A DNA stretch of 64,000 nucleotides from Gallionella capsiferriformans ES-2 (lineage in GTDB: Bacteria > Pseudomonadota > Gammaproteobacteria > Burkholderiales > Gallionellaceae): NCBI RefSeq assembly GCF_000145255.1, contig NC_014394.1, positions 1,550,001 to 1,614,000 of the forward strand, in the 5' to 3' direction. Below the pieces are notes generated by a model. It made no database searches, was not told the origin of the DNA, and was given only the letters and a program-made list of their open reading frames with translations. Both the position numbers and the translations under genes were made by a program. The first letter of the stretch is position 1; every line of letters starts with the position of its first letter. Shown here one piece after another: positions 1 to 64,000 of this stretch.

Positions 1-283
1 TTTACTGCTGACAGCAGGCCGTCAACCTAATGCGAATTTGTGAAATTGAATGACTCTAGTTCGGCCTTTGCAGCCATTTGGGTATACCGCCACCAACGGC
101 TGCAACGTGTCTGTCAGCGGTCATTGTCCCCAATGGCAGCTTCGTCGGACAGGTTACAGCCGGACTAGACCCATAGCTGCGTCTCGCCAGTATTTCAGTA
201 CGACCTTCTGCCGCGTTTGATCCAGCACTGGCTGATGGCTCTCATGCTCCTTGTCGCTACGGGATTGATGATATATTGAGCAC
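1..283. other. Left edge, non-coding upstream of the SIR2 gene
   Basis: I see no convincing gene here. The sequence should hold the promoter of the SIR2 gene, but no clear -35/-10 pair or strong ribosome binding site stands out in front of position 284. Confidence 0.5.
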
Positions 284-3200
284 ATGAGATTCCATCACGA
301 TAGCCCTTCCATACCAGATATTCTTCTAGATCGCTGTGATGCTGGTCGCGTTGTGTTTTTGTGCGGCGCCGGGGTTTCCGTGCCCTCTGGAATGCCGAAC
401 TTTGTCGACCTCACTCGGTACGTAATAGAATTCTTTGACCCGCCAGCCGATTCCGAAATTATGGTCGCGTTTCGGCCATGGTTGGTTGATCAATCTGCAG
501 CGAATGTCCCACTCGACCAAATCTTCAACCTCCTCCACCTTGAATACGGTAAGGATGAAGTTAACGCTCTGGTCACAGAGCGGCTGAATGTTCCTCTAGA
601 AACTACAAATTTTGGACGTGAGCACGGTCTGATCAAGCGAATTTCTTCGAGCCAGGGCGGCGTACCACAGATTGTCACGACCAACTTCGACCGGTTGTTC
701 GAGGTGGGGCCGAAGGGAGGGGATCTGGACAAGCACGTGCCGCCTGCTTTTCCCGATCTGCACTTCGGATCGAAGATAGAGGGGATCACGTATCTACACG
801 GGCGACTGGTGGATGCCGCCTCTGAAAATCATTCCTACGTACTGAGCAGCGCGGACTTCGGACGTGCCTACCTCTCAGAAGGATGGGCCACCAACTTCAT
901 CAGGCATCTCCTCGAACGATATACTGTCGTGTTGGTCGGCTATCAGGCGGAAGACCCGCCAATCAAATATCTGCTTCAAGGTCTCAACCATGACGGCCAG
1001 TATGACCGGTCTAGACTCTATGCCTTTGACCTTGGGCTTCCTGAGGAGATCGAGGCCAAGTGGCGTGACCGAGGCGTCACAGCCATAGCCTATTCCGATC
1101 ATCCGGTGTTGTGGAAGAGCATGGAAGCCTGGGCAGACCGGGCCGACGATCCGCGCAGGTGGCGTGCATCCATAATCGCAAAAAGCCAGCATGACCCGAA
1201 GGGTCTGGCCACTCATGAGCGTGGCCAAGTTGCTCATGTCCTTCGCACAGTGCAGGGGGCGAAATTATTCTCGGAGGCTGATCCGGCACCTCATCCGGAA
1301 TGGGTGTGTGTAATGGATGCAAATATCCGGTCAGCCAAACAGAACAGCGGCTATGGTGACGATTCTGAAGTATTCGATCCTGGGGTCGCTTATGGACTCG
1401 ATGACGATCTGAGAGATATCTCTGAGGATGATCGCAGACAGGGTGTCAGCAATGACGACCTGCTTGCCTGGCGCGACGAAGACGACAATCCACATGAGTT
1501 TCATCGGTTGGGTGGGCGACAGGCCGACGGCTTCGAGGCGACCCCGATAAGGCTTGGCCATCTCATCACCTGGATCAGCAAATCCATCGACAGCCCTGTG
1601 CTGGCCTGGTGGGCCATTCGGCAGAACGGACTGCATCCGCGACTGCTGCAACAGTTCGAGTGGCAAGTGGAGCATTCGAAGACACTTAACGAGCGTGCTC
1701 GTCATATCTGGAGCCTCATCCTCGAACACCATCGAGACCCTCGCAATCGTCAATGGAATGGCGGATGGTTCGACTTGAAGAAACGAATCAATGCGGAGGG
1801 TTGGACGGCCAGTGCTCTACGAGAATTCCGGAGGGTTGTGACGCCGCGATTGGGGATCAAGCCACCGTTTGGCTTGGGGCAGTCCAGACCGCCGAGTGTG
1901 CCTTGGGAGAAAATTCATCTCGGCGACCTAGGGCAGTGGGAAGTTGTGTTCCTCGAACGGCACAACGAAGACTTAGACGTCCCCGACGATCTATTACCGC
2001 AGGTATTTGGTGCCTTGGAGGAACAGCTAACCGTCGCTTCAGGGCTGCTGGGGGATATCGAGACCGTCTACTTCCAGACACCGACCTGTTATCCGGACCG
2101 TGAGGTCGATGGGAAAGAGTACATCACGGAAGCTGCGAAGGTTGTGACTTGGTTCGTCCAACTTTTTGACCGAATAGCTGCCAAGTGGCCAGAACTGGCG
2201 AATGCACATGCTACGACTTGGTCTACGACAGAGTCGTTCTTCTTCCGGAAGCTCAAACTGTATGCGTTCAACAAGAAATACGCCTTTGAGGCCAACCATG
2301 TTGCCGAAGAAGTCTTGTCCTTAGATCAGGAGATATTCTGGGACACCGATGTGGTCCGAGAGCTCCTTTTCCTACTGGTGGATCGATGGGGAGAGTTCTC
2401 TCAGGAGAAACGAAATCAACTCACCGACCGCATCTTGACAGGCCCCGATCAGCTTTCCCGCTGGACTGACGAGGAGTTCTCAGGGCTGCGGGATGAGTTC
2501 GCCACCAGATACGCCCGATATCTCGAACTACAGGGTTGTGAGCTGTCGGCAGATTGCACTGATTGGCTTGCCGCGATGATCAGAGGTATTGTTGGTTGGA
2601 GCGACAGTTGGGCGACCTCTACGGTGATCGAATCAGGGTCGTACGGGGGTATGATCGTTACGGACGAAAAACCGGATGCAATCCTGGGTCTTCCCGTAAA
2701 CGAGTTAGTCACCAGGGCAAAGGAAGAGTCCAAGCGGGATTTTGGCAGCCTCACTGAGAAGCGCCCCTTCACTGGCTTGGTGAAAGCAAATCCGCGCAAG
2801 GCGTTGTCTGCGCTGACGATTGCAGGAAGGGCTGACGACTACCCAGAGGCGTTCTGGACATCCATGATCAATGAGCTTTCCGCAGACATCACGCCCAGGC
2901 TGAGACGAGTATTCCTGAACCGAGTAGCGCGACTCCCACATGCGGTTATCGACGAACTGCGCCATACCTTGGGCAGATGGCTCGAACAGAACTTGGCTGC
3001 GGTACTTGAGTTTGACAATGATCTCGGTTGGACGGTCTACGATCACATCGTCGATGGCATCCTGAACGGTGGAACAGATGCCGCGAAGAGCGGTATTGGT
3101 GAGGTCCGCCAAGGTGAAAAAGTCATTCAACGGTCCCGGCGCACCCTCAATCATGCGATCAACGGCCCCGTCGGCATGTGTGCAGGGGCTCTTTTTCGTG

Positions 3201-4093
3201 CAGTACCCGGAGTGAAGCAGGAGGCGGAGTCACTAATCCCAGATCACATCAAGTCTCGTGTCGAGCGCCTATTTTCTGCACCAGGTGAGGGTTCGGATCA
3301 TGCCGTGTCGATAGCGAGCAGCAAGCTGAACTGGCTCATGTTCGTCGATCCTGCCTGGACTAAGGAACGCCTTATTCCAATGTTGACCTTCGAGCATCCA
3401 GCTTCTGAACCTGCATGGAACGGGTTTCTTCATTGTGGGCGAGTGCCTTGGCCGCCGTTGTCAGAGATCATCAAACCGCATCTGCTTGACCTCTTACCAA
3501 GGATCGAAGGATATTCTTGGGATCACGACCTCTTAAAGGTTGCCGCCCAATGGCTAGGCTTCATGCGAGTGTTTCACCCGGATGAGCCAAGCGGTCTTAC
3601 ACGAGGTGAAATGCGTTCGGTTCTTCGAGCGATGTCTGATGAGACTCGGAACCAGTTCATTTTCTGGTTGTGCCAGGTTGGACAGAGTAACGAGAATGGC
3701 TGGGCCAAACACGTCATCCCGATCATCAACGAGGACTGGCCGAGAGAAAGCCGATACAGGACCTCTGCATCGATAAGGGCGTGGATCGGTCTGCTTGATG
3801 ACACCGGCGATAGCTTCCCGGCTGTCTACGAAACAGTGAAGAAGTTCTTGGTGCCGGTGGAGACAGATGACCACCCGTTCTACCGGTTCACCCGAGAGAT
3901 CAATGATGAAAAGCCGATTACTGTTCTATTCCCTGAAGCGACGCTGGATTTGATGAACAGAACTACACCTCAGGTCCTCACCCGTCCGCCGTATGAGTTA
4001 CCGAAGGTGCTAGCACTGATTGCGGAAACCGAACCTGACCTGACATCAGATTCGCGCTATTTACGCCTTATCGATCTTGTTGAACGAAGCTAG
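284..4093 (+). CDS. Large SIR2-domain protein, probable NAD-consuming anti-phage effector
   Basis: The N-terminus (about residues 20-230) is a SIR2-type NAD-binding domain: a GAG loop with following proline-containing motif at 27-40 (CGAGVSVPSGMPNF), the TTNFDRLFE motif at 132-140, a conserved HG at 171-172 and a VGYQAEDPP motif at 218-226. The remaining roughly 1000 residues are unrecognised, acidic and tryptophan-rich, and probably helical. Large SIR2 proteins of this build (SIR2_2 type, e.g. the Dsr family) kill infected cells by depleting NAD+, with the long C-terminus sensing phage proteins; that role here is inferred. The start at 284 keeps the domain complete, but the ribosome binding site is weak. 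It faces the NACHT gene tail to tail across about 280 bp. Confidence 0.82.
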   Translation: MRFHHDSPSIPDILLDRCDAGRVVFLCGAGVSVPSGMPNFVDLTRYVIEFFDPPADSEIMVAFRPWLVDQSAANVPLDQIFNLLHLEYGKDEVNALVTERLNVPLETTNFGREHGLIKRISSSQGGVPQIVTTNFDRLFEVGPKGGDLDKHVPPAFPDLHFGSKIEGITYLHGRLVDAASENHSYVLSSADFGRAYLSEGWATNFIRHLLERYTVVLVGYQAEDPPIKYLLQGLNHDGQYDRSRLYAFDLGLPEEIEAKWRDRGVTAIAYSDHPVLWKSMEAWADRADDPRRWRASIIAKSQHDPKGLATHERGQVAHVLRTVQGAKLFSEADPAPHPEWVCVMDANIRSAKQNSGYGDDSEVFDPGVAYGLDDDLRDISEDDRRQGVSNDDLLAWRDEDDNPHEFHRLGGRQADGFEATPIRLGHLITWISKSIDSPVLAWWAIRQNGLHPRLLQQFEWQVEHSKTLNERARHIWSLILEHHRDPRNRQWNGGWFDLKKRINAEGWTASALREFRRVVTPRLGIKPPFGLGQSRPPSVPWEKIHLGDLGQWEVVFLERHNEDLDVPDDLLPQVFGALEEQLTVASGLLGDIETVYFQTPTCYPDREVDGKEYITEAAKVVTWFVQLFDRIAAKWPELANAHATTWSTTESFFFRKLKLYAFNKKYAFEANHVAEEVLSLDQEIFWDTDVVRELLFLLVDRWGEFSQEKRNQLTDRILTGPDQLSRWTDEEFSGLRDEFATRYARYLELQGCELSADCTDWLAAMIRGIVGWSDSWATSTVIESGSYGGMIVTDEKPDAILGLPVNELVTRAKEESKRDFGSLTEKRPFTGLVKANPRKALSALTIAGRADDYPEAFWTSMINELSADITPRLRRVFLNRVARLPHAVIDELRHTLGRWLEQNLAAVLEFDNDLGWTVYDHIVDGILNGGTDAAKSGIGEVRQGEKVIQRSRRTLNHAINGPVGMCAGALFRAVPGVKQEAESLIPDHIKSRVERLFSAPGEGSDHAVSIASSKLNWLMFVDPAWTKERLIPMLTFEHPASEPAWNGFLHCGRVPWPPLSEIIKPHLLDLLPRIEGYSWDHDLLKVAAQWLGFMRVFHPDEPSGLTRGEMRSVLRAMSDETRNQFIFWLCQVGQSNENGWAKHVIPIINEDWPRESRYRTSASIRAWIGLLDDTGDSFPAVYETVKKFLVPVETDDHPFYRFTREINDEKPITVLFPEATLDLMNRTTPQVLTRPPYELPKVLALIAETEPDLTSDSRYLRLIDLVERS

Positions 4094-4372
4094 ATATCGG
4101 TCTCCACGACTGACAATTCAATGAATCGCCCCAACCTCTTGGACACCACAGAGGACTGCTTTGCATACCCAAAGAGGTCGCTGTCTTTAATAAAGTCGAA
4201 CGTCAGCAAAGGCCGAAAATGGGTCGTCGGGCAATCGGCCATAGCTGCCGATGACGCACGCCGTCGATTAAGTCCGCTTCCGATACAAAGCCGACCTGAG
4301 GCTATCCCTGAGCATGCATTCAAAAGTGTCTACGAAATCTATGGTGGCTTAGCGGATGGAGTTGGTCATTTA

Positions 4373-7300
4373 TTAGTAGGTGGCATCAAGCACAAAAGCG
4401 GTCAGCCGCTCTTTGTCGCTAGAAATAGAGTTGGCTTGTTCATTGAGTTCGGCAAGAAGCGCTTCTTTCGTATCCTTGAAAACGCAATCACTTTTGCTAT
4501 CCCAGCGGCCACACATAAACCACCCGACCAGATAAATTCCACACGCCTCTCCGGCCAACTTCAAATATCGGTCATAGAGCTGGCTTTGCATCGCGGTCAT
4601 GAGCTCCTTGTTCCAGCATCCCTTGTTTTCGATAATGACAGAGATGGATCGTCCATCCTGATCTTTGGTTTCTATCTTCAGATCGGTGCGTTCACCTATA
4701 CCACGCTCTTTGAGGTTTCTGACCTGGACTTCGCGGTCAATCACGAAAGTCGGTAAATCTCTTTGCAGATGGTCCTGAATAAAGTCGGTAATGCGATCTT
4801 CGGTTTTGGGGCGTCCAACATCACCGTTTCCGGACAGGTTCCACAAGAAAGGCGCCATAAGGGGTTGCCCGTGCAGCCTTTGCTGTAATCGCTGCAAGGA
4901 TATCAGCACAGCATCCATGAGCTCGGCGCTGCTTCGGGCAAGCCGTGCATCGCTGCGATGCGTATAGGAAATCAATTCTGAGGGCGTGAGCTCTTGCAGG
5001 GTTTGCTTACGCAATGCCCGTCTGGCTTCGTTAAGCTGGAATTTCAGCCAGTCCATTTTAGGAAGGCGCGAACAAATCAAATCCAAAGCCTCTATGGCCT
5101 CCGTCGTACCCAAGCTGGATAAATAGCTCGGGCAGTTGTCGCGCATACGCCCCACTTGGTCGCGAGCTGTTACCGTGTGAGCTTCTCCAGAGGGATAGTG
5201 AGTATCACCCGCGGCAGGAAAATGTTCTTCGAGCCAAAAATACAGTTCGGCAATTTCCGGTTCTGTGAGGCGAGTCAAAATACTGCCGTTCCTATGTGAG
5301 TAGTTGGCAAGCCCCATCATCAATTCTTCGCCAAATGAAGCGTTTCTGGACATGGTTTCCCAAATCAGTTTCCAGCAACGCTGCGTTTGATAAGCGAGCA
5401 GTATCCTCGCAGCAGTTAACGCCATAGGCTGCTTATCGGTCGCCCTGACCAAGCCACACGCAAACTCGTAAGCGGTTTCATCACCATGCTCCAATAATAT
5501 TTCTAGTAAGGTGGAGATTTGCTCAGACTTCAAATCAGGCACAAGCAGATACTCACCAATCATAGATGCCACTGGCTCAGCCCATATACATGCCAACTCT
5601 CTAGCTCTATGCGGAGGTTGTGAAGCCGTAATTTCCGTATCGATTAATTTCCGAAAGGTTTTCAGCACGACTTCTGGCGCTTTCATGTAAGCCAATTGCA
5701 TTAATTTTTCGCGCTGTTCACGATCTTGGTCTAGCGGGTATGCAACCAGGAAAGTTGCCCACCGATTCCAACCATCAGATGTTGCACTCAAGAGCGTTGA
5801 GGTACTTTCATCGAACAACAGTCGCAATGCCAGATAAGTTGCAGCATACAAATTATTGACCGAACGATCATGCGGGAAAATATCTTGCGAAGTGATCCGT
5901 TCATCTTCAAGCCATGCTTTTGCACAGGCCAAAATACGTGAACGATCTCGTGACGTTGCACGCTGCCAACCTCGGGATTTCGAAACATTGTCAAAATCCC
6001 ATGAATAATTGATTGCATCATCAGATAGAAAAAGCTCCTGCCACAGTTCCATCCATGAATCATTTCGGCCCGACTCAAATTCCCGCAATGCTTCTTCAAT
6101 GCGCACAGGAGGTGGAGGGTCGAGTGGCAATGGAATATTGCTCTTCCTATTAATTTTCCGTAGGTGTAGCTCTTTAGATACCCGCGCATCTTCTGAATCC
6201 AGCCATATTGGCTCCATATACTTGGCGACAATATCCGCCAGAGGTGATTCAGGCTGACAGACATCTTCAGCAGCTGCAGAAACAACTGCATCAAGCCACG
6301 ATGTATCGGAATCCCACCGCATGAATGCATCAATACACTTTGTCAGTTTGTCCCTCAAATCAGGATGTTCGTTCTGTTTGTAGGTTTCCAACAGCCAACC
6401 AGCATCCTTGGGCAGGATGATTTTCCGTTCCCCGTAAATCAGGTTTACTGGATCGCGCTCGTTGTTTGCTCGTGCTTCGGCATTCAGCAAGGCCATGATA
6501 GCTATTCTTCTTGTTGGGTCGTCTTGCTCCAGCCAGCTTTCTTCGCGCTCGCCGCGCCGATTGAACAAATTCTCATAACGGTCAATGCAAATCCAGGCGG
6601 TGTTGGTAAAGAGTTCAAGTACATGAGGGTCATCAAACTTGCTCCACGCCTGCTTCATGACGGCATCTTTAAGGCGATTGGCATAAAAAGCTTCGTAATT
6701 CCACTGATCATCAGCAATCCATTGCAACGCTACCAACAAGTCATTGTTAGTGAATTTCGCTACAAACTCTTCTGGTTTGTAGCGAAAAACGCCCAAGCAG
6801 CGCTCACTCCGCGTTTTAATAAATAAACCGAAGATTTCCCTAGCAGAAACATGTGCTGGCCACAGTGCGGGAATGACAACCGATTTGAGCCTATCCTCTG
6901 GATCGTCGCCAGCCTCCCCCAAGGCAATGGGGCGCAGCCGCGCGAGTTGATTGTCGTTAGCAAGCTTGATAGCCGCATAAGCAGCCTCTTCTCTAAAGTG
7001 AGACTGCTCATCAGGATTTAAGGCAACAGACAGCAATTCTTCAGTCAGCTCCTTGGCTTCGCATGATGCAGCCATTTCCATGGCAGCCCTGCGTGCGACA
7101 AGACTTACCCCTAGCCCGGCAATATAGGGGCGTAGTTGCCCTGCCAAGTCGGGGTGCTTCAGTTTTCGGTAATGCTTGCGAAGCCCCCAATCTTGGTCAA
7201 ATTCGGCTCCGGCAGCGTAGGCTTGCAGCAAAGTTTCCGCCAACAGAGCTTTCTGCACATCCGTCGTGTCTGATAAATCGGTGCGCAATAAAAGCAGCGG

Positions 7301-8554
7301 TTCTTTTTTCACCAAGGCGTCGAAAATCTCGCCATCAAGCGCCGCTAGCCAGATGGCCGTTTCGGTATGCTGCGGCGGGATGCGTTTATCGTCCGGGTGA
7401 AGCAACAACGGCAGGGTGTGCCGTGCATCCAATCCGCGTGAGTACAGATGCCAGGCCGCCAGGAACTCGACATAGGACTGGTGGGCAAAGCCTGTCCTGT
7501 TTTCGCCACGTCCGGAAAAAAGGGCGGTGCATTCGACGGTTTCCTTGAGTGTACGAGAGTCAAGGGGAAAGTCATGTCCGTCTGCATGCTCAACATCACC
7601 GATCATTTCGCTTTCGATGAGGTCGCCGACATCGGCTTCCCATTCGTTACTCAGCCAGATTGATGAGCGCTGGCCGAATATCATTTGTGCCGCAATGCGC
7701 CCAGCAACCGCCATGCGTTGACGCTTGTTGAGCTTACCGGCATGACCGGCATCATTTCGGAATGAGCTGTGCTCTTCCGCAAGCGTTTCGCAGCCCTGCC
7801 GATACAACTCGGCGCGTTGTTTCGGCAGGCCGTTAGGCCGCCCAAATAAACCGAGCAGCATATTCAATGTGATTGGGTGGCTAGCGAGAGGCTGAATTTC
7901 CTTGGACAGGACTTCTTCGAGAAATATATCTCCATTCAAACCGCGGTCGGCAGCGGCCTTTTGGATGTCCATTTTGCGCAACGGAGCCAACTCGAATACG
8001 CTCATGCGATCTGCCTCGCCCTCTTTGCCGGGCCAAAGCTTACGCAATGTTTTCGTTAAATACTCAGGCCAATCGAAGGTGCGGCAGGTCAATCGCAAGG
8101 ACAGGCGATGTGTTGGAATACTCTCCAATTGCGCTGCCAGAATTCTGGCAACGGCAGGTATGGTCAAGCTGCATTCGTCCAAGCTGTCCAGCAACAAGGT
8201 CAAATGATGATGGCCGTGCTGCCAAGCCAGAAACTCTGCCGATTCAAAAAGATCATTGATAAGACGCGTGTCGGTGTGATACTGGTTCAATTCCCTGTAT
8301 AGGCATGCCTCGCCCTCAGCCTTCAAGCGATCCGACTCGACCTTCAACGCGGTAGATTTGCCAATACCCGGCTCGCCCAAGAGAATAGCTACCGGAAGTT
8401 CAATCAGTTGCTGGAGCCGCTTGGGCTGGTAGCCAGAGTAGTAATAGTAGGAATGCTTGTCGTCCGGGTCATGCAGGAAACCGGAATCATCAAGCGGTAA
8501 AAGCGCTCCCAGAGGAACCCAGAAACGAGGCCAGTCGTGATTTTGTTTTGTCAC
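4373..8554 (-). CDS. NACHT/STAND NTPase with C-terminal nuclease-like domain
   Basis: A 1393-residue protein with a P-loop NTPase near the N-terminus: Walker A GEPGIGKST at 60-68 and Walker B LLLDSLDEC at 120-128, the DxxDE arrangement typical of NACHT proteins. A long helical, repeat-like middle section of about 900 residues probably senses a ligand. The last 130 residues look like a PD-(D/E)XK nuclease fold, with D1291 followed by a strand carrying E1309-x-K1311. Bacterial NACHT and Avs proteins are anti-phage sensors that oligomerise on binding a viral protein; most carry their effector at the N-terminus, so a C-terminal nuclease is less usual. Start is GTG at 8554. No partner gene is visible on the same strand. 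The nuclease assignment rests on motif spacing only. Confidence 0.8.
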   Translation of the reverse strand: MTKQNHDWPRFWVPLGALLPLDDSGFLHDPDDKHSYYYYSGYQPKRLQQLIELPVAILLGEPGIGKSTALKVESDRLKAEGEACLYRELNQYHTDTRLINDLFESAEFLAWQHGHHHLTLLLDSLDECSLTIPAVARILAAQLESIPTHRLSLRLTCRTFDWPEYLTKTLRKLWPGKEGEADRMSVFELAPLRKMDIQKAAADRGLNGDIFLEEVLSKEIQPLASHPITLNMLLGLFGRPNGLPKQRAELYRQGCETLAEEHSSFRNDAGHAGKLNKRQRMAVAGRIAAQMIFGQRSSIWLSNEWEADVGDLIESEMIGDVEHADGHDFPLDSRTLKETVECTALFSGRGENRTGFAHQSYVEFLAAWHLYSRGLDARHTLPLLLHPDDKRIPPQHTETAIWLAALDGEIFDALVKKEPLLLLRTDLSDTTDVQKALLAETLLQAYAAGAEFDQDWGLRKHYRKLKHPDLAGQLRPYIAGLGVSLVARRAAMEMAASCEAKELTEELLSVALNPDEQSHFREEAAYAAIKLANDNQLARLRPIALGEAGDDPEDRLKSVVIPALWPAHVSAREIFGLFIKTRSERCLGVFRYKPEEFVAKFTNNDLLVALQWIADDQWNYEAFYANRLKDAVMKQAWSKFDDPHVLELFTNTAWICIDRYENLFNRRGEREESWLEQDDPTRRIAIMALLNAEARANNERDPVNLIYGERKIILPKDAGWLLETYKQNEHPDLRDKLTKCIDAFMRWDSDTSWLDAVVSAAAEDVCQPESPLADIVAKYMEPIWLDSEDARVSKELHLRKINRKSNIPLPLDPPPPVRIEEALREFESGRNDSWMELWQELFLSDDAINYSWDFDNVSKSRGWQRATSRDRSRILACAKAWLEDERITSQDIFPHDRSVNNLYAATYLALRLLFDESTSTLLSATSDGWNRWATFLVAYPLDQDREQREKLMQLAYMKAPEVVLKTFRKLIDTEITASQPPHRARELACIWAEPVASMIGEYLLVPDLKSEQISTLLEILLEHGDETAYEFACGLVRATDKQPMALTAARILLAYQTQRCWKLIWETMSRNASFGEELMMGLANYSHRNGSILTRLTEPEIAELYFWLEEHFPAAGDTHYPSGEAHTVTARDQVGRMRDNCPSYLSSLGTTEAIEALDLICSRLPKMDWLKFQLNEARRALRKQTLQELTPSELISYTHRSDARLARSSAELMDAVLISLQRLQQRLHGQPLMAPFLWNLSGNGDVGRPKTEDRITDFIQDHLQRDLPTFVIDREVQVRNLKERGIGERTDLKIETKDQDGRSISVIIENKGCWNKELMTAMQSQLYDRYLKLAGEACGIYLVGWFMCGRWDSKSDCVFKDTKEALLAELNEQANSISSDKERLTAFVLDATY

Positions 8555-8837
8555 TTATAAGTCCATGCGATGTTATATCCAGCATTCGTATTTTGAATAG
8601 CCCCCTAATTCAGTGGACACTTTACAGCCAAATAGTCTGGAATGTGCACCATTGCGGTCGTTTAACAGTACAGCACTATTTGTCGGCTATGGCCGACTTG
8701 GAGAAGCCAAACATTCTAAGTACGAACGTCTGCTGTGCTACAGAAACCAGTCGCACAAGCTCCGCACTTTGACGGACTGCAATTGGCACCTATGTGTAGA
8801 TGCGAACTATGTGCGAATTCCGGAGCAACCTGGACAC

Positions 8838-8882
8838 GCATTCCACGGCAAACTGGACAGCGATTCCACGGCAAACTGGACA
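8838..8882. repeat. Two direct repeats resembling IS21-family end repeats
   Basis: A 20-base unit with core attccacggcaaactggaca occurs twice in tandem (about 8840-8859 and 8863-8882), with two bases between. Multiple short repeats of this kind, just upstream of istA, are typical of IS21-family ends. An istA start follows about 70 bases downstream, which supports the reading. Confidence 0.7.
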
Positions 8883-8950
8883 ATCAAATAGAGATGTAGC
8901 GGTACGCGGGATAACCGTGGCAACCTCGGCGATTTTTACCGGGGAGCCAC

Positions 8951-9046
8951 ATGGCCAACAACAGGTTATCCATGAGCAAGATTACAGAAACACTCCGCCT
9001 GCATTACGAATGCGGTCTCAATATATTCTTACGCAGCACGATTTAA
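8951..9046 (+). pseudogene. istA: IstA transposase N-terminal fragment (IS21 family)
   Basis: The frame begins MANNRLSMSKITETLRLHYE, matching the conserved start of IS21-family IstA transposases, where a DNA-binding helix-turn-helix follows. The frame diverges after about 24 residues and stops at 9044-9046. No further IstA or IstB sequence is seen. It is a dead remnant. Confidence 0.75.
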
Positions 9047-9318
9047 TGTTCGATGATCCACTAGAGATTGCTTTGCCAGTTCTATCGCCATATCGTACAT
9101 CTTCGAGCGGCAAACCACTTCCCTTCCCGACCGAGCGTACTGACCACCAGATCATTCAGAATCTCGGCAGGTGGCTTGTGCGGATATTTCTTGCAAATCG
9201 AACTGAATCGATTCAAACAGTTAGTGACTCACCCAGACCTTTTTACCGCTAGCCGAATCTGTCCGCCGAGAATGTGGCGATTGCCGAGTACCTGATCCGC
9301 CTCCCCCACAATCAAAGG

Positions 9319-9414
9319 AACCGGGAATTTGGGCTGTATTTTTGGTACTTGAGAAACATAAATGGCGACTCATGGAGTCACAAGCGGGTCGCACGTCTAT
9401 ACCATCATAGTTTT
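9319..9414 (+). pseudogene. IS3-family OrfB transposase fragment
   Basis: A short frame reads FGLYFWYLRN then SWSHKRVARLY, resembling the 'yyLRn...WNHKRVyRiY' region near the start of IS3-family OrfB (DDE integrase). Nothing on either side continues the gene. A second IS3 OrfB fragment, from the C-terminus and on the other strand, lies at 21929-22036. Confidence 0.55.
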
Positions 9415-9445
9415 TCACCAAATTTACAACCCATAGGAAAATACC

Positions 9446-10342
9446 GTGACCTTACAAGATGCCTGCCAATCTTTCTTATCTCACTGCCGCTCTGCCGTCA
9501 GCCTCTCTGAACACACACTTAGAGCCTACACTTTTGATTTGGAAGATTTTCAAAATCATGCTCAGCACGAAACAAATCTATCACTTCTCAATAAAGACGA
9601 TCTACGAAAATTTATTCGACACCTACGTGAAGAGCGGAAACTAAAGGAAATCACTATCAAACGTCGTATTGCCTGTTTGAAGCTGCTTTTCCGTTGGGTG
9701 CAACAAGAAAACATGATTTCCATCAATCCGTTCGACAACCTAAATGAACGCATCCGTCTTCCCAAACGCTTACCTCGTGCTTTGGGTAGCGAAGAAATAA
9801 AACTACTAACAGGAGCGATTAATCTGGAAGCAACCGACAAAGAGTTTCAAGAGTTTGTAACTGGAATTGCAACAAAATTACTTCTGACCACAGGCATACG
9901 CGTCGGAGAGCTGGTAAAAATTGATATTGAGGATCTTGTCCTTCCAGACTGCAGCCTAAAAATTCAAGGCAAGGGGAATAGACAACGACTAGTGTACTTG
10001 TTTGAACCTAAGCTGAATCAAGCCATAGCACGGTATCTTACCATACGCCTAACCCGAGCCACAGAAACCAAAAAGCTATTCATTACCGAAGCTGGAATCC
10101 CGTTTACCACACAAAAAACGAGAATATTACTTGGCGATCTCGCTAGCAAAGCGGGAATTGAGCGACGCATCACCCCACACATGTTGCGTCATACAACGGC
10201 AACCCAGTTGTTAGAAGCGGGGTTAGACATCCGCTACGTACAAAAACTGCTGGGACATCAAAGCATTTCGACGACAGAAATTTACACCCATGTTACAGAT
10301 CATGGTCTACGCACGGCACTAAAAAGGACATACCGAGATTAG
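9446..10342 (+). CDS. XerC/XerD-like tyrosine recombinase, probable DNA invertase for the adjacent switch
   Basis: A 298-residue tyrosine recombinase with an N-terminal SAM-like DNA-binding domain (about 5-90) and a catalytic domain. The expected catalytic residues are all present: R152 (GIRVGEL), K176, H245-x-x-R248 (HMLRH), H271 (LGHQS) and the nucleophile Y280 (TEIYTHV). The start is GTG at 9446, preceded by AGGA at 9435-9438. Its stop codon (10340-10342) lies one base before a 24-bp sequence whose inverted copy sits 3.5 kb downstream, with two convergent genes between. It is not the housekeeping XerC or XerD by context. The family includes simple integrases and inverters such as those that flip hsdS genes; inversion of the neighbouring segment is my inference. 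Confidence 0.9.
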   Translation: MTLQDACQSFLSHCRSAVSLSEHTLRAYTFDLEDFQNHAQHETNLSLLNKDDLRKFIRHLREERKLKEITIKRRIACLKLLFRWVQQENMISINPFDNLNERIRLPKRLPRALGSEEIKLLTGAINLEATDKEFQEFVTGIATKLLLTTGIRVGELVKIDIEDLVLPDCSLKIQGKGNRQRLVYLFEPKLNQAIARYLTIRLTRATETKKLFITEAGIPFTTQKTRILLGDLASKAGIERRITPHMLRHTTATQLLEAGLDIRYVQKLLGHQSISTTEIYTHVTDHGLRTALKRTYRD

Positions 10343-10343
10343 G

Positions 10344-10367
10344 TGATGATAACTAGGAATTATGATT
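10344..10367 (+). repeat. Left inverted repeat, candidate recombination site
   Basis: A 24-bp sequence (first 18 bases tgatgataactaggaatt, then ATGATT) identical to the reverse complement of 13825-13848. The match stops abruptly on both sides. It has the internal build of a tyrosine-recombinase core site: 7-bp arms (10346-10352 and 10360-10366) that are inverted copies with one mismatch, around a 7-base centre. It contains AGGA and the ATG of the downstream ATPase gene. Confidence 0.93.
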
Positions 10368-12866
10368 TCGATAAACGACTTGGAATTCATCAATCGAGGC
10401 ACAGAGCTTGCCTTGCTCAAAAACTATTTGCTGCGCGAACGTGGCGCAATGCCAGCTGCCATTATCATCCGTTCTCCACCCGGCGTTGGGAAGTCTCGCC
10501 TCACCGACCAACTAAGTCTTAGTTCCGGTGTGGCTGACTTGGCATTTTGTATCGTCGATCCGGAGATTCAAGGGAATACCGGATCGGCGCGTCTGCATGA
10601 CGGCTTCTTCATTCAACGGTGCGCGGAGCGTCTGGACAGTATGGCAGCTTCTGCGGATGTCCCGTGGGCTACGTTAAAGAAATTCCTGAAATCAAGAAAG
10701 CTCAAGACAGCACGGGAAAAGAAGCGATCTGACTTGATTGACGAGTTGCCGAGCCCGCGGAGTGTATACAAGATCGCACTCGACTATGCATCTCGGCTCT
10801 TTTCTTTTGGAAATTTTTCATCTGAAAAACTACTTTCGAGTGACAGCAGTGATGCAGTCAGAATTTGTGAGGAATATGCGGAGTCAATTCTAGAGTCTTA
10901 TTCCATTGCACTTGTCATACGTGAGGCTCAATACTGCGACCATCGTAGCTTACGTGCTTTGGTTCGTTGGACGGAGTCGGTTCACAGGCTTGATCTCCTG
11001 ATCGAATATACTTCCCATAACTGCGAGTTTGAGCACGGGCACCAGAAGCTACTCTATCCACTAACGGCTTTGGGTAGGTATTTTTACGTGCTCGATTTAG
11101 TACGCTTGGACGCGGGCCATCTGGAACACCTCATCCGTATGAACGTGCGTTCGGATTTTGCCATCGAAGCTAAGACATACATGTCATGGAACGGCAATTT
11201 GCGGTCTCTTATAGAAATGCAGTTCCAAGTCTTGGTCGGACACAAAATCGCAAGTCCGCAGCAGGTTGGGGAGGTCCTTTGTGACCTGACAAAGACGCTC
11301 GAAACACATATTGCCTCATTGTCGCCGTTACTTCGGATCATATTGGCGACTTGTTCAGCACACGTCGAATCAATCGCCGGATCGGTGTTGGTCGATACGG
11401 TAGTTTCCATTTCGCCAGCGACTTCACCACTACTCTTGGAAAGAGCTCTAAGCGAGTTGATAGAAACGCATAGGTTCATCATCGTTCGAGATGGCACTTA
11501 CAGAATCCACAACGAAACAGTAGCCGATGCATTACACGGAGTAGCTGAGATTCAACCGCTTCTCGCTGCTGCCGAGAAGGCGCTACGCGAATATTACTCT
11601 AAGCTCGTATTTGACTCCAAGTTCGAAGGTATTGGGATGGCTGCTGCGGTACGTCAATTCTTTCGCTTATGCGCTCGTACTAAAGATGTTGTTGGCCTGT
11701 TTCGCGCAACTGAGGCGCTGTCGAAGGAGATAGCGGGTGCTCAAGATCCATGCTTGTATGTCGAAGTTATCAGCTCTGCAGTGATCGCTGATTCGAACCT
11801 CTACGCTGAGAGTAATGACGGATTACTTCGATGGGCGGCGTTGCTTGCATATGACGTGGGGAACTTTGTTCAGACAGATAAACTATTGTCTCGAGTGCTT
11901 TCTCCAGACGCTATGAGTCTTGCAATGCACGCTTGTGCCTTGTCGGAAACCGGTGGGCATGACCAAGCATTGCAGATCGCAGAAGAACTGCGCCAGCGTG
12001 CAACTCAAGATGATACACGTTTAGTTGCGGATCTTCTCGAGGGGCTGATAGCAGGGTGCCGCGGTGACCAAGAGCATGCGCGCTTTCGTCTCTTAACGGC
12101 TATCAATAATCCATCTTATGCAAACAGCCCTCTTCTTGGTTATGCATACCGGTTCTTCGAATCCATCGAGGGATATGCTGGTTGTATTGACTATCTCAAT
12201 CGAAGTATTGCATGGTTTGGCAAGTTCGGCCTACAAAGGTCGAAAGCTTTATCACAAGCTGCGACGGCCGTACTGACTGCACGCATGGGCAAGATTGCAG
12301 AAGCACGATTGATGATCGGAGAAGCAGCCCAGATTCTTGAAGCAAAGCCATCGAGCCGTCATCTGTTGTTGAACAACATGGCTGCGGTGGATCTGCTGTC
12401 AGACGAACCGGAACCTGATACTTGCAAGCAACTGCTGGGTGAAGCATTACGCTACGTACGGGATGATTTTAGCGAAGTCACTATCCTATCGAATCTGTCT
12501 CTGGCCCATTGGGTGGCGAATGAGTTTGAGCAAGCGCAGGATTGCGTTGAAAAAATATTACAAATCCTTGGCGATCACGATTTCGCCGATCAAGAAATTT
12601 ATTGGCCCCTCTGCTTTAATGCCGCGCTGGTGATCAAAGACGCGGGATTTCCCGCGCGGGCTCAGGAGTTACTGAAACTGCCTAGCGAACGAGTGCAACT
12701 GCCCAAAATGAATCAAGAATATTGGGCTTTTCGCTATGGTGAAAACGTCTTGTTAGAAAATCAATATTGTTTTCTTGCCAGCCGTCCCTATCATCCGCTC
12801 TACCTTAGCACTTGGCTGATTGAGTCAGACGGGCTTAGTCTACTGAAGCAAGAACCGCTGCAATAA
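10362..12866 (+). CDS. STAND-like P-loop ATPase with helical-repeat C-terminus
   Basis: An 834-residue protein with a Walker A motif SPPGVGKSR at 38-46 and a weak Walker B-like strand (IALVIREAQ) near residue 185. The part after about residue 400 is rich in alanine and leucine helices with TPR-like spacing. This build resembles STAND ATPases of the MalT type, which bind a ligand through the repeats and switch on nucleotide binding; no DNA-binding or effector domain is evident. The ATG at 10362 lies inside the left inverted repeat, with AGGA only three bases before it. It is 20 bases downstream of the recombinase and may be cotranscribed with it in this orientation. Its last 32 bases overlap the convergent ATP-grasp gene. 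Confidence 0.75.
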   Translation: MISINDLEFINRGTELALLKNYLLRERGAMPAAIIIRSPPGVGKSRLTDQLSLSSGVADLAFCIVDPEIQGNTGSARLHDGFFIQRCAERLDSMAASADVPWATLKKFLKSRKLKTAREKKRSDLIDELPSPRSVYKIALDYASRLFSFGNFSSEKLLSSDSSDAVRICEEYAESILESYSIALVIREAQYCDHRSLRALVRWTESVHRLDLLIEYTSHNCEFEHGHQKLLYPLTALGRYFYVLDLVRLDAGHLEHLIRMNVRSDFAIEAKTYMSWNGNLRSLIEMQFQVLVGHKIASPQQVGEVLCDLTKTLETHIASLSPLLRIILATCSAHVESIAGSVLVDTVVSISPATSPLLLERALSELIETHRFIIVRDGTYRIHNETVADALHGVAEIQPLLAAAEKALREYYSKLVFDSKFEGIGMAAAVRQFFRLCARTKDVVGLFRATEALSKEIAGAQDPCLYVEVISSAVIADSNLYAESNDGLLRWAALLAYDVGNFVQTDKLLSRVLSPDAMSLAMHACALSETGGHDQALQIAEELRQRATQDDTRLVADLLEGLIAGCRGDQEHARFRLLTAINNPSYANSPLLGYAYRFFESIEGYAGCIDYLNRSIAWFGKFGLQRSKALSQAATAVLTARMGKIAEARLMIGEAAQILEAKPSSRHLLLNNMAAVDLLSDEPEPDTCKQLLGEALRYVRDDFSEVTILSNLSLAHWVANEFEQAQDCVEKILQILGDHDFADQEIYWPLCFNAALVIKDAGFPARAQELLKLPSERVQLPKMNQEYWAFRYGENVLLENQYCFLASRPYHPLYLSTWLIESDGLSLLKQEPLQ

Positions 12867-13830
12867 CTTCGGCGTAGCTCCACCCCTTTTCCGTGAATCC
12901 TCGCGCGAATTGTCCGCGGGGAGCTATCCACGCATCTGGAGTCAACTCAAGAAAATGGAAGTTTCCGTCAGCCAAGCGCCCATCGACGCGACAATAACCA
13001 TATGCACCAAACATTGTTAGAAAGGTATCAATAGCCGCGCGGTCATTGGCATGAAGTTCATGATCGATATTGCGAATTGTGCGCCCGACTGTTGGTATCA
13101 ATTTTTCATCGGCGTCGAATAGGTGGTTTGTAAAATAGTCGTCATTGCCTTCAATGACAACTTCACTGAAAGCCCAGGATTCTGCACCTGCATGTTGAAT
13201 TTTAGAATATGCAACCTCACGCCCGGCTACAAATTCTTCGATCAGAACCGGCTGATTGAAAGTCTCGAGTAATTCCTTTGCCAACGGCAGTACGTCGGCC
13301 ACATCGACAACGCGATTACGTTGGGCAATGCCTATAGAGCTCCCCTCCATTAAAGGCTTAATCACTACGGGTAAGCGCAGACCACTGATATATCTTAGAT
13401 CCTCGACGCTGCGCACGATGCGCCACGCTGGCGTGATGATGCCGCAATCGGATGCAAGTCGTTTGGTGACTTCTTTATCCTGAGCGACGATTCTGCCATA
13501 TACATCTGGGCCGATAAAGCGCAGCCCAAAAGTTTCACAAATCGCAGGAACAAGCGCCATTCGGTTGCGGGATGCGCGCCCACCGTAAATGGATAACACG
13601 ATATCGTTACTGTGAAGTGCGGCGTTTTTGGCTAAATCATCCGGTCCATTGTATGTATGGACGCGCAACCCGAGACTATTGATCGTGGAACGCAAAGTGT
13701 CGAGCGTCTGCGCGTCCGTCATTTCCAAATCACGTCTTTTATGAATTGGCGTAAGTTTTTCGCTCTCGCCTAGTTTGTCGGCAATAAGAACGACATCTCG
13801 AAAGGGGAATACCGTATTTGAATGAATCAT
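12835..13830 (-). CDS. D-Ala-D-Ala-ligase-like ATP-grasp protein
   Basis: A 331-residue ATP-grasp enzyme of the D-alanine-D-alanine ligase group: VVIKPLMEGSSIG at 155-167 binds ATP phosphates, LIEEFVAGREV at 196-206 and RVDGR at 281-285 follow in the right order. The metal-binding segment normally read as E-x-N-x-x-PG is changed to ELTPDAW at 295-301, so the usual asparagine is missing and the substrate is probably not D-Ala-D-Ala. Its ATG lies in the right inverted repeat, and the flanking base order matches the start region of the ATPase gene. In the present orientation it is the last gene of the TIR-TIR-SLOG transcription direction. A peptide- or nucleotide-ligase role in a conflict system is inferred. 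Confidence 0.82.
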   Translation of the reverse strand: MIHSNTVFPFRDVVLIADKLGESEKLTPIHKRRDLEMTDAQTLDTLRSTINSLGLRVHTYNGPDDLAKNAALHSNDIVLSIYGGRASRNRMALVPAICETFGLRFIGPDVYGRIVAQDKEVTKRLASDCGIITPAWRIVRSVEDLRYISGLRLPVVIKPLMEGSSIGIAQRNRVVDVADVLPLAKELLETFNQPVLIEEFVAGREVAYSKIQHAGAESWAFSEVVIEGNDDYFTNHLFDADEKLIPTVGRTIRNIDHELHANDRAAIDTFLTMFGAYGYCRVDGRLADGNFHFLELTPDAWIAPRGQFARGFTEKGWSYAEVIAAVLASVD

Positions 13831-13848
13831 AATTCCTAGTTATCATCA
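13825..13848 (-). repeat. Right inverted repeat, candidate recombination site
   Basis: Exact inverted copy of 10344-10367. On the minus strand it supplies AGGA and the ATG of the ATP-grasp gene. The next base outside each repeat differs (g at 10343, against t here on the minus strand), and inside the codon after ATGATT differs, so the identity is confined to these 24 bp. Confidence 0.93.
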
Positions 13849-13879
13849 AAGAAGTTAAGTTACTCGCTTAATATCAAAT

Positions 13880-13900
13880 CGGCAAGTGATAGCCTTGCCG
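13880..13900. promoter_or_regulatory. Stem-loop between the SLOG gene and the switch
   Basis: A perfect 7-bp stem (cggcaag / cttgccg) with a 7-base loop, in the 156-base spacer between the SLOG gene stop and the ATP-grasp start. There is no T-run after it on either strand, so it is a poor intrinsic terminator. It may be an RNA processing or regulator site for whichever gene occupies the switch. Confidence 0.45.
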
Positions 13901-13986
13901 TCGGGATAGTAACGTTTTGTAAGTGCATCTAGGTCATTGCAAAGTTTTCCGAGTATAAAATGGCACCCCGAAAAAATATTTATTGT

Positions 13987-14808
13987 TTACGCACCAGTAC
14001 CACTGGAATTCAGCAGTCCGCGCATGATAAGAGCTATTGATTGATCAATGTGCGGCGTTCTGGCAAGCGTCATGTTCTCTTCCCGAGTGAGTCCATTATT
14101 AAGGTCGGCCACAGTAAAGTTCTTAAACTCGTTCCGCCCCGGCCACCCTGAGCGAGATACCGCCCATGGCTCAATTATGCCTAGCATCTCAGCTATGTCA
14201 CGTGCACACCCGCCAAAACCGCCCAAAAGGAACAGTGGTTGTCGCGCTTTTAGCGATAACAATGCCTCTTCCGCGATGCCAGGCATTACCCCTTTGTATT
14301 GGTCGACTCGTCCGCCGAGGACAATACGAGCATGCGATTGCGACAAAATTACATGTCGCATTGTGGTCAGGCCAGCCGACCACTCATCGTCAGTAGGCTC
14401 TTGCTGTTCGAGCAGCCTCCGCTCTTCCGTCGTCTGACGTACTCCTTCGATGGTCAGGCAGACGAGTTCGGCTGCGCCGCTAAGATCGGATGAGGCTTTC
14501 GCAATGTCGGCAACGTCCATTCGAATATGCACAGGCCAAGCCAAATAGTTGACAACTCCTGTCCGATTACCCCCCTCGTCGGCATCACGATAGTGGCGGG
14601 CGACTAACTCGAACAATAACTCGCTGAAGCCATGAGCGCGCAAGTCGCCCCCGTAAACAAGGTGAGCACCAAGTGCAAGCATATGGCGCGCAATTTCTGC
14701 CATAGCATCGCGCAAGTGCTCATTACTCAAACCCAGCACTGGCATATCGGGACTCTCAGATGTCGAAATGGCAATAGCGTGCGCACCTAGTACCCCGTGA
14801 TAGCTCAT
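13987..14808 (-). CDS. SLOG-domain protein, likely nucleotide-signal sensor or processor
   Basis: A 273-residue protein with Rossmann-like glycine motifs of the SLOG superfamily: VYGGD at 51-55 followed by a helix, LGGRVDQYKGVMPGIAEE at 164-181, and LFLLGGFGGCARD at 192-204. SLOG domains bind or cleave nucleotide-derived signals; in Thoeris the SLOG part of ThsA binds the cyclic ADP-ribose isomer made by the TIR protein ThsB. Here it is a separate gene directly behind two TIR genes, which suggests the same sensing role; this is inferred. The start at 14808 is chosen because its ATG overlaps the stop of the preceding gene (ATGA) and a GGAGG-type site lies just upstream. The frame is also open further upstream. 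Confidence 0.75.
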   Translation of the reverse strand: MSYHGVLGAHAIAISTSESPDMPVLGLSNEHLRDAMAEIARHMLALGAHLVYGGDLRAHGFSELLFELVARHYRDADEGGNRTGVVNYLAWPVHIRMDVADIAKASSDLSGAAELVCLTIEGVRQTTEERRLLEQQEPTDDEWSAGLTTMRHVILSQSHARIVLGGRVDQYKGVMPGIAEEALLSLKARQPLFLLGGFGGCARDIAEMLGIIEPWAVSRSGWPGRNEFKNFTVADLNNGLTREENMTLARTPHIDQSIALIMRGLLNSSGTGA

Positions 14809-15989
14809 CGCCCTCCTCCCGCCAACCATACGGTGACGCTCCGCAATCGCACTCGTGGTGCCACATCTGCGAACAGCAATTCCTCTTCAGCACTGAGCGG
14901 CGGATCAGGATAAACAATAGTCAGTTCAGGAGTATCTGCGGTAAATGGAATAGATGCGAGCGAGATAAGCTCGGGGGGCCGAGGAAGAAACACCACAGCA
15001 GGATCGGCCATACCACGAATCAGTTCCAATCGACAACGCCACAGAAAATCTTTAAGAACTTCATCGAGCAAGCGACCAATCACAAAATCGATTCGGTTTG
15101 CGGCACCTTGCGAATCCAAGCGCACAACGGGAACGTTGCCCATATATGGGAAGCCGCGTTCATCAATGTCGCTTATGCAGTTCGCCACTACGAGCGGCAC
15201 ACTCCAGCGCTTCGCCTCGATAATTTCGCGACGGCACCACTCCCGTGAAGAGTATGAGTCGGTGTGAATCGCAACCATAGCGCTCACTTTAACTTGGAGG
15301 CGCAGAACCTTGTGAAAACGAAGAGCCGGTGGAATATCGTGAACATCGAAAAAGCTCGATAGCCCATGACCTTCATTAAGTCTGTCGCGTATCAGGCGAG
15401 CAATACGTTCACCGTCCTCATCATGCTTGGAGTGACTGAGGAAAATCTGAACCTTCTTTAAATATGCCTCCAGGGCCGCATCTTCCTCGGCGGGGTGCTT
15501 TAGGTGTTCAAGGTAGTGTCTGAGCATCCGGCAGAACTCATAGGTGAGTTCGTTGATAAGTTGTCGACTGCGCTCCTTCAGCGAGCCAGTCCAGTGGTCC
15601 CACCGAAGCGCCTGCTCTTCGATACCTAGCGCCAACGCTGACTGATCGATAGTGACAGGAAACACACGCGTACCTAGCCCATCAATTTCGGTACGCTCAA
15701 CGAGGTCACGAACGTATCCAGCCCAGCTAAGGTCCGCTGCGAGCATTGGATCAAAAAGTACCACAACAGCGGTTGTTTCCGCCTCTTTGAGATCAATAAG
15801 CATGGGCGTTGTGGAGCCAGTCGCAGGCACCGACCGAAAGATCACACTTAGACCTGCGCCACCGGCAATATTCTCATAAAGCTTACGGCGGAAATGCTCA
15901 CGCAATGCTTCAGCAATAACAGCACCCTCAAGATAGTCTGGGTGCCAAGCAACATAGAGAACGAAAAGTGGGCGTGTGAAATCTGGCAT
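14805..15989 (-). CDS. TIR-domain protein with N-terminal TIR-like domain
   Basis: A 394-residue protein. Its second half (starting near residue 180) is a clear TIR domain: IFLSHSKHDEDGE, SFFDVHDIPPA, and DSYSSREWCRREI, where the glutamate after WCRR is the likely NAD-cleaving residue. The first 125 residues look like a second, diverged domain of related alpha/beta fold (FVLYVAWHPDYLEG, AVVVLFDPML). Bacterial TIR domains cleave NAD+ or make cyclic ADP-ribose signals. The ATG at 15989 is preferred over a TTG at 16010 because AGGGA sits nine bases before it. The stop overlaps the SLOG gene start, so the two are translationally coupled. Confidence 0.85.
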   Translation of the reverse strand: MPDFTRPLFVLYVAWHPDYLEGAVIAEALREHFRRKLYENIAGGAGLSVIFRSVPATGSTTPMLIDLKEAETTAVVVLFDPMLAADLSWAGYVRDLVERTEIDGLGTRVFPVTIDQSALALGIEEQALRWDHWTGSLKERSRQLINELTYEFCRMLRHYLEHLKHPAEEDAALEAYLKKVQIFLSHSKHDEDGERIARLIRDRLNEGHGLSSFFDVHDIPPALRFHKVLRLQVKVSAMVAIHTDSYSSREWCRREIIEAKRWSVPLVVANCISDIDERGFPYMGNVPVVRLDSQGAANRIDFVIGRLLDEVLKDFLWRCRLELIRGMADPAVVFLPRPPELISLASIPFTADTPELTIVYPDPPLSAEEELLFADVAPRVRLRSVTVWLAGGGR

Positions 15990-16091
15990 CAGGCATTCCC
16001 TAAACGACAATCAGGGGTGTTGGTGATTAACCACGCGCTACGAGCCCTCGCCTTAGCAACATACCGCTCAAAATAAGATGCCACTGCGATT

Positions 16092-16637
16092 CTAGCGCTG
16101 CCAGCCGTTGCCAGAGCGGTTTCTCTCAAAACTCGGGAAGGAATTGACTGGAATTATCTTGTTTCGCCGAAGAAACGCGTCATGTATCCATTTCTGCACA
16201 TCGTCAGGATTCGAACTCCATTTATAAAGACTAGCAAAGCCACAATTAACGTTGTCATAAAGACGCGGCGGAATTGTATGAGGGTCATAGGTATGCTCTG
16301 AAGACAGAGGATAACTAGGCAGGAATATACCCAGCAATCCCGACCGAGGGTTTAGCTTTGTATCTCGAATACTGGATGCGATTTCCCAATCAACGTGTTT
16401 TCGTTGCCAAGTCTGAGCACCGATTAGCACAACGGTCACCGTTGATTCCCTGAGATATTCGTCACGGACCTTCTGGCGAATTGTTTCAGTTGCGAGTGAG
16501 GGTTCAATGTCTCCAATCTGAACTGATTTAGAAATCATTATTTCGTGCTTTCCCGCAAACAAATTTTCGAATTTGTTTCGATCAACCTGATCGTTAGCGT
16601 GGTGGTAACTTACAAAAACCTTATGACGCATGCTCAT
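16092..16637 (-). CDS. ThsB-like small TIR protein
   Basis: A 181-residue single-domain protein with KVFVSYHHAND at residues 6-16 and TVVLIGAQTW...VDWEIASSI at about 68-90, the pattern of the TIR-like family (formerly DUF1863) that contains Thoeris ThsB. The glutamate after DW (E85) is the candidate catalytic residue. In Thoeris these proteins detect phage and produce a cyclic ADP-ribose isomer. It is the first gene of the TIR-TIR-SLOG group, with about 100 bases before the next TIR gene. AGGGGA precedes the ATG by eight bases. Confidence 0.85.
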   Translation of the reverse strand: MSMRHKVFVSYHHANDQVDRNKFENLFAGKHEIMISKSVQIGDIEPSLATETIRQKVRDEYLRESTVTVVLIGAQTWQRKHVDWEIASSIRDTKLNPRSGLLGIFLPSYPLSSEHTYDPHTIPPRLYDNVNCGFASLYKWSSNPDDVQKWIHDAFLRRNKIIPVNSFPSFERNRSGNGWQR

Positions 16638-16789
16638 AAATTTTCCCCTCGAAGTACTTTAAAAAACGCCTAGTAAGCCATAGATTTCGTTTAAACATTT
16701 GTTATTATGCCGGATATAATTGCATGGCACACCTATCAGAACTAATAGCTCCCAGTCTGTAATTAAGCGCAACCAAGTCACCAGCATGC

Positions 16790-19700
16790 TTAGCGTTTCT
16801 TAATTAAGCACAATATTGTCTCCCATGACTTCACTTTAAGACGATCGCGCCATCCCGCATCTGAAACTGCCTCTTCATGACGTGATGCGATCGCAAAAAC
16901 GCTGATTGAAATAACATCTACCTCAGAAATGCTACAGTTTTTCGACAACCGCCCAACAACAATCCCCGCCATAGTCTGAAGTTCCCGTCCTGTCAGTCGA
17001 AGTTCAGCACCTACAACCAGCGAGGCAATCGCGCGATGAATCGCAGCATCGGCAGGCAGGCGGCCTGCGAAATCCATATCCACATCAGCCAAACCCAATT
17101 CGATAAATTTTATGTCTAGGGCTGGATCAGCCTGAGGATAAAAACCTAAGTCACTTAATAGAGCATATCGCTGATTGCGTATGGTGATACTAAAAGGATT
17201 GGGGGAATCGAAAAACTCAAACAATGTCAGCGTTTGTTTGGCTCGCGTCATTCCAACGTAATACAAGCGTCTTTCCTCTGGAGTCGATTGCGACAGCCAG
17301 TCGCCGTCGAGCACAATGACATGGTTGAATTCACGACCTTTTGATGCATGGACAGTTGAAATAGTCAGTTTTCCTGCAATGGAACTACGTTGTTCATTAC
17401 TGAACTCAAATATCCACTCTAACAACTGGCTGGACGGAATTTCATCCATACTCCATGCAACGCAAAATTCTTCGATACACTGCTGCAACAATTTCAACCA
17501 ATGATTCGCAGGTTGTTTGGCGACATGATTGTTGATCCAGCGCACCAGAGTTCTCTTGGCAACAAGTTTTCGCCTTGAGTTCAGTAACAGACGAATCAAC
17601 AATTGTCCTTCTCTTAGCTGATTCAGCTTAAGATTTTCAGCGGTGCGACCATTCTCAATTTGAACGCACGGAATACCATTCAACTCACAATATGCACGAA
17701 TGGGGGTAAGCAGCTTATGACTCCTTGCAAGTATCGCAAAATCCCCCCAATTAGCAGATGGTAATAACTCAAAAAGCCTGCGAACCTCGGCCATCGCCAT
17801 TTGCGCCTGAATGTTGGCATCAGATGAACAACGAACGACGTGCACCCTGCCCTTGACAAGGCTATCAAGCTTTTCCCATCGCCCACCATAAAAATCAGTT
17901 TGACGTCTAAAATTTATGCGAATTGGATGTTCTTGTTTAAGGCGCTCAGGGTTATCCGAGATTATTTGATTCGCAGCCGCAATGATGTGTGAACTTGACC
18001 GGTAATTTTCAATGAGATATTCAATTTTTGCCTGATAGTCCTCTTGAAAACGCTTGATGAATTCATTGCTGGTCTTACGAAATTCATAAATATTCTGGTC
18101 ATCGTCCCCTACCGCCATGATGGTAAGCTTCGAATCACGATCTGCCTGTACTCTGCCAGTAAGCGCACTAATTAAATCATACTGATCTGCGTCGATATCC
18201 TGATACTCATCAACCAGAATATAGCGGTAACCTTGCAGCAATTTATCTCTCAACTCATCAGAGTCATCTTCTCCCAGTCGTCCATTACCCTGCAATAAAT
18301 TTATTGCATTCCTAATGATCTCATCAAAATTAGGCGTATCATTTTTCTCTGCCATACCGCGCAAAGATGTTCCCGTGAGACGCATAGCCATAGCATGGTA
18401 AGTCAGCACAGTAACCCCATAAGCATCCTGCCCGACCAAATCAATCAACCGTTTTCTCACTTCAAAAGCAGCCAAACGATTAAATGTCAGCACTATGATG
18501 CCATCCGCAGGCGTACGCAAAACCCGCAGTAAATATGCAACGCGATGTACGATCACACGCGTCTTACCCGATCCAGGCCCCGCAAGAATCAAACGGTTCG
18601 TATCACTTTTGTCGGCCACTAAAGACTGTTGTAATGGATGTTTCAGATTATCAACAATTCTATTTAAAGACTCGCCCGTTGTTGCAAGCTCTAGCAACTC
18701 TTTGCGACTAGCAAAGTAACGTTTAATGAAATCACTTTTAGACCAGCGAAAATAAGCAGCGATGAAAACCATCGCATCATTGAGCTTCTCCAGCCCGAGA
18801 CGCGCGTACTCCTGCACCACATGAATCTGAAAATTTCGCTCCTCATAATACTCTTGAAGACCGACATAATCGCTTTGTCTGAAACCACGCTTGGCCTCAT
18901 CAGCAAATACATGAATCGTCATGGCCGATCTGAACACTGTACGTCCGCGATCCAAATGAATGGACTTGATACGATCAAGGTACATCAGTCCCTGCTCAAG
19001 TGCCTTTGCCTCATCCCGAATCTGTCCAATCATGCCAAGGTCTTCGCGCAGGACTTCACATAATTTGCCCGCAGTGCTTTCCACTAACAGGTCAGCACCG
19101 CGCGTTTCGGCAGGTAATTTCCCCAAAAAGAAACTCAGCAATACTTGAGATATAGCGCGACGTTTGTCACTAATCTCTCTAATTTGTTGCCAAGAGCGCC
19201 GCAACTTAACCCTGAAGTGATCACGCGTAATCTTCTTGATCTCAAAACTTGGACGTTCAGCCTGCGTATTACCGAACGGCTGACTCATAGCGCGTAACAA
19301 AGACAACAAGTCATCTGTGATCACCTCGGCACCAATGCGATCTTTGACACCTTGGCAAAGATTACGAAGATTCAATTCTTGCCATTCGTTGGCCTCAGAA
19401 TCAGGGGTACGCTCTGCCAACAAGTCTAGTAAGGCCTGCTCAATTGTCGCAATCTGAACAAACCTATCCTGTGATGAGTTCGCAATCCCCTTACGCAATC
19501 TCACCGTGATACCGATGTCATTACTCAAAATTCCCAGCAACTCCATTTGTTGAAGTACTCGCATGCACTCGTCGCTATGCATACCTGTTTGCAGCATTAA
19601 TTCATCCGTACTAATGCCGTCTGTTGCATCTGCATTAATCAGCAGTTGGACAATTTTCAAATATTTGGCTTGATTGTCCACGGTTAAATTTGCCGCCTTC

Positions 19701-21913
19701 AACTTCTCTCCTGCCAACTGCAGACTTCCAATCTTCAGGCTCGCAGGAAACACCCGGGTTTCATTTTCATTGCGCTGCAACAATCTAGCACGCTCCAGCC
19801 ATGACACAGCCGTTTTGACACGTGTTTCTGCATCCCGGCTTTCAGCATCGATTTCTGAATCTTGATCCTCATCAGCCAATATTTCACCTGAGGTAATTAC
19901 AATTTTGTTGTCTTTGGCCTTATTCGATCGTTTTCGTAATGACCGCAATATCTCTCCGATGTCCTTACGACTGAGCCGAGAGCGTGCCGCCAGACCAAAT
20001 TGAACCTCTACATCCTCTTCGTCATAGAGCAATATGCAGCGCGACTGGTTACGATCACGCCCCGCCCGTCCAGCTTCTTGAAGATAGTTTTCAAGTGATC
20101 CGGGAATCTCGGCGTGAATCACGGCGCGCACATCAGGCTTGTCCACGCCCATGCCAAAAGCATTGGTGGCAACAATTACGCGCAGCCCCCCGCTAATAAA
20201 GTTTTGCTGCACGTCATTTTTCTCATCCGGCTGCAAGCCAGCATGAAAAAATGCGCAATTCCATCCCATCTCTTTCAGGAAAGCGGAAATATCTTCAGCG
20301 CTCTTGCGCTTTGCCGCGAACACAATCGCACCACCTTCAAAATCATTAAGTTCTGCCCCGAGAATCTTATGTATCAGGCCAAATTTTTCATGACTCGTCG
20401 TGTTTATTACCTCATAGTGAAGATTGTTACGCTCATGACCACCGGCAAAGAGTTTCAGTTCAACCCCAAGAATCTCCTTAAAATGCGCGCGTAAGTCTTC
20501 AATCACCTCGACCTTGGCTGTAGCCGTAAAACATGCGATTTGCGGCAACTCATCACGAATATGTTCCTTAATAAATCTGGAGGCGTAAATATAATCAGGC
20601 CGAAAATCCTGCCCCCACTTTGACAGGCAATGTGCTTCATCAAATACCCAAGCTCCGATTTCACGATGTCGAATCGCATCAATAAAGCTTTTATTGCGTA
20701 GTTGCTCAGGTGAAACCAATAAAATACCAATATCTCCTAGCCTAACTTTTTCAAGCACATCGCGTCTCTCAGGCACACTCAACATGCCATTAAGCGCTGC
20801 CCCGCAGAAAAGTCCTTGTTTTACAAGATTATCGACCTGATCCTTCATCAACGACTGCAATGGTGAAATAATTACCGTCAGACTGCCATTACGCCAATAG
20901 CGATTAAGTGCAGGCAATTGATAACAAAGAGACTTTCCACCGCCGGTTGGCAATATAGCCAGCAGATGTTCAGCACGCATACCAGTTGAAACAATATCTT
21001 CTTGTAGCGACCCGCCCTGTAAATTAGCTGGCTCGGCCCTAAACTCATCAAAACCGAAATAGCGTTTTAACTCTGAGATAGGATCATGGACTGTGTTGCA
21101 ATAAGCGCAATCTGCCTGATTACACCGCTGGTCACGCAATTCCTTGAGCAGGACTTTAGTTTCGGGAAACTGCATGCCGACCCAGGGCGGGAGAACGGAA
21201 TTTCCACCGGACACGCGTAACCAAGCGAGTGCATAGGCTAGCGGCATGTGCAGAGTGACGTTATTTATGTCCTCCTGAACCAGTTTTTCCAACCGTGTGT
21301 TACACACCTTACCCTGCACCGCCGATTTGTATAGTTCTTTGACCAAGTCCAGTTCCGGGCGTGCCGCATGAAGAATACTCCTGAACAGGCTAGATAATCC
21401 ATTGCCCTCAGCTGACGTCATCAAAAAATAATAGCAAACCAGTTCATCGGGCGCGGATACATTGAGCGCATTAAGTGCATCGCGCTGATCATTAAATAAC
21501 TTAAAGGAAAGCTGTGCGTCCTTTAATGGGTCATTGATAGAATCTCTTACCAGCTTATAATCCTTAATAAGGCTGTGGTATGGGTTCTGCGGAAAGGCAA
21601 TAGGAGATAATTGCAGCGTATCAATGACAGGCAGGGTCAATAATGCCAAATCGGGATAATTTCGCTTCAAGAGACGCAAGTCATGCTCGACTACATTGTG
21701 TCCCAGCAGAAACGATGCACCAACTGTCAGCATATCTAGCTTAGGCGTTACCTCTGCAGTTTGAAACCGTCCTTTGAATACTTCACTTTGCTCAGTATCC
21801 GCCCTCCAGGCAGCAATTTTATAAATAACGGCTTCTGTCTCGACCGATGTTTCCAAATCAATACAAAGTGACTTGGGATGAAATCCGATTTCCTCAACCA
21901 CTATCGTTTGCAT
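16790..21913 (-). CDS. Exonuclease-RecQ-UvrD triple fusion helicase
   Basis: A 1707-residue protein with three catalytic modules in order. Residues 15-150 are a DnaQ-like DEDD 3'-5' exonuclease (D19, E21, then GHNVVEHD at 71-78). Residues 300-640 are a RecQ helicase (Walker A LPTGGGKS at 321-328, DEAH at 425-428, YLQEAGRAGRD at 610-620). A four-cysteine-like cluster (CNQADCAYC) precedes it. Residues 1095-1640 are a UvrD/PcrA helicase (AGPGSGKT at 1111-1118, VDEYQD at 1234-1239, then NYRSS, STVHASKGREF and YVGMTRAK). Carrying two helicases of the same polarity plus an exonuclease on one chain is unusual. It stands directly upstream of the TIR group on the same strand, 152 bases away, and probably degrades or remodels invading DNA; that role is inferred from location. 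Confidence 0.88.
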   Translation of the reverse strand: MQTIVVEEIGFHPKSLCIDLETSVETEAVIYKIAAWRADTEQSEVFKGRFQTAEVTPKLDMLTVGASFLLGHNVVEHDLRLLKRNYPDLALLTLPVIDTLQLSPIAFPQNPYHSLIKDYKLVRDSINDPLKDAQLSFKLFNDQRDALNALNVSAPDELVCYYFLMTSAEGNGLSSLFRSILHAARPELDLVKELYKSAVQGKVCNTRLEKLVQEDINNVTLHMPLAYALAWLRVSGGNSVLPPWVGMQFPETKVLLKELRDQRCNQADCAYCNTVHDPISELKRYFGFDEFRAEPANLQGGSLQEDIVSTGMRAEHLLAILPTGGGKSLCYQLPALNRYWRNGSLTVIISPLQSLMKDQVDNLVKQGLFCGAALNGMLSVPERRDVLEKVRLGDIGILLVSPEQLRNKSFIDAIRHREIGAWVFDEAHCLSKWGQDFRPDYIYASRFIKEHIRDELPQIACFTATAKVEVIEDLRAHFKEILGVELKLFAGGHERNNLHYEVINTTSHEKFGLIHKILGAELNDFEGGAIVFAAKRKSAEDISAFLKEMGWNCAFFHAGLQPDEKNDVQQNFISGGLRVIVATNAFGMGVDKPDVRAVIHAEIPGSLENYLQEAGRAGRDRNQSRCILLYDEEDVEVQFGLAARSRLSRKDIGEILRSLRKRSNKAKDNKIVITSGEILADEDQDSEIDAESRDAETRVKTAVSWLERARLLQRNENETRVFPASLKIGSLQLAGEKLKAANLTVDNQAKYLKIVQLLINADATDGISTDELMLQTGMHSDECMRVLQQMELLGILSNDIGITVRLRKGIANSSQDRFVQIATIEQALLDLLAERTPDSEANEWQELNLRNLCQGVKDRIGAEVITDDLLSLLRAMSQPFGNTQAERPSFEIKKITRDHFRVKLRRSWQQIREISDKRRAISQVLLSFFLGKLPAETRGADLLVESTAGKLCEVLREDLGMIGQIRDEAKALEQGLMYLDRIKSIHLDRGRTVFRSAMTIHVFADEAKRGFRQSDYVGLQEYYEERNFQIHVVQEYARLGLEKLNDAMVFIAAYFRWSKSDFIKRYFASRKELLELATTGESLNRIVDNLKHPLQQSLVADKSDTNRLILAGPGSGKTRVIVHRVAYLLRVLRTPADGIIVLTFNRLAAFEVRKRLIDLVGQDAYGVTVLTYHAMAMRLTGTSLRGMAEKNDTPNFDEIIRNAINLLQGNGRLGEDDSDELRDKLLQGYRYILVDEYQDIDADQYDLISALTGRVQADRDSKLTIMAVGDDDQNIYEFRKTSNEFIKRFQEDYQAKIEYLIENYRSSSHIIAAANQIISDNPERLKQEHPIRINFRRQTDFYGGRWEKLDSLVKGRVHVVRCSSDANIQAQMAMAEVRRLFELLPSANWGDFAILARSHKLLTPIRAYCELNGIPCVQIENGRTAENLKLNQLREGQLLIRLLLNSRRKLVAKRTLVRWINNHVAKQPANHWLKLLQQCIEEFCVAWSMDEIPSSQLLEWIFEFSNEQRSSIAGKLTISTVHASKGREFNHVIVLDGDWLSQSTPEERRLYYVGMTRAKQTLTLFEFFDSPNPFSITIRNQRYALLSDLGFYPQADPALDIKFIELGLADVDMDFAGRLPADAAIHRAIASLVVGAELRLTGRELQTMAGIVVGRLSKNCSISEVDVISISVFAIASRHEEAVSDAGWRDRLKVKSWETILCLIKKR

Positions 21914-21928
21914 GGCAATACCCCTTCT

Positions 21929-22036
21929 CTAGTTTGCGTCAGAAGTAGAGTCGGTTAAGCAATTCAGCTTCTGTTTCGGGGTTATCCCGTCGAGCGCCAT
22001 ATGCGGGCGTTCGTGATTGTAAAGCCACGTTGTTGC
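21929..22036 (-). pseudogene. IS3-family OrfB transposase C-terminal fragment
   Basis: The minus strand reads TTWLYNHERPHMALDGITPK followed by QKLN and a stop at 21929-21931. This is the characteristic end of IS3-family DDE transposases ('YNxxRPHxxLgxxTPxex'). Upstream sequence is not recognisable. It marks the boundary between the defence island and the RTX locus. Confidence 0.85.
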
Positions 22037-22229
22037 TTACCCCTGCACCTTGCCAATAGACTCAAACAGATAGCAGCTCAGTAAGCCGTAATGCACCGTG
22101 CAGTATTAGGCGTTCTGCTACCGATTCCAGAGCAATAATGTTTTGCAGTTCCTATTTTTGCATCCTGTTTTGATCAACGATTTAGAGAGTCATATTTACT
22201 CTTTCGCTGACTCAAAATTAATATCCCCC

Positions 22230-23669
22230 TCAGCGCTCTCTCCCCGCCTCCTGAAAAGCGCCCAATACAGGCGACAGCAGATATTCAAAGATGGAACGTC
22301 TGCCCAGATGGATTTCTGCCGTCACTTGCATACCCGGCGTCAGGCTATGGCGTACGCCATCCACAACGAGTTCCTGCGTTTTGAGGTCAATCAGCGCACG
22401 ATAACTGGAAGGCTGTCCATTGCCGGGTTTATTGTTTGGCGTGCCGGTTTGTCCTGCACTTTGTTGCGGCGTGTCACTGGCATCTGCACTCAGATTGACG
22501 ACTTTTCCGTCAATCATGCCGTATTTCTGAAACTGGTACGACGCCAGTTTGAGTTTGACGTTTTCGCCCGTATGAATGAAACCCACGTCCTGATTCGCAA
22601 CCCATACTTCGGCCCGCAGAATTTCTTCATTAGGAACCAACGTCATCAAAATCGTACCCGGACTAATAACCGTGCCAGCGGTATGCGTGGCGAGGTCTTT
22701 GACTACACCATCCTGCGGCGCCTTGAGTTCGTGCAGACCGCGCCGGTATTGCTGCTTAGCCAGTTCCTGTTCCAGCTTCTCGAATTTGTCGCTGATATCG
22801 GCACGTTCGGCTTGCAACTGGCGACGGTAGTCGGCGGTGATCTTGCCGATACGCTCTCGGCTTTGTTGCAGCGTGGCACGTGCAGCCGTGATGATGTGTT
22901 GCTGCGACTGGAGATCTTGTTCCTTTTCAATACGCTCGCGGGCTTTGTCGGTCGCAGAGAGTTGGCTGACATAGCCGTCTTTGACCAGATCACGATAGGC
23001 ATCGTCCTGCGCACGGTAGTGCGGTAAAACTTGCATCAGTTTGCTGCTGACTGTTTGTGCCGAAGCGAGTTCGCTTTGTGCTTTGTCATGCAGTGCATGT
23101 TCTTCCGCCAACGCCGTTTCCAGCGCTTTTCGGTTAGCGATATATTGGTTAAGCACAGGATTAAACAGTTCAAGCGCTTCGCTCGGCAGCCGTTCAAAAA
23201 GCTGATTCGTCAGTTCCGCATCAATGCGCCGCAGGGTAATTTTTTTACCAAGATAGTCAGACTTGATTTCACTACCATCCGCATCCGTCAAGGTGGTATC
23301 CATGCGCATCAGCGTCTGCCCGGCCTGGACATGCTGGCCCTCGTTGACCAGAATTTCACGGATAACGCCTTGCTCGGAGGGCTGTACGATTTTGAGATAA
23401 CTTTGCGGCAACAGCTTGCCTTCGGCACTGGCCACCACATCAAGTTTACCGAAAGCAGCCCAGATCAGCAGCAGTCCAAACAGTATCAGCAGGCCATACA
23501 ATACCGCGCGGGCGAACGGCCGGGGCGGCTGTGCCTGAATGCGCAACAACCCGGGTGAGAAGTCTAGCGGATCGACGCCGGTTAACTGTTGCTTCCAGTG
23601 TTTCTTGCCGGAAATATTTTGAGGAATTTTTTGTTTCTTCGACAGTATATCCATTTTTACAGCCTTCAT
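22230..23669 (-). CDS. hlyD: HlyD-family membrane fusion protein of type I secretion
   Basis: A 479-residue periplasmic adaptor that links the inner-membrane ABC exporter to the outer-membrane channel. A single membrane segment at about 53-73 follows a short cytoplasmic tail. Then comes a lipoyl-type half motif (VVASAEGKLLP...IVQPSEQGVIREILVNEGQHVQAGQTLMRMD, about 78-125), a long coiled coil, and the second lipoyl half and beta-barrel (LKAPQDGVVKDLATHTAGTV, near residue 320). The ATG overlaps the TolC stop (ATGA), so it is the last gene of the coupled hlyB-tolC-hlyD run. Length is normal for the family. Confidence 0.95.
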   Translation of the reverse strand: MKAVKMDILSKKQKIPQNISGKKHWKQQLTGVDPLDFSPGLLRIQAQPPRPFARAVLYGLLILFGLLLIWAAFGKLDVVASAEGKLLPQSYLKIVQPSEQGVIREILVNEGQHVQAGQTLMRMDTTLTDADGSEIKSDYLGKKITLRRIDAELTNQLFERLPSEALELFNPVLNQYIANRKALETALAEEHALHDKAQSELASAQTVSSKLMQVLPHYRAQDDAYRDLVKDGYVSQLSATDKARERIEKEQDLQSQQHIITAARATLQQSRERIGKITADYRRQLQAERADISDKFEKLEQELAKQQYRRGLHELKAPQDGVVKDLATHTAGTVISPGTILMTLVPNEEILRAEVWVANQDVGFIHTGENVKLKLASYQFQKYGMIDGKVVNLSADASDTPQQSAGQTGTPNNKPGNGQPSSYRALIDLKTQELVVDGVRHSLTPGMQVTAEIHLGRRSIFEYLLSPVLGAFQEAGRER

Positions 23670-25078
23670 TTGGGTAACCCAATCGCGTTATGCTCCACGC
23701 CTGACACCTCATTTTTTGAGAGCTGACCGGTTTCTGCGCTAAGCTTGAGGTAATTTAGAATGAGATCGTTGTGCGCCTTGTTCAGGTCGCGTATCACTTC
23801 GTCACGCTGTTGCCGGGCTTGCAACACATCGAGGTCGGCCTTGAGTCCGTGCGCGCGTTGCGATTCGGCTGATTTAAGGGCGATAGTGGCTGATCTGACC
23901 GCCTGTTTACCGAACTGTTGGCGTGTATAACTGGATTTCCAGGCCAGCCATGCTTGCTTGATTTTGAGGTGCGTGTTGCGCCGTGCGGCTTCTAGCTCAT
24001 AACGGGCCTTGTCCCGCATGGCAAGTGCTTCACCGACTTTGGCACTCTGTTCGCCGCCACTGAACAGCGGCACGTTGAGTTGCAGGCCTAGACTGTTGAT
24101 GGTGTTGCGAAATCCGGCTTGACCACCCGTCAATCCAGATCCCTGAACCGCGTTGTTATATGACGCCACCATATCCAGCGTGGGCAAATGTCCGGCACGC
24201 TGTTTACTCACTTCTTCATTCGCTACTTCCAGTGCACGGCTTGCTGCCAGTATCGTAGGACTACCGTTTTCTGCCTGAGAAATCCAAAGTTCGGCTGAGC
24301 TCTGCTCGGGAATAAGGGACGCGTAACCCTCCGACAGCACGGTGTTTGCAGGTATATCCGCCGGCAGTACCTCTTGACCGATGATTTGCTCAAGCACCGC
24401 CAGTTTGAAGCTATATTCGGTCTGCGCCGTGACTTGCTCGGATTGAGCCTGATCCCGTCTGGCTTGCGCGGCTTCAAGCTCCGTTCTGGACATAACGCCC
24501 TTTTCCAGCGCGCGTTGTGACAAGTCCAATTCCTTTTGAGCTGCCGCAAGTTTGATGTCAGTTGCAAAAACGGCGTCACGCCCTTGCCGGATGTCCAGCC
24601 AGGCCTGAATCATCCGTATCAGCAGTTCCTGTTCGGCGGCCAATAATTGGTAGTCGGCCTGATTCACCAGCAACACCGCTTGATTGAGTGCAAAGTATTT
24701 CTCGGCGTGCAACAGCGGCTGGGTCAGATTTACTTGCACCCCATGACTGTTGTAGCGCTCGGGAATGCTGTTGCCCCGATTGTTCAGCATGGCATAATCG
24801 CGACGATTGGCATTGGTATTGGCGCTGGCAGTGAGTTGCGGCATCAGTCTGGCGAATGCCTGCGAGGAGCGCGCCCGGTTCACCGCTAGATTGGCTTCTG
24901 CCGCAAGATAAATCGGATCGTTGTGCAACGCCTGCTCGATGGCATCATTGAGCGTCAGTGCATGAGTAGCATTAGTCAATGCAGCAGCGCAGATGAAACC
25001 CTGCAGCAACAAACGTGAGGCACACTTTATCATCCGACGGATGCGTTTTGTCTGTGGCTTATTCGGCATATTGATCAC
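23666..25078 (-). CDS. tolC: TolC-family outer membrane channel of type I secretion
   Basis: A 470-residue outer-membrane efflux protein with an N-terminal signal sequence (hydrophobic LLLQGFICAAALTNATHA) and the two repeated OEP helical-hairpin halves, the first starting LTLNDAIEQALHNDP. It provides the outer-membrane tunnel for RTX export. The start is GTG at 25078, overlapping the exporter gene stop (GTGA); ATG codons three and fifteen codons further in are alternatives. Having a dedicated TolC in the operon resembles LapE- and CyaE-type loci rather than the classical hly operon. Confidence 0.93.
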   Translation of the reverse strand: MINMPNKPQTKRIRRMIKCASRLLLQGFICAAALTNATHALTLNDAIEQALHNDPIYLAAEANLAVNRARSSQAFARLMPQLTASANTNANRRDYAMLNNRGNSIPERYNSHGVQVNLTQPLLHAEKYFALNQAVLLVNQADYQLLAAEQELLIRMIQAWLDIRQGRDAVFATDIKLAAAQKELDLSQRALEKGVMSRTELEAAQARRDQAQSEQVTAQTEYSFKLAVLEQIIGQEVLPADIPANTVLSEGYASLIPEQSSAELWISQAENGSPTILAASRALEVANEEVSKQRAGHLPTLDMVASYNNAVQGSGLTGGQAGFRNTINSLGLQLNVPLFSGGEQSAKVGEALAMRDKARYELEAARRNTHLKIKQAWLAWKSSYTRQQFGKQAVRSATIALKSAESQRAHGLKADLDVLQARQQRDEVIRDLNKAHNDLILNYLKLSAETGQLSKNEVSGVEHNAIGLPK

Positions 25079-27297
25079 GAATGGGTTGCGCCCGATTCAG
25101 GCTGACCGAAAGTCAACACTTCATCCACCAGCAACGCTTTCGGGAGCTGATGGGTGATGAACAACATGGTGACACGACCTTTGAGCTTATTGACGGTGCC
25201 GGCGAAGTGCTCGGCGGTGGCCTGATCCAGACTGCTGACGGCCTCGTCGAAGATCAGCACACGCGGGCGCTTGAGCAGCGCACGCGCAATGGCAATACGT
25301 TGACGTTGTCCGCCGGACAGGCCGATACCATTCTCGCCAACTTCAGTCTGATAACCCTGCGGCAGTTGCTCGATGACGGCGTGAATCTCCGCCATCTGGC
25401 AGGCGCTAACAATTTCCTCAAAGTTGGCATGAGGATTGGCCAATTGCAGATTCTCATAGAGCGTACCTGAGAACAGACGCGTCTCTTGCGGAACAACGCC
25501 GAAGTTAGCTCGCAGTTCGTTGGCCGCAAGATGACGAATGTCGTAGCCGTCAAGCAGGATGCTGCCGTCATCCGGCCAGTAAAAACCTTGCAGCATCTTG
25601 GCCAGCGTACTCTTTCCGCAGCCGGATGGCCCCATCAGTACGGTGAGTTTTCCCGACGGCAGCGTCAGATTGAGATTTCGGTACAGGTAGGGAAGTTTAT
25701 CGTTATAGCGAAAGCTAACTTCCCTCAATTCGACCTTGCCACCAGCCCCGCCCTGCGCACGGGCGGGTACCAGCGCATGCGGCTCAGCAGGCGTATCCAT
25801 TAAGTCCCCCAGACGCTTGACGGCAATATCGGCCTGTTGAAATTCCTGCCATAGCCCGGCCAGTCGTAACATAGGTTGGCTCATGCGTCCGGCGAACATC
25901 TGAAAGGCGACCAGCATCCCGATGGTAAAGCCATCATTTTTCATGACCAGAATTGCACCTACCACGAGGATGGACAGCGTCATGATCTGTTCGAGCGCAT
26001 TGGCGGCAACGTTGTAGCTATTGGATAGTTGGCGCGTGGCAAATCCGGCAGCCAAATATTGAGCAAGGTACTCGCCATATTTCTGTTCCAGCACCGGTTC
26101 CATTTGCAAGGACTTAACAGTTTCCATCCCCGCCACGTATTCGGTCACGAAGGCCTGATTTTTGGCACCCAGCAAAAATTGGTGATTGAGTTTTTCGCGG
26201 AAAGCAGGAGTGACCGCAAAACTTAATGCGGTAATTAGCAACAGCAAAAAAAGCGCCACCAGAGTCAGTTGCCAGCTATACCAGAACATGACTGCGACGA
26301 AGATGAGTAAAAATGGCAGGTCAAGCAATAACGTGACAGCCGCACCAGAAATGAATTCACGCACGGTTTCTACCCCGTGTAATCTCGCCACCAGCGTGCC
26401 GGTCGGACGGTGTTCAAAATAGGGTAACGGCAAGTGCAACAAATGACGAAACACCTGACTGCCCAGCACGGCATCGATCCGGTTACCGGTGTGCAGGACA
26501 AAATACTGACGCAACCAGGTCATTGCACTATTGAACAGCATAAATATTACCAGCCCGACGGCGACGGCAATCAGTGTGCTTTGTGTTTGGTGGACGATCA
26601 CTTTGTCTATAATGACTTGTGTGAACAGCGGAGTGATCAGTCCGACAAGTTGAATGGCGAGCGATGCAATCAAAATGTCGCGCCAAATGCGTTTGTGCTT
26701 CAGCAGCTCGGGTATAAACCAGCGAAAACCGAACGGCGTATGTGCCTTTTTTTCTGCTGACTCTTTAGATGCGGACTGTTCGGCCTCTAAATCCGCCGTC
26801 GAGTTAGTGGTGTCACGCGCCACCAATAAAATATCATTTCGGAAATGCTGGCTAAATTCTGTCAGTAAAATTGTTTCCGGTTGTTGAGCACCCGCCCGGA
26901 AGAACATAACGCGCTCAGCATCTGCTTTAATTAATAACACAGGGGTAGCCGGTTTGGGTGGGGGCGTTGCGTCTACCTCCCCAGTTTCAACAGATGAAAT
27001 AGCTTGGGATTCCGCCTCTTGGATCTTCTCAGCGGCGGTCAGTATTTTCGACTCATCATCACGTCCACATACAAAAGCGACCACAGGAAAGGGAATACGC
27101 TCCAGTGCAGCAATACCCTGTTCATCTAACTTAATTTCGCCAACCTTGAAATCCAGTGTCTGCAAGGCATTGAGCAACGTGGTGCGCGAATATGGCGGCG
27201 GAAATTGCTGCCGAACCAGATGCGCATCGAATGGAATACGAAATACGTTAGACAAGCTACCGATCAGCCATAGCATGTCTTGCCCTGAATAGTGCAT
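25075..27297 (-). CDS. hlyB: HlyB-type ABC exporter (peptidase-like domain without catalytic Cys)
   Basis: A 740-residue type I secretion ABC transporter. The first 130 residues form a C39 peptidase-like domain that lacks the catalytic cysteine, as in HlyB, where it binds the substrate instead of cutting it. A six-helix membrane domain follows. The ATPase has Walker A GPSGCGKST (about 556-564), signature LSGGQRQR and Walker B VLIFDEAVSSLD. The insert after residue 90 is long and rich in alanine, glutamate and proline, which is unusual. ATG at 27297 is preferred to the GTG just before it because of its spacing to AAGGGA. It exports the RTX proteins upstream. Confidence 0.95.
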   Translation of the reverse strand: MHYSGQDMLWLIGSLSNVFRIPFDAHLVRQQFPPPYSRTTLLNALQTLDFKVGEIKLDEQGIAALERIPFPVVAFVCGRDDESKILTAAEKIQEAESQAISSVETGEVDATPPPKPATPVLLIKADAERVMFFRAGAQQPETILLTEFSQHFRNDILLVARDTTNSTADLEAEQSASKESAEKKAHTPFGFRWFIPELLKHKRIWRDILIASLAIQLVGLITPLFTQVIIDKVIVHQTQSTLIAVAVGLVIFMLFNSAMTWLRQYFVLHTGNRIDAVLGSQVFRHLLHLPLPYFEHRPTGTLVARLHGVETVREFISGAAVTLLLDLPFLLIFVAVMFWYSWQLTLVALFLLLLITALSFAVTPAFREKLNHQFLLGAKNQAFVTEYVAGMETVKSLQMEPVLEQKYGEYLAQYLAAGFATRQLSNSYNVAANALEQIMTLSILVVGAILVMKNDGFTIGMLVAFQMFAGRMSQPMLRLAGLWQEFQQADIAVKRLGDLMDTPAEPHALVPARAQGGAGGKVELREVSFRYNDKLPYLYRNLNLTLPSGKLTVLMGPSGCGKSTLAKMLQGFYWPDDGSILLDGYDIRHLAANELRANFGVVPQETRLFSGTLYENLQLANPHANFEEIVSACQMAEIHAVIEQLPQGYQTEVGENGIGLSGGQRQRIAIARALLKRPRVLIFDEAVSSLDQATAEHFAGTVNKLKGRVTMLFITHQLPKALLVDEVLTFGQPESGATHS

Positions 27298-27301
27298 CAC
27301 T

Positions 27302-28255
27302 TCCCTTTACTTAAATTTATTCAGTTAAATTTTGATTTAAAACTGGCTGTTATTGCGAGCGTCAAACATCGAACCAAATATTGCATCTGGTTTTGTATGT
27401 GTATTGACTCTATTGTGGCAGATCAGATTTTTCTTGAAACCTATTAAAACTAATAGGTTGGCCGGTAAACCTCAATAATTCAAAGATTTACCGGCCACTA
27501 TTACGGACAAATAGTTAATATCCTACTGCTTTGGCCAGTAGAAAGTACCTGTTCACCGTACTCTTAAAGAGAGCTACGCTCATTTATTGCAACGCGACCG
27601 CTCCGCCTTGCAATCCCTGCAAAGCATGCAAGGTTTGCGCCTGCGCACCGAACAACGGGTCGTTCAGTGTGGTTTGAGCGGCGGTGAGATTCATGCCGGT
27701 AAAACTGCCGCTCGTGCCGTACTGATGCGCAAGATCGCCGCCCAGCGCCACGGTATCGCTGCCGGATAAGCGTGCCGCCAGCAAACTGTTGGTCGCACTC
27801 CAGTGCATGAAGGTCGCACTGGTCCCGCGAGCCTGATCGAAGGCATTGGCTACCGCAGTGAAATTGAAGTTCTGCACCGCCTGATTCAACAACGGGTCGG
27901 TCGAGGTGGCATTGAAACCCGCCATCGCATCCGCCATCACTTGCAGATCGAGCACGCTCTTGTTATTGGCCGTGGTGTCGTACCAGTTCGCGAATGTGAT
28001 CTGCTCTCCGTTGCCCACTTCTAAAATCAAGTTATTACTGACCTTGGACAGCGCCAGATCGGCGTAATTGATGCCGCACCCCAGACTGACGACATTGTCG
28101 GTACCGACGCCGCCGTTGACTACATCCATACCGTCGCCACGGTTGAAGGCGATGATGTCAGCCCCGCTACCTGTCGTGATCGTGTCATTACCAACGCCGC
28201 CTGCGAACAATTCGTTGCCGGTACTGCCGGTTAATGTATCCGCCCCCGCTCCACC
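27302..28255. repeat. 954-bp direct repeat, copy A
   Basis: Near-identical to 33273-34226, at a constant offset of 5971 bases. It covers the non-coding sequence after the RTX gene, including two hairpins, and the last roughly 220 codons of the gene. Copy A differs by scattered substitutions, for example around 27750. Both ends of the match are abrupt. Confidence 0.95.
27438..27496. terminator. Two tandem hairpins between RTX gene and exporter
   Basis: On either strand: a 9-bp perfect stem (aacctatta / taataggtt, 27438-27459, 4-base loop) directly beside a 10-bp perfect stem (ggccggtaaa / tttaccggcc, 27460-27496, 17-base loop). They lie about 90 bases downstream of the RTX stop and before hlyB. 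There is no long T-run, so they probably attenuate or protect RNA ends rather than stop transcription fully, as in other RTX operons where toxin outnumbers exporter. The copy at 33409-33467 has one base change in the first stem. Confidence 0.7.
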
Positions 28256-31200
28256 GTCCAGCAAATTGGCCCCGGCAGTATCGGTGAGGGTATCGTTGCC
28301 AGCACCGCCTTGCAGGATGTCGTTACCCAAATTTCCATTCAACACATCATTACCATCGAGACCAGCCAATGTGTCGCTATAAACCGTTCCAACAAGATTA
28401 TCGTCACCTGCGGTTCCAACCATCGTGTGTATCTGCGCTTTGCTCAGGCCCGTCCCGTCCGAAAACGTGAAGGTCTCGATGCGGTACGCGTCGCTGCTCC
28501 ACCAGTTCTCAACGGTGATCTGATCCCCACCCGCCGGGTTCAACGGGTCATTGATTTTAATCAGCAGGTTGTTCCCGCTCCGGCTCGCACTAATGTCCGA
28601 CGCACTGATCCCCGCTCCAAACTGCACAGTATCCGCTTTAACCAGATAGCTCCAATAAGCATTGGTGCCGATATCCAGAATGGTGTCCGACCCATCGCCT
28701 CGGTTGAACACGTAGGTGTCCGCTCCCGATGAGCCTTCCAGCCGGTCATTGCCAACGCCGCCAACAAACGTAGTGCTCTCACCGTAGTAGCCTGCGTCGT
28801 AGCCGTTCGCGCCGTTGTGCGTGACCTTGAGAAGATCGTCTCCCGCGCCACCTTCCAGCCGGTTCGCGCCCACGTAGTTCACCGTCACCGCGTCGTTTCC
28901 GTCCCCTCCGTAAATGGTGTTGTTCCCGCTCGCCGTCACTACGTCATCGCCCGAGCCCGCATCAATCACGTTCGTGCCGCCCGTGTCGCTGATCGTATCG
29001 TTGCCCGATCCCGCATTGATGATGTTATTCTCGTCCCAGCCAGCAATGACATCTGCTCCAGACGTACCATTCAGCGTTTGCGCCATCGTGTGTATCTGCG
29101 CTTTGCTCAGGCTCGTCCCGTCCGAAAACGTGAAGGTCTCGATGCGGTACGCGTCGCTGCTCCACCAGTTCTCAACGGTGATCTGATCCCCACCCGCCGG
29201 GTTCAACGGGTCATTGATTTTAATCAGCAGGTTGTTCCCGCTCCGGCTCGCACTAATGTCCGACGCACTGATCCCCGCTCCAAACTGCACAGTATCCGCT
29301 TTAACCAGATAGCTCCAATAAGCATTGGTGCCGATATCCAGAATGGTGTCCGACCCATCGCCTCGGTTGAACACGTAGGTGTCCGCTCCCGATGAGCCTT
29401 CCAGCCGGTCATTGCCAACGCCGCCAACAAACGTAGTGCTCTCACCGTAGTAGCCTGCGTCGTAGCCGTTCGCGCCGTTGTGCGTGACCTTGAGAAGATC
29501 GTCTCCCGCGCCACCTTCCAGCCGGTTCGCGCCCACGTAGTTCACCGTCACCGCGTCGTTTCCGTCCCCTCCGTAAATGGTGTTGTTCCCGCTCGCCGTC
29601 ACTACGTCATCGCCCGAGCCCGCATCAATCACGTTCGTGCCGCCCGTGTCAGTGATCGTGTCGTTGCCGTCACCTCCGTTGATCGTGTCATTCCCAGTTC
29701 CCGCGTTGATCGTGTCATCGCCTCCGCCTGCGAATAACGTGTCATTCCCTCCTCCACTACTCAAAACGTCATTTTGAGCCGTTCCGATAATCAATTCAGT
29801 CTGCGTAGTTCCCGCTGTATTAACTCCACTTTGCGTTACCACAACATTGCTGTACGAATCATTCAACACAGCCAATAATTCAGGTGTCATTGCAACCGAC
29901 GTAACCGCACCTTCAAATAATCTCAGCGAACGCGATGTCCAATCCGTATCCGCCAACCATCCCTGCTCCCCAGCAATTTTGTTGAAGCTCAGCAGATCCG
30001 AGAGTCCACTCGCAGCATCCAGAAAAATCCTGCTCTTGAGAGCCGTCTGCACGGCGCTTAAATCAAACGTAAATCCGTTGCTATCCACTTTGATGCCAAT
30101 CTGGTCAAACAACGGTTGCAGGCGGATGCTTTCCAAACTATTGGAAAACGAGTCCGCAACGGCATTGAATGCATCCACATAGGCTTGCGCTGGATTAGCG
30201 GTTCCGCCAAATACGTCAGTGGTCGGAGTGCTCCCTCGTATGGCATCAAGCACCCGAACCATATCGGTAATCTCTTGGCTAGCCATGACGCCAGCATCGC
30301 TTGAAAGTGTAAAAGTACTTCCGGCTCTCACGTAAACGACATTCGATGAACTCGCGCTGTAAGTCTGATAGTGAGTATGGAGATATACGGGGCTTGAACT
30401 ATAGAGCGGATCGGTCTTGGACCACTCAACCAGTACTTGGGTAAGCAATGCCTTTCGCGCCGTTAAAGTCGTCGCTGCGGAATATTGTCCCAACGCCTCC
30501 GCCAGAGCAGGCGACAGCGCTGCCGCCTGCTGCAAATTTCTCAACCGCCCTGTCCCACCTACATCGGGCAGGCTTTGCAACGCCACTGGCACAGTTATCT
30601 GTGTTGTGTAACTGGAGTGGAAGGTATCTTGGGTGAAGTTAACATCCGCCATGGTACTGACAGTGCCATCGGTACGTGTGTAACTGCCGGTTTCGGCTTG
30701 AGTGCCGCCAGCGACGACAGTGGACGCGGTATTGCTGACTGCGGTGTTGAAACTTTGAATACCGGTTTGCCCGAGAGAGAAAAGCTCGCCCGCTTCCGAA
30801 ATGCCGTTCTGGTTGAGGTCGCGCCAAACTTGCAGTTGGGCGAAGTTGGCATCGGCAGCATCTACAATCCCGTCGCCGTTGCTGTCCATGTCGGCCAAGG
30901 CCGCGAAGCCGTTGGCGGCCTTGCCCCCGGCACCCAACGCGGTGCTGTCCCCGAATAGCTCGGTGCCGTTATCTATGGTTCCGTTGCCATCAATGTCGCG
31001 CACGAGCAGACCGTCGTCGCGGTTAACCCAGCCGGTGGCCGTGCGGATGCCGTCTCCGTTCTGATCGAACATGGCCCCACTCGAACCGCTCGCCGCCACC
31101 GTCTCGATACCATCGCCGTCGAGGTCTAGCACCAAGGGATCGTAGTAGTAATACACGATTCGGTAAGTGCTGCTGTTCTGGAGGGCAGATTCGAGTTGGT

Positions 31201-31639
31201 TTATCTTGGAGCCGAGGTCAGAAGAAAATTCTTCCGCAAGTCCTTTGTTCGATATAGCTAATGCAGTCCCAAGTAAACCAATCCCTCTGGAGATGTTTGC
31301 AGCTACTTGCACCGCTTTAGACTGAGGACTAATCATTAAAGCTAAGGAGCCCGCGACGACCACAGCGTTTCCAGCTATTGATGCAAGATCTGCCAAGTCC
31401 GGGTTTTTACCATTTTCAATATCAGCCTTAATTTTCAAAGCGGTTACAGCTGCTGCCTCTAGGTTAGTTCCAGCAGCCAGCAATGCAGTTTGTGGATTTA
31501 GCGCCATGGCCGCTATGCCTGCGACAGTTTGCATTATGGCCGAATTCAATTCTTCACTGGTTTGAGCTTGGTTTATTCCATCTATAGGGGTGAATACATT
31601 TACAACAAGGGTCTCCAGCGTTTCTAAAGGTCCAGGCAT
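27584..31639 (-). CDS. RTX calcium-binding secreted protein, 1351 residues
   Basis: Secreted protein of the RTX family. Residues 1-150 form a hydrophobic alanine-rich region that could insert in membranes. Near residue 165 an EF-hand-like DLDGDG repeat region starts (DQNGDGIRTATGWVNRDDG and similar). From about 620 to 1180 there are many GGxGxDxxx nonapeptides that bind calcium, interrupted by 'DTYVFNRGDGSDTI' modules. The last 220 residues lack repeats, hold the secretion signal and are almost identical to those of the 2854-residue RTX protein. A good AAGGAG site precedes the ATG. It has no clear enzymatic domain; adhesin, toxin or S-layer-like roles are all possible. Confidence 0.9.
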   Translation of the reverse strand: MPGPLETLETLVVNVFTPIDGINQAQTSEELNSAIMQTVAGIAAMALNPQTALLAAGTNLEAAAVTALKIKADIENGKNPDLADLASIAGNAVVVAGSLALMISPQSKAVQVAANISRGIGLLGTALAISNKGLAEEFSSDLGSKINQLESALQNSSTYRIVYYYYDPLVLDLDGDGIETVAASGSSGAMFDQNGDGIRTATGWVNRDDGLLVRDIDGNGTIDNGTELFGDSTALGAGGKAANGFAALADMDSNGDGIVDAADANFAQLQVWRDLNQNGISEAGELFSLGQTGIQSFNTAVSNTASTVVAGGTQAETGSYTRTDGTVSTMADVNFTQDTFHSSYTTQITVPVALQSLPDVGGTGRLRNLQQAAALSPALAEALGQYSAATTLTARKALLTQVLVEWSKTDPLYSSSPVYLHTHYQTYSASSSNVVYVRAGSTFTLSSDAGVMASQEITDMVRVLDAIRGSTPTTDVFGGTANPAQAYVDAFNAVADSFSNSLESIRLQPLFDQIGIKVDSNGFTFDLSAVQTALKSRIFLDAASGLSDLLSFNKIAGEQGWLADTDWTSRSLRLFEGAVTSVAMTPELLAVLNDSYSNVVVTQSGVNTAGTTQTELIIGTAQNDVLSSGGGNDTLFAGGGDDTINAGTGNDTINGGDGNDTITDTGGTNVIDAGSGDDVVTASGNNTIYGGDGNDAVTVNYVGANRLEGGAGDDLLKVTHNGANGYDAGYYGESTTFVGGVGNDRLEGSSGADTYVFNRGDGSDTILDIGTNAYWSYLVKADTVQFGAGISASDISASRSGNNLLIKINDPLNPAGGDQITVENWWSSDAYRIETFTFSDGTSLSKAQIHTMAQTLNGTSGADVIAGWDENNIINAGSGNDTISDTGGTNVIDAGSGDDVVTASGNNTIYGGDGNDAVTVNYVGANRLEGGAGDDLLKVTHNGANGYDAGYYGESTTFVGGVGNDRLEGSSGADTYVFNRGDGSDTILDIGTNAYWSYLVKADTVQFGAGISASDISASRSGNNLLIKINDPLNPAGGDQITVENWWSSDAYRIETFTFSDGTGLSKAQIHTMVGTAGDDNLVGTVYSDTLAGLDGNDVLNGNLGNDILQGGAGNDTLTDTAGANLLDGGAGADTLTGSTGNELFAGGVGNDTITTGSGADIIAFNRGDGMDVVNGGVGTDNVVSLGCGINYADLALSKVSNNLILEVGNGEQITFANWYDTTANNKSVLDLQVMADAMAGFNATSTDPLLNQAVQNFNFTAVANAFDQARGTSATFMHWSATNSLLAARLSGSDTVALGGDLAHQYGTSGSFTGMNLTAAQTTLNDPLFGAQAQTLHALQGLQGGAVALQ
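28420..28987. repeat. 568-bp tandem-type repeat inside RTX gene, unit 2
   Basis: Nearly identical to 29083-29650 at an offset of 663 bases, with only a 95-base spacer between the two units. Each unit encodes about 190 residues of RTX sequence including ANRLEGGAGDDLLKVTHNG. The offset is a multiple of three, so gain or loss of a unit keeps the frame. Confidence 0.95.
29083..29650. repeat. 568-bp tandem-type repeat inside RTX gene, unit 1
   Basis: Partner of 28420-28987. The few differences seen include one base near the start of the unit (ggcccgt against ggctcgt), implying recent duplication or gene conversion. Confidence 0.95.
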
Positions 31640-31657
31640 TTTCTTCTCCTTGTTAAC

Positions 31658-31927
31658 TTAGTAAAATTTCATGATCACAATTATTAGAACGAGTATTGCC
31701 AAGCTCCCAATGCACCATTTCGAAATTTCTTCGAAAAAATGGCAAATTCGGATCAATTTATTTTCCAACTCAGAGACACCTTGCTCTTGCTTCCAAGACA
31801 CTAATTTCAAATAACTTATTCTCCCCTCTTTTAAGTAAAGGTATGTCATCGAAACAACAGGCACAATCCACGAGCAAATAAAAACGCCAAATAAGAATGC
31901 CCATAATAGATATTTAATTATCGGCAT
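31658..31927 (-). CDS. Small two-helix membrane protein
   Basis: An 89-residue protein with hydrophobic segments at about 5-30 and 68-88 and a charged middle. I do not recognise it. It overlaps the preceding small gene by ten bases and ends 18 bases before the start codon of the RTX gene, so it is part of the operon. Position next to a secreted RTX protein allows an immunity or assembly role, but nothing in the sequence shows it. Confidence 0.6.
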   Translation of the reverse strand: MPIIKYLLWAFLFGVFICSWIVPVVSMTYLYLKEGRISYLKLVSWKQEQGVSELENKLIRICHFFEEISKWCIGSLAILVLIIVIMKFY

Positions 31928-32136
31928 CCCATTCCCCGCTTTACTAACCCCCCTTCATTTGTCGCCTGCTGGGATCGCGTCCTTTTTTTAACAAGGAAAA
32001 AAAAGGGGGGCTGCCATCGGGATTTATTGGGGGCGGTTGGCGACCGATAACGTGCATCCTGCGGCAATGTAATTAAACCTTGCACGCCCTGTATACCTTG
32101 ACCCACCCAAGCTCCGACTTCAGTTGCCGCGCTCAT
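31918..32136 (-). CDS. Small hypothetical protein in the RTX operon
   Basis: 72 residues, beginning MSAATEVGAWVGQGIQGVQG and then basic and proline-rich. The ATG has a strong AAAGGAGA site. The glycine-alanine start is unlike a membrane protein, and the second half has low complexity. Function unknown; the ribosome binding site is the main argument that it is real. Confidence 0.5.
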   Translation of the reverse strand: MSAATEVGAWVGQGIQGVQGLITLPQDARYRSPTAPNKSRWQPPFFFLVKKRTRSQQATNEGGLVKRGMGCR

Positions 32137-32160
32137 ATCCGTCTCCTTTAGTAATCAGTT

Positions 32161-32409
32161 TTAAAATATCTTCCTCAGTAGCAGCAATATGCAAAAAACA
32201 ACCAGCACTTTTTCTAAAAAAATAATTCCCCTCTGAAGCTTCAACTGCCCTTGTGATAATTCCTCATTATTCTTGGAATATCTGCTGGCCCACGCACTCA
32301 ATACAGCATCTACACTTTTCGTTTCCCTATAAATCCATACATCCAGATAAATGTGTAGTAGCAACAACAGAATTGCCGCGGCACCGCCTAAATAGAAAAA
32401 CTCCCTCAT
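32161..32409 (-). CDS. Small membrane protein with two terminal helices
   Basis: 82 residues with a hydrophobic helix at about 5-27 (a run of leucines) and another at 62-82, with a polar segment of about 35 residues between. Similar layout to the 89-residue protein two genes on, though I see no sequence identity. Unrecognised. Confidence 0.55.
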   Translation of the reverse strand: MREFFYLGGAAAILLLLLHIYLDVWIYRETKSVDAVLSAWASRYSKNNEELSQGQLKLQRGIIFLEKVLVVFCILLLLRKIF

Positions 32410-32513
32410 TACTTATCCTCTTGCCAATAAACCAATTTGAGCCATATCTAACCAAGCAAACTTTGAATTTAGATTCCTAAAATTTCAACTTCAAACAAAC
32501 CAAAATCCCTTTT

Positions 32514-33152
32514 CTATACGCCGTGACGAAGAGATTGGAACCATGCTGTCAAAACAAAAATGAACCACATCAAAATCGAAAAAATACAATGACACCAAAG
32601 CCAGATCATTGCAGCGTCAATAACTCGCACAACCAAACCACCATGAGATGGAAGTTCTTGCAATGATGTGTAACCTATGTAAGACACCGCGATAACAGAG
32701 ACCATATCAAGTACAACCGACCCTATACCTTCACGGCTCTTCGAGTAATCGCGAATGACAGAAGCTATGCTCCGATAATCCGCGCTTCTTGATATTTGCA
32801 ATTCAGAATCAGCTCTCCCAACAATCACATAAGACAATAGGTTCCATTGGCCCCGCCCCTCTGCACCATGAAATATCCCTGCATTGAACTGACGCAATAG
32901 ACTTGCTGTAACTAGCGTTATAGCCAGATAGCAATATAGATAGACCGATACTGTAATAAGGCTAGCGACTGACACCCAATCCCGGCTGTAACCAGGATAG
33001 TTCTCAATTTGGCTAATGAGTACTTGGCGCAGAGTGAATGTGTCAGAAAGTGAATTAAGGGTTGTCGGCAAAATAATGAAAAGCAGGGTTGCAATGCCTA
33101 AGCATGCAATGCCAACTCTGACCAAAAGAATTAGTACGCGGCTTTGATTCAT
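32514..33152 (-). CDS. Membrane protein with four predicted helices, unknown function
   Basis: 212 residues with hydrophobic segments at about 8-28, 60-85, 143-162 and 172-200. No family motif recognised. It lies between the two RTX genes, about 120 bases upstream of the 82-residue gene and about 120 bases after copy B of the long repeat. It may belong to the insertion that separates the duplicated RTX ends. Confidence 0.6.
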   Translation of the reverse strand: MNQSRVLILLVRVGIACLGIATLLFIILPTTLNSLSDTFTLRQVLISQIENYPGYSRDWVSVASLITVSVYLYCYLAITLVTASLLRQFNAGIFHGAEGRGQWNLLSYVIVGRADSELQISRSADYRSIASVIRDYSKSREGIGSVVLDMVSVIAVSYIGYTSLQELPSHGGLVVRVIDAAMIWLWCHCIFSILMWFIFVLTAWFQSLRHGV

Positions 33153-33272
33153 TGTGTCTCACCCAATATTTTTAATTTTCTTGAATTACGCGCTATAACT
33201 TCAACTTCGAACAAACCGGACTACCCTTTGATGCCGCCTCCCGAATCAATGCACCACCTTTTACACAATCCG

Positions 33273-34226
33273 TCCCTTTACTTAAATTTATTCAGTTAAA
33301 TTTTGATTTAAAACTGGCTGTTATTGCGAGCGTCAAACATCGAACCAAATATTGCATCTGGTTTTGTATGTGTATTGACTCTATTGTGGCAGATCAGATT
33401 TTTCTTGAAACCTGTTAAAACTAATAGGTTGGCCGGTAAACCTCAATAATTCAAAGATTTACCGGCCACCATTACGGACAAATAGTTAATATCCTACTGC
33501 TTTGGCCAGTAGAAAGTACCTGTTCACCGTACTCTTAAAGAGAGCTACGCTCATTTATTGCAACGCGACCGCTCCGCCTTGCAAGCCCTGCAAAGCATGC
33601 AAGGTTTGCGCCTGCGCACCGAACAACGGGTCGTTCAGTGTGGTTTGAGCGGCGGTGAGATTCATGCCGGTAAAACTGCCGCTCGTGCCGTACTGATGCG
33701 CAAGATCGCCGCCCAAGGCTGCCGTATCAGTACCGGACAAACGTGCCGCCAGCAAACTGTTGGTCGCACTCCAGTGCATGAAGGTCGCACTGGTCCCGCG
33801 AGCCTGATCGAAGGCATTGGCTACCGCAGTGAAATTGAAGTTCTGCACCGCCTGATTCAACAACGGGTCGGTCGAGGTGGCATTGAAACCCGCCATCGCA
33901 TCCGCCATCACTTGCAGATCGAGCACGCTCTTGTTATTGGCCGTGGTGTCGTACCAGTTCGCGAATGTGATCTGCTCTCCGTTGCCCACTTCTAAAATCA
34001 AGTTATTACTGACCTTGGACAGCGCCAGATCGGCGTAATTGATGCCACGTCCCAGACTAACGACATTGTCGGTACCGACGCCGCCGTTGACTACATCCAT
34101 ACCGTCGCCACGGTTGAAGGCGATGACGTCAGCCCCGCTACCTGTCGTGATCGTGTCATTACCCGCGCCGCCTGCGAACAATTCGTTGCCGGTACTGCCG
34201 GTTAATGTATCCGCCCCCGCTCCACC
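33273..34226. repeat. 954-bp direct repeat, copy B
   Basis: Partner of 27302-28255. It includes the two-hairpin region (33409-33467) and the last roughly 220 codons of the 2854-residue RTX gene. Recombination between copies would delete or duplicate a 5971-bp unit containing the smaller RTX gene and the four small genes. Confidence 0.95.
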
Positions 34227-37200
34227 AATCAGCAGATTGTTCCCACCGCTATCGGTCAGCGCATCGTTGCCGTTGCCACCTTGCAGAATATCGTAGCCCG
34301 CATAACCGAATGCAAAGCTACCCAGCACCGTGCCGTCGTCGAACACCAGCTTCTCGATTTGATACACCGGATTGATGTAGTAGTTGACGATGCGCAACGA
34401 ATCACTTGTTCCGTTGACTTTGATGACCAAATCGTAGGTCGGCCAGCCGTTATTGTCGAGTTCCCGCGCATACGATACCTGAGACGGATTAAGTCCGACC
34501 AGTTTTACGGTATCGATACCGTTGTCGAAGTCAAGTATCCTGTCCTGACCTGAACCCATGCCGAACAAATAGGTATCGTTGATGCTGCCGTTCCCGCCAC
34601 CACGCAGGACGGAACTATTGCCTGATCCGCGCAAGTCAATCGCGGCCGCATTCATCTCGGCAGTGCCCAGCACCGTGCCATCGTCGAACACCAGCTTTTC
34701 GATTTGATACACCGGATTGATGTAGTAGTTGACGATGCGCAACGAATCACTTGTTCCGTTGACTTTGATGACCAGATCGTAGGTCGGCCAGCCGTTATTG
34801 TCGAGTTCCCGCGCATACGATACCTGAGACGGATTAAGTCCGACCAGTTTTACGGTATCAATACCGTTGTCGAAGTCGAGTATCTTGTCCTGCCCTGAGC
34901 CTATACCGAACAAGTAAGTATCGTTGCTATTGCCGTTGTTGCCGCCGCGAACAACCGAATCGTTGGACGATGCACGCAAATTGAATACGGACACATTCAT
35001 CTCGGCAGTGCCCAGCACCGTGCCGTCATCGAATACAAACTTTTCAATCTGGAACACCGGATTGATGTAGTAGTTGACGATGCGCAACGAATCACTTGTT
35101 CCGTTGACTTTGATGACCAGATCGTAGGTCGGCCAGCCGTTGTTGCCGAGTTCCCGCGCATACGATACCTGCGATGGATTCAGACCCGCCAGCCTGATCG
35201 TGTCGATGCCGCCGAAGTCGTAAATCGTGTCCTGGCCTGAGCCTGCACTAAACAGATAGACATCGTCTCCATAACTGCCAAACAGCGTGTCATTGCCAGA
35301 CGTGCCGGTAATCATAGAGGCAACGGTCATGTTGAAATCGGTCGTTGCCGAGAGTCCGCCGGTATCGGTTGCCGTCAGCCGGATCGCCAGCGCACCCAAA
35401 TCGCCCATACCAGCAGTGCCATTCAATCGGCCGGTTGCCGGGTCAATACTCAGCCATGCAGGCAACGCAGAACCATCGGCAAGCGATGCGCTATAGGTCA
35501 AACGATCGCCGTGGATAAAATCCAGATCGGTAAACAGGATTGCGGGCAACGAAAGATTCACGGCCTTGCCTTGCGCGACAAGCTGATCTGCAATCTTCAT
35601 GGTAACAACCGGTGCATCGTTGACGTTCGCCACGTTGAGATGGAACGCACTGGATGCGCTCAGTCCCCCAGTATCGGTGGCTGTCAGCACAATACTGAGA
35701 CTGCCCACATCCGCGTTACCCGGTGAGCCCGTAAAGCTTAATCTGACAGCGTCGAAGCTGAGCCAGCCCGGCAGCGTTGAACCATCGGATAGAACTGCGG
35801 AATAGTTCAACACGTCGCCTTGGTCGATGTCAGTGAAAGTGCCGACCGGGACGGTGAAGCCGAACGCCGCCGCCTGCCATGTTGCCTGATCGACGATCGG
35901 ACTTGCCGCTACCGGCGCATCGTTTGCGCCGACGATGGTTGCAGTAACGCTTGTAGCGGATGCCGCTCCCGCGCTGTCGGCTATGGTGTAGCTGAAGGTA
36001 TCCAGCACCGTCTGCCCGGCAGCCAATGATTGATAACGGAGCCCCATATTCAGAACCAGATTACCCGATACATCCTGAGCAACGGCGTTTCCCTGAACCG
36101 AAATAGCGTCAAAACCAGTCAGGCTCAGGGTATCGAGCGCATTGGCATCGGTATCGTTGGCCAGCAGCGAGGCGATCGCAATGCGGGTTTGAGCGCTATC
36201 TTCGCTTATACTGATCGCATCGGGATGAGCTACTGGCGCGACATTCAACAATGACTCCACCGAGACGATGCTGCCATCGGCATACTGAATGTTCTGCACC
36301 GAAAGATTACCCACTTGGTTGATGCGGATGCTATCACCCCTGCCAAAGTCGAGGGTAACTTCGCCGTTCGGACCGACCAGCGGCGTACTCATGGCAGCAG
36401 TAATGCCCGCCCCCAGCACCAAGGTATTGATCCCGGCCCCCGCTGCGGACATGGCCGAGTCTATAATCGTATCGGCTCCGTCACCCAAATTGAACAGATA
36501 GGTATCGTTGCCTGCACCTCCGTTCAGCGTATCTGCACCCCGTCCGCCATTGAGCAGATTGTTGCCGGAATTCCCCGTGATGATGTTATCCAGCGCATTG
36601 CCCGTACCATTGATGTCGGCAAGTGCCTGTCCCGAACCTGAGGAAGGATCCGTCAGCGTCAGATTCTCGATATTGTCTCCCAGCGTGTAGTTGATGACGC
36701 TTTGCACGGTGTCCACGCCTTCGTTGATATTCTCGGTCACAACATCGCCCTGACTATCCACCCTGTAGGTGTCGTTGCCCGCACCGCCATCCAGCGTGTC
36801 ATTGCCAGCACCACCGATCAGCGTGTCGTCGCCCGCCCCGCCAAATAGGGCGTCATCCTGTGCGCCGCCGTCCAGCAGATCGTTGCCCGCACCGCCATCC
36901 AGTCGGTCATAGCCTTCCATGCCGGACAATTCATCAGTGCCTGTGCCGCCAAACAATGCGTCATTGGCAGTACCGCCATAAACCTGATCGTCACCGGCAT
37001 CACCGGAAAGGACGTTATTGCCATCGCCACCGGATAGCATATCGTTACCCGCTCCGCCAAACATCACATCGTTGCCGCCTTCGCCCAGCAACGCATCGTG
37101 GCCATCTCCGCCTAGCACCACATCGTCGCCCAGTCCGGCGAATACCACATCGTCGCCCGTGCCGCCGATCACCAGGTCGTTGCCGTCTCCGGCGTAGAGC

Positions 37201-40200
37201 AAGTCACTGCCTGCGCCGCCATCGATCATGTCATTGCCGATATCTGACATCACCACATCGTCGCCCGCCATAGCTTCGATAATGGTGTTGCCATTGTTAC
37301 CCAGCAGCAGGTCTTTGTCCGCCGTGCCGGTGACGGTTTCGCCGGAAGGCGCGAACGCCGATTTAAGGGTGACGCTGGTTGTGCCGTCGGCATTGGTGAT
37401 TTGCACTTCCTCGCTGTAGGCCAGTGTCACGTCCGCCAAGGCGAGCGTGCTGCCATCCACTTTGGTGACTTGACCCATTCCATGTACGGACTGGCCGTTG
37501 ATGATGGAGAACTGACCATCACTGGAAAGACCTACGGCGGAGATACCCATTTGATCCAGCGATTTGAATTCGCCTGCATCGGTAATGCCGTTCTGGTTCA
37601 CATCCTGCCATACGCCGAATTGGTTCCACTTCGCATCCAGTGCGGAGAATACGCCGTCGTTGTTGGTGTCGAACGCAGCCAGCCCTTGCAGATCGGTTTG
37701 CGCACCGTCCAGATAGGCGGCAAAACTGATCTCGCTGCCGTTGTCGATTGTGCCATTGCCGTTGGCATCTAACGCCAGTAGACCGTCGTCCGCAGTGGGC
37801 CAAGCGGTGCGGTGTTTGAAACCATCGCTGTTGATATCGAAGAAAATATTGGAGTCGTTGACGTTGGTGAAGCCGAAACCGTCGTTGCCAAGATCGATAG
37901 AAATCGGTTTTTTACCGCCGCCGCCACCGCTGCCAAGGGCAGGGTTATACGCTCCTGAATGAACAGTATTAACCCTGATCGTGGCGCTGGCGCCACCCGC
38001 GTCGGTCACGCGAACGGTAAACGGGTCGGCTTGAGTAGTATATGTACGGATGAAAGTTCCACCATCAGTACCGGGCACATGCACCGAGGAATCGTATGCA
38101 GCACCCGGGGTATTTGGTCCGACCCAGTTGGTATAACCGACATTTCCGCTGGCATCTACGCTGCCCTGGCCTTTCTGTGCCTGCGCTACCACATCAAAAG
38201 TAAAGGTTCCGGGCGCATTGTCCACATCGCTGACGATGAGAGTGGCATTATTCGTCCCGTCTGTATCCACATAAGTCAGGATCGTGTTATGAACTCCGTA
38301 AACCGGTGCGGTAACACGAGTGTAGTTATAACCAGTATACGGTGCATATTGCGGACTAGCCGGGATATACCCCGTTCCAACAACATAGGCTCGTGATGCA
38401 TATCCGTAAAGCGCCCTCACATGCTGATCTATCGTCACTGTCGGCGCGTCGTTGACATTCTGGATATTCATATTCACCGTGGCGGTGGCTGTCTGGCCGG
38501 TGCCGGCCTGCAGGGTGTAATTGAACTGTGCCGCCCCGAAGTAATTAGCCTCCGGGGTGTAGTGAATATAGCCGTTTCCATCCAGAAAACCTGTGCCGTG
38601 CGTAAATCCGGAGACGCCGGTGAGGCTGATGTTCTGCCCGGACAACCCCGCCAATGTATCGTTGGCCAACAGGTCGGCGGCGCTGATGAGGGTTTCGGTG
38701 TCCTCGTAGCTGGTGATGCCGTCGCGGTTGGCTTCGAGCAGGCTCTTGTCGTCAACGCGGGTGACTAGCAGGCTGGTTTGGCCCTGACTGCTCTGGATGA
38801 TGATGCCTTCCGGCACGACATGGGTGCGCGTGCCGGAGGTGTCGGCTGCCAGGTCGGGGCTGGCCAGTTGTTTGAGCTGGCCGTTCTGCGTAAAAGTACC
38901 CATGGCATAGTCGAGCGCGCTGATGCCCAGTGTGCCGAGCGTCTGCACTTCCCCTGCGTCGGCTGCGCCGTTGCCGTTGGCGTCCTGCCACACCTTGAGT
39001 TCGTTCCACACCGGGTCGAGGGCACTGAGTTTGCCATCGTAGTTGCTGTCCACCCAGCGCATGCCGTTCAAGCCGCGCGCAGTGAGCGATACGGCGCTGT
39101 TACTGAACAGTTCGTTCCCCGCATCGATCTGGCCGTTCAGGTTGCGGTCGAGGAACAGGAAGCCGTCGGCGTTGGAAAGCCAGGCGGTATTCTTGAGGTA
39201 GCCGCTGTTGTCCACATCGAAAGCGACCGTCTTATTGGCTCCGGTGGTCTGCACGCCGTCGCCGTTCAGATCGAGTGCCACCGCCCGGAAGGTTTGTGTA
39301 CTGGCACCTGCTGCGAGTTGGGATGCCAGCAGTCCTGCCCGTCCTGCCCGTTCCTCCTCGGTCAGTCCGGCCATCGGGTCGCCTGCCAGTGTTTGCAATG
39401 CCGCAGTTTGAATTTCCCAGGTCGGGGCAATCGCGCCGCGCGCCAATGCCACGCGAATCATTCGTTCGGTCAGGCTCTGCGAGGCTTGTACCGAGCCTGC
39501 CGGAGCGTTGTAGGGGCGGCCGGTCAGGTCGTACTTGATGTCCGGGTTGACTTGCACGCCGGTCAGCGGGTCGATATCGGTGATCTGGTAGCCGCTGTAG
39601 TTACGGTAGCTCAAACCCGGCAGGCGGTTGGCGATCACGCCGATGCTGCTGCCGGGGTTGAGGGTTTGTTGCTGTGCCGCCAGCTGATCCAGATAGGACA
39701 ACATGCTGCCGTAAGTTTGGTTAGCCGCTTCCAGTCCGCCGAATTCGCCCACCGCACTGCTGGTGGCGGTGAACCCGCTCCACTGTGCATGGGCGCTGCC
39801 CCACGCTTCCGGCGGGGCCTCGCTGCTACTGAACAGGGAGTCGATCATATTGAAGGCGTAATAGGCCCAGGCGACCGGCGCTGCCGGCGTCATCGCGATC
39901 GCCCCCATCGCCGCACCGACGGCGTCGCCGTGGACGATGCTGTTGACGATATTGAGGTAAGGCAATGCCGTGTTCAAGCTGTTGATGCTGCTAGCCGTAG
40001 TACTACTGAAAGTACCGCCAAAACTGGCATATGCGCTGGCACTGTAGCTGATCGCCTGCGCGCCCGCCGTGATCGCGGCCATGGAATCGCCGCGCTTCAA
40101 CGCCGCATCCAGACTCATCAGGCTCAATACGCCGCCCGCCACGTTGGATGCCCCGTTGATGCTGGCGTTGGTGGGTTTCAGGTAGGTGGCGCCGGTGGGG

Positions 40201-42119
40201 TTATTCGGGTCAACCGGCACACGGATCGAAGTAAAGTCGTTGGCAATCCGCAGTCCGGAAGCCACAATCGGCAACGGCTGACCAGTCTGGATAGCTTTGA
40301 TGAGGCTCAGCGCATCGATCAATGGCGGAGCGTAAGTAGCGACGGCATTTCCAACACCGGCAAGCGCGTTGTAGAGGGTTTGGGCACCGTCACGTGGTAT
40401 CGGTGCGACCATTGCTTCCATCGTACCATCGGGCTTTGCTTTGTATGATGTAATCGTGCCGTCCGCATTGACTGTTCGGATTTGTTCGAGGCCATCAGGC
40501 AAATATTTAACAATATCAATCCCGCCATTCTGCCCAGGACGTATCGCATCGCCATTCACGAACGGAACATACAGGGGTGTGCTGCCAGCCTGAGCGACAC
40601 TAACATACCCACTACCGTCTGTGCGCATACCAAAACCGGTGCCATCTCCATAACTCACGCCGTAGTCGCCGTTGTTGTACATGCGCATACTGACGCCATC
40701 AGATGGACGGTAATAATCCGTGTGATCCGCAAAGCGATACTCTTTGAGTTCGGCAACACTCGGGTTAGTCGCACTCGGGTATATGATAGGGTTCACCCCA
40801 GATGCAAACGATGGCAATAAATCAGTATTGGGTAATGTGGATGCGCCAATTGCGGCATTTAGCAGCTTGGAGCCGAACAGCAGTGTGCCAACATTCATAA
40901 TAAAACCAACTGGATTGCTTAACGCCGCAAGTTTGATTGCGCCTTCAATTACGCCGCCGACCATATTGTAGAGGGCTTCGTTTCCCCCTCCCATCACCGA
41001 CGAAGTCAACTTCCCAAAGAACTGAGCAGACTCGCTAGGCGCAGAAAATGCAGTGGTAAACAAGGCCATCGCAGCAAGCCCCCCGTAAGAGGCAGCGTTA
41101 TCGTCAAAAGACAACCCATCAAAAATCGACAGAATAGCTTCCGTAGTTTTTAAAGGCAGTGGGTTCTGATCAATAATACTGCAAGAATTCAGGTCATTCG
41201 TAGCCAATGCTTTTGCCAGCGCGCCTTCGAGCCTGTGATACCAACCAAGATAGTTGCCGGGAACATTTCCCGCAGCGGGATCGTAGTTCACCCCTATTTC
41301 ACACATCGTCCCTAAAGTTTTACCACCAATATAGGTCACCACATCGCCATAACCGGTCAACGGATCGACCATCCGTATCGCTGTAATCGTTGCGCCGGAT
41401 AGATTTACAGCAGCAATATCTGCTGGGGTAAAGCCTAGCTTTGTCAGCAAATATTCAGAATTAAGGCCGTTCACCTTGGTGGCGGTCAGGTTAGACAAAT
41501 CGAACCCGCTGATAGCTGAGGTCAGACTCCTCACGTCGTCAAGTGACTTACCTGCTAAGCGCCGATCATTCGCCCAACTGTCGATGGTCGCCTGTGGCAC
41601 GCCGTGTTTCGCCGCCACAATGATGGCATCCAACACCGCCGCCCCTGCGCTTTGGCCGCCTGCCGTCAAGCTCATTGTCGGATTGTTCAGGAATGCTTCG
41701 CGCAATGTCTGCAAGCCACCGTCCAGCACAAAATCCTTGAACTGATCCTGCATGAATTGTGCGGCTTGTGTCGTATCGGCGGCGGAGCCGGGATTGGTGC
41801 CGAATGCGCCATTCAAGCCGGCAACCCCAAGCCCAACGGTATTATTGGCAGTATCCAGAGCGATGAAAGCGTTCAGGCCTGTTGGGCTATTCAATACATG
41901 CCTTGTTTCGAAGCTGCTCAGGTTAATATTGGGTAACGGGACATAACCCGCTTGACTACCCGCCACATCGGTCACACCGGATGGCAAAAACTGCCCCACC
42001 TGAATGACGCTGGGAATATTCTTCTGCGCGGCATTGTTCAGGTCATAGACCAGATTGGAAAAAGTGATGCCGAGATTGCTGTTTTGCAGTTGCTGTGCGT
42101 CCAGATTCAGATTAGCCAT
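33555..42119 (-). CDS. Giant RTX protein, 2854 residues, with possible N-terminal esterase motif
   Basis: Residues 1-350 resemble an alpha/beta-hydrolase: GQSAG at 155-159 fits the GxSxG nucleophile motif in AGGQSAGAAVLDAII, and WYHRLEG follows near 290. The middle (about 950-1110 and 1390-1490) has EF-hand-like DxNxDG repeats; a cadherin-like segment with 'ANDTLAGL' lies near 1160. RTX nonapeptides cluster at about 1630-1780, then two or three VCBS/cadherin-like domains ('VNDAPVV', 1960-2270), three 115-residue repeats (about 2276-2599) and the shared secretion end. Likely a secreted or surface-bound multidomain adhesin or enzyme exported by the HlyB system. It starts four bases after the stop codon of the preceding gene. 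Confidence 0.9.
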   Translation of the reverse strand: MANLNLDAQQLQNSNLGITFSNLVYDLNNAAQKNIPSVIQVGQFLPSGVTDVAGSQAGYVPLPNINLSSFETRHVLNSPTGLNAFIALDTANNTVGLGVAGLNGAFGTNPGSAADTTQAAQFMQDQFKDFVLDGGLQTLREAFLNNPTMSLTAGGQSAGAAVLDAIIVAAKHGVPQATIDSWANDRRLAGKSLDDVRSLTSAISGFDLSNLTATKVNGLNSEYLLTKLGFTPADIAAVNLSGATITAIRMVDPLTGYGDVVTYIGGKTLGTMCEIGVNYDPAAGNVPGNYLGWYHRLEGALAKALATNDLNSCSIIDQNPLPLKTTEAILSIFDGLSFDDNAASYGGLAAMALFTTAFSAPSESAQFFGKLTSSVMGGGNEALYNMVGGVIEGAIKLAALSNPVGFIMNVGTLLFGSKLLNAAIGASTLPNTDLLPSFASGVNPIIYPSATNPSVAELKEYRFADHTDYYRPSDGVSMRMYNNGDYGVSYGDGTGFGMRTDGSGYVSVAQAGSTPLYVPFVNGDAIRPGQNGGIDIVKYLPDGLEQIRTVNADGTITSYKAKPDGTMEAMVAPIPRDGAQTLYNALAGVGNAVATYAPPLIDALSLIKAIQTGQPLPIVASGLRIANDFTSIRVPVDPNNPTGATYLKPTNASINGASNVAGGVLSLMSLDAALKRGDSMAAITAGAQAISYSASAYASFGGTFSSTTASSINSLNTALPYLNIVNSIVHGDAVGAAMGAIAMTPAAPVAWAYYAFNMIDSLFSSSEAPPEAWGSAHAQWSGFTATSSAVGEFGGLEAANQTYGSMLSYLDQLAAQQQTLNPGSSIGVIANRLPGLSYRNYSGYQITDIDPLTGVQVNPDIKYDLTGRPYNAPAGSVQASQSLTERMIRVALARGAIAPTWEIQTAALQTLAGDPMAGLTEEERAGRAGLLASQLAAGASTQTFRAVALDLNGDGVQTTGANKTVAFDVDNSGYLKNTAWLSNADGFLFLDRNLNGQIDAGNELFSNSAVSLTARGLNGMRWVDSNYDGKLSALDPVWNELKVWQDANGNGAADAGEVQTLGTLGISALDYAMGTFTQNGQLKQLASPDLAADTSGTRTHVVPEGIIIQSSQGQTSLLVTRVDDKSLLEANRDGITSYEDTETLISAADLLANDTLAGLSGQNISLTGVSGFTHGTGFLDGNGYIHYTPEANYFGAAQFNYTLQAGTGQTATATVNMNIQNVNDAPTVTIDQHVRALYGYASRAYVVGTGYIPASPQYAPYTGYNYTRVTAPVYGVHNTILTYVDTDGTNNATLIVSDVDNAPGTFTFDVVAQAQKGQGSVDASGNVGYTNWVGPNTPGAAYDSSVHVPGTDGGTFIRTYTTQADPFTVRVTDAGGASATIRVNTVHSGAYNPALGSGGGGGKKPISIDLGNDGFGFTNVNDSNIFFDINSDGFKHRTAWPTADDGLLALDANGNGTIDNGSEISFAAYLDGAQTDLQGLAAFDTNNDGVFSALDAKWNQFGVWQDVNQNGITDAGEFKSLDQMGISAVGLSSDGQFSIINGQSVHGMGQVTKVDGSTLALADVTLAYSEEVQITNADGTTSVTLKSAFAPSGETVTGTADKDLLLGNNGNTIIEAMAGDDVVMSDIGNDMIDGGAGSDLLYAGDGNDLVIGGTGDDVVFAGLGDDVVLGGDGHDALLGEGGNDVMFGGAGNDMLSGGDGNNVLSGDAGDDQVYGGTANDALFGGTGTDELSGMEGYDRLDGGAGNDLLDGGAQDDALFGGAGDDTLIGGAGNDTLDGGAGNDTYRVDSQGDVVTENINEGVDTVQSVINYTLGDNIENLTLTDPSSGSGQALADINGTGNALDNIITGNSGNNLLNGGRGADTLNGGAGNDTYLFNLGDGADTIIDSAMSAAGAGINTLVLGAGITAAMSTPLVGPNGEVTLDFGRGDSIRINQVGNLSVQNIQYADGSIVSVESLLNVAPVAHPDAISISEDSAQTRIAIASLLANDTDANALDTLSLTGFDAISVQGNAVAQDVSGNLVLNMGLRYQSLAAGQTVLDTFSYTIADSAGAASATSVTATIVGANDAPVAASPIVDQATWQAAAFGFTVPVGTFTDIDQGDVLNYSAVLSDGSTLPGWLSFDAVRLSFTGSPGNADVGSLSIVLTATDTGGLSASSAFHLNVANVNDAPVVTMKIADQLVAQGKAVNLSLPAILFTDLDFIHGDRLTYSASLADGSALPAWLSIDPATGRLNGTAGMGDLGALAIRLTATDTGGLSATTDFNMTVASMITGTSGNDTLFGSYGDDVYLFSAGSGQDTIYDFGGIDTIRLAGLNPSQVSYARELGNNGWPTYDLVIKVNGTSDSLRIVNYYINPVFQIEKFVFDDGTVLGTAEMNVSVFNLRASSNDSVVRGGNNGNSNDTYLFGIGSGQDKILDFDNGIDTVKLVGLNPSQVSYARELDNNGWPTYDLVIKVNGTSDSLRIVNYYINPVYQIEKLVFDDGTVLGTAEMNAAAIDLRGSGNSSVLRGGGNGSINDTYLFGMGSGQDRILDFDNGIDTVKLVGLNPSQVSYARELDNNGWPTYDLVIKVNGTSDSLRIVNYYINPVYQIEKLVFDDGTVLGSFAFGYAGYDILQGGNGNDALTDSGGNNLLIGGAGADTLTGSTGNELFAGGAGNDTITTGSGADVIAFNRGDGMDVVNGGVGTDNVVSLGRGINYADLALSKVSNNLILEVGNGEQITFANWYDTTANNKSVLDLQVMADAMAGFNATSTDPLLNQAVQNFNFTAVANAFDQARGTSATFMHWSATNSLLAARLSGTDTAALGGDLAHQYGTSGSFTGMNLTAAQTTLNDPLFGAQAQTLHALQGLQGGAVALQ
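34323..35290. repeat. Three 345-bp repeats inside the giant RTX gene
   Basis: Units begin at 34323, 34668 and 35013, exactly 345 bases (115 codons) apart. Each encodes LNPSQVSYARELDNNGWPTY followed by a conserved DLVIKVNGTSDSLRIVNYY segment. The two units nearest the 3' end of the gene are the most alike; the one at 35013 has diverged most. Confidence 0.95.
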
Positions 42120-42122
42120 GCC

Positions 42123-43346
42123 TTATTCCCCTTTGCAAACGTCAATGTAAAAAAAGTCTAAGCGCTTCGAAAAAAGCTGCTGTTCTTTCCCATACTCCCT
42201 GCAACCATCGGGCCCAGTCCCTCCCCCCCGTGATTCGATCTTTACCAACGCCCCATTCATCACTTCATAAAAACCGCCAATATGCTGACTATCTGTTTCG
42301 CGGCTCTTCCAATGCGCGCCCCACTCAAAGCCTTTCTTGGAATATTTTGCAAGACCGTGGACTTTACGAACCTGCACCAAATCCATAATGACGGGAGGAA
42401 CTCCAAATCGTTTAACCGTGCCATCCAGATATAGCAAACGCTCAAAGCGTGGGGACGTCCCCTCAATGGGTTGCGTTCCACTCAGATCTATCCAGATTAG
42501 ATAGGCCTTCTCGTATGGGAGATACGAAACGTAAGATATTTTCTCTCCCGGATTAAATTGGATATCGATGCGCTTGCCGGAGGGTTGCTCCCAATACACA
42601 TGGAACGGCGGCATCTCCGCCGGGCCGTCGCGATAAAATCCGGGGCGACCATACTCGTCCCTGCCAATTTTTAGCGCTGGATAACTGGCAGGTTTCCATT
42701 CGAAAATAGTACCGTGCTCTACCTTGAGCGGAAATCGCGCCACAAACTGAGGCTCCTCAGGCGCGGCTTTCGGACGTCTCCATACGGGCACGAGTTGACA
42801 AGACTGAACATTCAACTCCAGCTCTTGCGGAAAATTCTTTGGATAGGCCTGCAATGGCTCGCCGAGTTTTCCGAAGTACATAGTCCAGCTAAGGCCATTT
42901 CGTACGCTTGTAGCTATTCTGCCCTCGCTATAGCACATTAGATCGCCTACAACTCCGGTATCCTCGACCTTCCCGGTCAGAGTATCGACAATTACCACCT
43001 TAGGCGGGATCTCGCCAAATTTCGCCTCGAACCCATCGCCCGCATGCATCTCTGCTATGTATCGATGCTCGTCCATCCATGCAGGTTCGCTTAAAGAATA
43101 CCCCCGCAGATAAAACGTTTTCTTGTAACTTTTCGTCTTGTCGGAAATCCTGAGTTTCGCCGCCAGCGGGTCTTCTGGGATGATTTCAAATGCCGCCGGT
43201 TGAGCAGGCACTACAGCGCTCGATGCACCCACATTGCTTGCCCCAACAACCGCAGGCTCTTCCGCCCCTGCATGCACCGACAATATTAACGTACCCATCA
43301 CCAGCAACGTACACCATGCCCTGTTGAATCTCACTCTTGTGCTCAT
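42123..43346 (-). CDS. Secreted protein of unknown function
   Basis: 407 residues with a clear signal peptide (WCTLLVMGTLILSVHAGAEE, cleavage after about 28). The rest is a mixed, tryptophan- and tyrosine-rich globular sequence without membrane segments or a motif I can name. The start codon overlaps the stop of the truncated RTX gene (ATGA) and the stop lies just before the giant RTX gene, so it is firmly in the operon. The sequence before residue 60 (VVGASNVGASSAVV) is low in complexity. A periplasmic role linked to RTX export is a guess. Confidence 0.7.
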   Translation of the reverse strand: MSTRVRFNRAWCTLLVMGTLILSVHAGAEEPAVVGASNVGASSAVVPAQPAAFEIIPEDPLAAKLRISDKTKSYKKTFYLRGYSLSEPAWMDEHRYIAEMHAGDGFEAKFGEIPPKVVIVDTLTGKVEDTGVVGDLMCYSEGRIATSVRNGLSWTMYFGKLGEPLQAYPKNFPQELELNVQSCQLVPVWRRPKAAPEEPQFVARFPLKVEHGTIFEWKPASYPALKIGRDEYGRPGFYRDGPAEMPPFHVYWEQPSGKRIDIQFNPGEKISYVSYLPYEKAYLIWIDLSGTQPIEGTSPRFERLLYLDGTVKRFGVPPVIMDLVQVRKVHGLAKYSKKGFEWGAHWKSRETDSQHIGGFYEVMNGALVKIESRGGGTGPDGCREYGKEQQLFSKRLDFFYIDVCKGE

Positions 43347-44029
43347 GCTGCCCTCCTTTCCTCGCGCACCTCATTAGCAGCATTGCCCCTGCCTGCAAGC
43401 AGGTCATCGTCGCCCAGCGCGTTGATGATGGTGTTGCCGTAGTGGCCCAGCAGCAGGTCTTTGCCCTCTGTGCCAGTGCTGGCCTTGAGGGTGTAGTCGA
43501 AGCTAGCCGCCCCGAAGTAATTAGCCTCCGGGGTGTAGTGAATATAGCCGTTTCCATCCAGAAAACCTGTGCCGTGCGTAAATCCGGAGACGCCGGTGAT
43601 GCTGATGTTCTGCTCGGACAACCCCGCCAATGTATCGTTGGCCAGCAGGTCGGCGGCGCTGATAAGGGTTTCGGTATTCTCGTAACCGGTCACGCCATCG
43701 CGATTCGCTTCGAGCAGACTCTTGTCGTCGACACGGGTGACCAGCAGGCTGGTACTGCCGTTGCTGCTTTGGAGGATGATGCCTTCCGGAACCACATGGG
43801 TGCGCGTGCCCTGAGTATCGGCAGCAACGTCGGGGCTAGCCAGTTGTTTTAGCTGGCCGTTACCCATGGCATAGTTGAGTTCGGTGATGCCGAGCTGGGC
43901 GAGGGTCTTGAGTTCGATGGCGTCGAATTTGCCGTTGTTGTTGTCGGCCACGCCGTCGCCGTTGGCGTCTTGCCACACCAGGAGTTCTTTCATAACCAAA
44001 GGGGTTAGCTTCGCCTTATGTTTTTGCAT
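43343..44029 (-). CDS. Truncated RTX-like paralogue
   Basis: 228 residues. Residues 15-180 copy a central part of the giant RTX protein (KVWQDANG, GTRTHVVPEG, LLVTRVDDKSLLEANRDG, ANDTLAGL, GYIHYTPEANYFGAA), and the last part joins directly to a nonapeptide-like stretch (GKDLLLGHYGNTIINALGDDD). No N-terminal domain or secretion end is left. At DNA level 43500-43870 matches about 38500-38890 closely. ATG at 44029 has GAGGGA before it; an in-frame TTG at 44074 would overlap the previous stop. It is either a deletion relic still translated for coupling, or a small secondary product. Confidence 0.65.
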   Translation of the reverse strand: MQKHKAKLTPLVMKELLVWQDANGDGVADNNNGKFDAIELKTLAQLGITELNYAMGNGQLKQLASPDVAADTQGTRTHVVPEGIILQSSNGSTSLLVTRVDDKSLLEANRDGVTGYENTETLISAADLLANDTLAGLSEQNISITGVSGFTHGTGFLDGNGYIHYTPEANYFGAASFDYTLKASTGTEGKDLLLGHYGNTIINALGDDDLLAGRGNAANEVREERRAA

Positions 44030-44070
44030 TTCGTTTCCCTCACTCAACGCAGGTTCGTTTTCCACGGAAT

Positions 44071-45822
44071 TCAATTCTTCTCCGATTCGGCGACGGGAAC
44101 AGTGTGACTAGCCAATTTGGCTTTACCTTGCGATACACGTTCCACCAGTGAGGTGAGCCGCTGTTCCTGTTCTGCCAGTTTCGGGTCCGTCGCGCCCAGC
44201 ACAATCTGGTCATCCAGCGCATAGAGCTTACAGTTCTTGCCTGTGCGTTCGCTGCACGCTTGCAGCGCTTTATAGGCTGCATGGCAATCTCCGCTCGCCA
44301 TCGCCGTTTCACCACTGTCTGCCACCGCGAACGCTCGCGGCATCATGGCCTTCAGGAATTCACGGTAGACTGTCTTTCCGTTATCGCCCACGCTCAGTGG
44401 AAGGTGTGCAATATCGTCGATATCACCTATGCCGGTTACCGGGGGAAAGGTGTTGGCCATGGAGCCCTCGTAACCAGCAGGGCATGCTTCCCATTCCATC
44501 AGGCCGTTTCTGGCATACAGGCTGCAATGCTCCGCCGATCCGCCATTGCGCGCTTCGCACGCGGCAATTGCCGCTTGGACCGAAGCGTCCTCCCCGGTGC
44601 TCAGACCGTATGCTCCGCTGGTGGTCAGGGCGAAGTAGCGGGGATTGGAAGCACGATCGAACTTCCTGTATTCGGCCTTGCCCGCTTCGTCGAGGTAAGG
44701 CACAAAATTGGAAGACCTCTCGGTCATCGACCGATAGCGTTCCCACCATAGTGATGACTGCTTCCTGTCTTCTTGCACGCCGGGCAAGCCTCGGCCATAC
44801 ATATTCGATGCTAGGTACATGGCTGGGCTGTAATAGCGCCTCGCATCGTCCAGCACATCGTCCAGTAGTTTCTGCCCGTCCTCATCCGTCGGCAGCGTGT
44901 CCATTTGGCCGTTTAGCAGCAAGGGTTCCTTCAGGATAGCCAAGGCATAGTCCCCGCCGCTGACCTGCTTCGCCGACAGTTTTCCGGCAATTTCGCGTTG
45001 CAGTTCCCTATCCTTATGTACCTTGAATTCTTCACCCGATTCGGTCATGACCAGACCTTTCTGCAAGCCAAGCAGCAATCGCCTCTGGGCATGGATATCT
45101 CCCTGTTTGACCTTGTTTCGCAAGTCGTCGAACAGGGCCTGCGTATGCCGATCATCCTCATCGGCCGCAACATTGTGTGCTATGTCGGCAGCGTTCAGGC
45201 CGTTTCCCTTGGCTATGATCAAGGGGATGTCGGCATCGCCCATGTCGAGCAAGGATGGAAAGACTTCGACCTGAGCGCCGAACATACCCAAGAACACCCC
45301 GGCCATAAGGCCGCCCGTCGTGGAGAAGATTGGCCCCTCGTGAATATCCAGGTTGCCTACATACTGTATTTTGCCAGCCTCCACATTAAATTTCCGCGAA
45401 AATGGCCGCCTCGCATGGAAGAGCGTCAACCGCTGGCCCCCTCCAGCTTGCCCTTCCAGTTGTTCTGAATTGAAGTCATAGAATTCGTAAATTCCGGGCG
45501 GCAACATCAGCGCGGCAAGCCGCCCCCAGACTTGGCGAGGCGACCTTGACAACTCTTCCGTGCCGAAGAGGCTCCCTCGGGCCAAGGAGATGCTCCCGTT
45601 CCAGTTGACGGGCATGCGTTTGTCATCCTTGATCTCGCGCCATTTGACAGACGATGAGGTTTGTATGGCGCCATGAAGGGTGATCGAGAAAACCGCCACC
45701 CCTTTGCCGGGCTGTATTTCCACCGGTTTTTCCAGATTCACATCGCCGGCGCACGCGGCCAAAGGCAGCATTAATGCACATGCACAAAGCGCCAGTCTCA
45801 ACCGGCTAATTCCCATTTTCAT
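44071..45822 (-). CDS. Lipoprotein with Sel1-like region, unknown function
   Basis: 583 residues. The signal peptide ends in a lipobox (LPLAACAGD), so the mature protein is probably lipid-anchored. The first 200 residues are beta-rich (HGAIQTSSSVKWREIK). The middle includes a helical region with a Sel1-like phrase (MYGRGLPGVQED). The C-terminal third has paired cysteines (AACEARNGGSAEHCSLYARNG; ACSERTGKNCKLYALDD), two copies of a DUF4189-like pattern. It may help assemble or anchor the RTX proteins; this is inferred from the operon only. Confidence 0.68.
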   Translation of the reverse strand: MKMGISRLRLALCACALMLPLAACAGDVNLEKPVEIQPGKGVAVFSITLHGAIQTSSSVKWREIKDDKRMPVNWNGSISLARGSLFGTEELSRSPRQVWGRLAALMLPPGIYEFYDFNSEQLEGQAGGGQRLTLFHARRPFSRKFNVEAGKIQYVGNLDIHEGPIFSTTGGLMAGVFLGMFGAQVEVFPSLLDMGDADIPLIIAKGNGLNAADIAHNVAADEDDRHTQALFDDLRNKVKQGDIHAQRRLLLGLQKGLVMTESGEEFKVHKDRELQREIAGKLSAKQVSGGDYALAILKEPLLLNGQMDTLPTDEDGQKLLDDVLDDARRYYSPAMYLASNMYGRGLPGVQEDRKQSSLWWERYRSMTERSSNFVPYLDEAGKAEYRKFDRASNPRYFALTTSGAYGLSTGEDASVQAAIAACEARNGGSAEHCSLYARNGLMEWEACPAGYEGSMANTFPPVTGIGDIDDIAHLPLSVGDNGKTVYREFLKAMMPRAFAVADSGETAMASGDCHAAYKALQACSERTGKNCKLYALDDQIVLGATDPKLAEQEQRLTSLVERVSQGKAKLASHTVPVAESEKN

Positions 45823-45894
45823 TACTCTCTCTCCCTACTTGCTCGCGGCTACGCCGGATTATTCAAATTCAAAGCGAAACCTGCCTGCCCATGT

Positions 45895-46362
45895 TCATGC
45901 CGTTCCCAATATCATCGAGTAATTTCCGCCTGTTATCTGAAATCCGAGCTTGCGCAGAAAACGGTCCATTTGCTGAAGGTCTGTTCCGCTGTTGATACCG
46001 ACCGATAACTCATAAGCCCCCCGGTTCTCCGCCCACTTTTTGAAAGCGGTAAGCAGCTTGAGGCCAGCACCACTCATACGTTTGTCTGGCAATAAGTTGT
46101 ACTGAATGACGCTGGCGACTACCTGATCCGAGAAGAAGTGCCTTTCTGCACACCCGATCAGGCAGCCTATGGATTGTTCATTGCTATCCACTGCAACAAA
46201 AAAACAATACGTGCCGCGCGGGTTTTCGACGGCGGCGCGCAGGTTGTCAGCGACGCGTTCCGCATTGAAAGCGTAATCCTTGAAGCGCGTACGTGCTTGA
46301 AAGGTACGCGCAAGTTCTACGAAGGACGGAATATCGTCCAAAGTGGCAAAACGAATTTTCAT
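45895..46362 (-). CDS. GNAT-family N-acetyltransferase
   Basis: 155 residues with the GNAT fold pattern: an N-terminal MKIRFATLDDIPSFVELART, a central strand FFVAVDSNEQSIGCLIG, an acetyl-CoA loop region (LPDKRMSGAGLKLLTAF) and the C-terminal RFLRKLGFQITGGNY. It follows the RTX acyltransferase gene by about 50 bases on the same strand. Whether it modifies the RTX protein or a small molecule cannot be told from sequence. Confidence 0.82.
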   Translation of the reverse strand: MKIRFATLDDIPSFVELARTFQARTRFKDYAFNAERVADNLRAAVENPRGTYCFFVAVDSNEQSIGCLIGCAERHFFSDQVVASVIQYNLLPDKRMSGAGLKLLTAFKKWAENRGAYELSVGINSGTDLQQMDRFLRKLGFQITGGNYSMILGTA

Positions 46363-46412
46363 AAGTTTGTTTGGGTCGCTGGATTCAGAGGGTAAATACC
46401 GGGGTCACACGA

Positions 46413-46922
46413 TCACTGTGCAGCCCACTCATGCAATTTGAGCTGATTGGCGTTCAGCGGGTCGGGCAGCAGTGCGCTGATTTTTTGTCCGGCAAGCTGC
46501 TCCTTGCGCAATTCTTCCAGCATTTTCTCAATCTGTCCGAACGGCGCGACTGCATCGATCAACCAGACGTGTTCACCGCTTTGCCATTCGTGCGGCGCGA
46601 TGCGCAGCACGCCTGAACGCAGGCGCTGGTCAATCTCGTCATTAACTTTGGCCCAGGTAAAAAATGCAAAAGGAATATTATTTTTGGTATAAAGGCGACA
46701 TTGATCGAGAATGACGGCGGGCAAGAGCGCCCAGTCGAGGTCGGCGATGAAGGTGAATTTCTTGAGCGGGTCGCGGGCATACAGCCATAACACCGGCCCC
46801 AAAATTGGCAATTTGGAAAGGGCTATCTGCGCAGATTCAAGCGTCTGATTGGCTTGCTCGGCGATAACGTGATCCGGTGCATCTTGTTCAATTTTTTTCA
46901 AATGAGGCATGTCATTGCCCAT
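46413..46922 (-). CDS. RTX toxin-activating lysine acyltransferase homologue (HlyC family), catalytic His replaced
   Basis: 169 residues, the family's usual length. Family landmarks are present: LGPVLWLY near the start, LLPAVILDQCRLY, PFAFFTWAKV, WQSGEHVWLIDAVAPFG. HlyC acylates protoxin lysines using a histidine in the SxxH motif and an aspartate. Here the aspartate is kept (D123 in LIDAVAPFG) but the expected His site reads ARDPLKK, placing lysine 54 where H23 of HlyC lies. It may be inactive, or use a different chemistry. ATG at 46922 is chosen for AAGGAG six bases upstream; the frame extends 21 codons further. It is the first gene of the RTX operon. Confidence 0.82.
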   Translation of the reverse strand: MGNDMPHLKKIEQDAPDHVIAEQANQTLESAQIALSKLPILGPVLWLYARDPLKKFTFIADLDWALLPAVILDQCRLYTKNNIPFAFFTWAKVNDEIDQRLRSGVLRIAPHEWQSGEHVWLIDAVAPFGQIEKMLEELRKEQLAGQKISALLPDPLNANQLKLHEWAAQ

Positions 46923-47426
46923 GAGCATCTCCTTGTTGTAAATTATGGGTAAGCATGGCGCAGGTGCTGAGACGAATATTTGCACGATTGCAGCCTAAAA
47001 AACACCGAATAAATACTAGATAAATCAGCGCACAACCACAGGCGGTGTATAACCGAATTAACCGATTTTTATGACTATGCAGCATGTACCAAACTATGCC
47101 TTTCGCCCCCACCACTCCAGGTGGCGCTGTTTTAGACCAATTACCCAACTACACTCGGTTTTGACCACACCGAGCAACTCCGATCATATTACTAAAATTT
47201 TTTTAAACGGGGAGCTATCCAAACTGATAGGTTATTGACGGATTTCCAGAATTATTTTTCAGTATTCAACCAGCCAAAATTACGTAAATGGCCCGTCGCT
47301 TGACGCAGATGCAGCAAATGAGTTCTACTTCGCCAAGCTCACCGCAAGAAGCAGCATAGGCATGCAATTGCAACCAATCCGAACATTAAAAATTGTTTCC
47401 GTTTTCAGCTGCTGCCTACATTACAC
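46923..47426. other. Divergent control region between luxR and the RTX operon
   Basis: About 500 bases without a convincing gene. It holds the candidate lux box at 47213-47232 and should contain the promoters for luxR (rightward) and the RTX operon (leftward). The AT-rich run at 47188-47206 lies just beside the box. Confidence 0.7.
47213..47232. promoter_or_regulatory. Candidate lux box upstream of RTX operon and luxR
   Basis: agctatccaaactgataggt is an imperfect 20-bp palindrome with CTATC and TGATAG arms. It matches 16 of 20 positions with the reverse complement of the box in front of luxI. It is 290 bases from the acyltransferase start and 195 bases from the luxR start. Confidence 0.65.
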
Positions 47427-48158
47427 ATGAAATTTATCGAACGCTTTTCCGATCTCATCAGCTGCAGCAGTCAGGAAATCTGGCGTAACCGGGTTTTCAA
47501 ACTGGGATGCGACCTTGGTTATGAACAGACTCGGTTGGCGATTCTTCCCGACCCGCGTGCGCCGATTGAGGCCGAGCATGCTTTTCAGCAGAGCAACTAT
47601 TCTGCGGATTGGTTAAACAAGTACACCGCTGAGAAACTGCATCACGTCGATCCGACCTTTTCTCATTGCATCAGCAAATCAACGCCCCTGATCTGGTCGC
47701 CGAAGATATTTTCCGCACAGAAGCAAAAAGAAATGTATGAAGAGGCCTGCGGATATGGAGTTAAATCGGGCGTCACCCTGCCCATTCATGGAGCAAAAGG
47801 TGAATTGGGCATCGTGTGTTTCGTCAGCGATACAAAACCGGACAAGCGATTTCACCGGGATGCGAATCACCACCTCCCTGAACTTGCTTGTTTTCGCGAT
47901 TTCATCTTGGAATCTTCGCTTCAGTTTATGAAACCCTCTCGTCAGGTAGAAAATCCCATTTCTGTCACGCATCGGGAACTGGAATGTCTCAAATGGAGTG
48001 CATCCGGAAAAAGTTCGTGGGAGATTGGGCATATCCTGAACTGCACCGAGGCTACGGTTAATTTTCATTTCAGCAACATTCGTCGCAAATTCAGCACCAC
48101 CTCCCGCCAGCAGGCGATCGTCAAGGCAATCAGCCTTGGTCTCATCCATCCAAATTAG
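47427..48158 (+). CDS. luxR: LuxR-family AHL-responsive transcription regulator
   Basis: 243 residues. The N-terminal two thirds form an autoinducer-binding domain (YSADWLNKYTAEKLHHVDPTF, LPIHGAKGELGIVCFVSD), and the C-terminus from about 175 is the LuxR DNA-binding helix-turn-helix (VTHRELECLKWSASGKSSWE followed by the recognition helix ATVNFHFSNIRRKF). It should bind lux-box palindromes when loaded with an acyl-homoserine lactone. It lies next to a luxI gene and diverges from the RTX operon. The stop overlaps the end of the convergent RsaL-like gene by four bases. Confidence 0.93.
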   Translation: MKFIERFSDLISCSSQEIWRNRVFKLGCDLGYEQTRLAILPDPRAPIEAEHAFQQSNYSADWLNKYTAEKLHHVDPTFSHCISKSTPLIWSPKIFSAQKQKEMYEEACGYGVKSGVTLPIHGAKGELGIVCFVSDTKPDKRFHRDANHHLPELACFRDFILESSLQFMKPSRQVENPISVTHRELECLKWSASGKSSWEIGHILNCTEATVNFHFSNIRRKFSTTSRQQAIVKAISLGLIHPN

Positions 48159-48409
48159 TCGCCCTGAATTACCTGCCAGTGAATACCGCCCAGGTCGCGA
48201 TCGGTGATCACGCCTGCAAAATAGAGTTTTATCAGGATGGCAACTGTGGGCGGCATCTCCGTTCCCATTTCGAAACGACTTCCTCGCGACTGTGTCACCC
48301 CAAAGCGCGACCAAAAACGGGACTGACTTTCGCGCTGTTTCTTCCGGAACGTACGCAGTACATCAGGAGCTAACGCATCCTGTTGCGTGATCTGTTGAGC
48401 CTGTCCCAT
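48155..48409 (-). CDS. RsaL-like helix-turn-helix repressor between luxR and luxI
   Basis: 84 residues with a helix-turn-helix core (FRKKQRESQSRFWSRFGVTQ then SRGSRFEMGTEMPPTVAILI). Its place, antisense between luxR and luxI, and its size match RsaL of Pseudomonas, which represses the AHL synthase gene and gives steady signal levels. The name is by context and pattern, not by strong identity. It is divergent from luxI, and the luxI lux box lies in their shared region. Confidence 0.75.
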   Translation of the reverse strand: MGQAQQITQQDALAPDVLRTFRKKQRESQSRFWSRFGVTQSRGSRFEMGTEMPPTVAILIKLYFAGVITDRDLGGIHWQVIQGD

Positions 48410-48498
48410 TCACATCCTCCAAATAGTTTTACATCAACGTCCAAAACACACCCGACTCCAGCGCGTAGCCAATTTTGCAACATAATTTGCAATTCCGC

Positions 48499-48518
48499 AC
48501 CTATCAGAGTTGATAGTT
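48499..48518. promoter_or_regulatory. Lux box in front of luxI
   Basis: acctatcagagttgatagtt contains a perfect CTATCA/TGATAG inverted repeat with a four-base centre, the layout of a 20-bp lux/las box. It lies 72 bases before the luxI start and 90 bases from the RsaL-like start. Confidence 0.8.
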
Positions 48519-48590
48519 ACGAACTTTATGCATTGAGCATAATTTATATGCGTCCTGGGTATTCCAGGCAATTCACTTGGAGGGTCGCAT

Positions 48591-49181
48591 ATGTCACATC
48601 ACATCAAAGTTGCATCACGAAAAGAGTTCGCCAGCAAAGATTTATGGGAAATGCATCGGTTGCGCGCAAAAGTATTCAACGACAGGATGGGATGGGAAAT
48701 TCCCATCATGAGCGGCATGGAAATCGACGGTTATGATGCGCTGGATCCTTATTACCTGATGGTTCGTGAGTATGAGAAAGGACTGCGTGGCTGTATGAGA
48801 GTGCTTCCGACAGAAGGCCCATATATGCTCAAAGACACATTCCCTGAATTATTGCACGGTCAACAGGCTCCGGCAGATCCAAAAGTTTGGGAGTTAAGCC
48901 GGTTTGCCATTGAAGTAGATGACGTATATGGATTCGGTTTTTCCGAGTTGACCATGGATGTAACACGCGAGATCGTTGCATTCGGCGACAAGATGGGCAT
49001 TGAGCGCTTCGTGACTGTAACGACCACATCGATTGAACGCATGATGCGGCGCGCAGGTCTGGCAGTTACCCGTTTTGGACCATCCATAAAAATAGGCGTT
49101 GAAAATGCTGTGGCGCTGGACTTCGATATCGGTGAACAAACACACGCAGCGCTGTTCGGCAAATTGCGTGAAGCAGCATAA
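48591..49181 (+). CDS. luxI: Acyl-homoserine lactone synthase
   Basis: 196 residues of the LuxI family, making AHL signals from S-adenosylmethionine and acyl-ACP. The invariant residues are in place: R25, F29 and W35 in LRAKVFNDRMGWEI, the E44-x-D46-xx-D49 cluster, R67 and R70 in GLRGCMRVLP, and E-x-SRF in VWELSRFAIEV. The TTVTTTSIERMMRRAGLAV stretch belongs to the acyl-chain pocket. GGAGG lies nine bases before the ATG. The AHL chain length cannot be read from this. Confidence 0.95.
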   Translation: MSHHIKVASRKEFASKDLWEMHRLRAKVFNDRMGWEIPIMSGMEIDGYDALDPYYLMVREYEKGLRGCMRVLPTEGPYMLKDTFPELLHGQQAPADPKVWELSRFAIEVDDVYGFGFSELTMDVTREIVAFGDKMGIERFVTVTTTSIERMMRRAGLAVTRFGPSIKIGVENAVALDFDIGEQTHAALFGKLREAA

Positions 49182-49860
49182 ATCCGAAGATGTGCTGATT
49201 CTTAGCGCACATTAATAAACTTCGTCATTCCCGCGAACGCGGGAATCGAAGGAGCTCTCTATCCAAACGGCGACTTGATTTAGTACAACGCTAACCTTTG
49301 CGATACCTGCACCACCTGCTGTAATGAGGAGAAGGCAAGCGTAAATTGCAGCGATAGTTTGGCTCGTTCTGGCAGCACAACCCCCTGAAAGAAATATGGC
49401 TCCATGTTGACGATGTCTGACGTGAAGTAGACAGAATTATTTAAACATATGCAGTGCAGCCTAGCCTGATCTATTGTAACCGTTTTATTGAGAGGATTTT
49501 ATACATCAAACCATCCTACATATTGAGCGCACTACCCGAATGTCGACTGATGGCACAAAACCGCTGGACGGATTCGATGATACACCGCATGAAACCTGCA
49601 CGTCGTGATTTTTCCAAGTCAACTATTTGGTCTACTCCGAACCAGTCGGTGACGAAGGATCACAAGCGAGACACTGCCATCGGTCCCAACAGGCAGCTAG
49701 CCGATACGCATGTCTGTGGGCCATTAACTCAGAGTTTTCTCATTTTCTTGTAGAGTCTGACCAACATGAGCGCGCGACTACTATTGCATTCAGACCCAGT
49801 TTTGAATTAGGAATAAAATCACCGCAGCCTTTCATAATCCAATGGTTTGCCCACTTTTTG
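49182..49860. other. Non-coding stretch downstream of luxI
   Basis: Apart from the perfect hairpin at 49227-49246 I see no gene I would defend. A plus-strand frame at 49454-49753 has no ribosome binding site and no recognisable domain. Confidence 0.5.
49227..49246. repeat. Extragenic palindrome downstream of luxI
   Basis: attcccgcgaacgcgggaat is a perfect 9-bp stem with a two-base loop, within the motif 'cgtcattcccgcgaacgcgg'. This motif is a widespread extragenic repeat in proteobacteria. It may end the luxI transcript although no T-run follows. Confidence 0.75.
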
Positions 49861-50241
49861 TCATGCCGATGTTAACGTCATCAGCAATTTAATCGTTGCG
49901 TAGCCCAAAAACAAGCAGGCAAAAACGAGCAAACACTTCTGGATAGGCGATAATTTCTTGAAATGCCAAAAATCACCGCCGACATTGGTTCGACTCACAT
50001 CGGTAGCAGAGGCCATCGGCTCGGCCTTCTTTCCACGATATTTTTTATACTGCAAATATTGGGCTCGATACTTGCAACCCGAATTGGGATCGCTCGATAT
50101 TTCATCAAGCAATTTTTCATACCGGTCATGGATATTGAAAAACTCCGCTTGGTCTGCGTTATCCCGCCGTATCTTCTTTTGCGGCTTTGCACCCATACCC
50201 GAAACGTCTGGATGATCAATGCGCTGATTTCGTAGTAGCAA
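49861..50241 (-). CDS. Small protein with C-terminal membrane helix, unknown function
   Basis: 126 residues, polar and basic, ending in one hydrophobic helix (about 103-124). No motif recognised. It starts right at the stop of the Mrr-type nuclease gene upstream (no gap), so the two are probably cotranscribed. Both proteins are membrane-attached, which suggests a shared site of action. Confidence 0.6.
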   Translation of the reverse strand: MLLRNQRIDHPDVSGMGAKPQKKIRRDNADQAEFFNIHDRYEKLLDEISSDPNSGCKYRAQYLQYKKYRGKKAEPMASATDVSRTNVGGDFWHFKKLSPIQKCLLVFACLFLGYATIKLLMTLTSA

Positions 50242-51222
50242 TTAAATCCCCTGCCTCTGAGCCAGCGTGACATTTAACATCTGCCGACATTTAGGGAAAT
50301 TAGCGCAACCCCAGAAATCTCCCCGTTTACCAGTCCTGCGTACCATTTTTATACCGCACGACGAGCACGAAGGGGTTGTATATTCACCCGCTGTCGCGAT
50401 GTTCAATAAGCGCTGCTGCGCTTCTGCAGGCAATCGCAGGATCATACTTAAGAACAACTTTCCATCAATCAGCGTAATTCCATTGGCTCTGGCAATTTCA
50501 ATGGCATCGCTGGAAAATCCGCCGGATGCCATGAAAAATCCCTTCGAAATCTTCTCGTGACTCATGACGCCAAGGAATTCACGGATCGGCTTTACTCCAA
50601 CTAACTGACTGTTCCAAGCCTTGCATTGCACCAGCGACGTGGCCAATCCTGACTCGTCCTGAAACAACTTGATATCGATACCACCGTCTGCACCTAGCTT
50701 AGTGAGTTCGGCACGAATCCTCTTCTCCCTGTAATAAGCGGCGCAGATCTCCTCAAAGAGTTTCCACTCGATTGCCCGCAGCAATTCGATCGACCACGAC
50801 GAAGGGCGCTGCGGTGAAGATTTATGACTGTACACACCGAGATTTCCCCACTGAGCGTTATCCTTGGACCAGCCATAAACGACTTGATGCTCGCGAATTG
50901 GCGCAGCATTGCCTCCTGGCGCCACAGGGGTATCCCGGGCAACGCTTGATCCGGATCGAAATGAAGTGGCTGAACCGAATGCGGATTTACGAAAATAATT
51001 GACTGCGGCAATCAGTGCAAAAGCTGCACCGATTAAAAACAGAAATGGTTTCACCGTTGGCAGTAGCAAACGGATAATCATGTTGTTGTCGCTAAAGGCT
51101 GGCAAAAAAATGAACGTGACTACAAAAAATAAAACCGACAAGACAGCCGAAAACTGCCATTCAGCGCGAATAGCAGTAGTGATGAGCGATTCTTTTCGGC
51201 CTGAGCCAGGTCGTTTTGCCAT
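50242..51222 (-). CDS. Membrane-anchored Mrr-type restriction endonuclease with zinc ribbon
   Basis: 326 residues. Two membrane helices (about 28-45 and 57-76) precede an Mrr-like PD-(D/E)XK nuclease domain around residues 145-265, with the catalytic pattern GADGGIDI...LVQCKAW and a long C-terminal part of the fold (GFFMASGGFSSDAIEIA). A topoisomerase-type zinc ribbon ends the protein (CSSCGIKMVRRTGKRGDFWGCANFPKC). Mrr-domain enzymes cut modified or foreign DNA. The membrane anchor would place the nuclease at the site of DNA entry; this is inferred. Confidence 0.87.
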   Translation of the reverse strand: MAKRPGSGRKESLITTAIRAEWQFSAVLSVLFFVVTFIFLPAFSDNNMIIRLLLPTVKPFLFLIGAAFALIAAVNYFRKSAFGSATSFRSGSSVARDTPVAPGGNAAPIREHQVVYGWSKDNAQWGNLGVYSHKSSPQRPSSWSIELLRAIEWKLFEEICAAYYREKRIRAELTKLGADGGIDIKLFQDESGLATSLVQCKAWNSQLVGVKPIREFLGVMSHEKISKGFFMASGGFSSDAIEIARANGITLIDGKLFLSMILRLPAEAQQRLLNIATAGEYTTPSCSSCGIKMVRRTGKRGDFWGCANFPKCRQMLNVTLAQRQGI

Positions 51223-51662
51223 ATTGAGACTGCCGAATTTTGGCGCCAGGCTGGCGTTAGCTCGGAGTATGCTGAATGTTGATAGATGCTGAGAGGGTAC
51301 GTCTGTTTAGGCAGGGATGCTATTAGCTTATAGGGCTATTTAGTCTTCTGAAATAGCGCGTTGAGACAATAATATTTCATCTAAAATTAGTCACCAGAAC
51401 GACTGCACCTTACTGCTGTTCAAAAAGCCCTTGTGCATGTCATACGAGTATCTGGTATCGGATGAATAGCTGAAAGTCACCTCAACCAAGTATGACGAGC
51501 CATTCCCGAAACATCCCTACTCTCATCGGACATATTACATCCTCAGGACTCGGTGCTGGTCTGCTTAAAATCCTGACAGATTCAGAATATTTACGTCCAT
51601 AAAGCTAGCCACAAAATTAAAAAACACTGGTATCAAAGAGTCTCTGGAGGCAACAGAATGAT
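51223..51662. other. Non-coding stretch
   Basis: About 440 bases between the Mrr gene and the DUF2442 remnant in which I see no gene, strong hairpin or recognisable mobile-element end. Confidence 0.5.
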
Positions 51663-51893
51663 TTATGCCGGAACAGAGCGAGCATAAAGCGTTTCTGGAG
51701 CCATATCAATATTCCCAGGCCATACTACGGTTCCGTAATCAACCGAAGCCATGGCGAACAGCGACAACACTTTCAAAGGAGAAAAAGGCTTTTTCTCCAA
51801 GTATGGGGACATGTCAAAAATACGATTTTCGCCGTTCTCAAACTCAAGATGCAGCCTGTAATCTAGACTAGTCTTGACCTTAACGACTCCAAT
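51663..51893 (-). pseudogene. DUF2442 protein lacking a normal start codon
   Basis: The minus strand reads VKVKTSLDYRLHLEFENGEN, then RIFDMSPYLEKKPFSPLKVL and, after about 12 more residues, VVWPGNIDMAPETLYARSVP, the whole DUF2442 domain. No ATG, GTG or TTG starts the frame; the first plausible codon is ATT at 51891-51893, with GGAT six bases before it. A one-base shift nearby would join an ATG in another frame. DUF2442 proteins often pair with DUF4160 in toxin-antitoxin-like modules; no DUF4160 is seen here. It lies 50 bases downstream of higA on the same strand. Either a decayed gene or a rare ATT start. Confidence 0.7.
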
Positions 51894-51942
51894 AAGATAT
51901 CCATGCTTATCCCATAGCGCCGCATTAGCGATAATTCACGAA

Positions 51943-52245
51943 TCACGCAGCGATAGGCTCGTAATGATGGATTTGTGCCAAAACCTCCACCATGGCCTCC
52001 CGCGCCAGTTCGATATCATAATGCGCTTGCAGATTAACCCAGCTCTGCGCTTCCACTCCAAAAAACACGCCTAGCCGTAGCGCTGTATCTGGCGTAATCG
52101 CGCGTTGTCCACTGCAAATCTGCCCGATTCGTCTTTGGGGTACACCAATTTCCTTTGCCAGGCGATATTGCGAAATGCCCATCGGTTTTAAAAAATCTTC
52201 CAGCAAGATCACACCTGGGTGCGTTAATGGAATTTCACGTTTCAT
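51943..52245 (-). CDS. higA: HigA-family antitoxin
   Basis: 100 residues with a helix-turn-helix of the HigA type (HPGVILLEDFLKPMGISQYR, then RRIGQICSGQRAITPDTALR) and the typical FFGVEAQSWVNLQAHYDIEL end. It binds and neutralises the HigB toxin and represses the pair. It follows higB by nine bases, the toxin-first order typical of hig loci. Confidence 0.92.
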   Translation of the reverse strand: MKREIPLTHPGVILLEDFLKPMGISQYRLAKEIGVPQRRIGQICSGQRAITPDTALRLGVFFGVEAQSWVNLQAHYDIELAREAMVEVLAQIHHYEPIAA

Positions 52246-52254
52246 TTTTATCTC

Positions 52255-52533
52255 CTAGTGGTAGTCCACAATTTCAACTGCGACAGCATGACCAGACTGC
52301 CATATAAAACAAATTCGCCATTGTTCGTTAATGCGGATGCTGTGCTGTCCAACCCGATCTCCGCTCAATGACTCCAGCCGATTACCTGGCGGCACGCGCA
52401 GAAAGTCCAAGGCCACGGCTGCGTTGACCTGTTGCAACTTGCGCATCGCCACGCTGGATATGTTGGCGAACCGCGCTATCCGCTTCCCATGAAACAGAGC
52501 CTCAGTTTCTTTGCATTTGAAATCAGTAATCAT
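52255..52533 (-). CDS. higB: HigB-family mRNA interferase toxin
   Basis: 92 residues of the RelE/HigB fold (IRINEQWRICFIW near the end, LEALSGDR-type loop here LESLSGDRVGQHSI). These toxins cut ribosome-bound mRNA. Full length compared with the family. First gene of the higBA pair; its promoter should lie between 52534 and 52600. Confidence 0.92.
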   Translation of the reverse strand: MITDFKCKETEALFHGKRIARFANISSVAMRKLQQVNAAVALDFLRVPPGNRLESLSGDRVGQHSIRINEQWRICFIWQSGHAVAVEIVDYH

Positions 52534-52848
52534 GCGCAGAATACTATCCCTATGCGTTAGTAATGTAAAGCGTTAGTAAGCTCATTGAAAGCAGGGGCTG
52601 AGATTGCGTCTAATATCGCTTTAAGGTTTGCGCAATTAACAGGTGTTTTTAATCTTGATTTTCAGATCGCTGACATCAGGAGTTACTCGATATCGAGTGC
52701 AACGCATTCAAACCCGCAGCGGATATGAACACGAAAACACAATATGCCACGACAAACGCAACACAAAATCATGGAAAATGAAGAGACTGGTGATATCTAT
52801 CCGTTACGAAAAACCCCTATGATTTAAAGACATTAATGCTCGCGGTTT
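52534..52848. other. Intergenic region upstream of higBA
   Basis: About 315 bases that include the higBA promoter region; the taatgcgttagtaa-like short repeats at about 52550-52580 (tgcgttagtaa and agcgttagtaa) could be the HigA operator. Nothing else supported. Confidence 0.45.
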
Positions 52849-53472
52849 CTAATTTTCACGAAGCCAATCGGCTTGGTTGTAACGATACTCGGGAAATTCA
52901 ATATCCAACGCCGTTTCACCCAGAATCAAGCGACGAGCCAGTCGGGCCAACGATGCCGCCTCACTTTCGTTGCGCACCTCTAATGGCGCGATCAGACTTA
53001 CGCCCAATGCCCACGTCAAACGCTCCAGCTTCCATGAAAGTGAAACCTCGACATCAACGCCCTCCTTTGTCAGACGATTTTTGATCTCTTCCAGCCGTTC
53101 GTAATACAATCTTTTCGCCTCAGAAGGTTGGCGGCTGGTGTAGCTCACAATCTTCTTGCGTGATGCACCTACCTGCCGGTAATTTTTGGTACTGCCTTGC
53201 GTCAGCCAATCGTCTTGCGGATCATCACCCGCAGACCGGTACGATTGCTCATCAATTGCGTCTGCATATATCTGACGTGGATGCTGCCACCAGACAATGA
53301 CTCGTCGACCGTTCAAAATAAAGCCCACATCGTCCCACCATGACAGACTGTCCGGCTTTGTTTCAGCGTAGGAATGCGGAATATACAATCCCCCTCGCGC
53401 TAAACGCCATGGATTGTACCGATGATATTGGCGCTGAAGACGTCGTAATAGCTCCTGCTTTGTATTTTTCAT
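52849..53472 (-). CDS. Hypothetical protein, possibly cargo of the decayed recombinase
   Basis: 207 residues, basic N-terminus (LLRRLQRQYHRYNPWRLARG), tryptophan-rich middle (SLSWWDDVGFILNGRRVIVWW) and a C-terminal helix pair. No family recognised. It lies about 50 bases downstream of the decayed FimB-like recombinase on the same strand, just as the 106-residue gene lies behind the intact copy at 59766, though the two small proteins are not alike. Confidence 0.6.
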   Translation of the reverse strand: MKNTKQELLRRLQRQYHRYNPWRLARGGLYIPHSYAETKPDSLSWWDDVGFILNGRRVIVWWQHPRQIYADAIDEQSYRSAGDDPQDDWLTQGSTKNYRQVGASRKKIVSYTSRQPSEAKRLYYERLEEIKNRLTKEGVDVEVSLSWKLERLTWALGVSLIAPLEVRNESEAASLARLARRLILGETALDIEFPEYRYNQADWLREN

Positions 53473-53520
53473 TCACTCACCTCGCCTGTAAACTCAAATT
53501 TCCCGTCCAACAATTTACCC

Positions 53521-54005
53521 CTAATCGTTCCAGAAATTTTTAAATCGCTCCGACGTCAACTGAGTATAACGGACCGTGTGCAGGATATTTCTATGCCCCA
53601 GATAATGCTGGATTGCACAAGTATCCTGCCCGGCCGACAAGTTTTTGGATGGCGTCATCGGTGAGCGGCGCCTTGCGCTCGCTGCTAAAAATATAAGGTA
53701 GCACCGGATAGTCACGCTGCAGTCGGCGTGGCGCGCAGTTCTGAACCACGTATCGGATGCACACTGGAGTTACCCTGCTTCAATCGGTTGATGTGCATCA
53801 CCCCCTGCCGCTGATCAACCTGATCCCAGCGCAGACTGACCAATGCGCTGACGCGCTGACCATGACGATAGGTCAACATGATCAACGTCGCATCGCGATG
53901 CCCATCGCTGCACCACTACGCCGACAGTGAAAATAAGCTGAACCTCATGTTTCGTCAGAGATTCCCGACTGCGGCAGTTTAGGTTGATAAGTCGCCGAGT
54001 AACAT
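53521..54005 (-). pseudogene. Decayed FimB-like tyrosine recombinase
   Basis: The sequence follows the intact recombinase at 59766-60419 along its length, including the end (IQHYLGHRN and VRYTQLTSERFKNFW). An internal deletion near 53635 removes the segment that should carry the HxxR catalytic box, and frameshifts and stop codons interrupt the front part. Only a 64-residue frame remains open. It is a dead paralogue in direct orientation to the intact copy. Confidence 0.85.
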
Positions 54006-54130
54006 TGCGCTTACTAGGACAACGCTACACCGATCCAGCTAGAGCCCCCCGCCATAGTACTGCCTCAGCACAGAGACAGTACTAACGCTCACTTTACTGC
54101 GGAAGGGATTCACGGTTCTTACGTAATTAA

Positions 54131-54502
54131 TCAGCCTTGCTCAGGTGAGTAATAAAGCGTTTTGCCACATTGAGTACAAAAATGTTCACGATGAAAAGTT
54201 TTGTTCATCAGTGCCCGAACGTGAATGCTGTCATTGCCGCACACGAAACATGAGACCTTATTACCCTGCACATTATCGGCATAAACAGTTTTGTACCACA
54301 CGTACGTCATCTTCTGGAATCTGGATAGTTGCCTTAACCAAAAAATCGCAATACTGAGTGGAATAAATACAAACATGCCACCCCAAACCAGACCGAACAA
54401 ATTCCCACCGCCTTGAATTGCATTAATCAGTGAAGGTGCACCGATCATCACGAACACCGAACAAAAAAGAACAATGAAGATCTTCTGGAATGTGTATTTC
54501 AT
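54131..54502 (-). CDS. Two-helix membrane protein with zinc-ribbon tail
   Basis: 123 residues with hydrophobic segments at about 8-28 and 37-55, then a cytoplasmic or periplasmic tail carrying two Cys pairs (CFVCGND, CTQCGKT) that should hold a zinc ion. No named family recognised. It ends a same-strand group of four envelope genes. Confidence 0.65.
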   Translation of the reverse strand: MKYTFQKIFIVLFCSVFVMIGAPSLINAIQGGGNLFGLVWGGMFVFIPLSIAIFWLRQLSRFQKMTYVWYKTVYADNVQGNKVSCFVCGNDSIHVRALMNKTFHREHFCTQCGKTLYYSPEQG

Positions 54503-54516
54503 CGCATCGCCGCCAA

Positions 54517-55158
54517 TTACAGCTTATCTTTCTGCTCTTGTTCATTCTTGGCCCGAGTTTCAGCCGCGTTACGCTCAGACGTTGCCATAAATTCTTTGGT
54601 TGCATACACCACATCCATTGCAAAAGAGAGGTGAGGCGCTTCTAATACGATGAAAGAGTCACCCTTTTCAAGCTTGGCGGTGCCAAAACCCATAAACTCA
54701 TCAACATTCTTACTGACCGGTTTGTATTTTTCAGACAGTTTTGAATATGTCGAATTTACATTCTTTGGCATGGTCATAATGACGGCCACAAGCGTTTCAG
54801 ATTTATCAAAAACCGCAATGAATTTAGTCAATCCATCCACGCCTAAACCTTGACCATCAGACATTAATATTTTGCCGCCCGTATGCTCACTTGTACCCGC
54901 CTCGCTAAGCGAAGTCATGCTGCCCAGCTTTTGCTTAACACCGGAAAGATTCGCATAGCCAATTTCAACCCCCAACGGAGAAGCATTCACAGCTGGGTCA
55001 CGACTAAGACGAGGCCCTGCAGCCGTCTCTGTTTGAACAGGCTTTCCAGCAGTACCATCAGAGGATATTTGACCGCCCTTTTCAGTTGCAGTCGTTTTCC
55101 CACAAGCCACCACAATTAATGCCAGCGATAAAATCAATACCTTATTCATCCAACTCAT
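54517..55158 (-). CDS. Lipoprotein of unknown function
   Basis: 213 residues with a lipobox (LALIVVACGKT), so probably lipid-anchored. The body contains KFIAVFDKSETLVAVIMTMP and other mixed alpha/beta sequence, and a charged C-terminal tail. Fourteen bases before the next gene, 30 bases after the Sel1 gene; likely one operon. Confidence 0.7.
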   Translation of the reverse strand: MSWMNKVLILSLALIVVACGKTTATEKGGQISSDGTAGKPVQTETAAGPRLSRDPAVNASPLGVEIGYANLSGVKQKLGSMTSLSEAGTSEHTGGKILMSDGQGLGVDGLTKFIAVFDKSETLVAVIMTMPKNVNSTYSKLSEKYKPVSKNVDEFMGFGTAKLEKGDSFIVLEAPHLSFAMDVVYATKEFMATSERNAAETRAKNEQEQKDKL

Positions 55159-55188
55159 TTATTTCCCCAAAATTATCAAAAGTTTTAC

Positions 55189-56409
55189 TTAAAACGCCTT
55201 ACTTTGCTTGCTGCGTTTCCCTTCTTCTTCAACTCGTTTTTGTCGCTCCTGCTCAGCCTCCATTGCCGCATAATTGGCTAGGTGTATGTATTCCAAATAT
55301 ACAGTGGTGTCCGGCCAGTCACGCTTAACCACAAGCCTGATCCCATCTTTTAATTTCCATGTGTAGCTGACCGGGCCAAGAGATGGATTACCTTCGCTCG
55401 TTGCTGGCTTGCCGTATTTACTGACAACCATATTGCGTACTTCTACGACCTTGTGTGCATCAACCATGGCGTCAAATTTGTAGTAAGCCTTAGCAAATTT
55501 TTCACCGATGTAAGCAATTGCGAGTTCACTTGTACCATCCAGCAAGGCACTACTGTCGTACAGATCATACCAATAGCCATTATCTTCACGAGTCGCAGTA
55601 GCCCCGGCTTGTTTTCCTGCCAGTCGCATGGCAGTTTTATCTGTACAGTTCAGCGCCTCCCCAAATAACAGAGTGCTTGCTTTATGTGAACATAGTAATT
55701 TTTTCTGCAAATCGGCCAAATTATTTTTGGCGGGCTCATTCCCTTGCTTAGCGGAGAGCGCATAAAGCTGCATAGCCTTTTCCAAATCCTTGGTTACACC
55801 AAGCCCACTGGCATACATCACGCCGAGGTTAAACTGTGCATCTGCATGACCCTGCTCTACTGCCTTACGGTACCAATAAACGGCTTGCACCTCATCTTTT
55901 GACAGACCGTAGCCACCTGAATAGGCAAAACCTAAAAAATATTGAGCACCTGCCTGCCCCTGTTCGGCAGCTTTACGGAACCACTGAATTGCCTGAACTT
56001 TATCTGCAGCCACGCCTTGACCTAGGACATACAATGATCCTAATCTTGCCTGTCCACTTTTATTACCCTGTTCAGCAGCCTTGCGATACCACCGAACCGC
56101 CTCCGTATAGTCTTGGCGATTATCAAACAAAACGCCTAAATTAAACTGAGCATTTTCATTACCCTGCTCCGCAGCCTGACGATACCAACGAATAGCTTGC
56201 CCATCATTTTTCTCTACACCGAAGCCCTTTTCATACATCACCCCTAATGCATTTTGAGCGTCCGCACTACCCTGCTCTGCAAGAGGTTTAAATTCTTGTA
56301 ACGCCGACAAATAGTCATTTTTGTTATATGCAGTAAGACCTTCATCAAATCCAGCAAATGCTGGGATAGCCATAAAAAACAATAGAACACACAGTATATT
56401 TCTGAACAT
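55189..56409 (-). CDS. Secreted Sel1-repeat protein
   Basis: 406 residues. A signal peptide (ILCVLLFFMAIPAFA) is followed by about five Sel1/TPR-like repeats between residues 35 and 225 (pattern AEQGxxxAQxxLGxxYxxGxGV). Sel1 repeats bind partner proteins. The C-terminal 170 residues are a different domain (YWYDLYDSSALLDGTSELAI) with a charged tail. ATG at 56409 has a GGGGGA site four bases upstream; an ATG five codons earlier has none. Confidence 0.8.
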   Translation of the reverse strand: MFRNILCVLLFFMAIPAFAGFDEGLTAYNKNDYLSALQEFKPLAEQGSADAQNALGVMYEKGFGVEKNDGQAIRWYRQAAEQGNENAQFNLGVLFDNRQDYTEAVRWYRKAAEQGNKSGQARLGSLYVLGQGVAADKVQAIQWFRKAAEQGQAGAQYFLGFAYSGGYGLSKDEVQAVYWYRKAVEQGHADAQFNLGVMYASGLGVTKDLEKAMQLYALSAKQGNEPAKNNLADLQKKLLCSHKASTLLFGEALNCTDKTAMRLAGKQAGATATREDNGYWYDLYDSSALLDGTSELAIAYIGEKFAKAYYKFDAMVDAHKVVEVRNMVVSKYGKPATSEGNPSLGPVSYTWKLKDGIRLVVKRDWPDTTVYLEYIHLANYAAMEAEQERQKRVEEEGKRSKQSKAF

Positions 56410-56657
56410 ATTTCCCCCTAACACCCAATAAAACTGGATGTTCTAAATACTCTAAATTTGGTAAAAAGATGGATTACAGACTCGTTTAAATTTCACCTGA
56501 AAGCTGGTCAATTACCCCTTAATCTTCTCTACACCCGCAATAAGGACAAACCTGCGAATCAGTTTCATTATTTCTTCCTGTCAATTATGTACACTTGGCA
56601 CATAATTGAAATCATCAAAGAAATAATGGCCTTGCAAGACAACATTTAAAGACAAAA

Positions 56658-57827
56658 TCAGCACCCTTCCCAATCGTATGTGCTGTCCCAAATAATGCTA
56701 TTAATTTTCAAGGTCGAACCGCCTTTCCAACCTGACAGACTATCTAAGGACTGGTTGATGCCACCACCCGTAAAGTTAATTCCAGAAATACGTATTTGAA
56801 CCTTTTTTCCTGACGTACCTTCGACAAATCCAACAACACGGTTTCGTCCAGTAATTTTTCGATATTGCAGCACACCCATCACCGCAATTCCGGTAGATTG
56901 ATCTACCGAACCATCTCCAGATGAACACACTTGATCGCCAATCTGTTTGTTTTCCAGACGATGCAGCCGATCGGCCTCATTTTTAGCAGCTGCCTGTTCC
57001 ATATCCTGAAGGCGTTTTCGGGCTCTAGGTACAATATTTTCCGGATCATTTCCCTGATATTTGGCAATAAAACTATTAAGTTTCGCCGGTGTTGTCGCTG
57101 AGAGATAATTGCTCCGGCATTCCTCGATTTCAGCTTGTTGGACGCGAGCTAAAGCTTGAGGCATCCGAGCTAGCGCTTGCGGAACAAGCCCTTCCGGATC
57201 ATTGGCTTGATATGTGGCAACAAAACTCTTTATCGAATTCGGCGTTGTGGCGCCAGCAAAATGAGCATGATATTCCTCTCCTATTGCAGCTTGCCTATCC
57301 TGCTCCACCATATCGATAAGACCGCTCGTATCAGCGATGGATAGAATTTGTTCCCGATCGACAGCCATGATACGTCGTACTTTACCGAATAATAAGTTTA
57401 AAGAACCGAGTGCTGCCTGACCTGGACTTGTAACGCCTTTCGCTAAGTTTGATGAACATATCGAATAATTTTGGGCATTTCGAAAACCTGAACCAGCTAA
57501 TCCCTGAAAGCACTCCCACTCATAAACACTCCCCGAGACAGTACCAGTTTCTCTGGAGCCTCTTAGGACATCTAAAGTAATCACCCCAGTCTTCAGGTTA
57601 ACGCCGACTCGCTCCACGTTATCCTGTGTTATATCGCCAGATTCTGATGCTTTCCATGTATCGCCGGTTTTTATCAAGTAATATAGCTTCGATGGCGGTT
57701 CTTTTCCAATTCCAGAAGAAACGGAATACTCCAATCTATTTTTTGTGGTGACTTCAGGATTATTTCCCGTGTCCGAAGCTGATGCGACCATTGGAAATAA
57801 CGCCAATAAGAAACATAATTTTTTCAC
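56658..57827 (-). CDS. Secreted protein with internal duplication
   Basis: 389 residues with a signal peptide (LCFLLALFPMVASASD). The middle has two copies of a roughly 40-residue unit (SFVATYQANDPEGLVPQALA and SFIAKYQGNDPENIVPRARK). The C-terminus has CSSGDGSVDQSTGIAVMGV and a final IIWDSTYDWEGC, suggesting a disulphide. Function unrecognised. About 250 bases separate it from the Sel1 gene. Confidence 0.7.
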   Translation of the reverse strand: MKKLCFLLALFPMVASASDTGNNPEVTTKNRLEYSVSSGIGKEPPSKLYYLIKTGDTWKASESGDITQDNVERVGVNLKTGVITLDVLRGSRETGTVSGSVYEWECFQGLAGSGFRNAQNYSICSSNLAKGVTSPGQAALGSLNLLFGKVRRIMAVDREQILSIADTSGLIDMVEQDRQAAIGEEYHAHFAGATTPNSIKSFVATYQANDPEGLVPQALARMPQALARVQQAEIEECRSNYLSATTPAKLNSFIAKYQGNDPENIVPRARKRLQDMEQAAAKNEADRLHRLENKQIGDQVCSSGDGSVDQSTGIAVMGVLQYRKITGRNRVVGFVEGTSGKKVQIRISGINFTGGGINQSLDSLSGWKGGSTLKINSIIWDSTYDWEGC

Positions 57828-57922
57828 TATTTAATCCCTTAAATTCAGTTTGGATGCTTCAAGTCTTTAGCAATTGCTCAAAAGATGTATGCCTAGGTCA
57901 AGCCGAGTAACAACTGTAATAT

Positions 57923-58879
57923 TTAGTTAGCCAGTATTTTTCGTTTTTCGGCCTGAAATTCCTGTTCAGTCAAAATCCCGGATTGTTTTAACTCAGCCAA
58001 ATTTTTCAACATTTGCATGCGCTGCTCTGGTGAGGTAGCTGGCGGCGTAGAGGGGGTAGACGTTAGTGGAGCTATTTTCGCCACGCCGGATCGAACAGAA
58101 GAAGCCGTAAGATTGGCGGATTCAGGAGATTTTGTTTCTTGAGCAACCAATGCAGGAATTGAGGGCGAGGCAATTACACGAATGAAATTATTTTCAAAAT
58201 TTTGATTGGCAATTCGATTCTCAATAATCTGCGCGTTGCCAGCGCCGAAATAGAGATTTATGTATTGGTAGGATTGAACACCAATACTGATCGTAGCCTG
58301 ATGCGAGCGGGTCATCACCGAGACAATCTGCCCAGATGGCGAATATTCTACCAGTGCGTTATCCACCCCAATCCATTCAGCCGTATTTCTATCGTCATGT
58401 CGCAAATAGAAATTCTGAGCAAACATCTGGTTTAACAGACTACCCAGCGCAGGCTTATACAACTTGACTACATTGCCACGCGACTGGGCAAAGGCAACAT
58501 AACGCTGACCATATTCGTCGCTCATCGGCGAATAGGTATAACGGCTCATGGCCTGCATAACGGACTGCATGTTTCCTTCCCGATACATGAGTTGCCGAAC
58601 GGTGAGCGAAGACGGCGTGAGCTTCTGGAACTCAAACGATTTTGTCTTTCCGGCTAGCTCCTTGCTCAATCCCTCTTCCTTACCATCCTCCGACAGGTAA
58701 TAAAATTGATCCAGCAGTTGCTTGTCGGTGGTTTGTTTGTATGTCTCCAATTTTTGCTTTGAGAAATCAAAGGCATTGGCAATCCCGCTGGTGATGCTAT
58801 CGAAAAGACCCGCTGAAGCCAACGGCGTGTAGGTCCCGCAAACAATGAGTGCTGCGCTCAGAATCGGTTTTAATTTCAT
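57923..58879 (-). CDS. Secreted protein with C-terminal SHOCT motif
   Basis: 318 residues. Signal peptide (LSAALIVCGTYTPLASAG), a helical stretch, a beta-rich core (YTYSPMSDEYGQRYVAFAQS), a proline- and serine-rich linker and a final short SHOCT domain (LAELKQSGILTEQEFQAEKR), a small helix pair that occurs at protein ends and is thought to mediate oligomer formation. The biological role is unknown. First gene of the leftward envelope group. Confidence 0.75.
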   Translation of the reverse strand: MKLKPILSAALIVCGTYTPLASAGLFDSITSGIANAFDFSKQKLETYKQTTDKQLLDQFYYLSEDGKEEGLSKELAGKTKSFEFQKLTPSSLTVRQLMYREGNMQSVMQAMSRYTYSPMSDEYGQRYVAFAQSRGNVVKLYKPALGSLLNQMFAQNFYLRHDDRNTAEWIGVDNALVEYSPSGQIVSVMTRSHQATISIGVQSYQYINLYFGAGNAQIIENRIANQNFENNFIRVIASPSIPALVAQETKSPESANLTASSVRSGVAKIAPLTSTPSTPPATSPEQRMQMLKNLAELKQSGILTEQEFQAEKRKILAN

Positions 58880-59037
58880 ATTGAGTATTTATTTGGATAA
58901 ATTGTGCCTGCGCGTTGGCACGCCCATCATTTTCGGTCGACATTCTACATATAACTACGAGTCACAACAAATAATATCATTCTTCATTAGTTGTAGAAGC
59001 ACAACAATATTTGTCGATACTTTTTAATCCGACATAT

Positions 59038-59412
59038 ATGACAAGCGAAATCAAGACTCTCGGAAGTTCGTTAGGTTTGATACTTGGCGCGAACATTGCT
59101 GAACGCCGCAAAAAACTGAACTGGACGCAGGCCGAACTTGCCGAACGCATCGGCGTAGATACCGAAACCGTTTCGCGTTTTGAACGCGGCAGCAATCTTC
59201 CCTCACTTCATCGACTTGAAAAACTGGCCGAGGCACTAAAAATCCCATTGTATAAACTGGTGGCAGCGTCTTCTCCGAGACATGACGACCAGTCGTTCAT
59301 TCTTGAGGAATGGATGTCCGAACTGACGCCGAAAGATCGGGAATTCGCAATGAATACGCTGAAACAATTGTGCGCTCACCTGGCGGGAGCCGCCAAAAGC
59401 AGCCCAGCCTGA
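59038..59412 (+). CDS. XRE-family helix-turn-helix regulator
   Basis: 124 residues. Residues 15-70 form a Cro/C1-type helix-turn-helix (NIAERRKKLNWTQAELAERI then GVDTETVSRFERGSNLPSLH). The rest is a short helical tail. It diverges from the envelope genes and faces the recombinase group, so it may control either. ATG at 59038 is preferred; the frame is open from a TTG at 59011. Confidence 0.82.
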   Translation: MTSEIKTLGSSLGLILGANIAERRKKLNWTQAELAERIGVDTETVSRFERGSNLPSLHRLEKLAEALKIPLYKLVAASSPRHDDQSFILEEWMSELTPKDREFAMNTLKQLCAHLAGAAKSSPA

Positions 59413-59440
59413 ACACATACCCATGACCACAAACACCAGA

Positions 59441-59761
59441 TCAAAAGAAATATGAAAATGGCGGCTGATCGTCCATTTCATTGTAAGGTCGCTTGGTTGA
59501 CCTCTCAGCACGCGTTACGGGTTTACTGAATACGAGTTCGCCATCAAAAGCCGCTATTTCTTCAAACGCCTCTGAGTAATTGTGTAACCTGAGCAATGCG
59601 ATGATCCTTAAGGCCGAAACGCCTTCGATCAGCACCGCCTTGCCATTTACATCAGTCAGTTCAAATCGCCCTTTATCACCGTTATGCCGCGTCACCAGTC
59701 TGGCGCGCAGGGGGAGCAATGTATCAATCCGCCTCAGCACCTCTCTATCGTCTAGTTTCAT
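59441..59761 (-). CDS. Small hypothetical protein behind the recombinase
   Basis: 106 residues starting MKLDDREVLRRIDTLLPLRA. It has a compact alpha/beta pattern (GRFELTDVNGKAVLIEGVSA) but no recognised family. It begins four bases after the recombinase stop, so it is coupled to it. The frame is open upstream too, but that part overlaps the recombinase and is not coding. Confidence 0.6.
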   Translation of the reverse strand: MKLDDREVLRRIDTLLPLRARLVTRHNGDKGRFELTDVNGKAVLIEGVSALRIIALLRLHNYSEAFEEIAAFDGELVFSKPVTRAERSTKRPYNEMDDQPPFSYFF

Positions 59762-59765
59762 TTTC

Positions 59766-60419
59766 TTAGTCCTTCCAAAAATTTTTGAATCTGTCTGATG
59801 ACAGCTGGGTATATCGCACGGTGTGCTGAATATTTCTGTGCCCCAGATAATGCTGGATGGCACGGGTATCTTGACCTGCCTGCGCAAGCTTATAGCCACA
59901 GGCATGCCGCAACATGTGGGGATGAACCGTAAACGGCAAGCGGGCCTCCACCCCTGCCCGACCAACAATTTTCCGAATCGCATCATCAGTAAGCGGCGCC
60001 TTCCGCTCGCTGCTGAAAATATAAGGCAGCACCGGATAATCACGCTGCAGTCGTCGCAACGCGCGCAATTCTGGGCCGCGTATTGGATGCACACTGGGAT
60101 TGCCCTGCTTCAATCGGTTGATGTGCATCAACCCCTGACGCAGATCAACCTGATCCCAGCGCAGACTGACCAATTCGCTGACGCGCAGACCGTGACGATA
60201 GGTCAGCATGATCAACGTCGCATCGCGATGTCCATGCCGCCCCACTTTTCCGGCAGCGGAAATAAGCTGATCAACTTCATGTTCCGTCAGATATTCACGG
60301 CTGCGGTAGTCCAGGTTTTTAAGTCGCTGCGGAACCGTGCGCAAACCTGAAGTTGGCAAATTCCTCATGACGGGTGGTAAAACAGGCGATGACGAAATCG
60401 CGTTATTACGGTTATGCAT
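59766..60419 (-). CDS. FimB/FimE-like tyrosine recombinase
   Basis: 217 residues, the short form typical of fimbrial-switch recombinases, without a separate N-terminal core-binding domain. Catalytic residues present: R79 (GLRVSELV), H168-xx-R171 (HMLRH), H194 (LGHRN) and Y203 (VRYTQL). GGAGGA precedes the ATG. A decayed copy lies at 53521-54005. I could not find a perfect inverted-repeat pair for it, except the 38-base palindrome 145 bases upstream (60565-60602), so its target is unknown. Confidence 0.9.
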   Translation of the reverse strand: MHNRNNAISSSPVLPPVMRNLPTSGLRTVPQRLKNLDYRSREYLTEHEVDQLISAAGKVGRHGHRDATLIMLTYRHGLRVSELVSLRWDQVDLRQGLMHINRLKQGNPSVHPIRGPELRALRRLQRDYPVLPYIFSSERKAPLTDDAIRKIVGRAGVEARLPFTVHPHMLRHACGYKLAQAGQDTRAIQHYLGHRNIQHTVRYTQLSSDRFKNFWKD

Positions 60420-60564
60420 TGTGATGAACTCCTCCTTAAATTAATCGCGTGAACACGACAAAAAAATCTGTTCGCATTCAGCTGTTCATTCACTCTACAG
60501 AATCACACTTTTTTCCAAAGCACTAATTTTCAATGATTAAACCTTCCGGTGAACAAAAGGATAA

Positions 60565-60602
60565 ACGGACAAAGCGCCCTATTTCTGGCGTTCTTTGTCC
60601 GT
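60565..60602. repeat. Long palindrome upstream of the recombinase
   Basis: A 10-bp perfect stem (acggacaaag / ctttgtccgt), extended by an inner cgcc/ggcg stem after two unpaired bases. It could be a bidirectional terminator, a regulator site or a recombinase target. Confidence 0.7.
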
Positions 60603-60646
60603 AAATTCCGAAGAACATCAAGCGTCCAAGGCGCAGTGCGCAAATC

Positions 60647-60682
60647 ACAAAATTGTTCTTTGGAAAATTTTCGAGATAGGCA
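60647..60682 (+). repeat. 36-base promoter-proximal direct repeat, copy 1
   Basis: Matches 61210-61245 at 34 of 36 positions (acaaaattgttctttggaaa, then two-base difference, then cgagataggca). It lies 35 bases before the 153-residue gene. The same distance is seen before copy 2's gene, so it is probably a shared control element or leader. Confidence 0.85.
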
Positions 60683-60716
60683 GAATGAAATCTCCCATTA
60701 CAAAAAGGAGATTCAG

Positions 60717-61178
60717 ATGCAAAGCAAAAAAGGCGGCAAACAGTATTTCGTCCGCGACAAAGCAACTCCCTGGTACAAAAGCCCACTCTTTTCGATTGGC
60801 ATCATGCTGTTCTCCATCGCAGTCTGGTTTGCCTGCTCAATGCGGACACTTAATACGATCAATTTTGAAACCAAGCGGCTCATCCTGCGTAGTGAAGGCT
60901 GCGCCTATCTGCAAATTCATCACTTTCAAACACACACGTACCCCATTACCAACACCTGTGTAGCAGAAGTACCTTTCAAGTACCTGCCATTTAGCGATAA
61001 CGGCCTTATTTGGGCTGAGGATGAAAGCACCGTGTTTGTACATGGCAGTCAGATTGTGGCGGTTGAGGCACTGCCGGATCGCCCATGGCCCCCTGCAAGG
61101 CGTCGTGATTTCACCTATGTTGCGATCGGCACGCTGGTGTATCTGGGCATCTTCATTTTTATGGTCGTGAATTTCTAA
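60717..61178 (+). CDS. Two-helix membrane protein, intact member of duplicated pair
   Basis: 153 residues with helices at about 24-42 and 133-152 and a soluble domain between (LILRSEGCAYLQIHHFQTHT ... CVAEVPFKYLPF). A strong AAGGAG site precedes the ATG. It is homologous to the two following genes taken together. Function unrecognised; two conserved cysteines in the soluble domain are also found in the second copy. Confidence 0.75.
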   Translation: MQSKKGGKQYFVRDKATPWYKSPLFSIGIMLFSIAVWFACSMRTLNTINFETKRLILRSEGCAYLQIHHFQTHTYPITNTCVAEVPFKYLPFSDNGLIWAEDESTVFVHGSQIVAVEALPDRPWPPARRRDFTYVAIGTLVYLGIFIFMVVNF

Positions 61179-61209
61179 TTCCAACAAAACATTGATTATT
61201 CAATTAATT

Positions 61210-61245
61210 ACAAAATTGTTCTTTGGAAAATAGTCGAGATAGGCA
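61210..61245 (+). repeat. 36-base promoter-proximal direct repeat, copy 2
   Basis: Partner of 60647-60682, lying 33 bases before the start of the next gene. Its presence shows that the upstream region was duplicated with the gene. Confidence 0.85.
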
Positions 61246-61278
61246 TCATTCTATTTGCATACACAAAAGGAGATAAAC

Positions 61279-61503
61279 ATGCAAAACACACCAACACCAG
61301 CAACACCCGAAACCGTAAACCCTGCCGTCCTTCAACTTGGCGGAGAACACCCTATCCCTGAATCACAAGCTGATGGGGAAGAAGACGATGAAGACACAAC
61401 TGATCCAACCCCCTGGTACAAATCACAGGCCATTAGCACCCTGTCTTTATCCTTCATCTTGATGCTGTGGTTGACCAGCGGCTCTTACATTCTCGGGCAC
61501 TAG
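61279..61503 (+). CDS. N-terminal half of split membrane-protein paralogue
   Basis: 74 residues: a polar acidic start, then TPWYKSQAISTLSLSFILML, matching TPWYKSPLFSIGIMLFSIAV of the 153-residue protein, and one membrane helix. AAAGGAGA precedes the ATG. It stops where the paralogue continues into its soluble domain. Confidence 0.65.
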   Translation: MQNTPTPATPETVNPAVLQLGGEHPIPESQADGEEDDEDTTDPTPWYKSQAISTLSLSFILMLWLTSGSYILGH

Positions 61504-61505
61504 AA

Positions 61506-61823
61506 ATGAAGCCAACAAGGGTGATTTTAAAAAGAGACGGCTGTACCTACATGCACCATCAACAGATCGCTACCCAACCGTATGACGAGGCCACCGGCAT
61601 GTGTGTTGCGACCACCTCGTTTCGCAGCAACCTGATCGGCAATGGCGGCATATTCAAATTGCAAGACCGCGAACTCAAGATTGCCGAGAATCAAATTGTT
61701 GCAACAGAAAAACTCGACAACCTCCCTTATAGCGATTCACAAAGACGGATGATTGTGTGGTTGTGCGTCACCTCAGCGTTGCTCTTTGCCGCGATCGCTT
61801 GGGCAATTTTTTGCTTACTGTAG
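61506..61823 (+). CDS. C-terminal half of split membrane-protein paralogue
   Basis: 105 residues. MKPTRVILKRDGCTYMHHQQ aligns with the soluble domain of the 153-residue protein (ETKRLILRSEGCAYLQIHHF) and the end is a membrane helix. Its ATG lies two bases after the stop of the first half, in another frame, with no good ribosome binding site, so translation would depend on coupling. Either a real gene fission or a recent frameshift. Confidence 0.6.
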   Translation: MKPTRVILKRDGCTYMHHQQIATQPYDEATGMCVATTSFRSNLIGNGGIFKLQDRELKIAENQIVATEKLDNLPYSDSQRRMIVWLCVTSALLFAAIAWAIFCLL

Positions 61824-61838
61824 AGAGGAGACCAGATC

Positions 61839-62588
61839 ATGAATATACTTAAAACCCACACTGTCGCGACAGCGCAAGCCGATACTTATCGAGTGTACTG
61901 GAGCAACAGCAGCCACCGTGTCGGTGGCGTCCTGAAAGTTCGTATCAACGCACCAATCGAAGATAAGCATATTGCCGCAGAGCTGGCCGCAATGCGGCAC
62001 CTGCTGGAAGTCAAAGGCGTCTTGGGCAACAAGCTGATTGGTAATGCCGGCACGCAATTGATTGTATCGCTTGGCGCCATTCGCAAATTGCACCGCTCAC
62101 AATCAGACAAAGCGCATCTGGCCTGCTACGCCAAGTTTTTAACCACGCGCTTTGCGGGCTGCGCTCTTACGGTAGACAAAGACACCCGCTGGTTTACAGG
62201 CACTCAGCAGGAAGTAGTTGAAGATCTGCTGGTCAGCGGGCCGGTGCGCGAAACGTTGAATATCGCGGGCGTCGGTGAGGTCGAGATCACGCAGCATGTG
62301 CTGGCACGTTTCACCGATCGCTTTCTTGCCGCCACGTCCCCTGATAAAGCAGCTCAAGCCGCCTGGAAAAAACTCAACCAGATCGCAGCCGACGGATCGG
62401 TACGTGAGGTAGTACGCAACAGTCTGTGGAATGCGGCCAAATATATGCGCGAAGGTCGGCAGGAAGGTCGATATTTTCTGAATGCCAAGCGCAATCTGGT
62501 GCTGGTTGTCACCGACAACCCGCGCGAGGGAAAACGGCTGGTGACCACCTACCCAGCCACAAGCCAGTTTCAGGCGTTGGCGGCCTGA
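61839..62588 (+). CDS. Hypothetical protein, possible RNase H-like start and toxin-like end
   Basis: 249 residues with a GAGGAGA site. The first 100 residues contain VYWSNSSHRVGGV and AAELAAMRHLLEV, reminiscent of the RNase H fold but without a complete acidic active site. The last 110 (EITQHVLARFTDRFLAATSP ... GRYFLNAKRNLVLVVTDN) have the HxxxRFxxR opening and late strand seen in some small nuclease or RelE-like domains. Neither assignment is secure. Confidence 0.6.
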   Translation: MNILKTHTVATAQADTYRVYWSNSSHRVGGVLKVRINAPIEDKHIAAELAAMRHLLEVKGVLGNKLIGNAGTQLIVSLGAIRKLHRSQSDKAHLACYAKFLTTRFAGCALTVDKDTRWFTGTQQEVVEDLLVSGPVRETLNIAGVGEVEITQHVLARFTDRFLAATSPDKAAQAAWKKLNQIAADGSVREVVRNSLWNAAKYMREGRQEGRYFLNAKRNLVLVVTDNPREGKRLVTTYPATSQFQALAA

Positions 62589-62639
62589 TCACCTCAAGCC
62601 ACGCCACGACAGATACATATATATAGGACGTGACAGAAC

Positions 62640-62897
62640 ATGTTTATCAGCCATAAAAAAATGTGTAAGTGCATCGAAGTGGGCAGAACGGCAATCGAAT
62701 CGCGCATGCTCGGGATCATCATTCACCCCAGAGCCAGCACGGAAGCGGACGAGGCTGAAATGGCCTCGCTGCACGCCCTCTACAAACAATACAACGCGCT
62801 CATGTCGCCGGCCGAGCTGCCTGCCAGCAAGACTGCAAAGAGTAAGACATCGGCTGTCGACAAACACCCCAATCACAAACAAGGAGAACCCACGTGA
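62640..62897 (+). CDS. Small hypothetical protein
   Basis: 85 residues; helical middle (EADEAEMASLHALYKQYNAL) and a lysine-rich tail. Its stop overlaps the next start (GTGA), which supports that it is translated. Unrecognised. Confidence 0.5.
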   Translation: MFISHKKMCKCIEVGRTAIESRMLGIIIHPRASTEADEAEMASLHALYKQYNALMSPAELPASKTAKSKTSAVDKHPNHKQGEPT

Positions 62898-63526
62898 ACA
62901 CCGCATTGAACACCTCACCGCAATTGCATTTTGAACACATCAGCAATACATCGAACATGCCCAGAGACGCACGCCGTAATCGTGCTGCGGAGCTTGCATG
63001 GGAGAATTTTTATTTTGTCGGCTTCCGGATTGACTCTGCGTATGGCGAGCGGTATCACCATGCGCTGATTCTGGCGGATAACCACGATGCGTTTTTGAGT
63101 GGCATCGCAGCCGAATATCTCGAGCTGCTCAATTACGACTGGATTACCTCGGCACATGACATCTCGGTGATCTTCATCGAAAACTTGATGATGCAGAATC
63201 CGGCACTGGTTGATGAAGCCCGCCCAGTGCAAGCCAAACCTAAGGGTTCATCTACCCCCCGCAGGAACAGCAATGCCTTTTCAGTAATCGGTTTTACAGA
63301 CAGCAATCAGTACTGCCGCTTAGAAGTTGATTCAGACAATGCCTTGAAGGCAATCGATGAAGCTAATGCCCAAGTGAATTACGAGTGCGGTGCTCAATTC
63401 AAACCGTTGCTGATCAGTCAGCTCAATGCCGTAGCGATCGATTTCTTTAACTTGCTCAATGCGGTGGTCGAATCGGTAAAAGAACTGATGGGCGGCGCGG
63501 CGACAAATCGAGGCTATCTACACTGA
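62894..63526 (+). CDS. Hypothetical protein
   Basis: 210 residues starting at GTG, coupled to the gene before. It has [20 protein letters not shown] near the start and a helical end ([20 protein letters not shown]). No motif recognised. It ends convergent with the IHF-beta gene, overlapping it by nine bases. Confidence 0.6.
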
Positions 63527-63811
63527 GCCCGCAGTGGCATCAACGCGCTCACGGAGTTCCTTACCTGTTTTGAAGTGCGGCACATATTTGGCGGGCACCA
63601 TCACGTTCACACCTGACTTTGGGTTGCGACCTTTGCGCGGTGGGCGGTGATTGAGACCGAAACTGCCAAAACCGCGTATTTCGATGCGATTTCCCCGCGC
63701 GAGTGTGCGTGACATCTCATCCAGAATGGTACGCACCGCCATATCGATATCGCTGTTGGTGAGCTGTGGAAATTTTGCAGCGAGCTGCGCGATGAGTTCT
63801 GATCGGGTCAT
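63518..63811 (-). CDS. ihfB: Integration host factor beta subunit
   Basis: 97 residues of the HU/IHF family with the IHF-beta signature: [11 protein letters not shown] at the start, [29 protein letters not shown] in the DNA-binding arm with the prolines of [13 protein letters not shown] bends DNA and aids recombination, replication and sigma-54 promoters. The usual neighbour rpsA is not seen on the upstream side; a different gene starts there. It may be the housekeeping copy in an altered context or an extra one. Confidence 0.93.
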
Positions 63812-63883
63812 GAAGGTTTTTTAGAGTGACTGCGCGGGCAGAAAATAGAATCTAACAAGTTTAATTATATCAGGAGGTTGAGA

Positions 63884-64000
63884 ATGAAGGACAAATCGGA
63901 CAATAAGGCAGACGGGATTGCCAGCCAGTTAGCGGAAGGCATGGGGCAGCTTCGAGCTGGATTTATGCAGACGATCACTGGACCGCGATTCATTCGCCGC
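63884..64000 (+). CDS. Start of an unidentified gene, cut by the window edge
   Basis: An ATG at 63884 with AGGAGG seven bases before it opens a frame that runs to the end of the window: MKDKSDNKADGIASQLAEGM and a further 19 residues ending in ITGPRFIRR. Too short to identify. Confidence 0.6.
   Translation, partial: MKDKSDNKADGIASQLAEGMGQLRAGFMQTITGPRFIRR

What the first reader, a model, noticed from the sequence alone, without database searches (positions are those of the whole stretch)
10344..13848. Putative phase-variable segment: recombinase-linked 24-bp inverted repeats carrying the start codons of two convergent defence-like genes
Seen: a 24-bp sequence at 10344-10367 is repeated exactly in inverse at 13825-13848; a tyrosine recombinase with all catalytic residues ends one base before the left copy; both enclosed genes begin inside the repeats, so any inversion keeps the frames. 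Each repeat has 7-bp inverted arms around a 7-base centre, as tyrosine-recombinase core sites do. Known: XerC/D- and FimB-like enzymes flip promoters and hsdS genes this way. Inferred: flipping decides whether the STAND-like ATPase or the ATP-grasp ligase is expressed with the TIR-TIR-SLOG operon. I do not recall a described defence system in which whole partner genes are swapped like this.
Basis: partly seen in the sequence, partly recalled or inferred. Interest (0 to 1): 0.96.

Follow-up and report, generated by a model that had tools for sequence, protein, structure and literature searches.

The report
Invertible, swappable two-gene defence cassette
Beside predicted antiviral genes, a bacterial recombinase gene adjoins a block of two tail-to-tail genes held between mirror-image copies of a short DNA site; relatives carry the block in either orientation or with a wholly different gene pair in the same slot, so the recombinase likely flips it and would thereby switch which of the two genes the cell uses.

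Summary
Two exact 24-bp inverted copies (10344-10367, 13825-13848) bound a 3,505-bp block holding a predicted STAND-TPR ATPase and a predicted ATP-grasp ligase, next to a Xer-like recombinase. The same design (recombinase, two inverted ATAA-N7-TTAT sites, convergent gene pair) recurs in Pseudomonadota, Campylobacterota and Bacillota. Inversion in nature is shown by comparison: two Aliarcobacter cryaerophilus plasmids with near-identical flanks carry the block inverted, 99.9% identical, with breakpoints at the sites. Three of nine draft assemblies with a module break at both sites, as a mixed-orientation population would cause, and a 99%-identical copy of the window's ATPase lies on a contig of exactly 3,505 bp. 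In Aliarcobacter, in Streptococcus plasmids and within the window's own genus, the block is replaced by different gene pairs with breakpoints at the sites, so the cassette is exchangeable too. The TIR-TIR-SLOG operon is only a neighbour. That flipping switches expression, and that this serves phage defence, is inferred. Ten searches of the paper library found no description of it.

The parts
9396..9445 (+). Upstream edge of the module
   Evidence: blastn homology to the same-genus relative G001 (L005) begins at 9396 and runs through the recombinase to 10363, the end of the left site core
9446..10342 (+). Xer-like tyrosine recombinase (298 aa)
   Evidence: Phage_integrase PF00589 E 3.4e-37; XerC/XerD models below their curated cut-offs; all six catalytic residues
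10344..10367 (+). Left copy of the inverted repeat; core ATAA-CTAGGAA-TTAT at 10349-10363; holds the start codon of the ATPase gene
10362..12866 (+). Cargo gene 1: predicted STAND-type ATPase with TPR-like repeats (834 aa)
12835..13830 (-). Cargo gene 2: predicted ATP-grasp ligase of the D-Ala-D-Ala ligase fold family (331 aa), convergent with gene 1, 3' ends overlapping by 32 bp
   Evidence: Dala_Dala_lig_C E 6.2e-14; below curated Ddl cut-offs
13825..13848 (-). Right copy of the inverted repeat; core at 13829-13843; holds the start codon of the ATP-grasp gene
13849..13889 (.). Conserved right tail of the module (41 bp outside the site)
   Evidence: 13826-13889 is 84.6% identical to G001 although the neighbouring genes differ

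Best explanation
A 3,505-bp block with two complete, tail-to-tail genes (a predicted STAND-type ATPase and a predicted ATP-grasp ligase) lies between two exact inverted copies of a dif-like site beside a Xer-like recombinase, which likely flips the block so that the two genes would take turns in the expressed position next to the recombinase. Shown: the anatomy; both orientations in closely related natural plasmids with breakpoints at the sites; assembly breaks at the sites in two isolates and one further draft genome; replacement of the whole block by different convergent gene pairs at the same sites. Inferred: that this recombinase does the cutting at ATAA-N7-TTAT, that it also mediates the exchange of cargo between molecules, that orientation sets expression (through read-through from the recombinase gene in the proteobacterial and Aliarcobacter loci), and that the switch serves as bet-hedging in phage defence: one slot state makes a STAND sensor, the other a small-molecule or peptide enzyme. 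Confidence by step: the block inverts in nature about 0.95; the window's own copy inverts about 0.85; orientation switches expression about 0.7; defence role about 0.5.
For: Direct flip: L114 (pACRY43158) and L115 (pM830MA) share flanks at 100% (985 bp) and 99.8% (3,653 bp), while the block is inverted at 99.9% over 3,458 bp, ending at the 17-bp repeats. Orientation: of nine loci with an ATPase/ATP-grasp pair read from recombinase to far site, five have the ATPase and four the ATP-grasp gene next to the recombinase. Assembly: Burkholderia sp. WAC0059 has two contigs ending at the last base of the site core and a 3,508-bp contig running site to site; in Pseudothauera the flanking contigs overrun the shared repeat to 16+111=127 bp, and in G201 to 19+36=55 bp. 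Lengths: 32 of 120 listed ATP-grasp relatives have a longest contig of 3,450-3,530 bp (about 0.5 expected by a crude log-uniform estimate), 10 of 30 ATPase relatives likewise; for the G001-type cassette (3,598 bp) 6 of 38 lie at 3,550-3,630 bp. P0121, 824 of 834 residues identical to the window's ATPase, has a longest contig of exactly 3,505 bp. Sites: the centre takes five forms between 12 loci, each time the same in both copies. Cargo exchange at the sites. Defence context: PADLOC hits in the five loci that I chose to scan.
Against: No reads, RNA or experiment were available. A promoter scan outside the sites was inconclusive, and the Shine-Dalgarno-like AGGA in the centre pairs no better with the anti-SD than shuffled sequence. 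In Streptococcus the recombinase points away from the block, so read-through from it is not the general rule. Amphritea L008 sits, by my reading of its ORFs, between his genes and an efflux operon, not in an evident defence island. The ATPase and ATP-grasp families co-diversify (r 0.93 over 45 pairs of ten loci; 0 of 2,000 permutations as high), which could mean that they work together and not as alternatives. Recombinases of similar distance without a paired site exist (L130, L132, and ten plasmid loci, one of which has only the ends of an insertion sequence). Six of the nine draft assemblies run through the block unbroken. The finished window genome shows one orientation only.
Confidence: 0.72

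Rival explanations
1. The sites serve mainly for exchange and spread of the cassette (recombinase-mediated cassette exchange between DNA molecules); inversion is a by-product, and both genes are expressed in either orientation as one functional pair.
For: Different cargo at one locus with breakpoints at the sites in three settings; the two genes co-diversify; in several loci something could read into the far slot (the SLOG operon in the window; by my reading of the ORFs, hisF in L008 and hyp genes in L010).
Against: Exchange alone does not explain contig breaks at both sites in isolate genomes or the exact flip between sister plasmids with unchanged flanks.
Confidence: 0.22
2. One reading: the flip chooses whether the ATPase or the ATP-grasp ligase joins the TIR-TIR-SLOG operon.
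For: In the window the operon is transcribed toward the right site, with 138 bp between the SLOG stop and the repeat.
Against: No TIR or SLOG match in the other module loci scanned by tblastn; the recombinase and sites are the constant part. The one other SLOG relative found in 379 genomes lies in a genome without the 16-mer site.
Confidence: 0.05
3. A fossil: inverted repeats left by a transposon, with the orientation differences and contig breaks due to assembly artefacts.
For: Short inverted repeats at element ends are common; one control recombinase locus had a 19-bp pair around an annotated IS5 element (L126).
Against: Two plasmid records listed as complete show the clean flip; site centres differ between loci but not within one; contig overruns fit exact k-mer lengths; catalytic residues intact in 15 of 15 recombinases.
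Confidence: 0.03

Closest known systems
Vpma/Vsp switches of Mycoplasma agalactiae and M. bovis (Xer1/Mbr tyrosine recombinases)
   Different: Mycoplasma genes are a family of surface lipoproteins around a single promoter; here there are two unrelated genes and two sites, and the pair as a whole is exchanged for others.
Gin/Cin/Pin invertible segments of phages Mu, P1 and e14; PinQ P segment
   Same: An invertible segment with convergent alternative genes (recalled; for PinQ and phage T2 adsorption the abstract's start and passages of PMC12529663 were seen).
   Different: Serine recombinases and alternative tail-fibre or adhesin parts (recalled); here a tyrosine recombinase and complete, unrelated genes.
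Phase-variable hsdS loci (PsrA of Streptococcus pneumoniae)
   Same: Tyrosine recombinase and, for the PsrA-dependent inversion, 15-bp inverted repeats in a restriction-modification locus (PMC4948785, passages read).
   Different: hsdS inversion recombines parts of homologous genes; here intact ORFs move.
XerC/XerD-dif
   Same: Fold, catalytic residues and ATAA...TTAT inner arms (dif sequence recalled).
   Different: A separate gene from the genome's own XerD and a further paralogue that I read as XerC; scores far below the XerC/XerD cut-offs; a 7-base centre; paired inverted sites.
Integrons
   Same: Tyrosine recombinase and exchangeable cargo.
   Different: Integron integrase cut-off not met; cargo is a convergent gene pair between two inverted sites, not an array of single-gene cassettes with attC (recalled).

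Membership tests
Tyrosine-recombinase inverton (site-specific inversion system) | Tyrosine recombinase with intact catalytic residues beside the segment | tested here: met
Tyrosine-recombinase inverton (site-specific inversion system) | Segment bounded by inverted copies of one recombination site | tested here: met
   24-bp exact pair; none in 100 shuffles
Tyrosine-recombinase inverton (site-specific inversion system) | Both orientations exist in near-identical DNA | tested here: met
   Met for the family in two A. cryaerophilus plasmids; for the window's own species only indirect (3,505-bp contig of P0121)
Tyrosine-recombinase inverton (site-specific inversion system) | Inversion depends on the linked recombinase | not testable with these tools
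   Needs a reporter or a deletion strain
Phase-variable expression switch | Orientation decides which gene is expressed | tested here: inconclusive
   Promoter-like scores in the outer flanks of 12 loci not above shuffles, lowest p 0.05 in L131
XerC/XerD | Equivalog cut-off of TIGR02224/TIGR02225 | tested here: not met
   218.5 of 335.15 bits and 207.6 of 329.6 bits
Integron integrase | NCBIfam TIGR02249 cut-off | tested here: not met
   115.7 of 265 bits
STAND NTPases | P-loop NTPase followed by superstructure-forming repeats in one chain, with the fold of known STAND proteins | tested here: met
   G41, G43, K44, S45 invariant in 29 rows; fold matches 6mfv_A STAND-TPR and 8bob_C MalT. In one search TPR-only proteins rank above them, since the TPR half fills the list; a winged helix was not tested by itself
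D-alanine--D-alanine ligase | Curated Ddl cut-offs | tested here: not met
   80.3 of 243 and 79.3 of 245.65 bits; the Pfam C-terminal domain is met
Thoeris / TIR-SLOG system | Conserved linkage of the block to TIR and SLOG genes | tested here: not met
   No TIR/SLOG match in other module loci scanned by tblastn; plasmid loci judged by annotation, pMRAD01 with a TIR gene about 2.4 kb away
Known anti-phage systems (PADLOC 2.0.0) | Cargo genes match a known system | tested here: not met
   ATP-grasp none; ATPase only a generic TPR model at 1.4e-4; of nine proteins of other cassettes only L111's ATPase has weak hits (IetA, 2.9e-4 at best)

The most novel reading that the evidence does not exclude
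A cross-phylum class of self-contained flip-and-swap modules: one Xer-like recombinase acting on two inverted dif-like sites both toggles a pair of genes (typically a STAND-TPR immune sensor against a small-molecule or peptide enzyme) and lets the whole pair be replaced by another, giving bacteria a phase-variable and modular defence slot.
Probability: 0.5. Interest if true: 0.92.

Novelty: new variant of a known kind. Interest (0 to 1): 0.86.

Why it matters
Phase variation is known best for surface antigens and for hsdS. A module that toggles between two unrelated complete genes beside defence systems, and whose cargo is exchangeable at fixed short sites, would mean that a clonal population is a mixture of two immune states that ordinary assemblies hide or break. 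It predicts that such genes can be found by their sites alone, without homology. It offers a set of short recombination sites that may be orthogonal: two modules with different centres share one plasmid. It also makes testable whether STAND ATPases and their enzyme partners work together or in turns.

Tried and rejected
Promoters outside the sites: scored for 12 loci against shuffles, not conclusive. Shine-Dalgarno role of the centre: AGGA is present, but pairing is not better than in shuffled sequence; kept only as a possibility. Single origin of the inverton recombinases: on a 28-row tree the label is clustered (4 changes, 0 of 500 shuffles as low) but is not one clade; the window's clade of five is all inverton at 100/99. 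Two rows of that tree were incomplete (L130, 141 aa; L124, 256 aa).

Phage origin: an ATP-grasp alignment scan of the viral contigs found none; the 15-mer gave 63 viral stretches, each with a single copy and no pair, which I take as chance; of 48 phage records with a recombinase hit the ten shown are 33% identical at most.

Recombinase similarity alone does not define the module: of 21 recombinase loci tested, 11 have an exact inverted match of 15-24 bp starting -3 to +43 nt from the recombinase stop (largest shuffle value 10-16), 9 have only 9-10 bp (shuffle level), and one has a 19-bp pair around an annotated IS5 element. Of 19 plasmid records with recombinase hits I opened 14. Of the three new phylum-level hits, one had a site pair (L131) and two had none. 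The 1e-58 threshold is strict: G201, found by its sites, is not among the matches.

The reversed-pattern control gave one chance match in one of the 369 genomes (G341). The sixth genome-contig hit (L011, 45 residues) was dropped as spurious. A weak plasmid hit in Sinorhizobium (28%, no recombinase annotated in the stretch shown) was not counted. The length bands were chosen after seeing the lists.

Literature: ten searches listed no description of such a module; some of them asked about neighbours (TIR/SLOG, Aliarcobacter, S. salivarius). Only the open-licence PMC library was searchable, no preprints. Passages, not whole texts, were seen of PMC12529663, PMC7365950, PMC9503650, PMC2268961 and PMC4948785; the rest were listings.
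Full report
What is there. In the window a 298-aa Xer-like tyrosine recombinase (9446-10342, +) is followed after one base by a 24-bp sequence whose exact reverse complement lies at 13825-13848. Between them, 3,505 bp including both copies, are two complete convergent genes that start inside the repeats and overlap by 32 bp at their 3' ends: an 834-aa ATPase (10362-12866, +) and a 331-aa ATP-grasp protein (12835-13830, -). No third copy exists in the finished 3.16-Mb genome at up to three mismatches, and 100 shuffles of the window give none.

The same design elsewhere. A scan of one genome per species with the ATP-grasp family gave six loci; five are real relatives (L006-L010) and all five carry a pair of inverted sites with the core ATAACTAGGAATTAT. 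Three have the recombinase next to the block on the same contig; in the other two the contig ends at the sites and the recombinase lies at the end of another contig of the same genome. The 16-mer GATAACTAGGAATTAT occurs in 3 of 369 genomes of the class, each time once forward and once reverse; the 15-mer core occurs in 2 of 399 genomes of the order, again as pairs. Plasmid records add Methylobacterium radiotolerans pMRAD01 and two modules on Aliarcobacter cryaerophilus pACRY43158. Streptococcus salivarius and S. equinus megaplasmids carry a version whose recombinase points away from the block. In all of these the site reads ATAA-N7-TTAT. In the 12 proteobacterial and Aliarcobacter loci the centre takes five forms between loci and is the same in both copies of each locus; identity of the copies is partly how the pairs were recognised, and L114, L115 and L116 share one locus type. 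The two modules on one Aliarcobacter plasmid have different centres (TAGGATA and TAGGTAA), which would keep them from recombining with each other (inference).

Does it flip? Yes, by comparison of natural sequences. Plasmids pACRY43158 and pM830MA share a recombinase and a far-flank protein of identical accession. At DNA level the flanks are colinear (100% over 985 bp; 99.8% over 3,653 bp), and the block is inverted at 99.9% over 3,458 bp, with both breakpoints in the 17-bp repeats. Across nine loci with an ATPase/ATP-grasp pair read from the recombinase to the far site, the gene beside the recombinase is the ATPase in five (window, L005, L008, L113, L114) and the ATP-grasp in four (L006, L010, L111, L115).

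Mixed orientation within cultures is indicated by assemblies. Of nine draft genomes with a module (eight, plus G898), three are broken at both sites and six are not. In Burkholderia sp. WAC0059 two long contigs end at the last base of the site core and a 3,508-bp contig runs from site to site. In Pseudothauera nasutitermitis the flanking contigs overrun the 16-bp shared repeat by 111 bp, 127 in all, and a 3,524-bp contig is the block. In G201 they overrun a 19-bp shared repeat by 36 bp, 55 in all, and the ATPase was not found in that genome. 55 and 127 are usual SPAdes k values (recalled; the assemblers used are not known to me). A repeat of 16-19 bp is shorter than such a k, so a single orientation would not break the graph.

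The protein collection shows the same. Of 120 listed ATP-grasp relatives (of 286 found), 32 have a longest contig of 3,450-3,530 bp, against about 0.5 expected by a crude log-uniform estimate from the other lengths of 2-6 kb; 10 of 30 ATPase relatives do too. For the longer cassette of G001 (3,598 bp) the peak moves: 6 of 38 at 3,550-3,630 bp and 1 of 38 at 3,450-3,530. The nearest relative of the window's ATPase (824 of 834 residues identical) has a longest contig of exactly 3,505 bp, the length of the window's block. I saw only that contig's length, not its DNA.

Does it swap? Aliarcobacter faecis has the same flanks (97.6% across the recombinase side, 90.8% on the far side), but between the sites a GNAT acetyltransferase and a methyltransferase replace the ATPase/ATP-grasp pair. 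Streptococcus plasmids have three pairs at one locus: methyltransferase with a hypothetical protein (pSAL813 and pSaLI10, identical over the 12,119 bp compared and counted once), polyprenyl synthetase with a hypothetical protein (pSsal-NU10; S. equinus), and a STAND/TPR-like protein with an SHMT-like PLP enzyme (ICDC2). They show no DNA similarity between the sites, while the recombinase side is 91% and the 208-210 bp beyond the far site 97-98% identical, with similarity ending in the sites; further out the far flank is rearranged. Within the window's own genus, the window and G001 share the recombinase up to the left site, and the right site plus 41 bp, and nothing between: G001 carries a distant ATPase/ATP-grasp pair (about 16% and 18% identical). 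This also marks the module's edges at 9396 and 13889. Exchange by the recombinase itself is my inference.

What the cargo has in common. One gene is usually an enzyme acting on small molecules or peptides (ATP-grasp, glycosyltransferase, acetyltransferase, methyltransferase, prenyl synthetase, SHMT-like). The other is most often an AAA/TPR protein that I take for STAND by homology or Pfam (only the window's was folded): the ATPase/ATP-grasp loci, L131 (glycosyltransferase ORFs with a 1,231-aa protein with AAA_16 and TPR matches) and ICDC2. Exceptions are L020 (glycosyltransferase with a 226-aa protein), L116 and the two cassettes with a hypothetical protein. Two glycosyltransferases match the Pfam family of conflict-system GT4 enzymes. 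ATPase and ATP-grasp identities correlate over ten loci (r 0.93, 45 pairs, 0 of 2,000 permutations as high), so the pair travels, and perhaps works, as a unit.

Setting. PADLOC finds defence-gene matches beside the five loci that I chose to scan: Dsr1-like in the window, SspF/SspG beside G001's module, Gabija genes and JetA beside L006, a type I restriction enzyme near L010, SoFic beside L114. This is a chosen set; L008 sits, by my reading, between his genes and an efflux operon, and the flanks of L018, L020, L111, L113 and L131 were not scanned. The window's host is probably a member of Gallionellaceae: a protein 98% identical to G001's ATP-grasp is named so, and G001 is in the window's genus.

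How it most likely works. The recombinase pairs the two inverted sites and flips the block (shown as an outcome, enzyme inferred). In the proteobacterial and Aliarcobacter loci it points at its site and its stop lies from 3 nt inside to 48 nt before the site, so the gene flipped into that slot would be co-transcribed with it; the other gene depends on the far flank (inference). In Streptococcus the near slot is divergent from the recombinase gene, so a shared control region there is more likely. A clonal population would then hold two expression states. In a defence island this would be bet-hedging between a sensor state and an enzyme state, or timing of a pair that is harmful when co-expressed. 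The rival, that both genes are always on and the sites serve cargo exchange, is not excluded.

Novelty. Inversion by tyrosine recombinases and the joining of whole genes to one promoter are known (Vpma with Xer1, PMC2268961; hsdS with PsrA, PMC4948785; passages read for both). Ten library searches listed no account of a two-gene invertible module with exchangeable, unrelated cargo, so I call it a new variant of a known kind.

Noticed in passing
window 13987-16637 (-): TIR-TIR-SLOG operon: ThsB_TIR (PF08937), TIR_2 protein and SLOG cluster2 (PF18163); a Thoeris-like set. SLOG relatives at E<=1e-30 in 2 of 379 genomes of the order, own included.
   Followed up: partly
window 284-4093 (+): 1,269-aa SIR2 protein matching PADLOC Dsr1 models, best 7.5e-83.
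   Followed up: no
window 16790-21913 (-): 1,707-aa protein with a DpdF-like helicase part and a UvrD/GajB-like helicase part in one chain.
   Followed up: no
window 4373-8554 (-): 1,393-aa STAND-like protein with only weak Pfam matches (NPHP3_N, nSTAND_NTPase5).
   Followed up: no
L115 1937-4407 (-): In pM830MA the ATPase, here in the far slot, is annotated as two overlapping reading frames, while the inverted sister copy in pACRY43158 is one frame.
   Followed up: no
L113 5023-9804 and L114 7943-12368: One plasmid (pACRY43158) carries two separate modules with different site centres; one has an extra YbaK/EbsC gene inside the block.
   Followed up: partly
L131 1156-8101: Phylum-level relative with glycosyltransferase domains in two overlapping frames and a 1,231-aa AAA/TPR protein whose N-terminus looks to me, by eye, like a restriction-type nuclease.
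   Followed up: partly
L120 5980-12013: Sulfitobacter plasmid: a related recombinase without a paired site is followed by three annotated TIR-domain genes.
   Followed up: no
window 8814-8882: Three head-to-tail 23-bp repeats with GGCAAACTGGACA, perhaps an insertion-sequence end.
   Followed up: no
window 13849-13889: 41 bp outside the right site are conserved with G001 although the genes beyond differ; possible promoter of the far slot or accessory site.
   Followed up: partly
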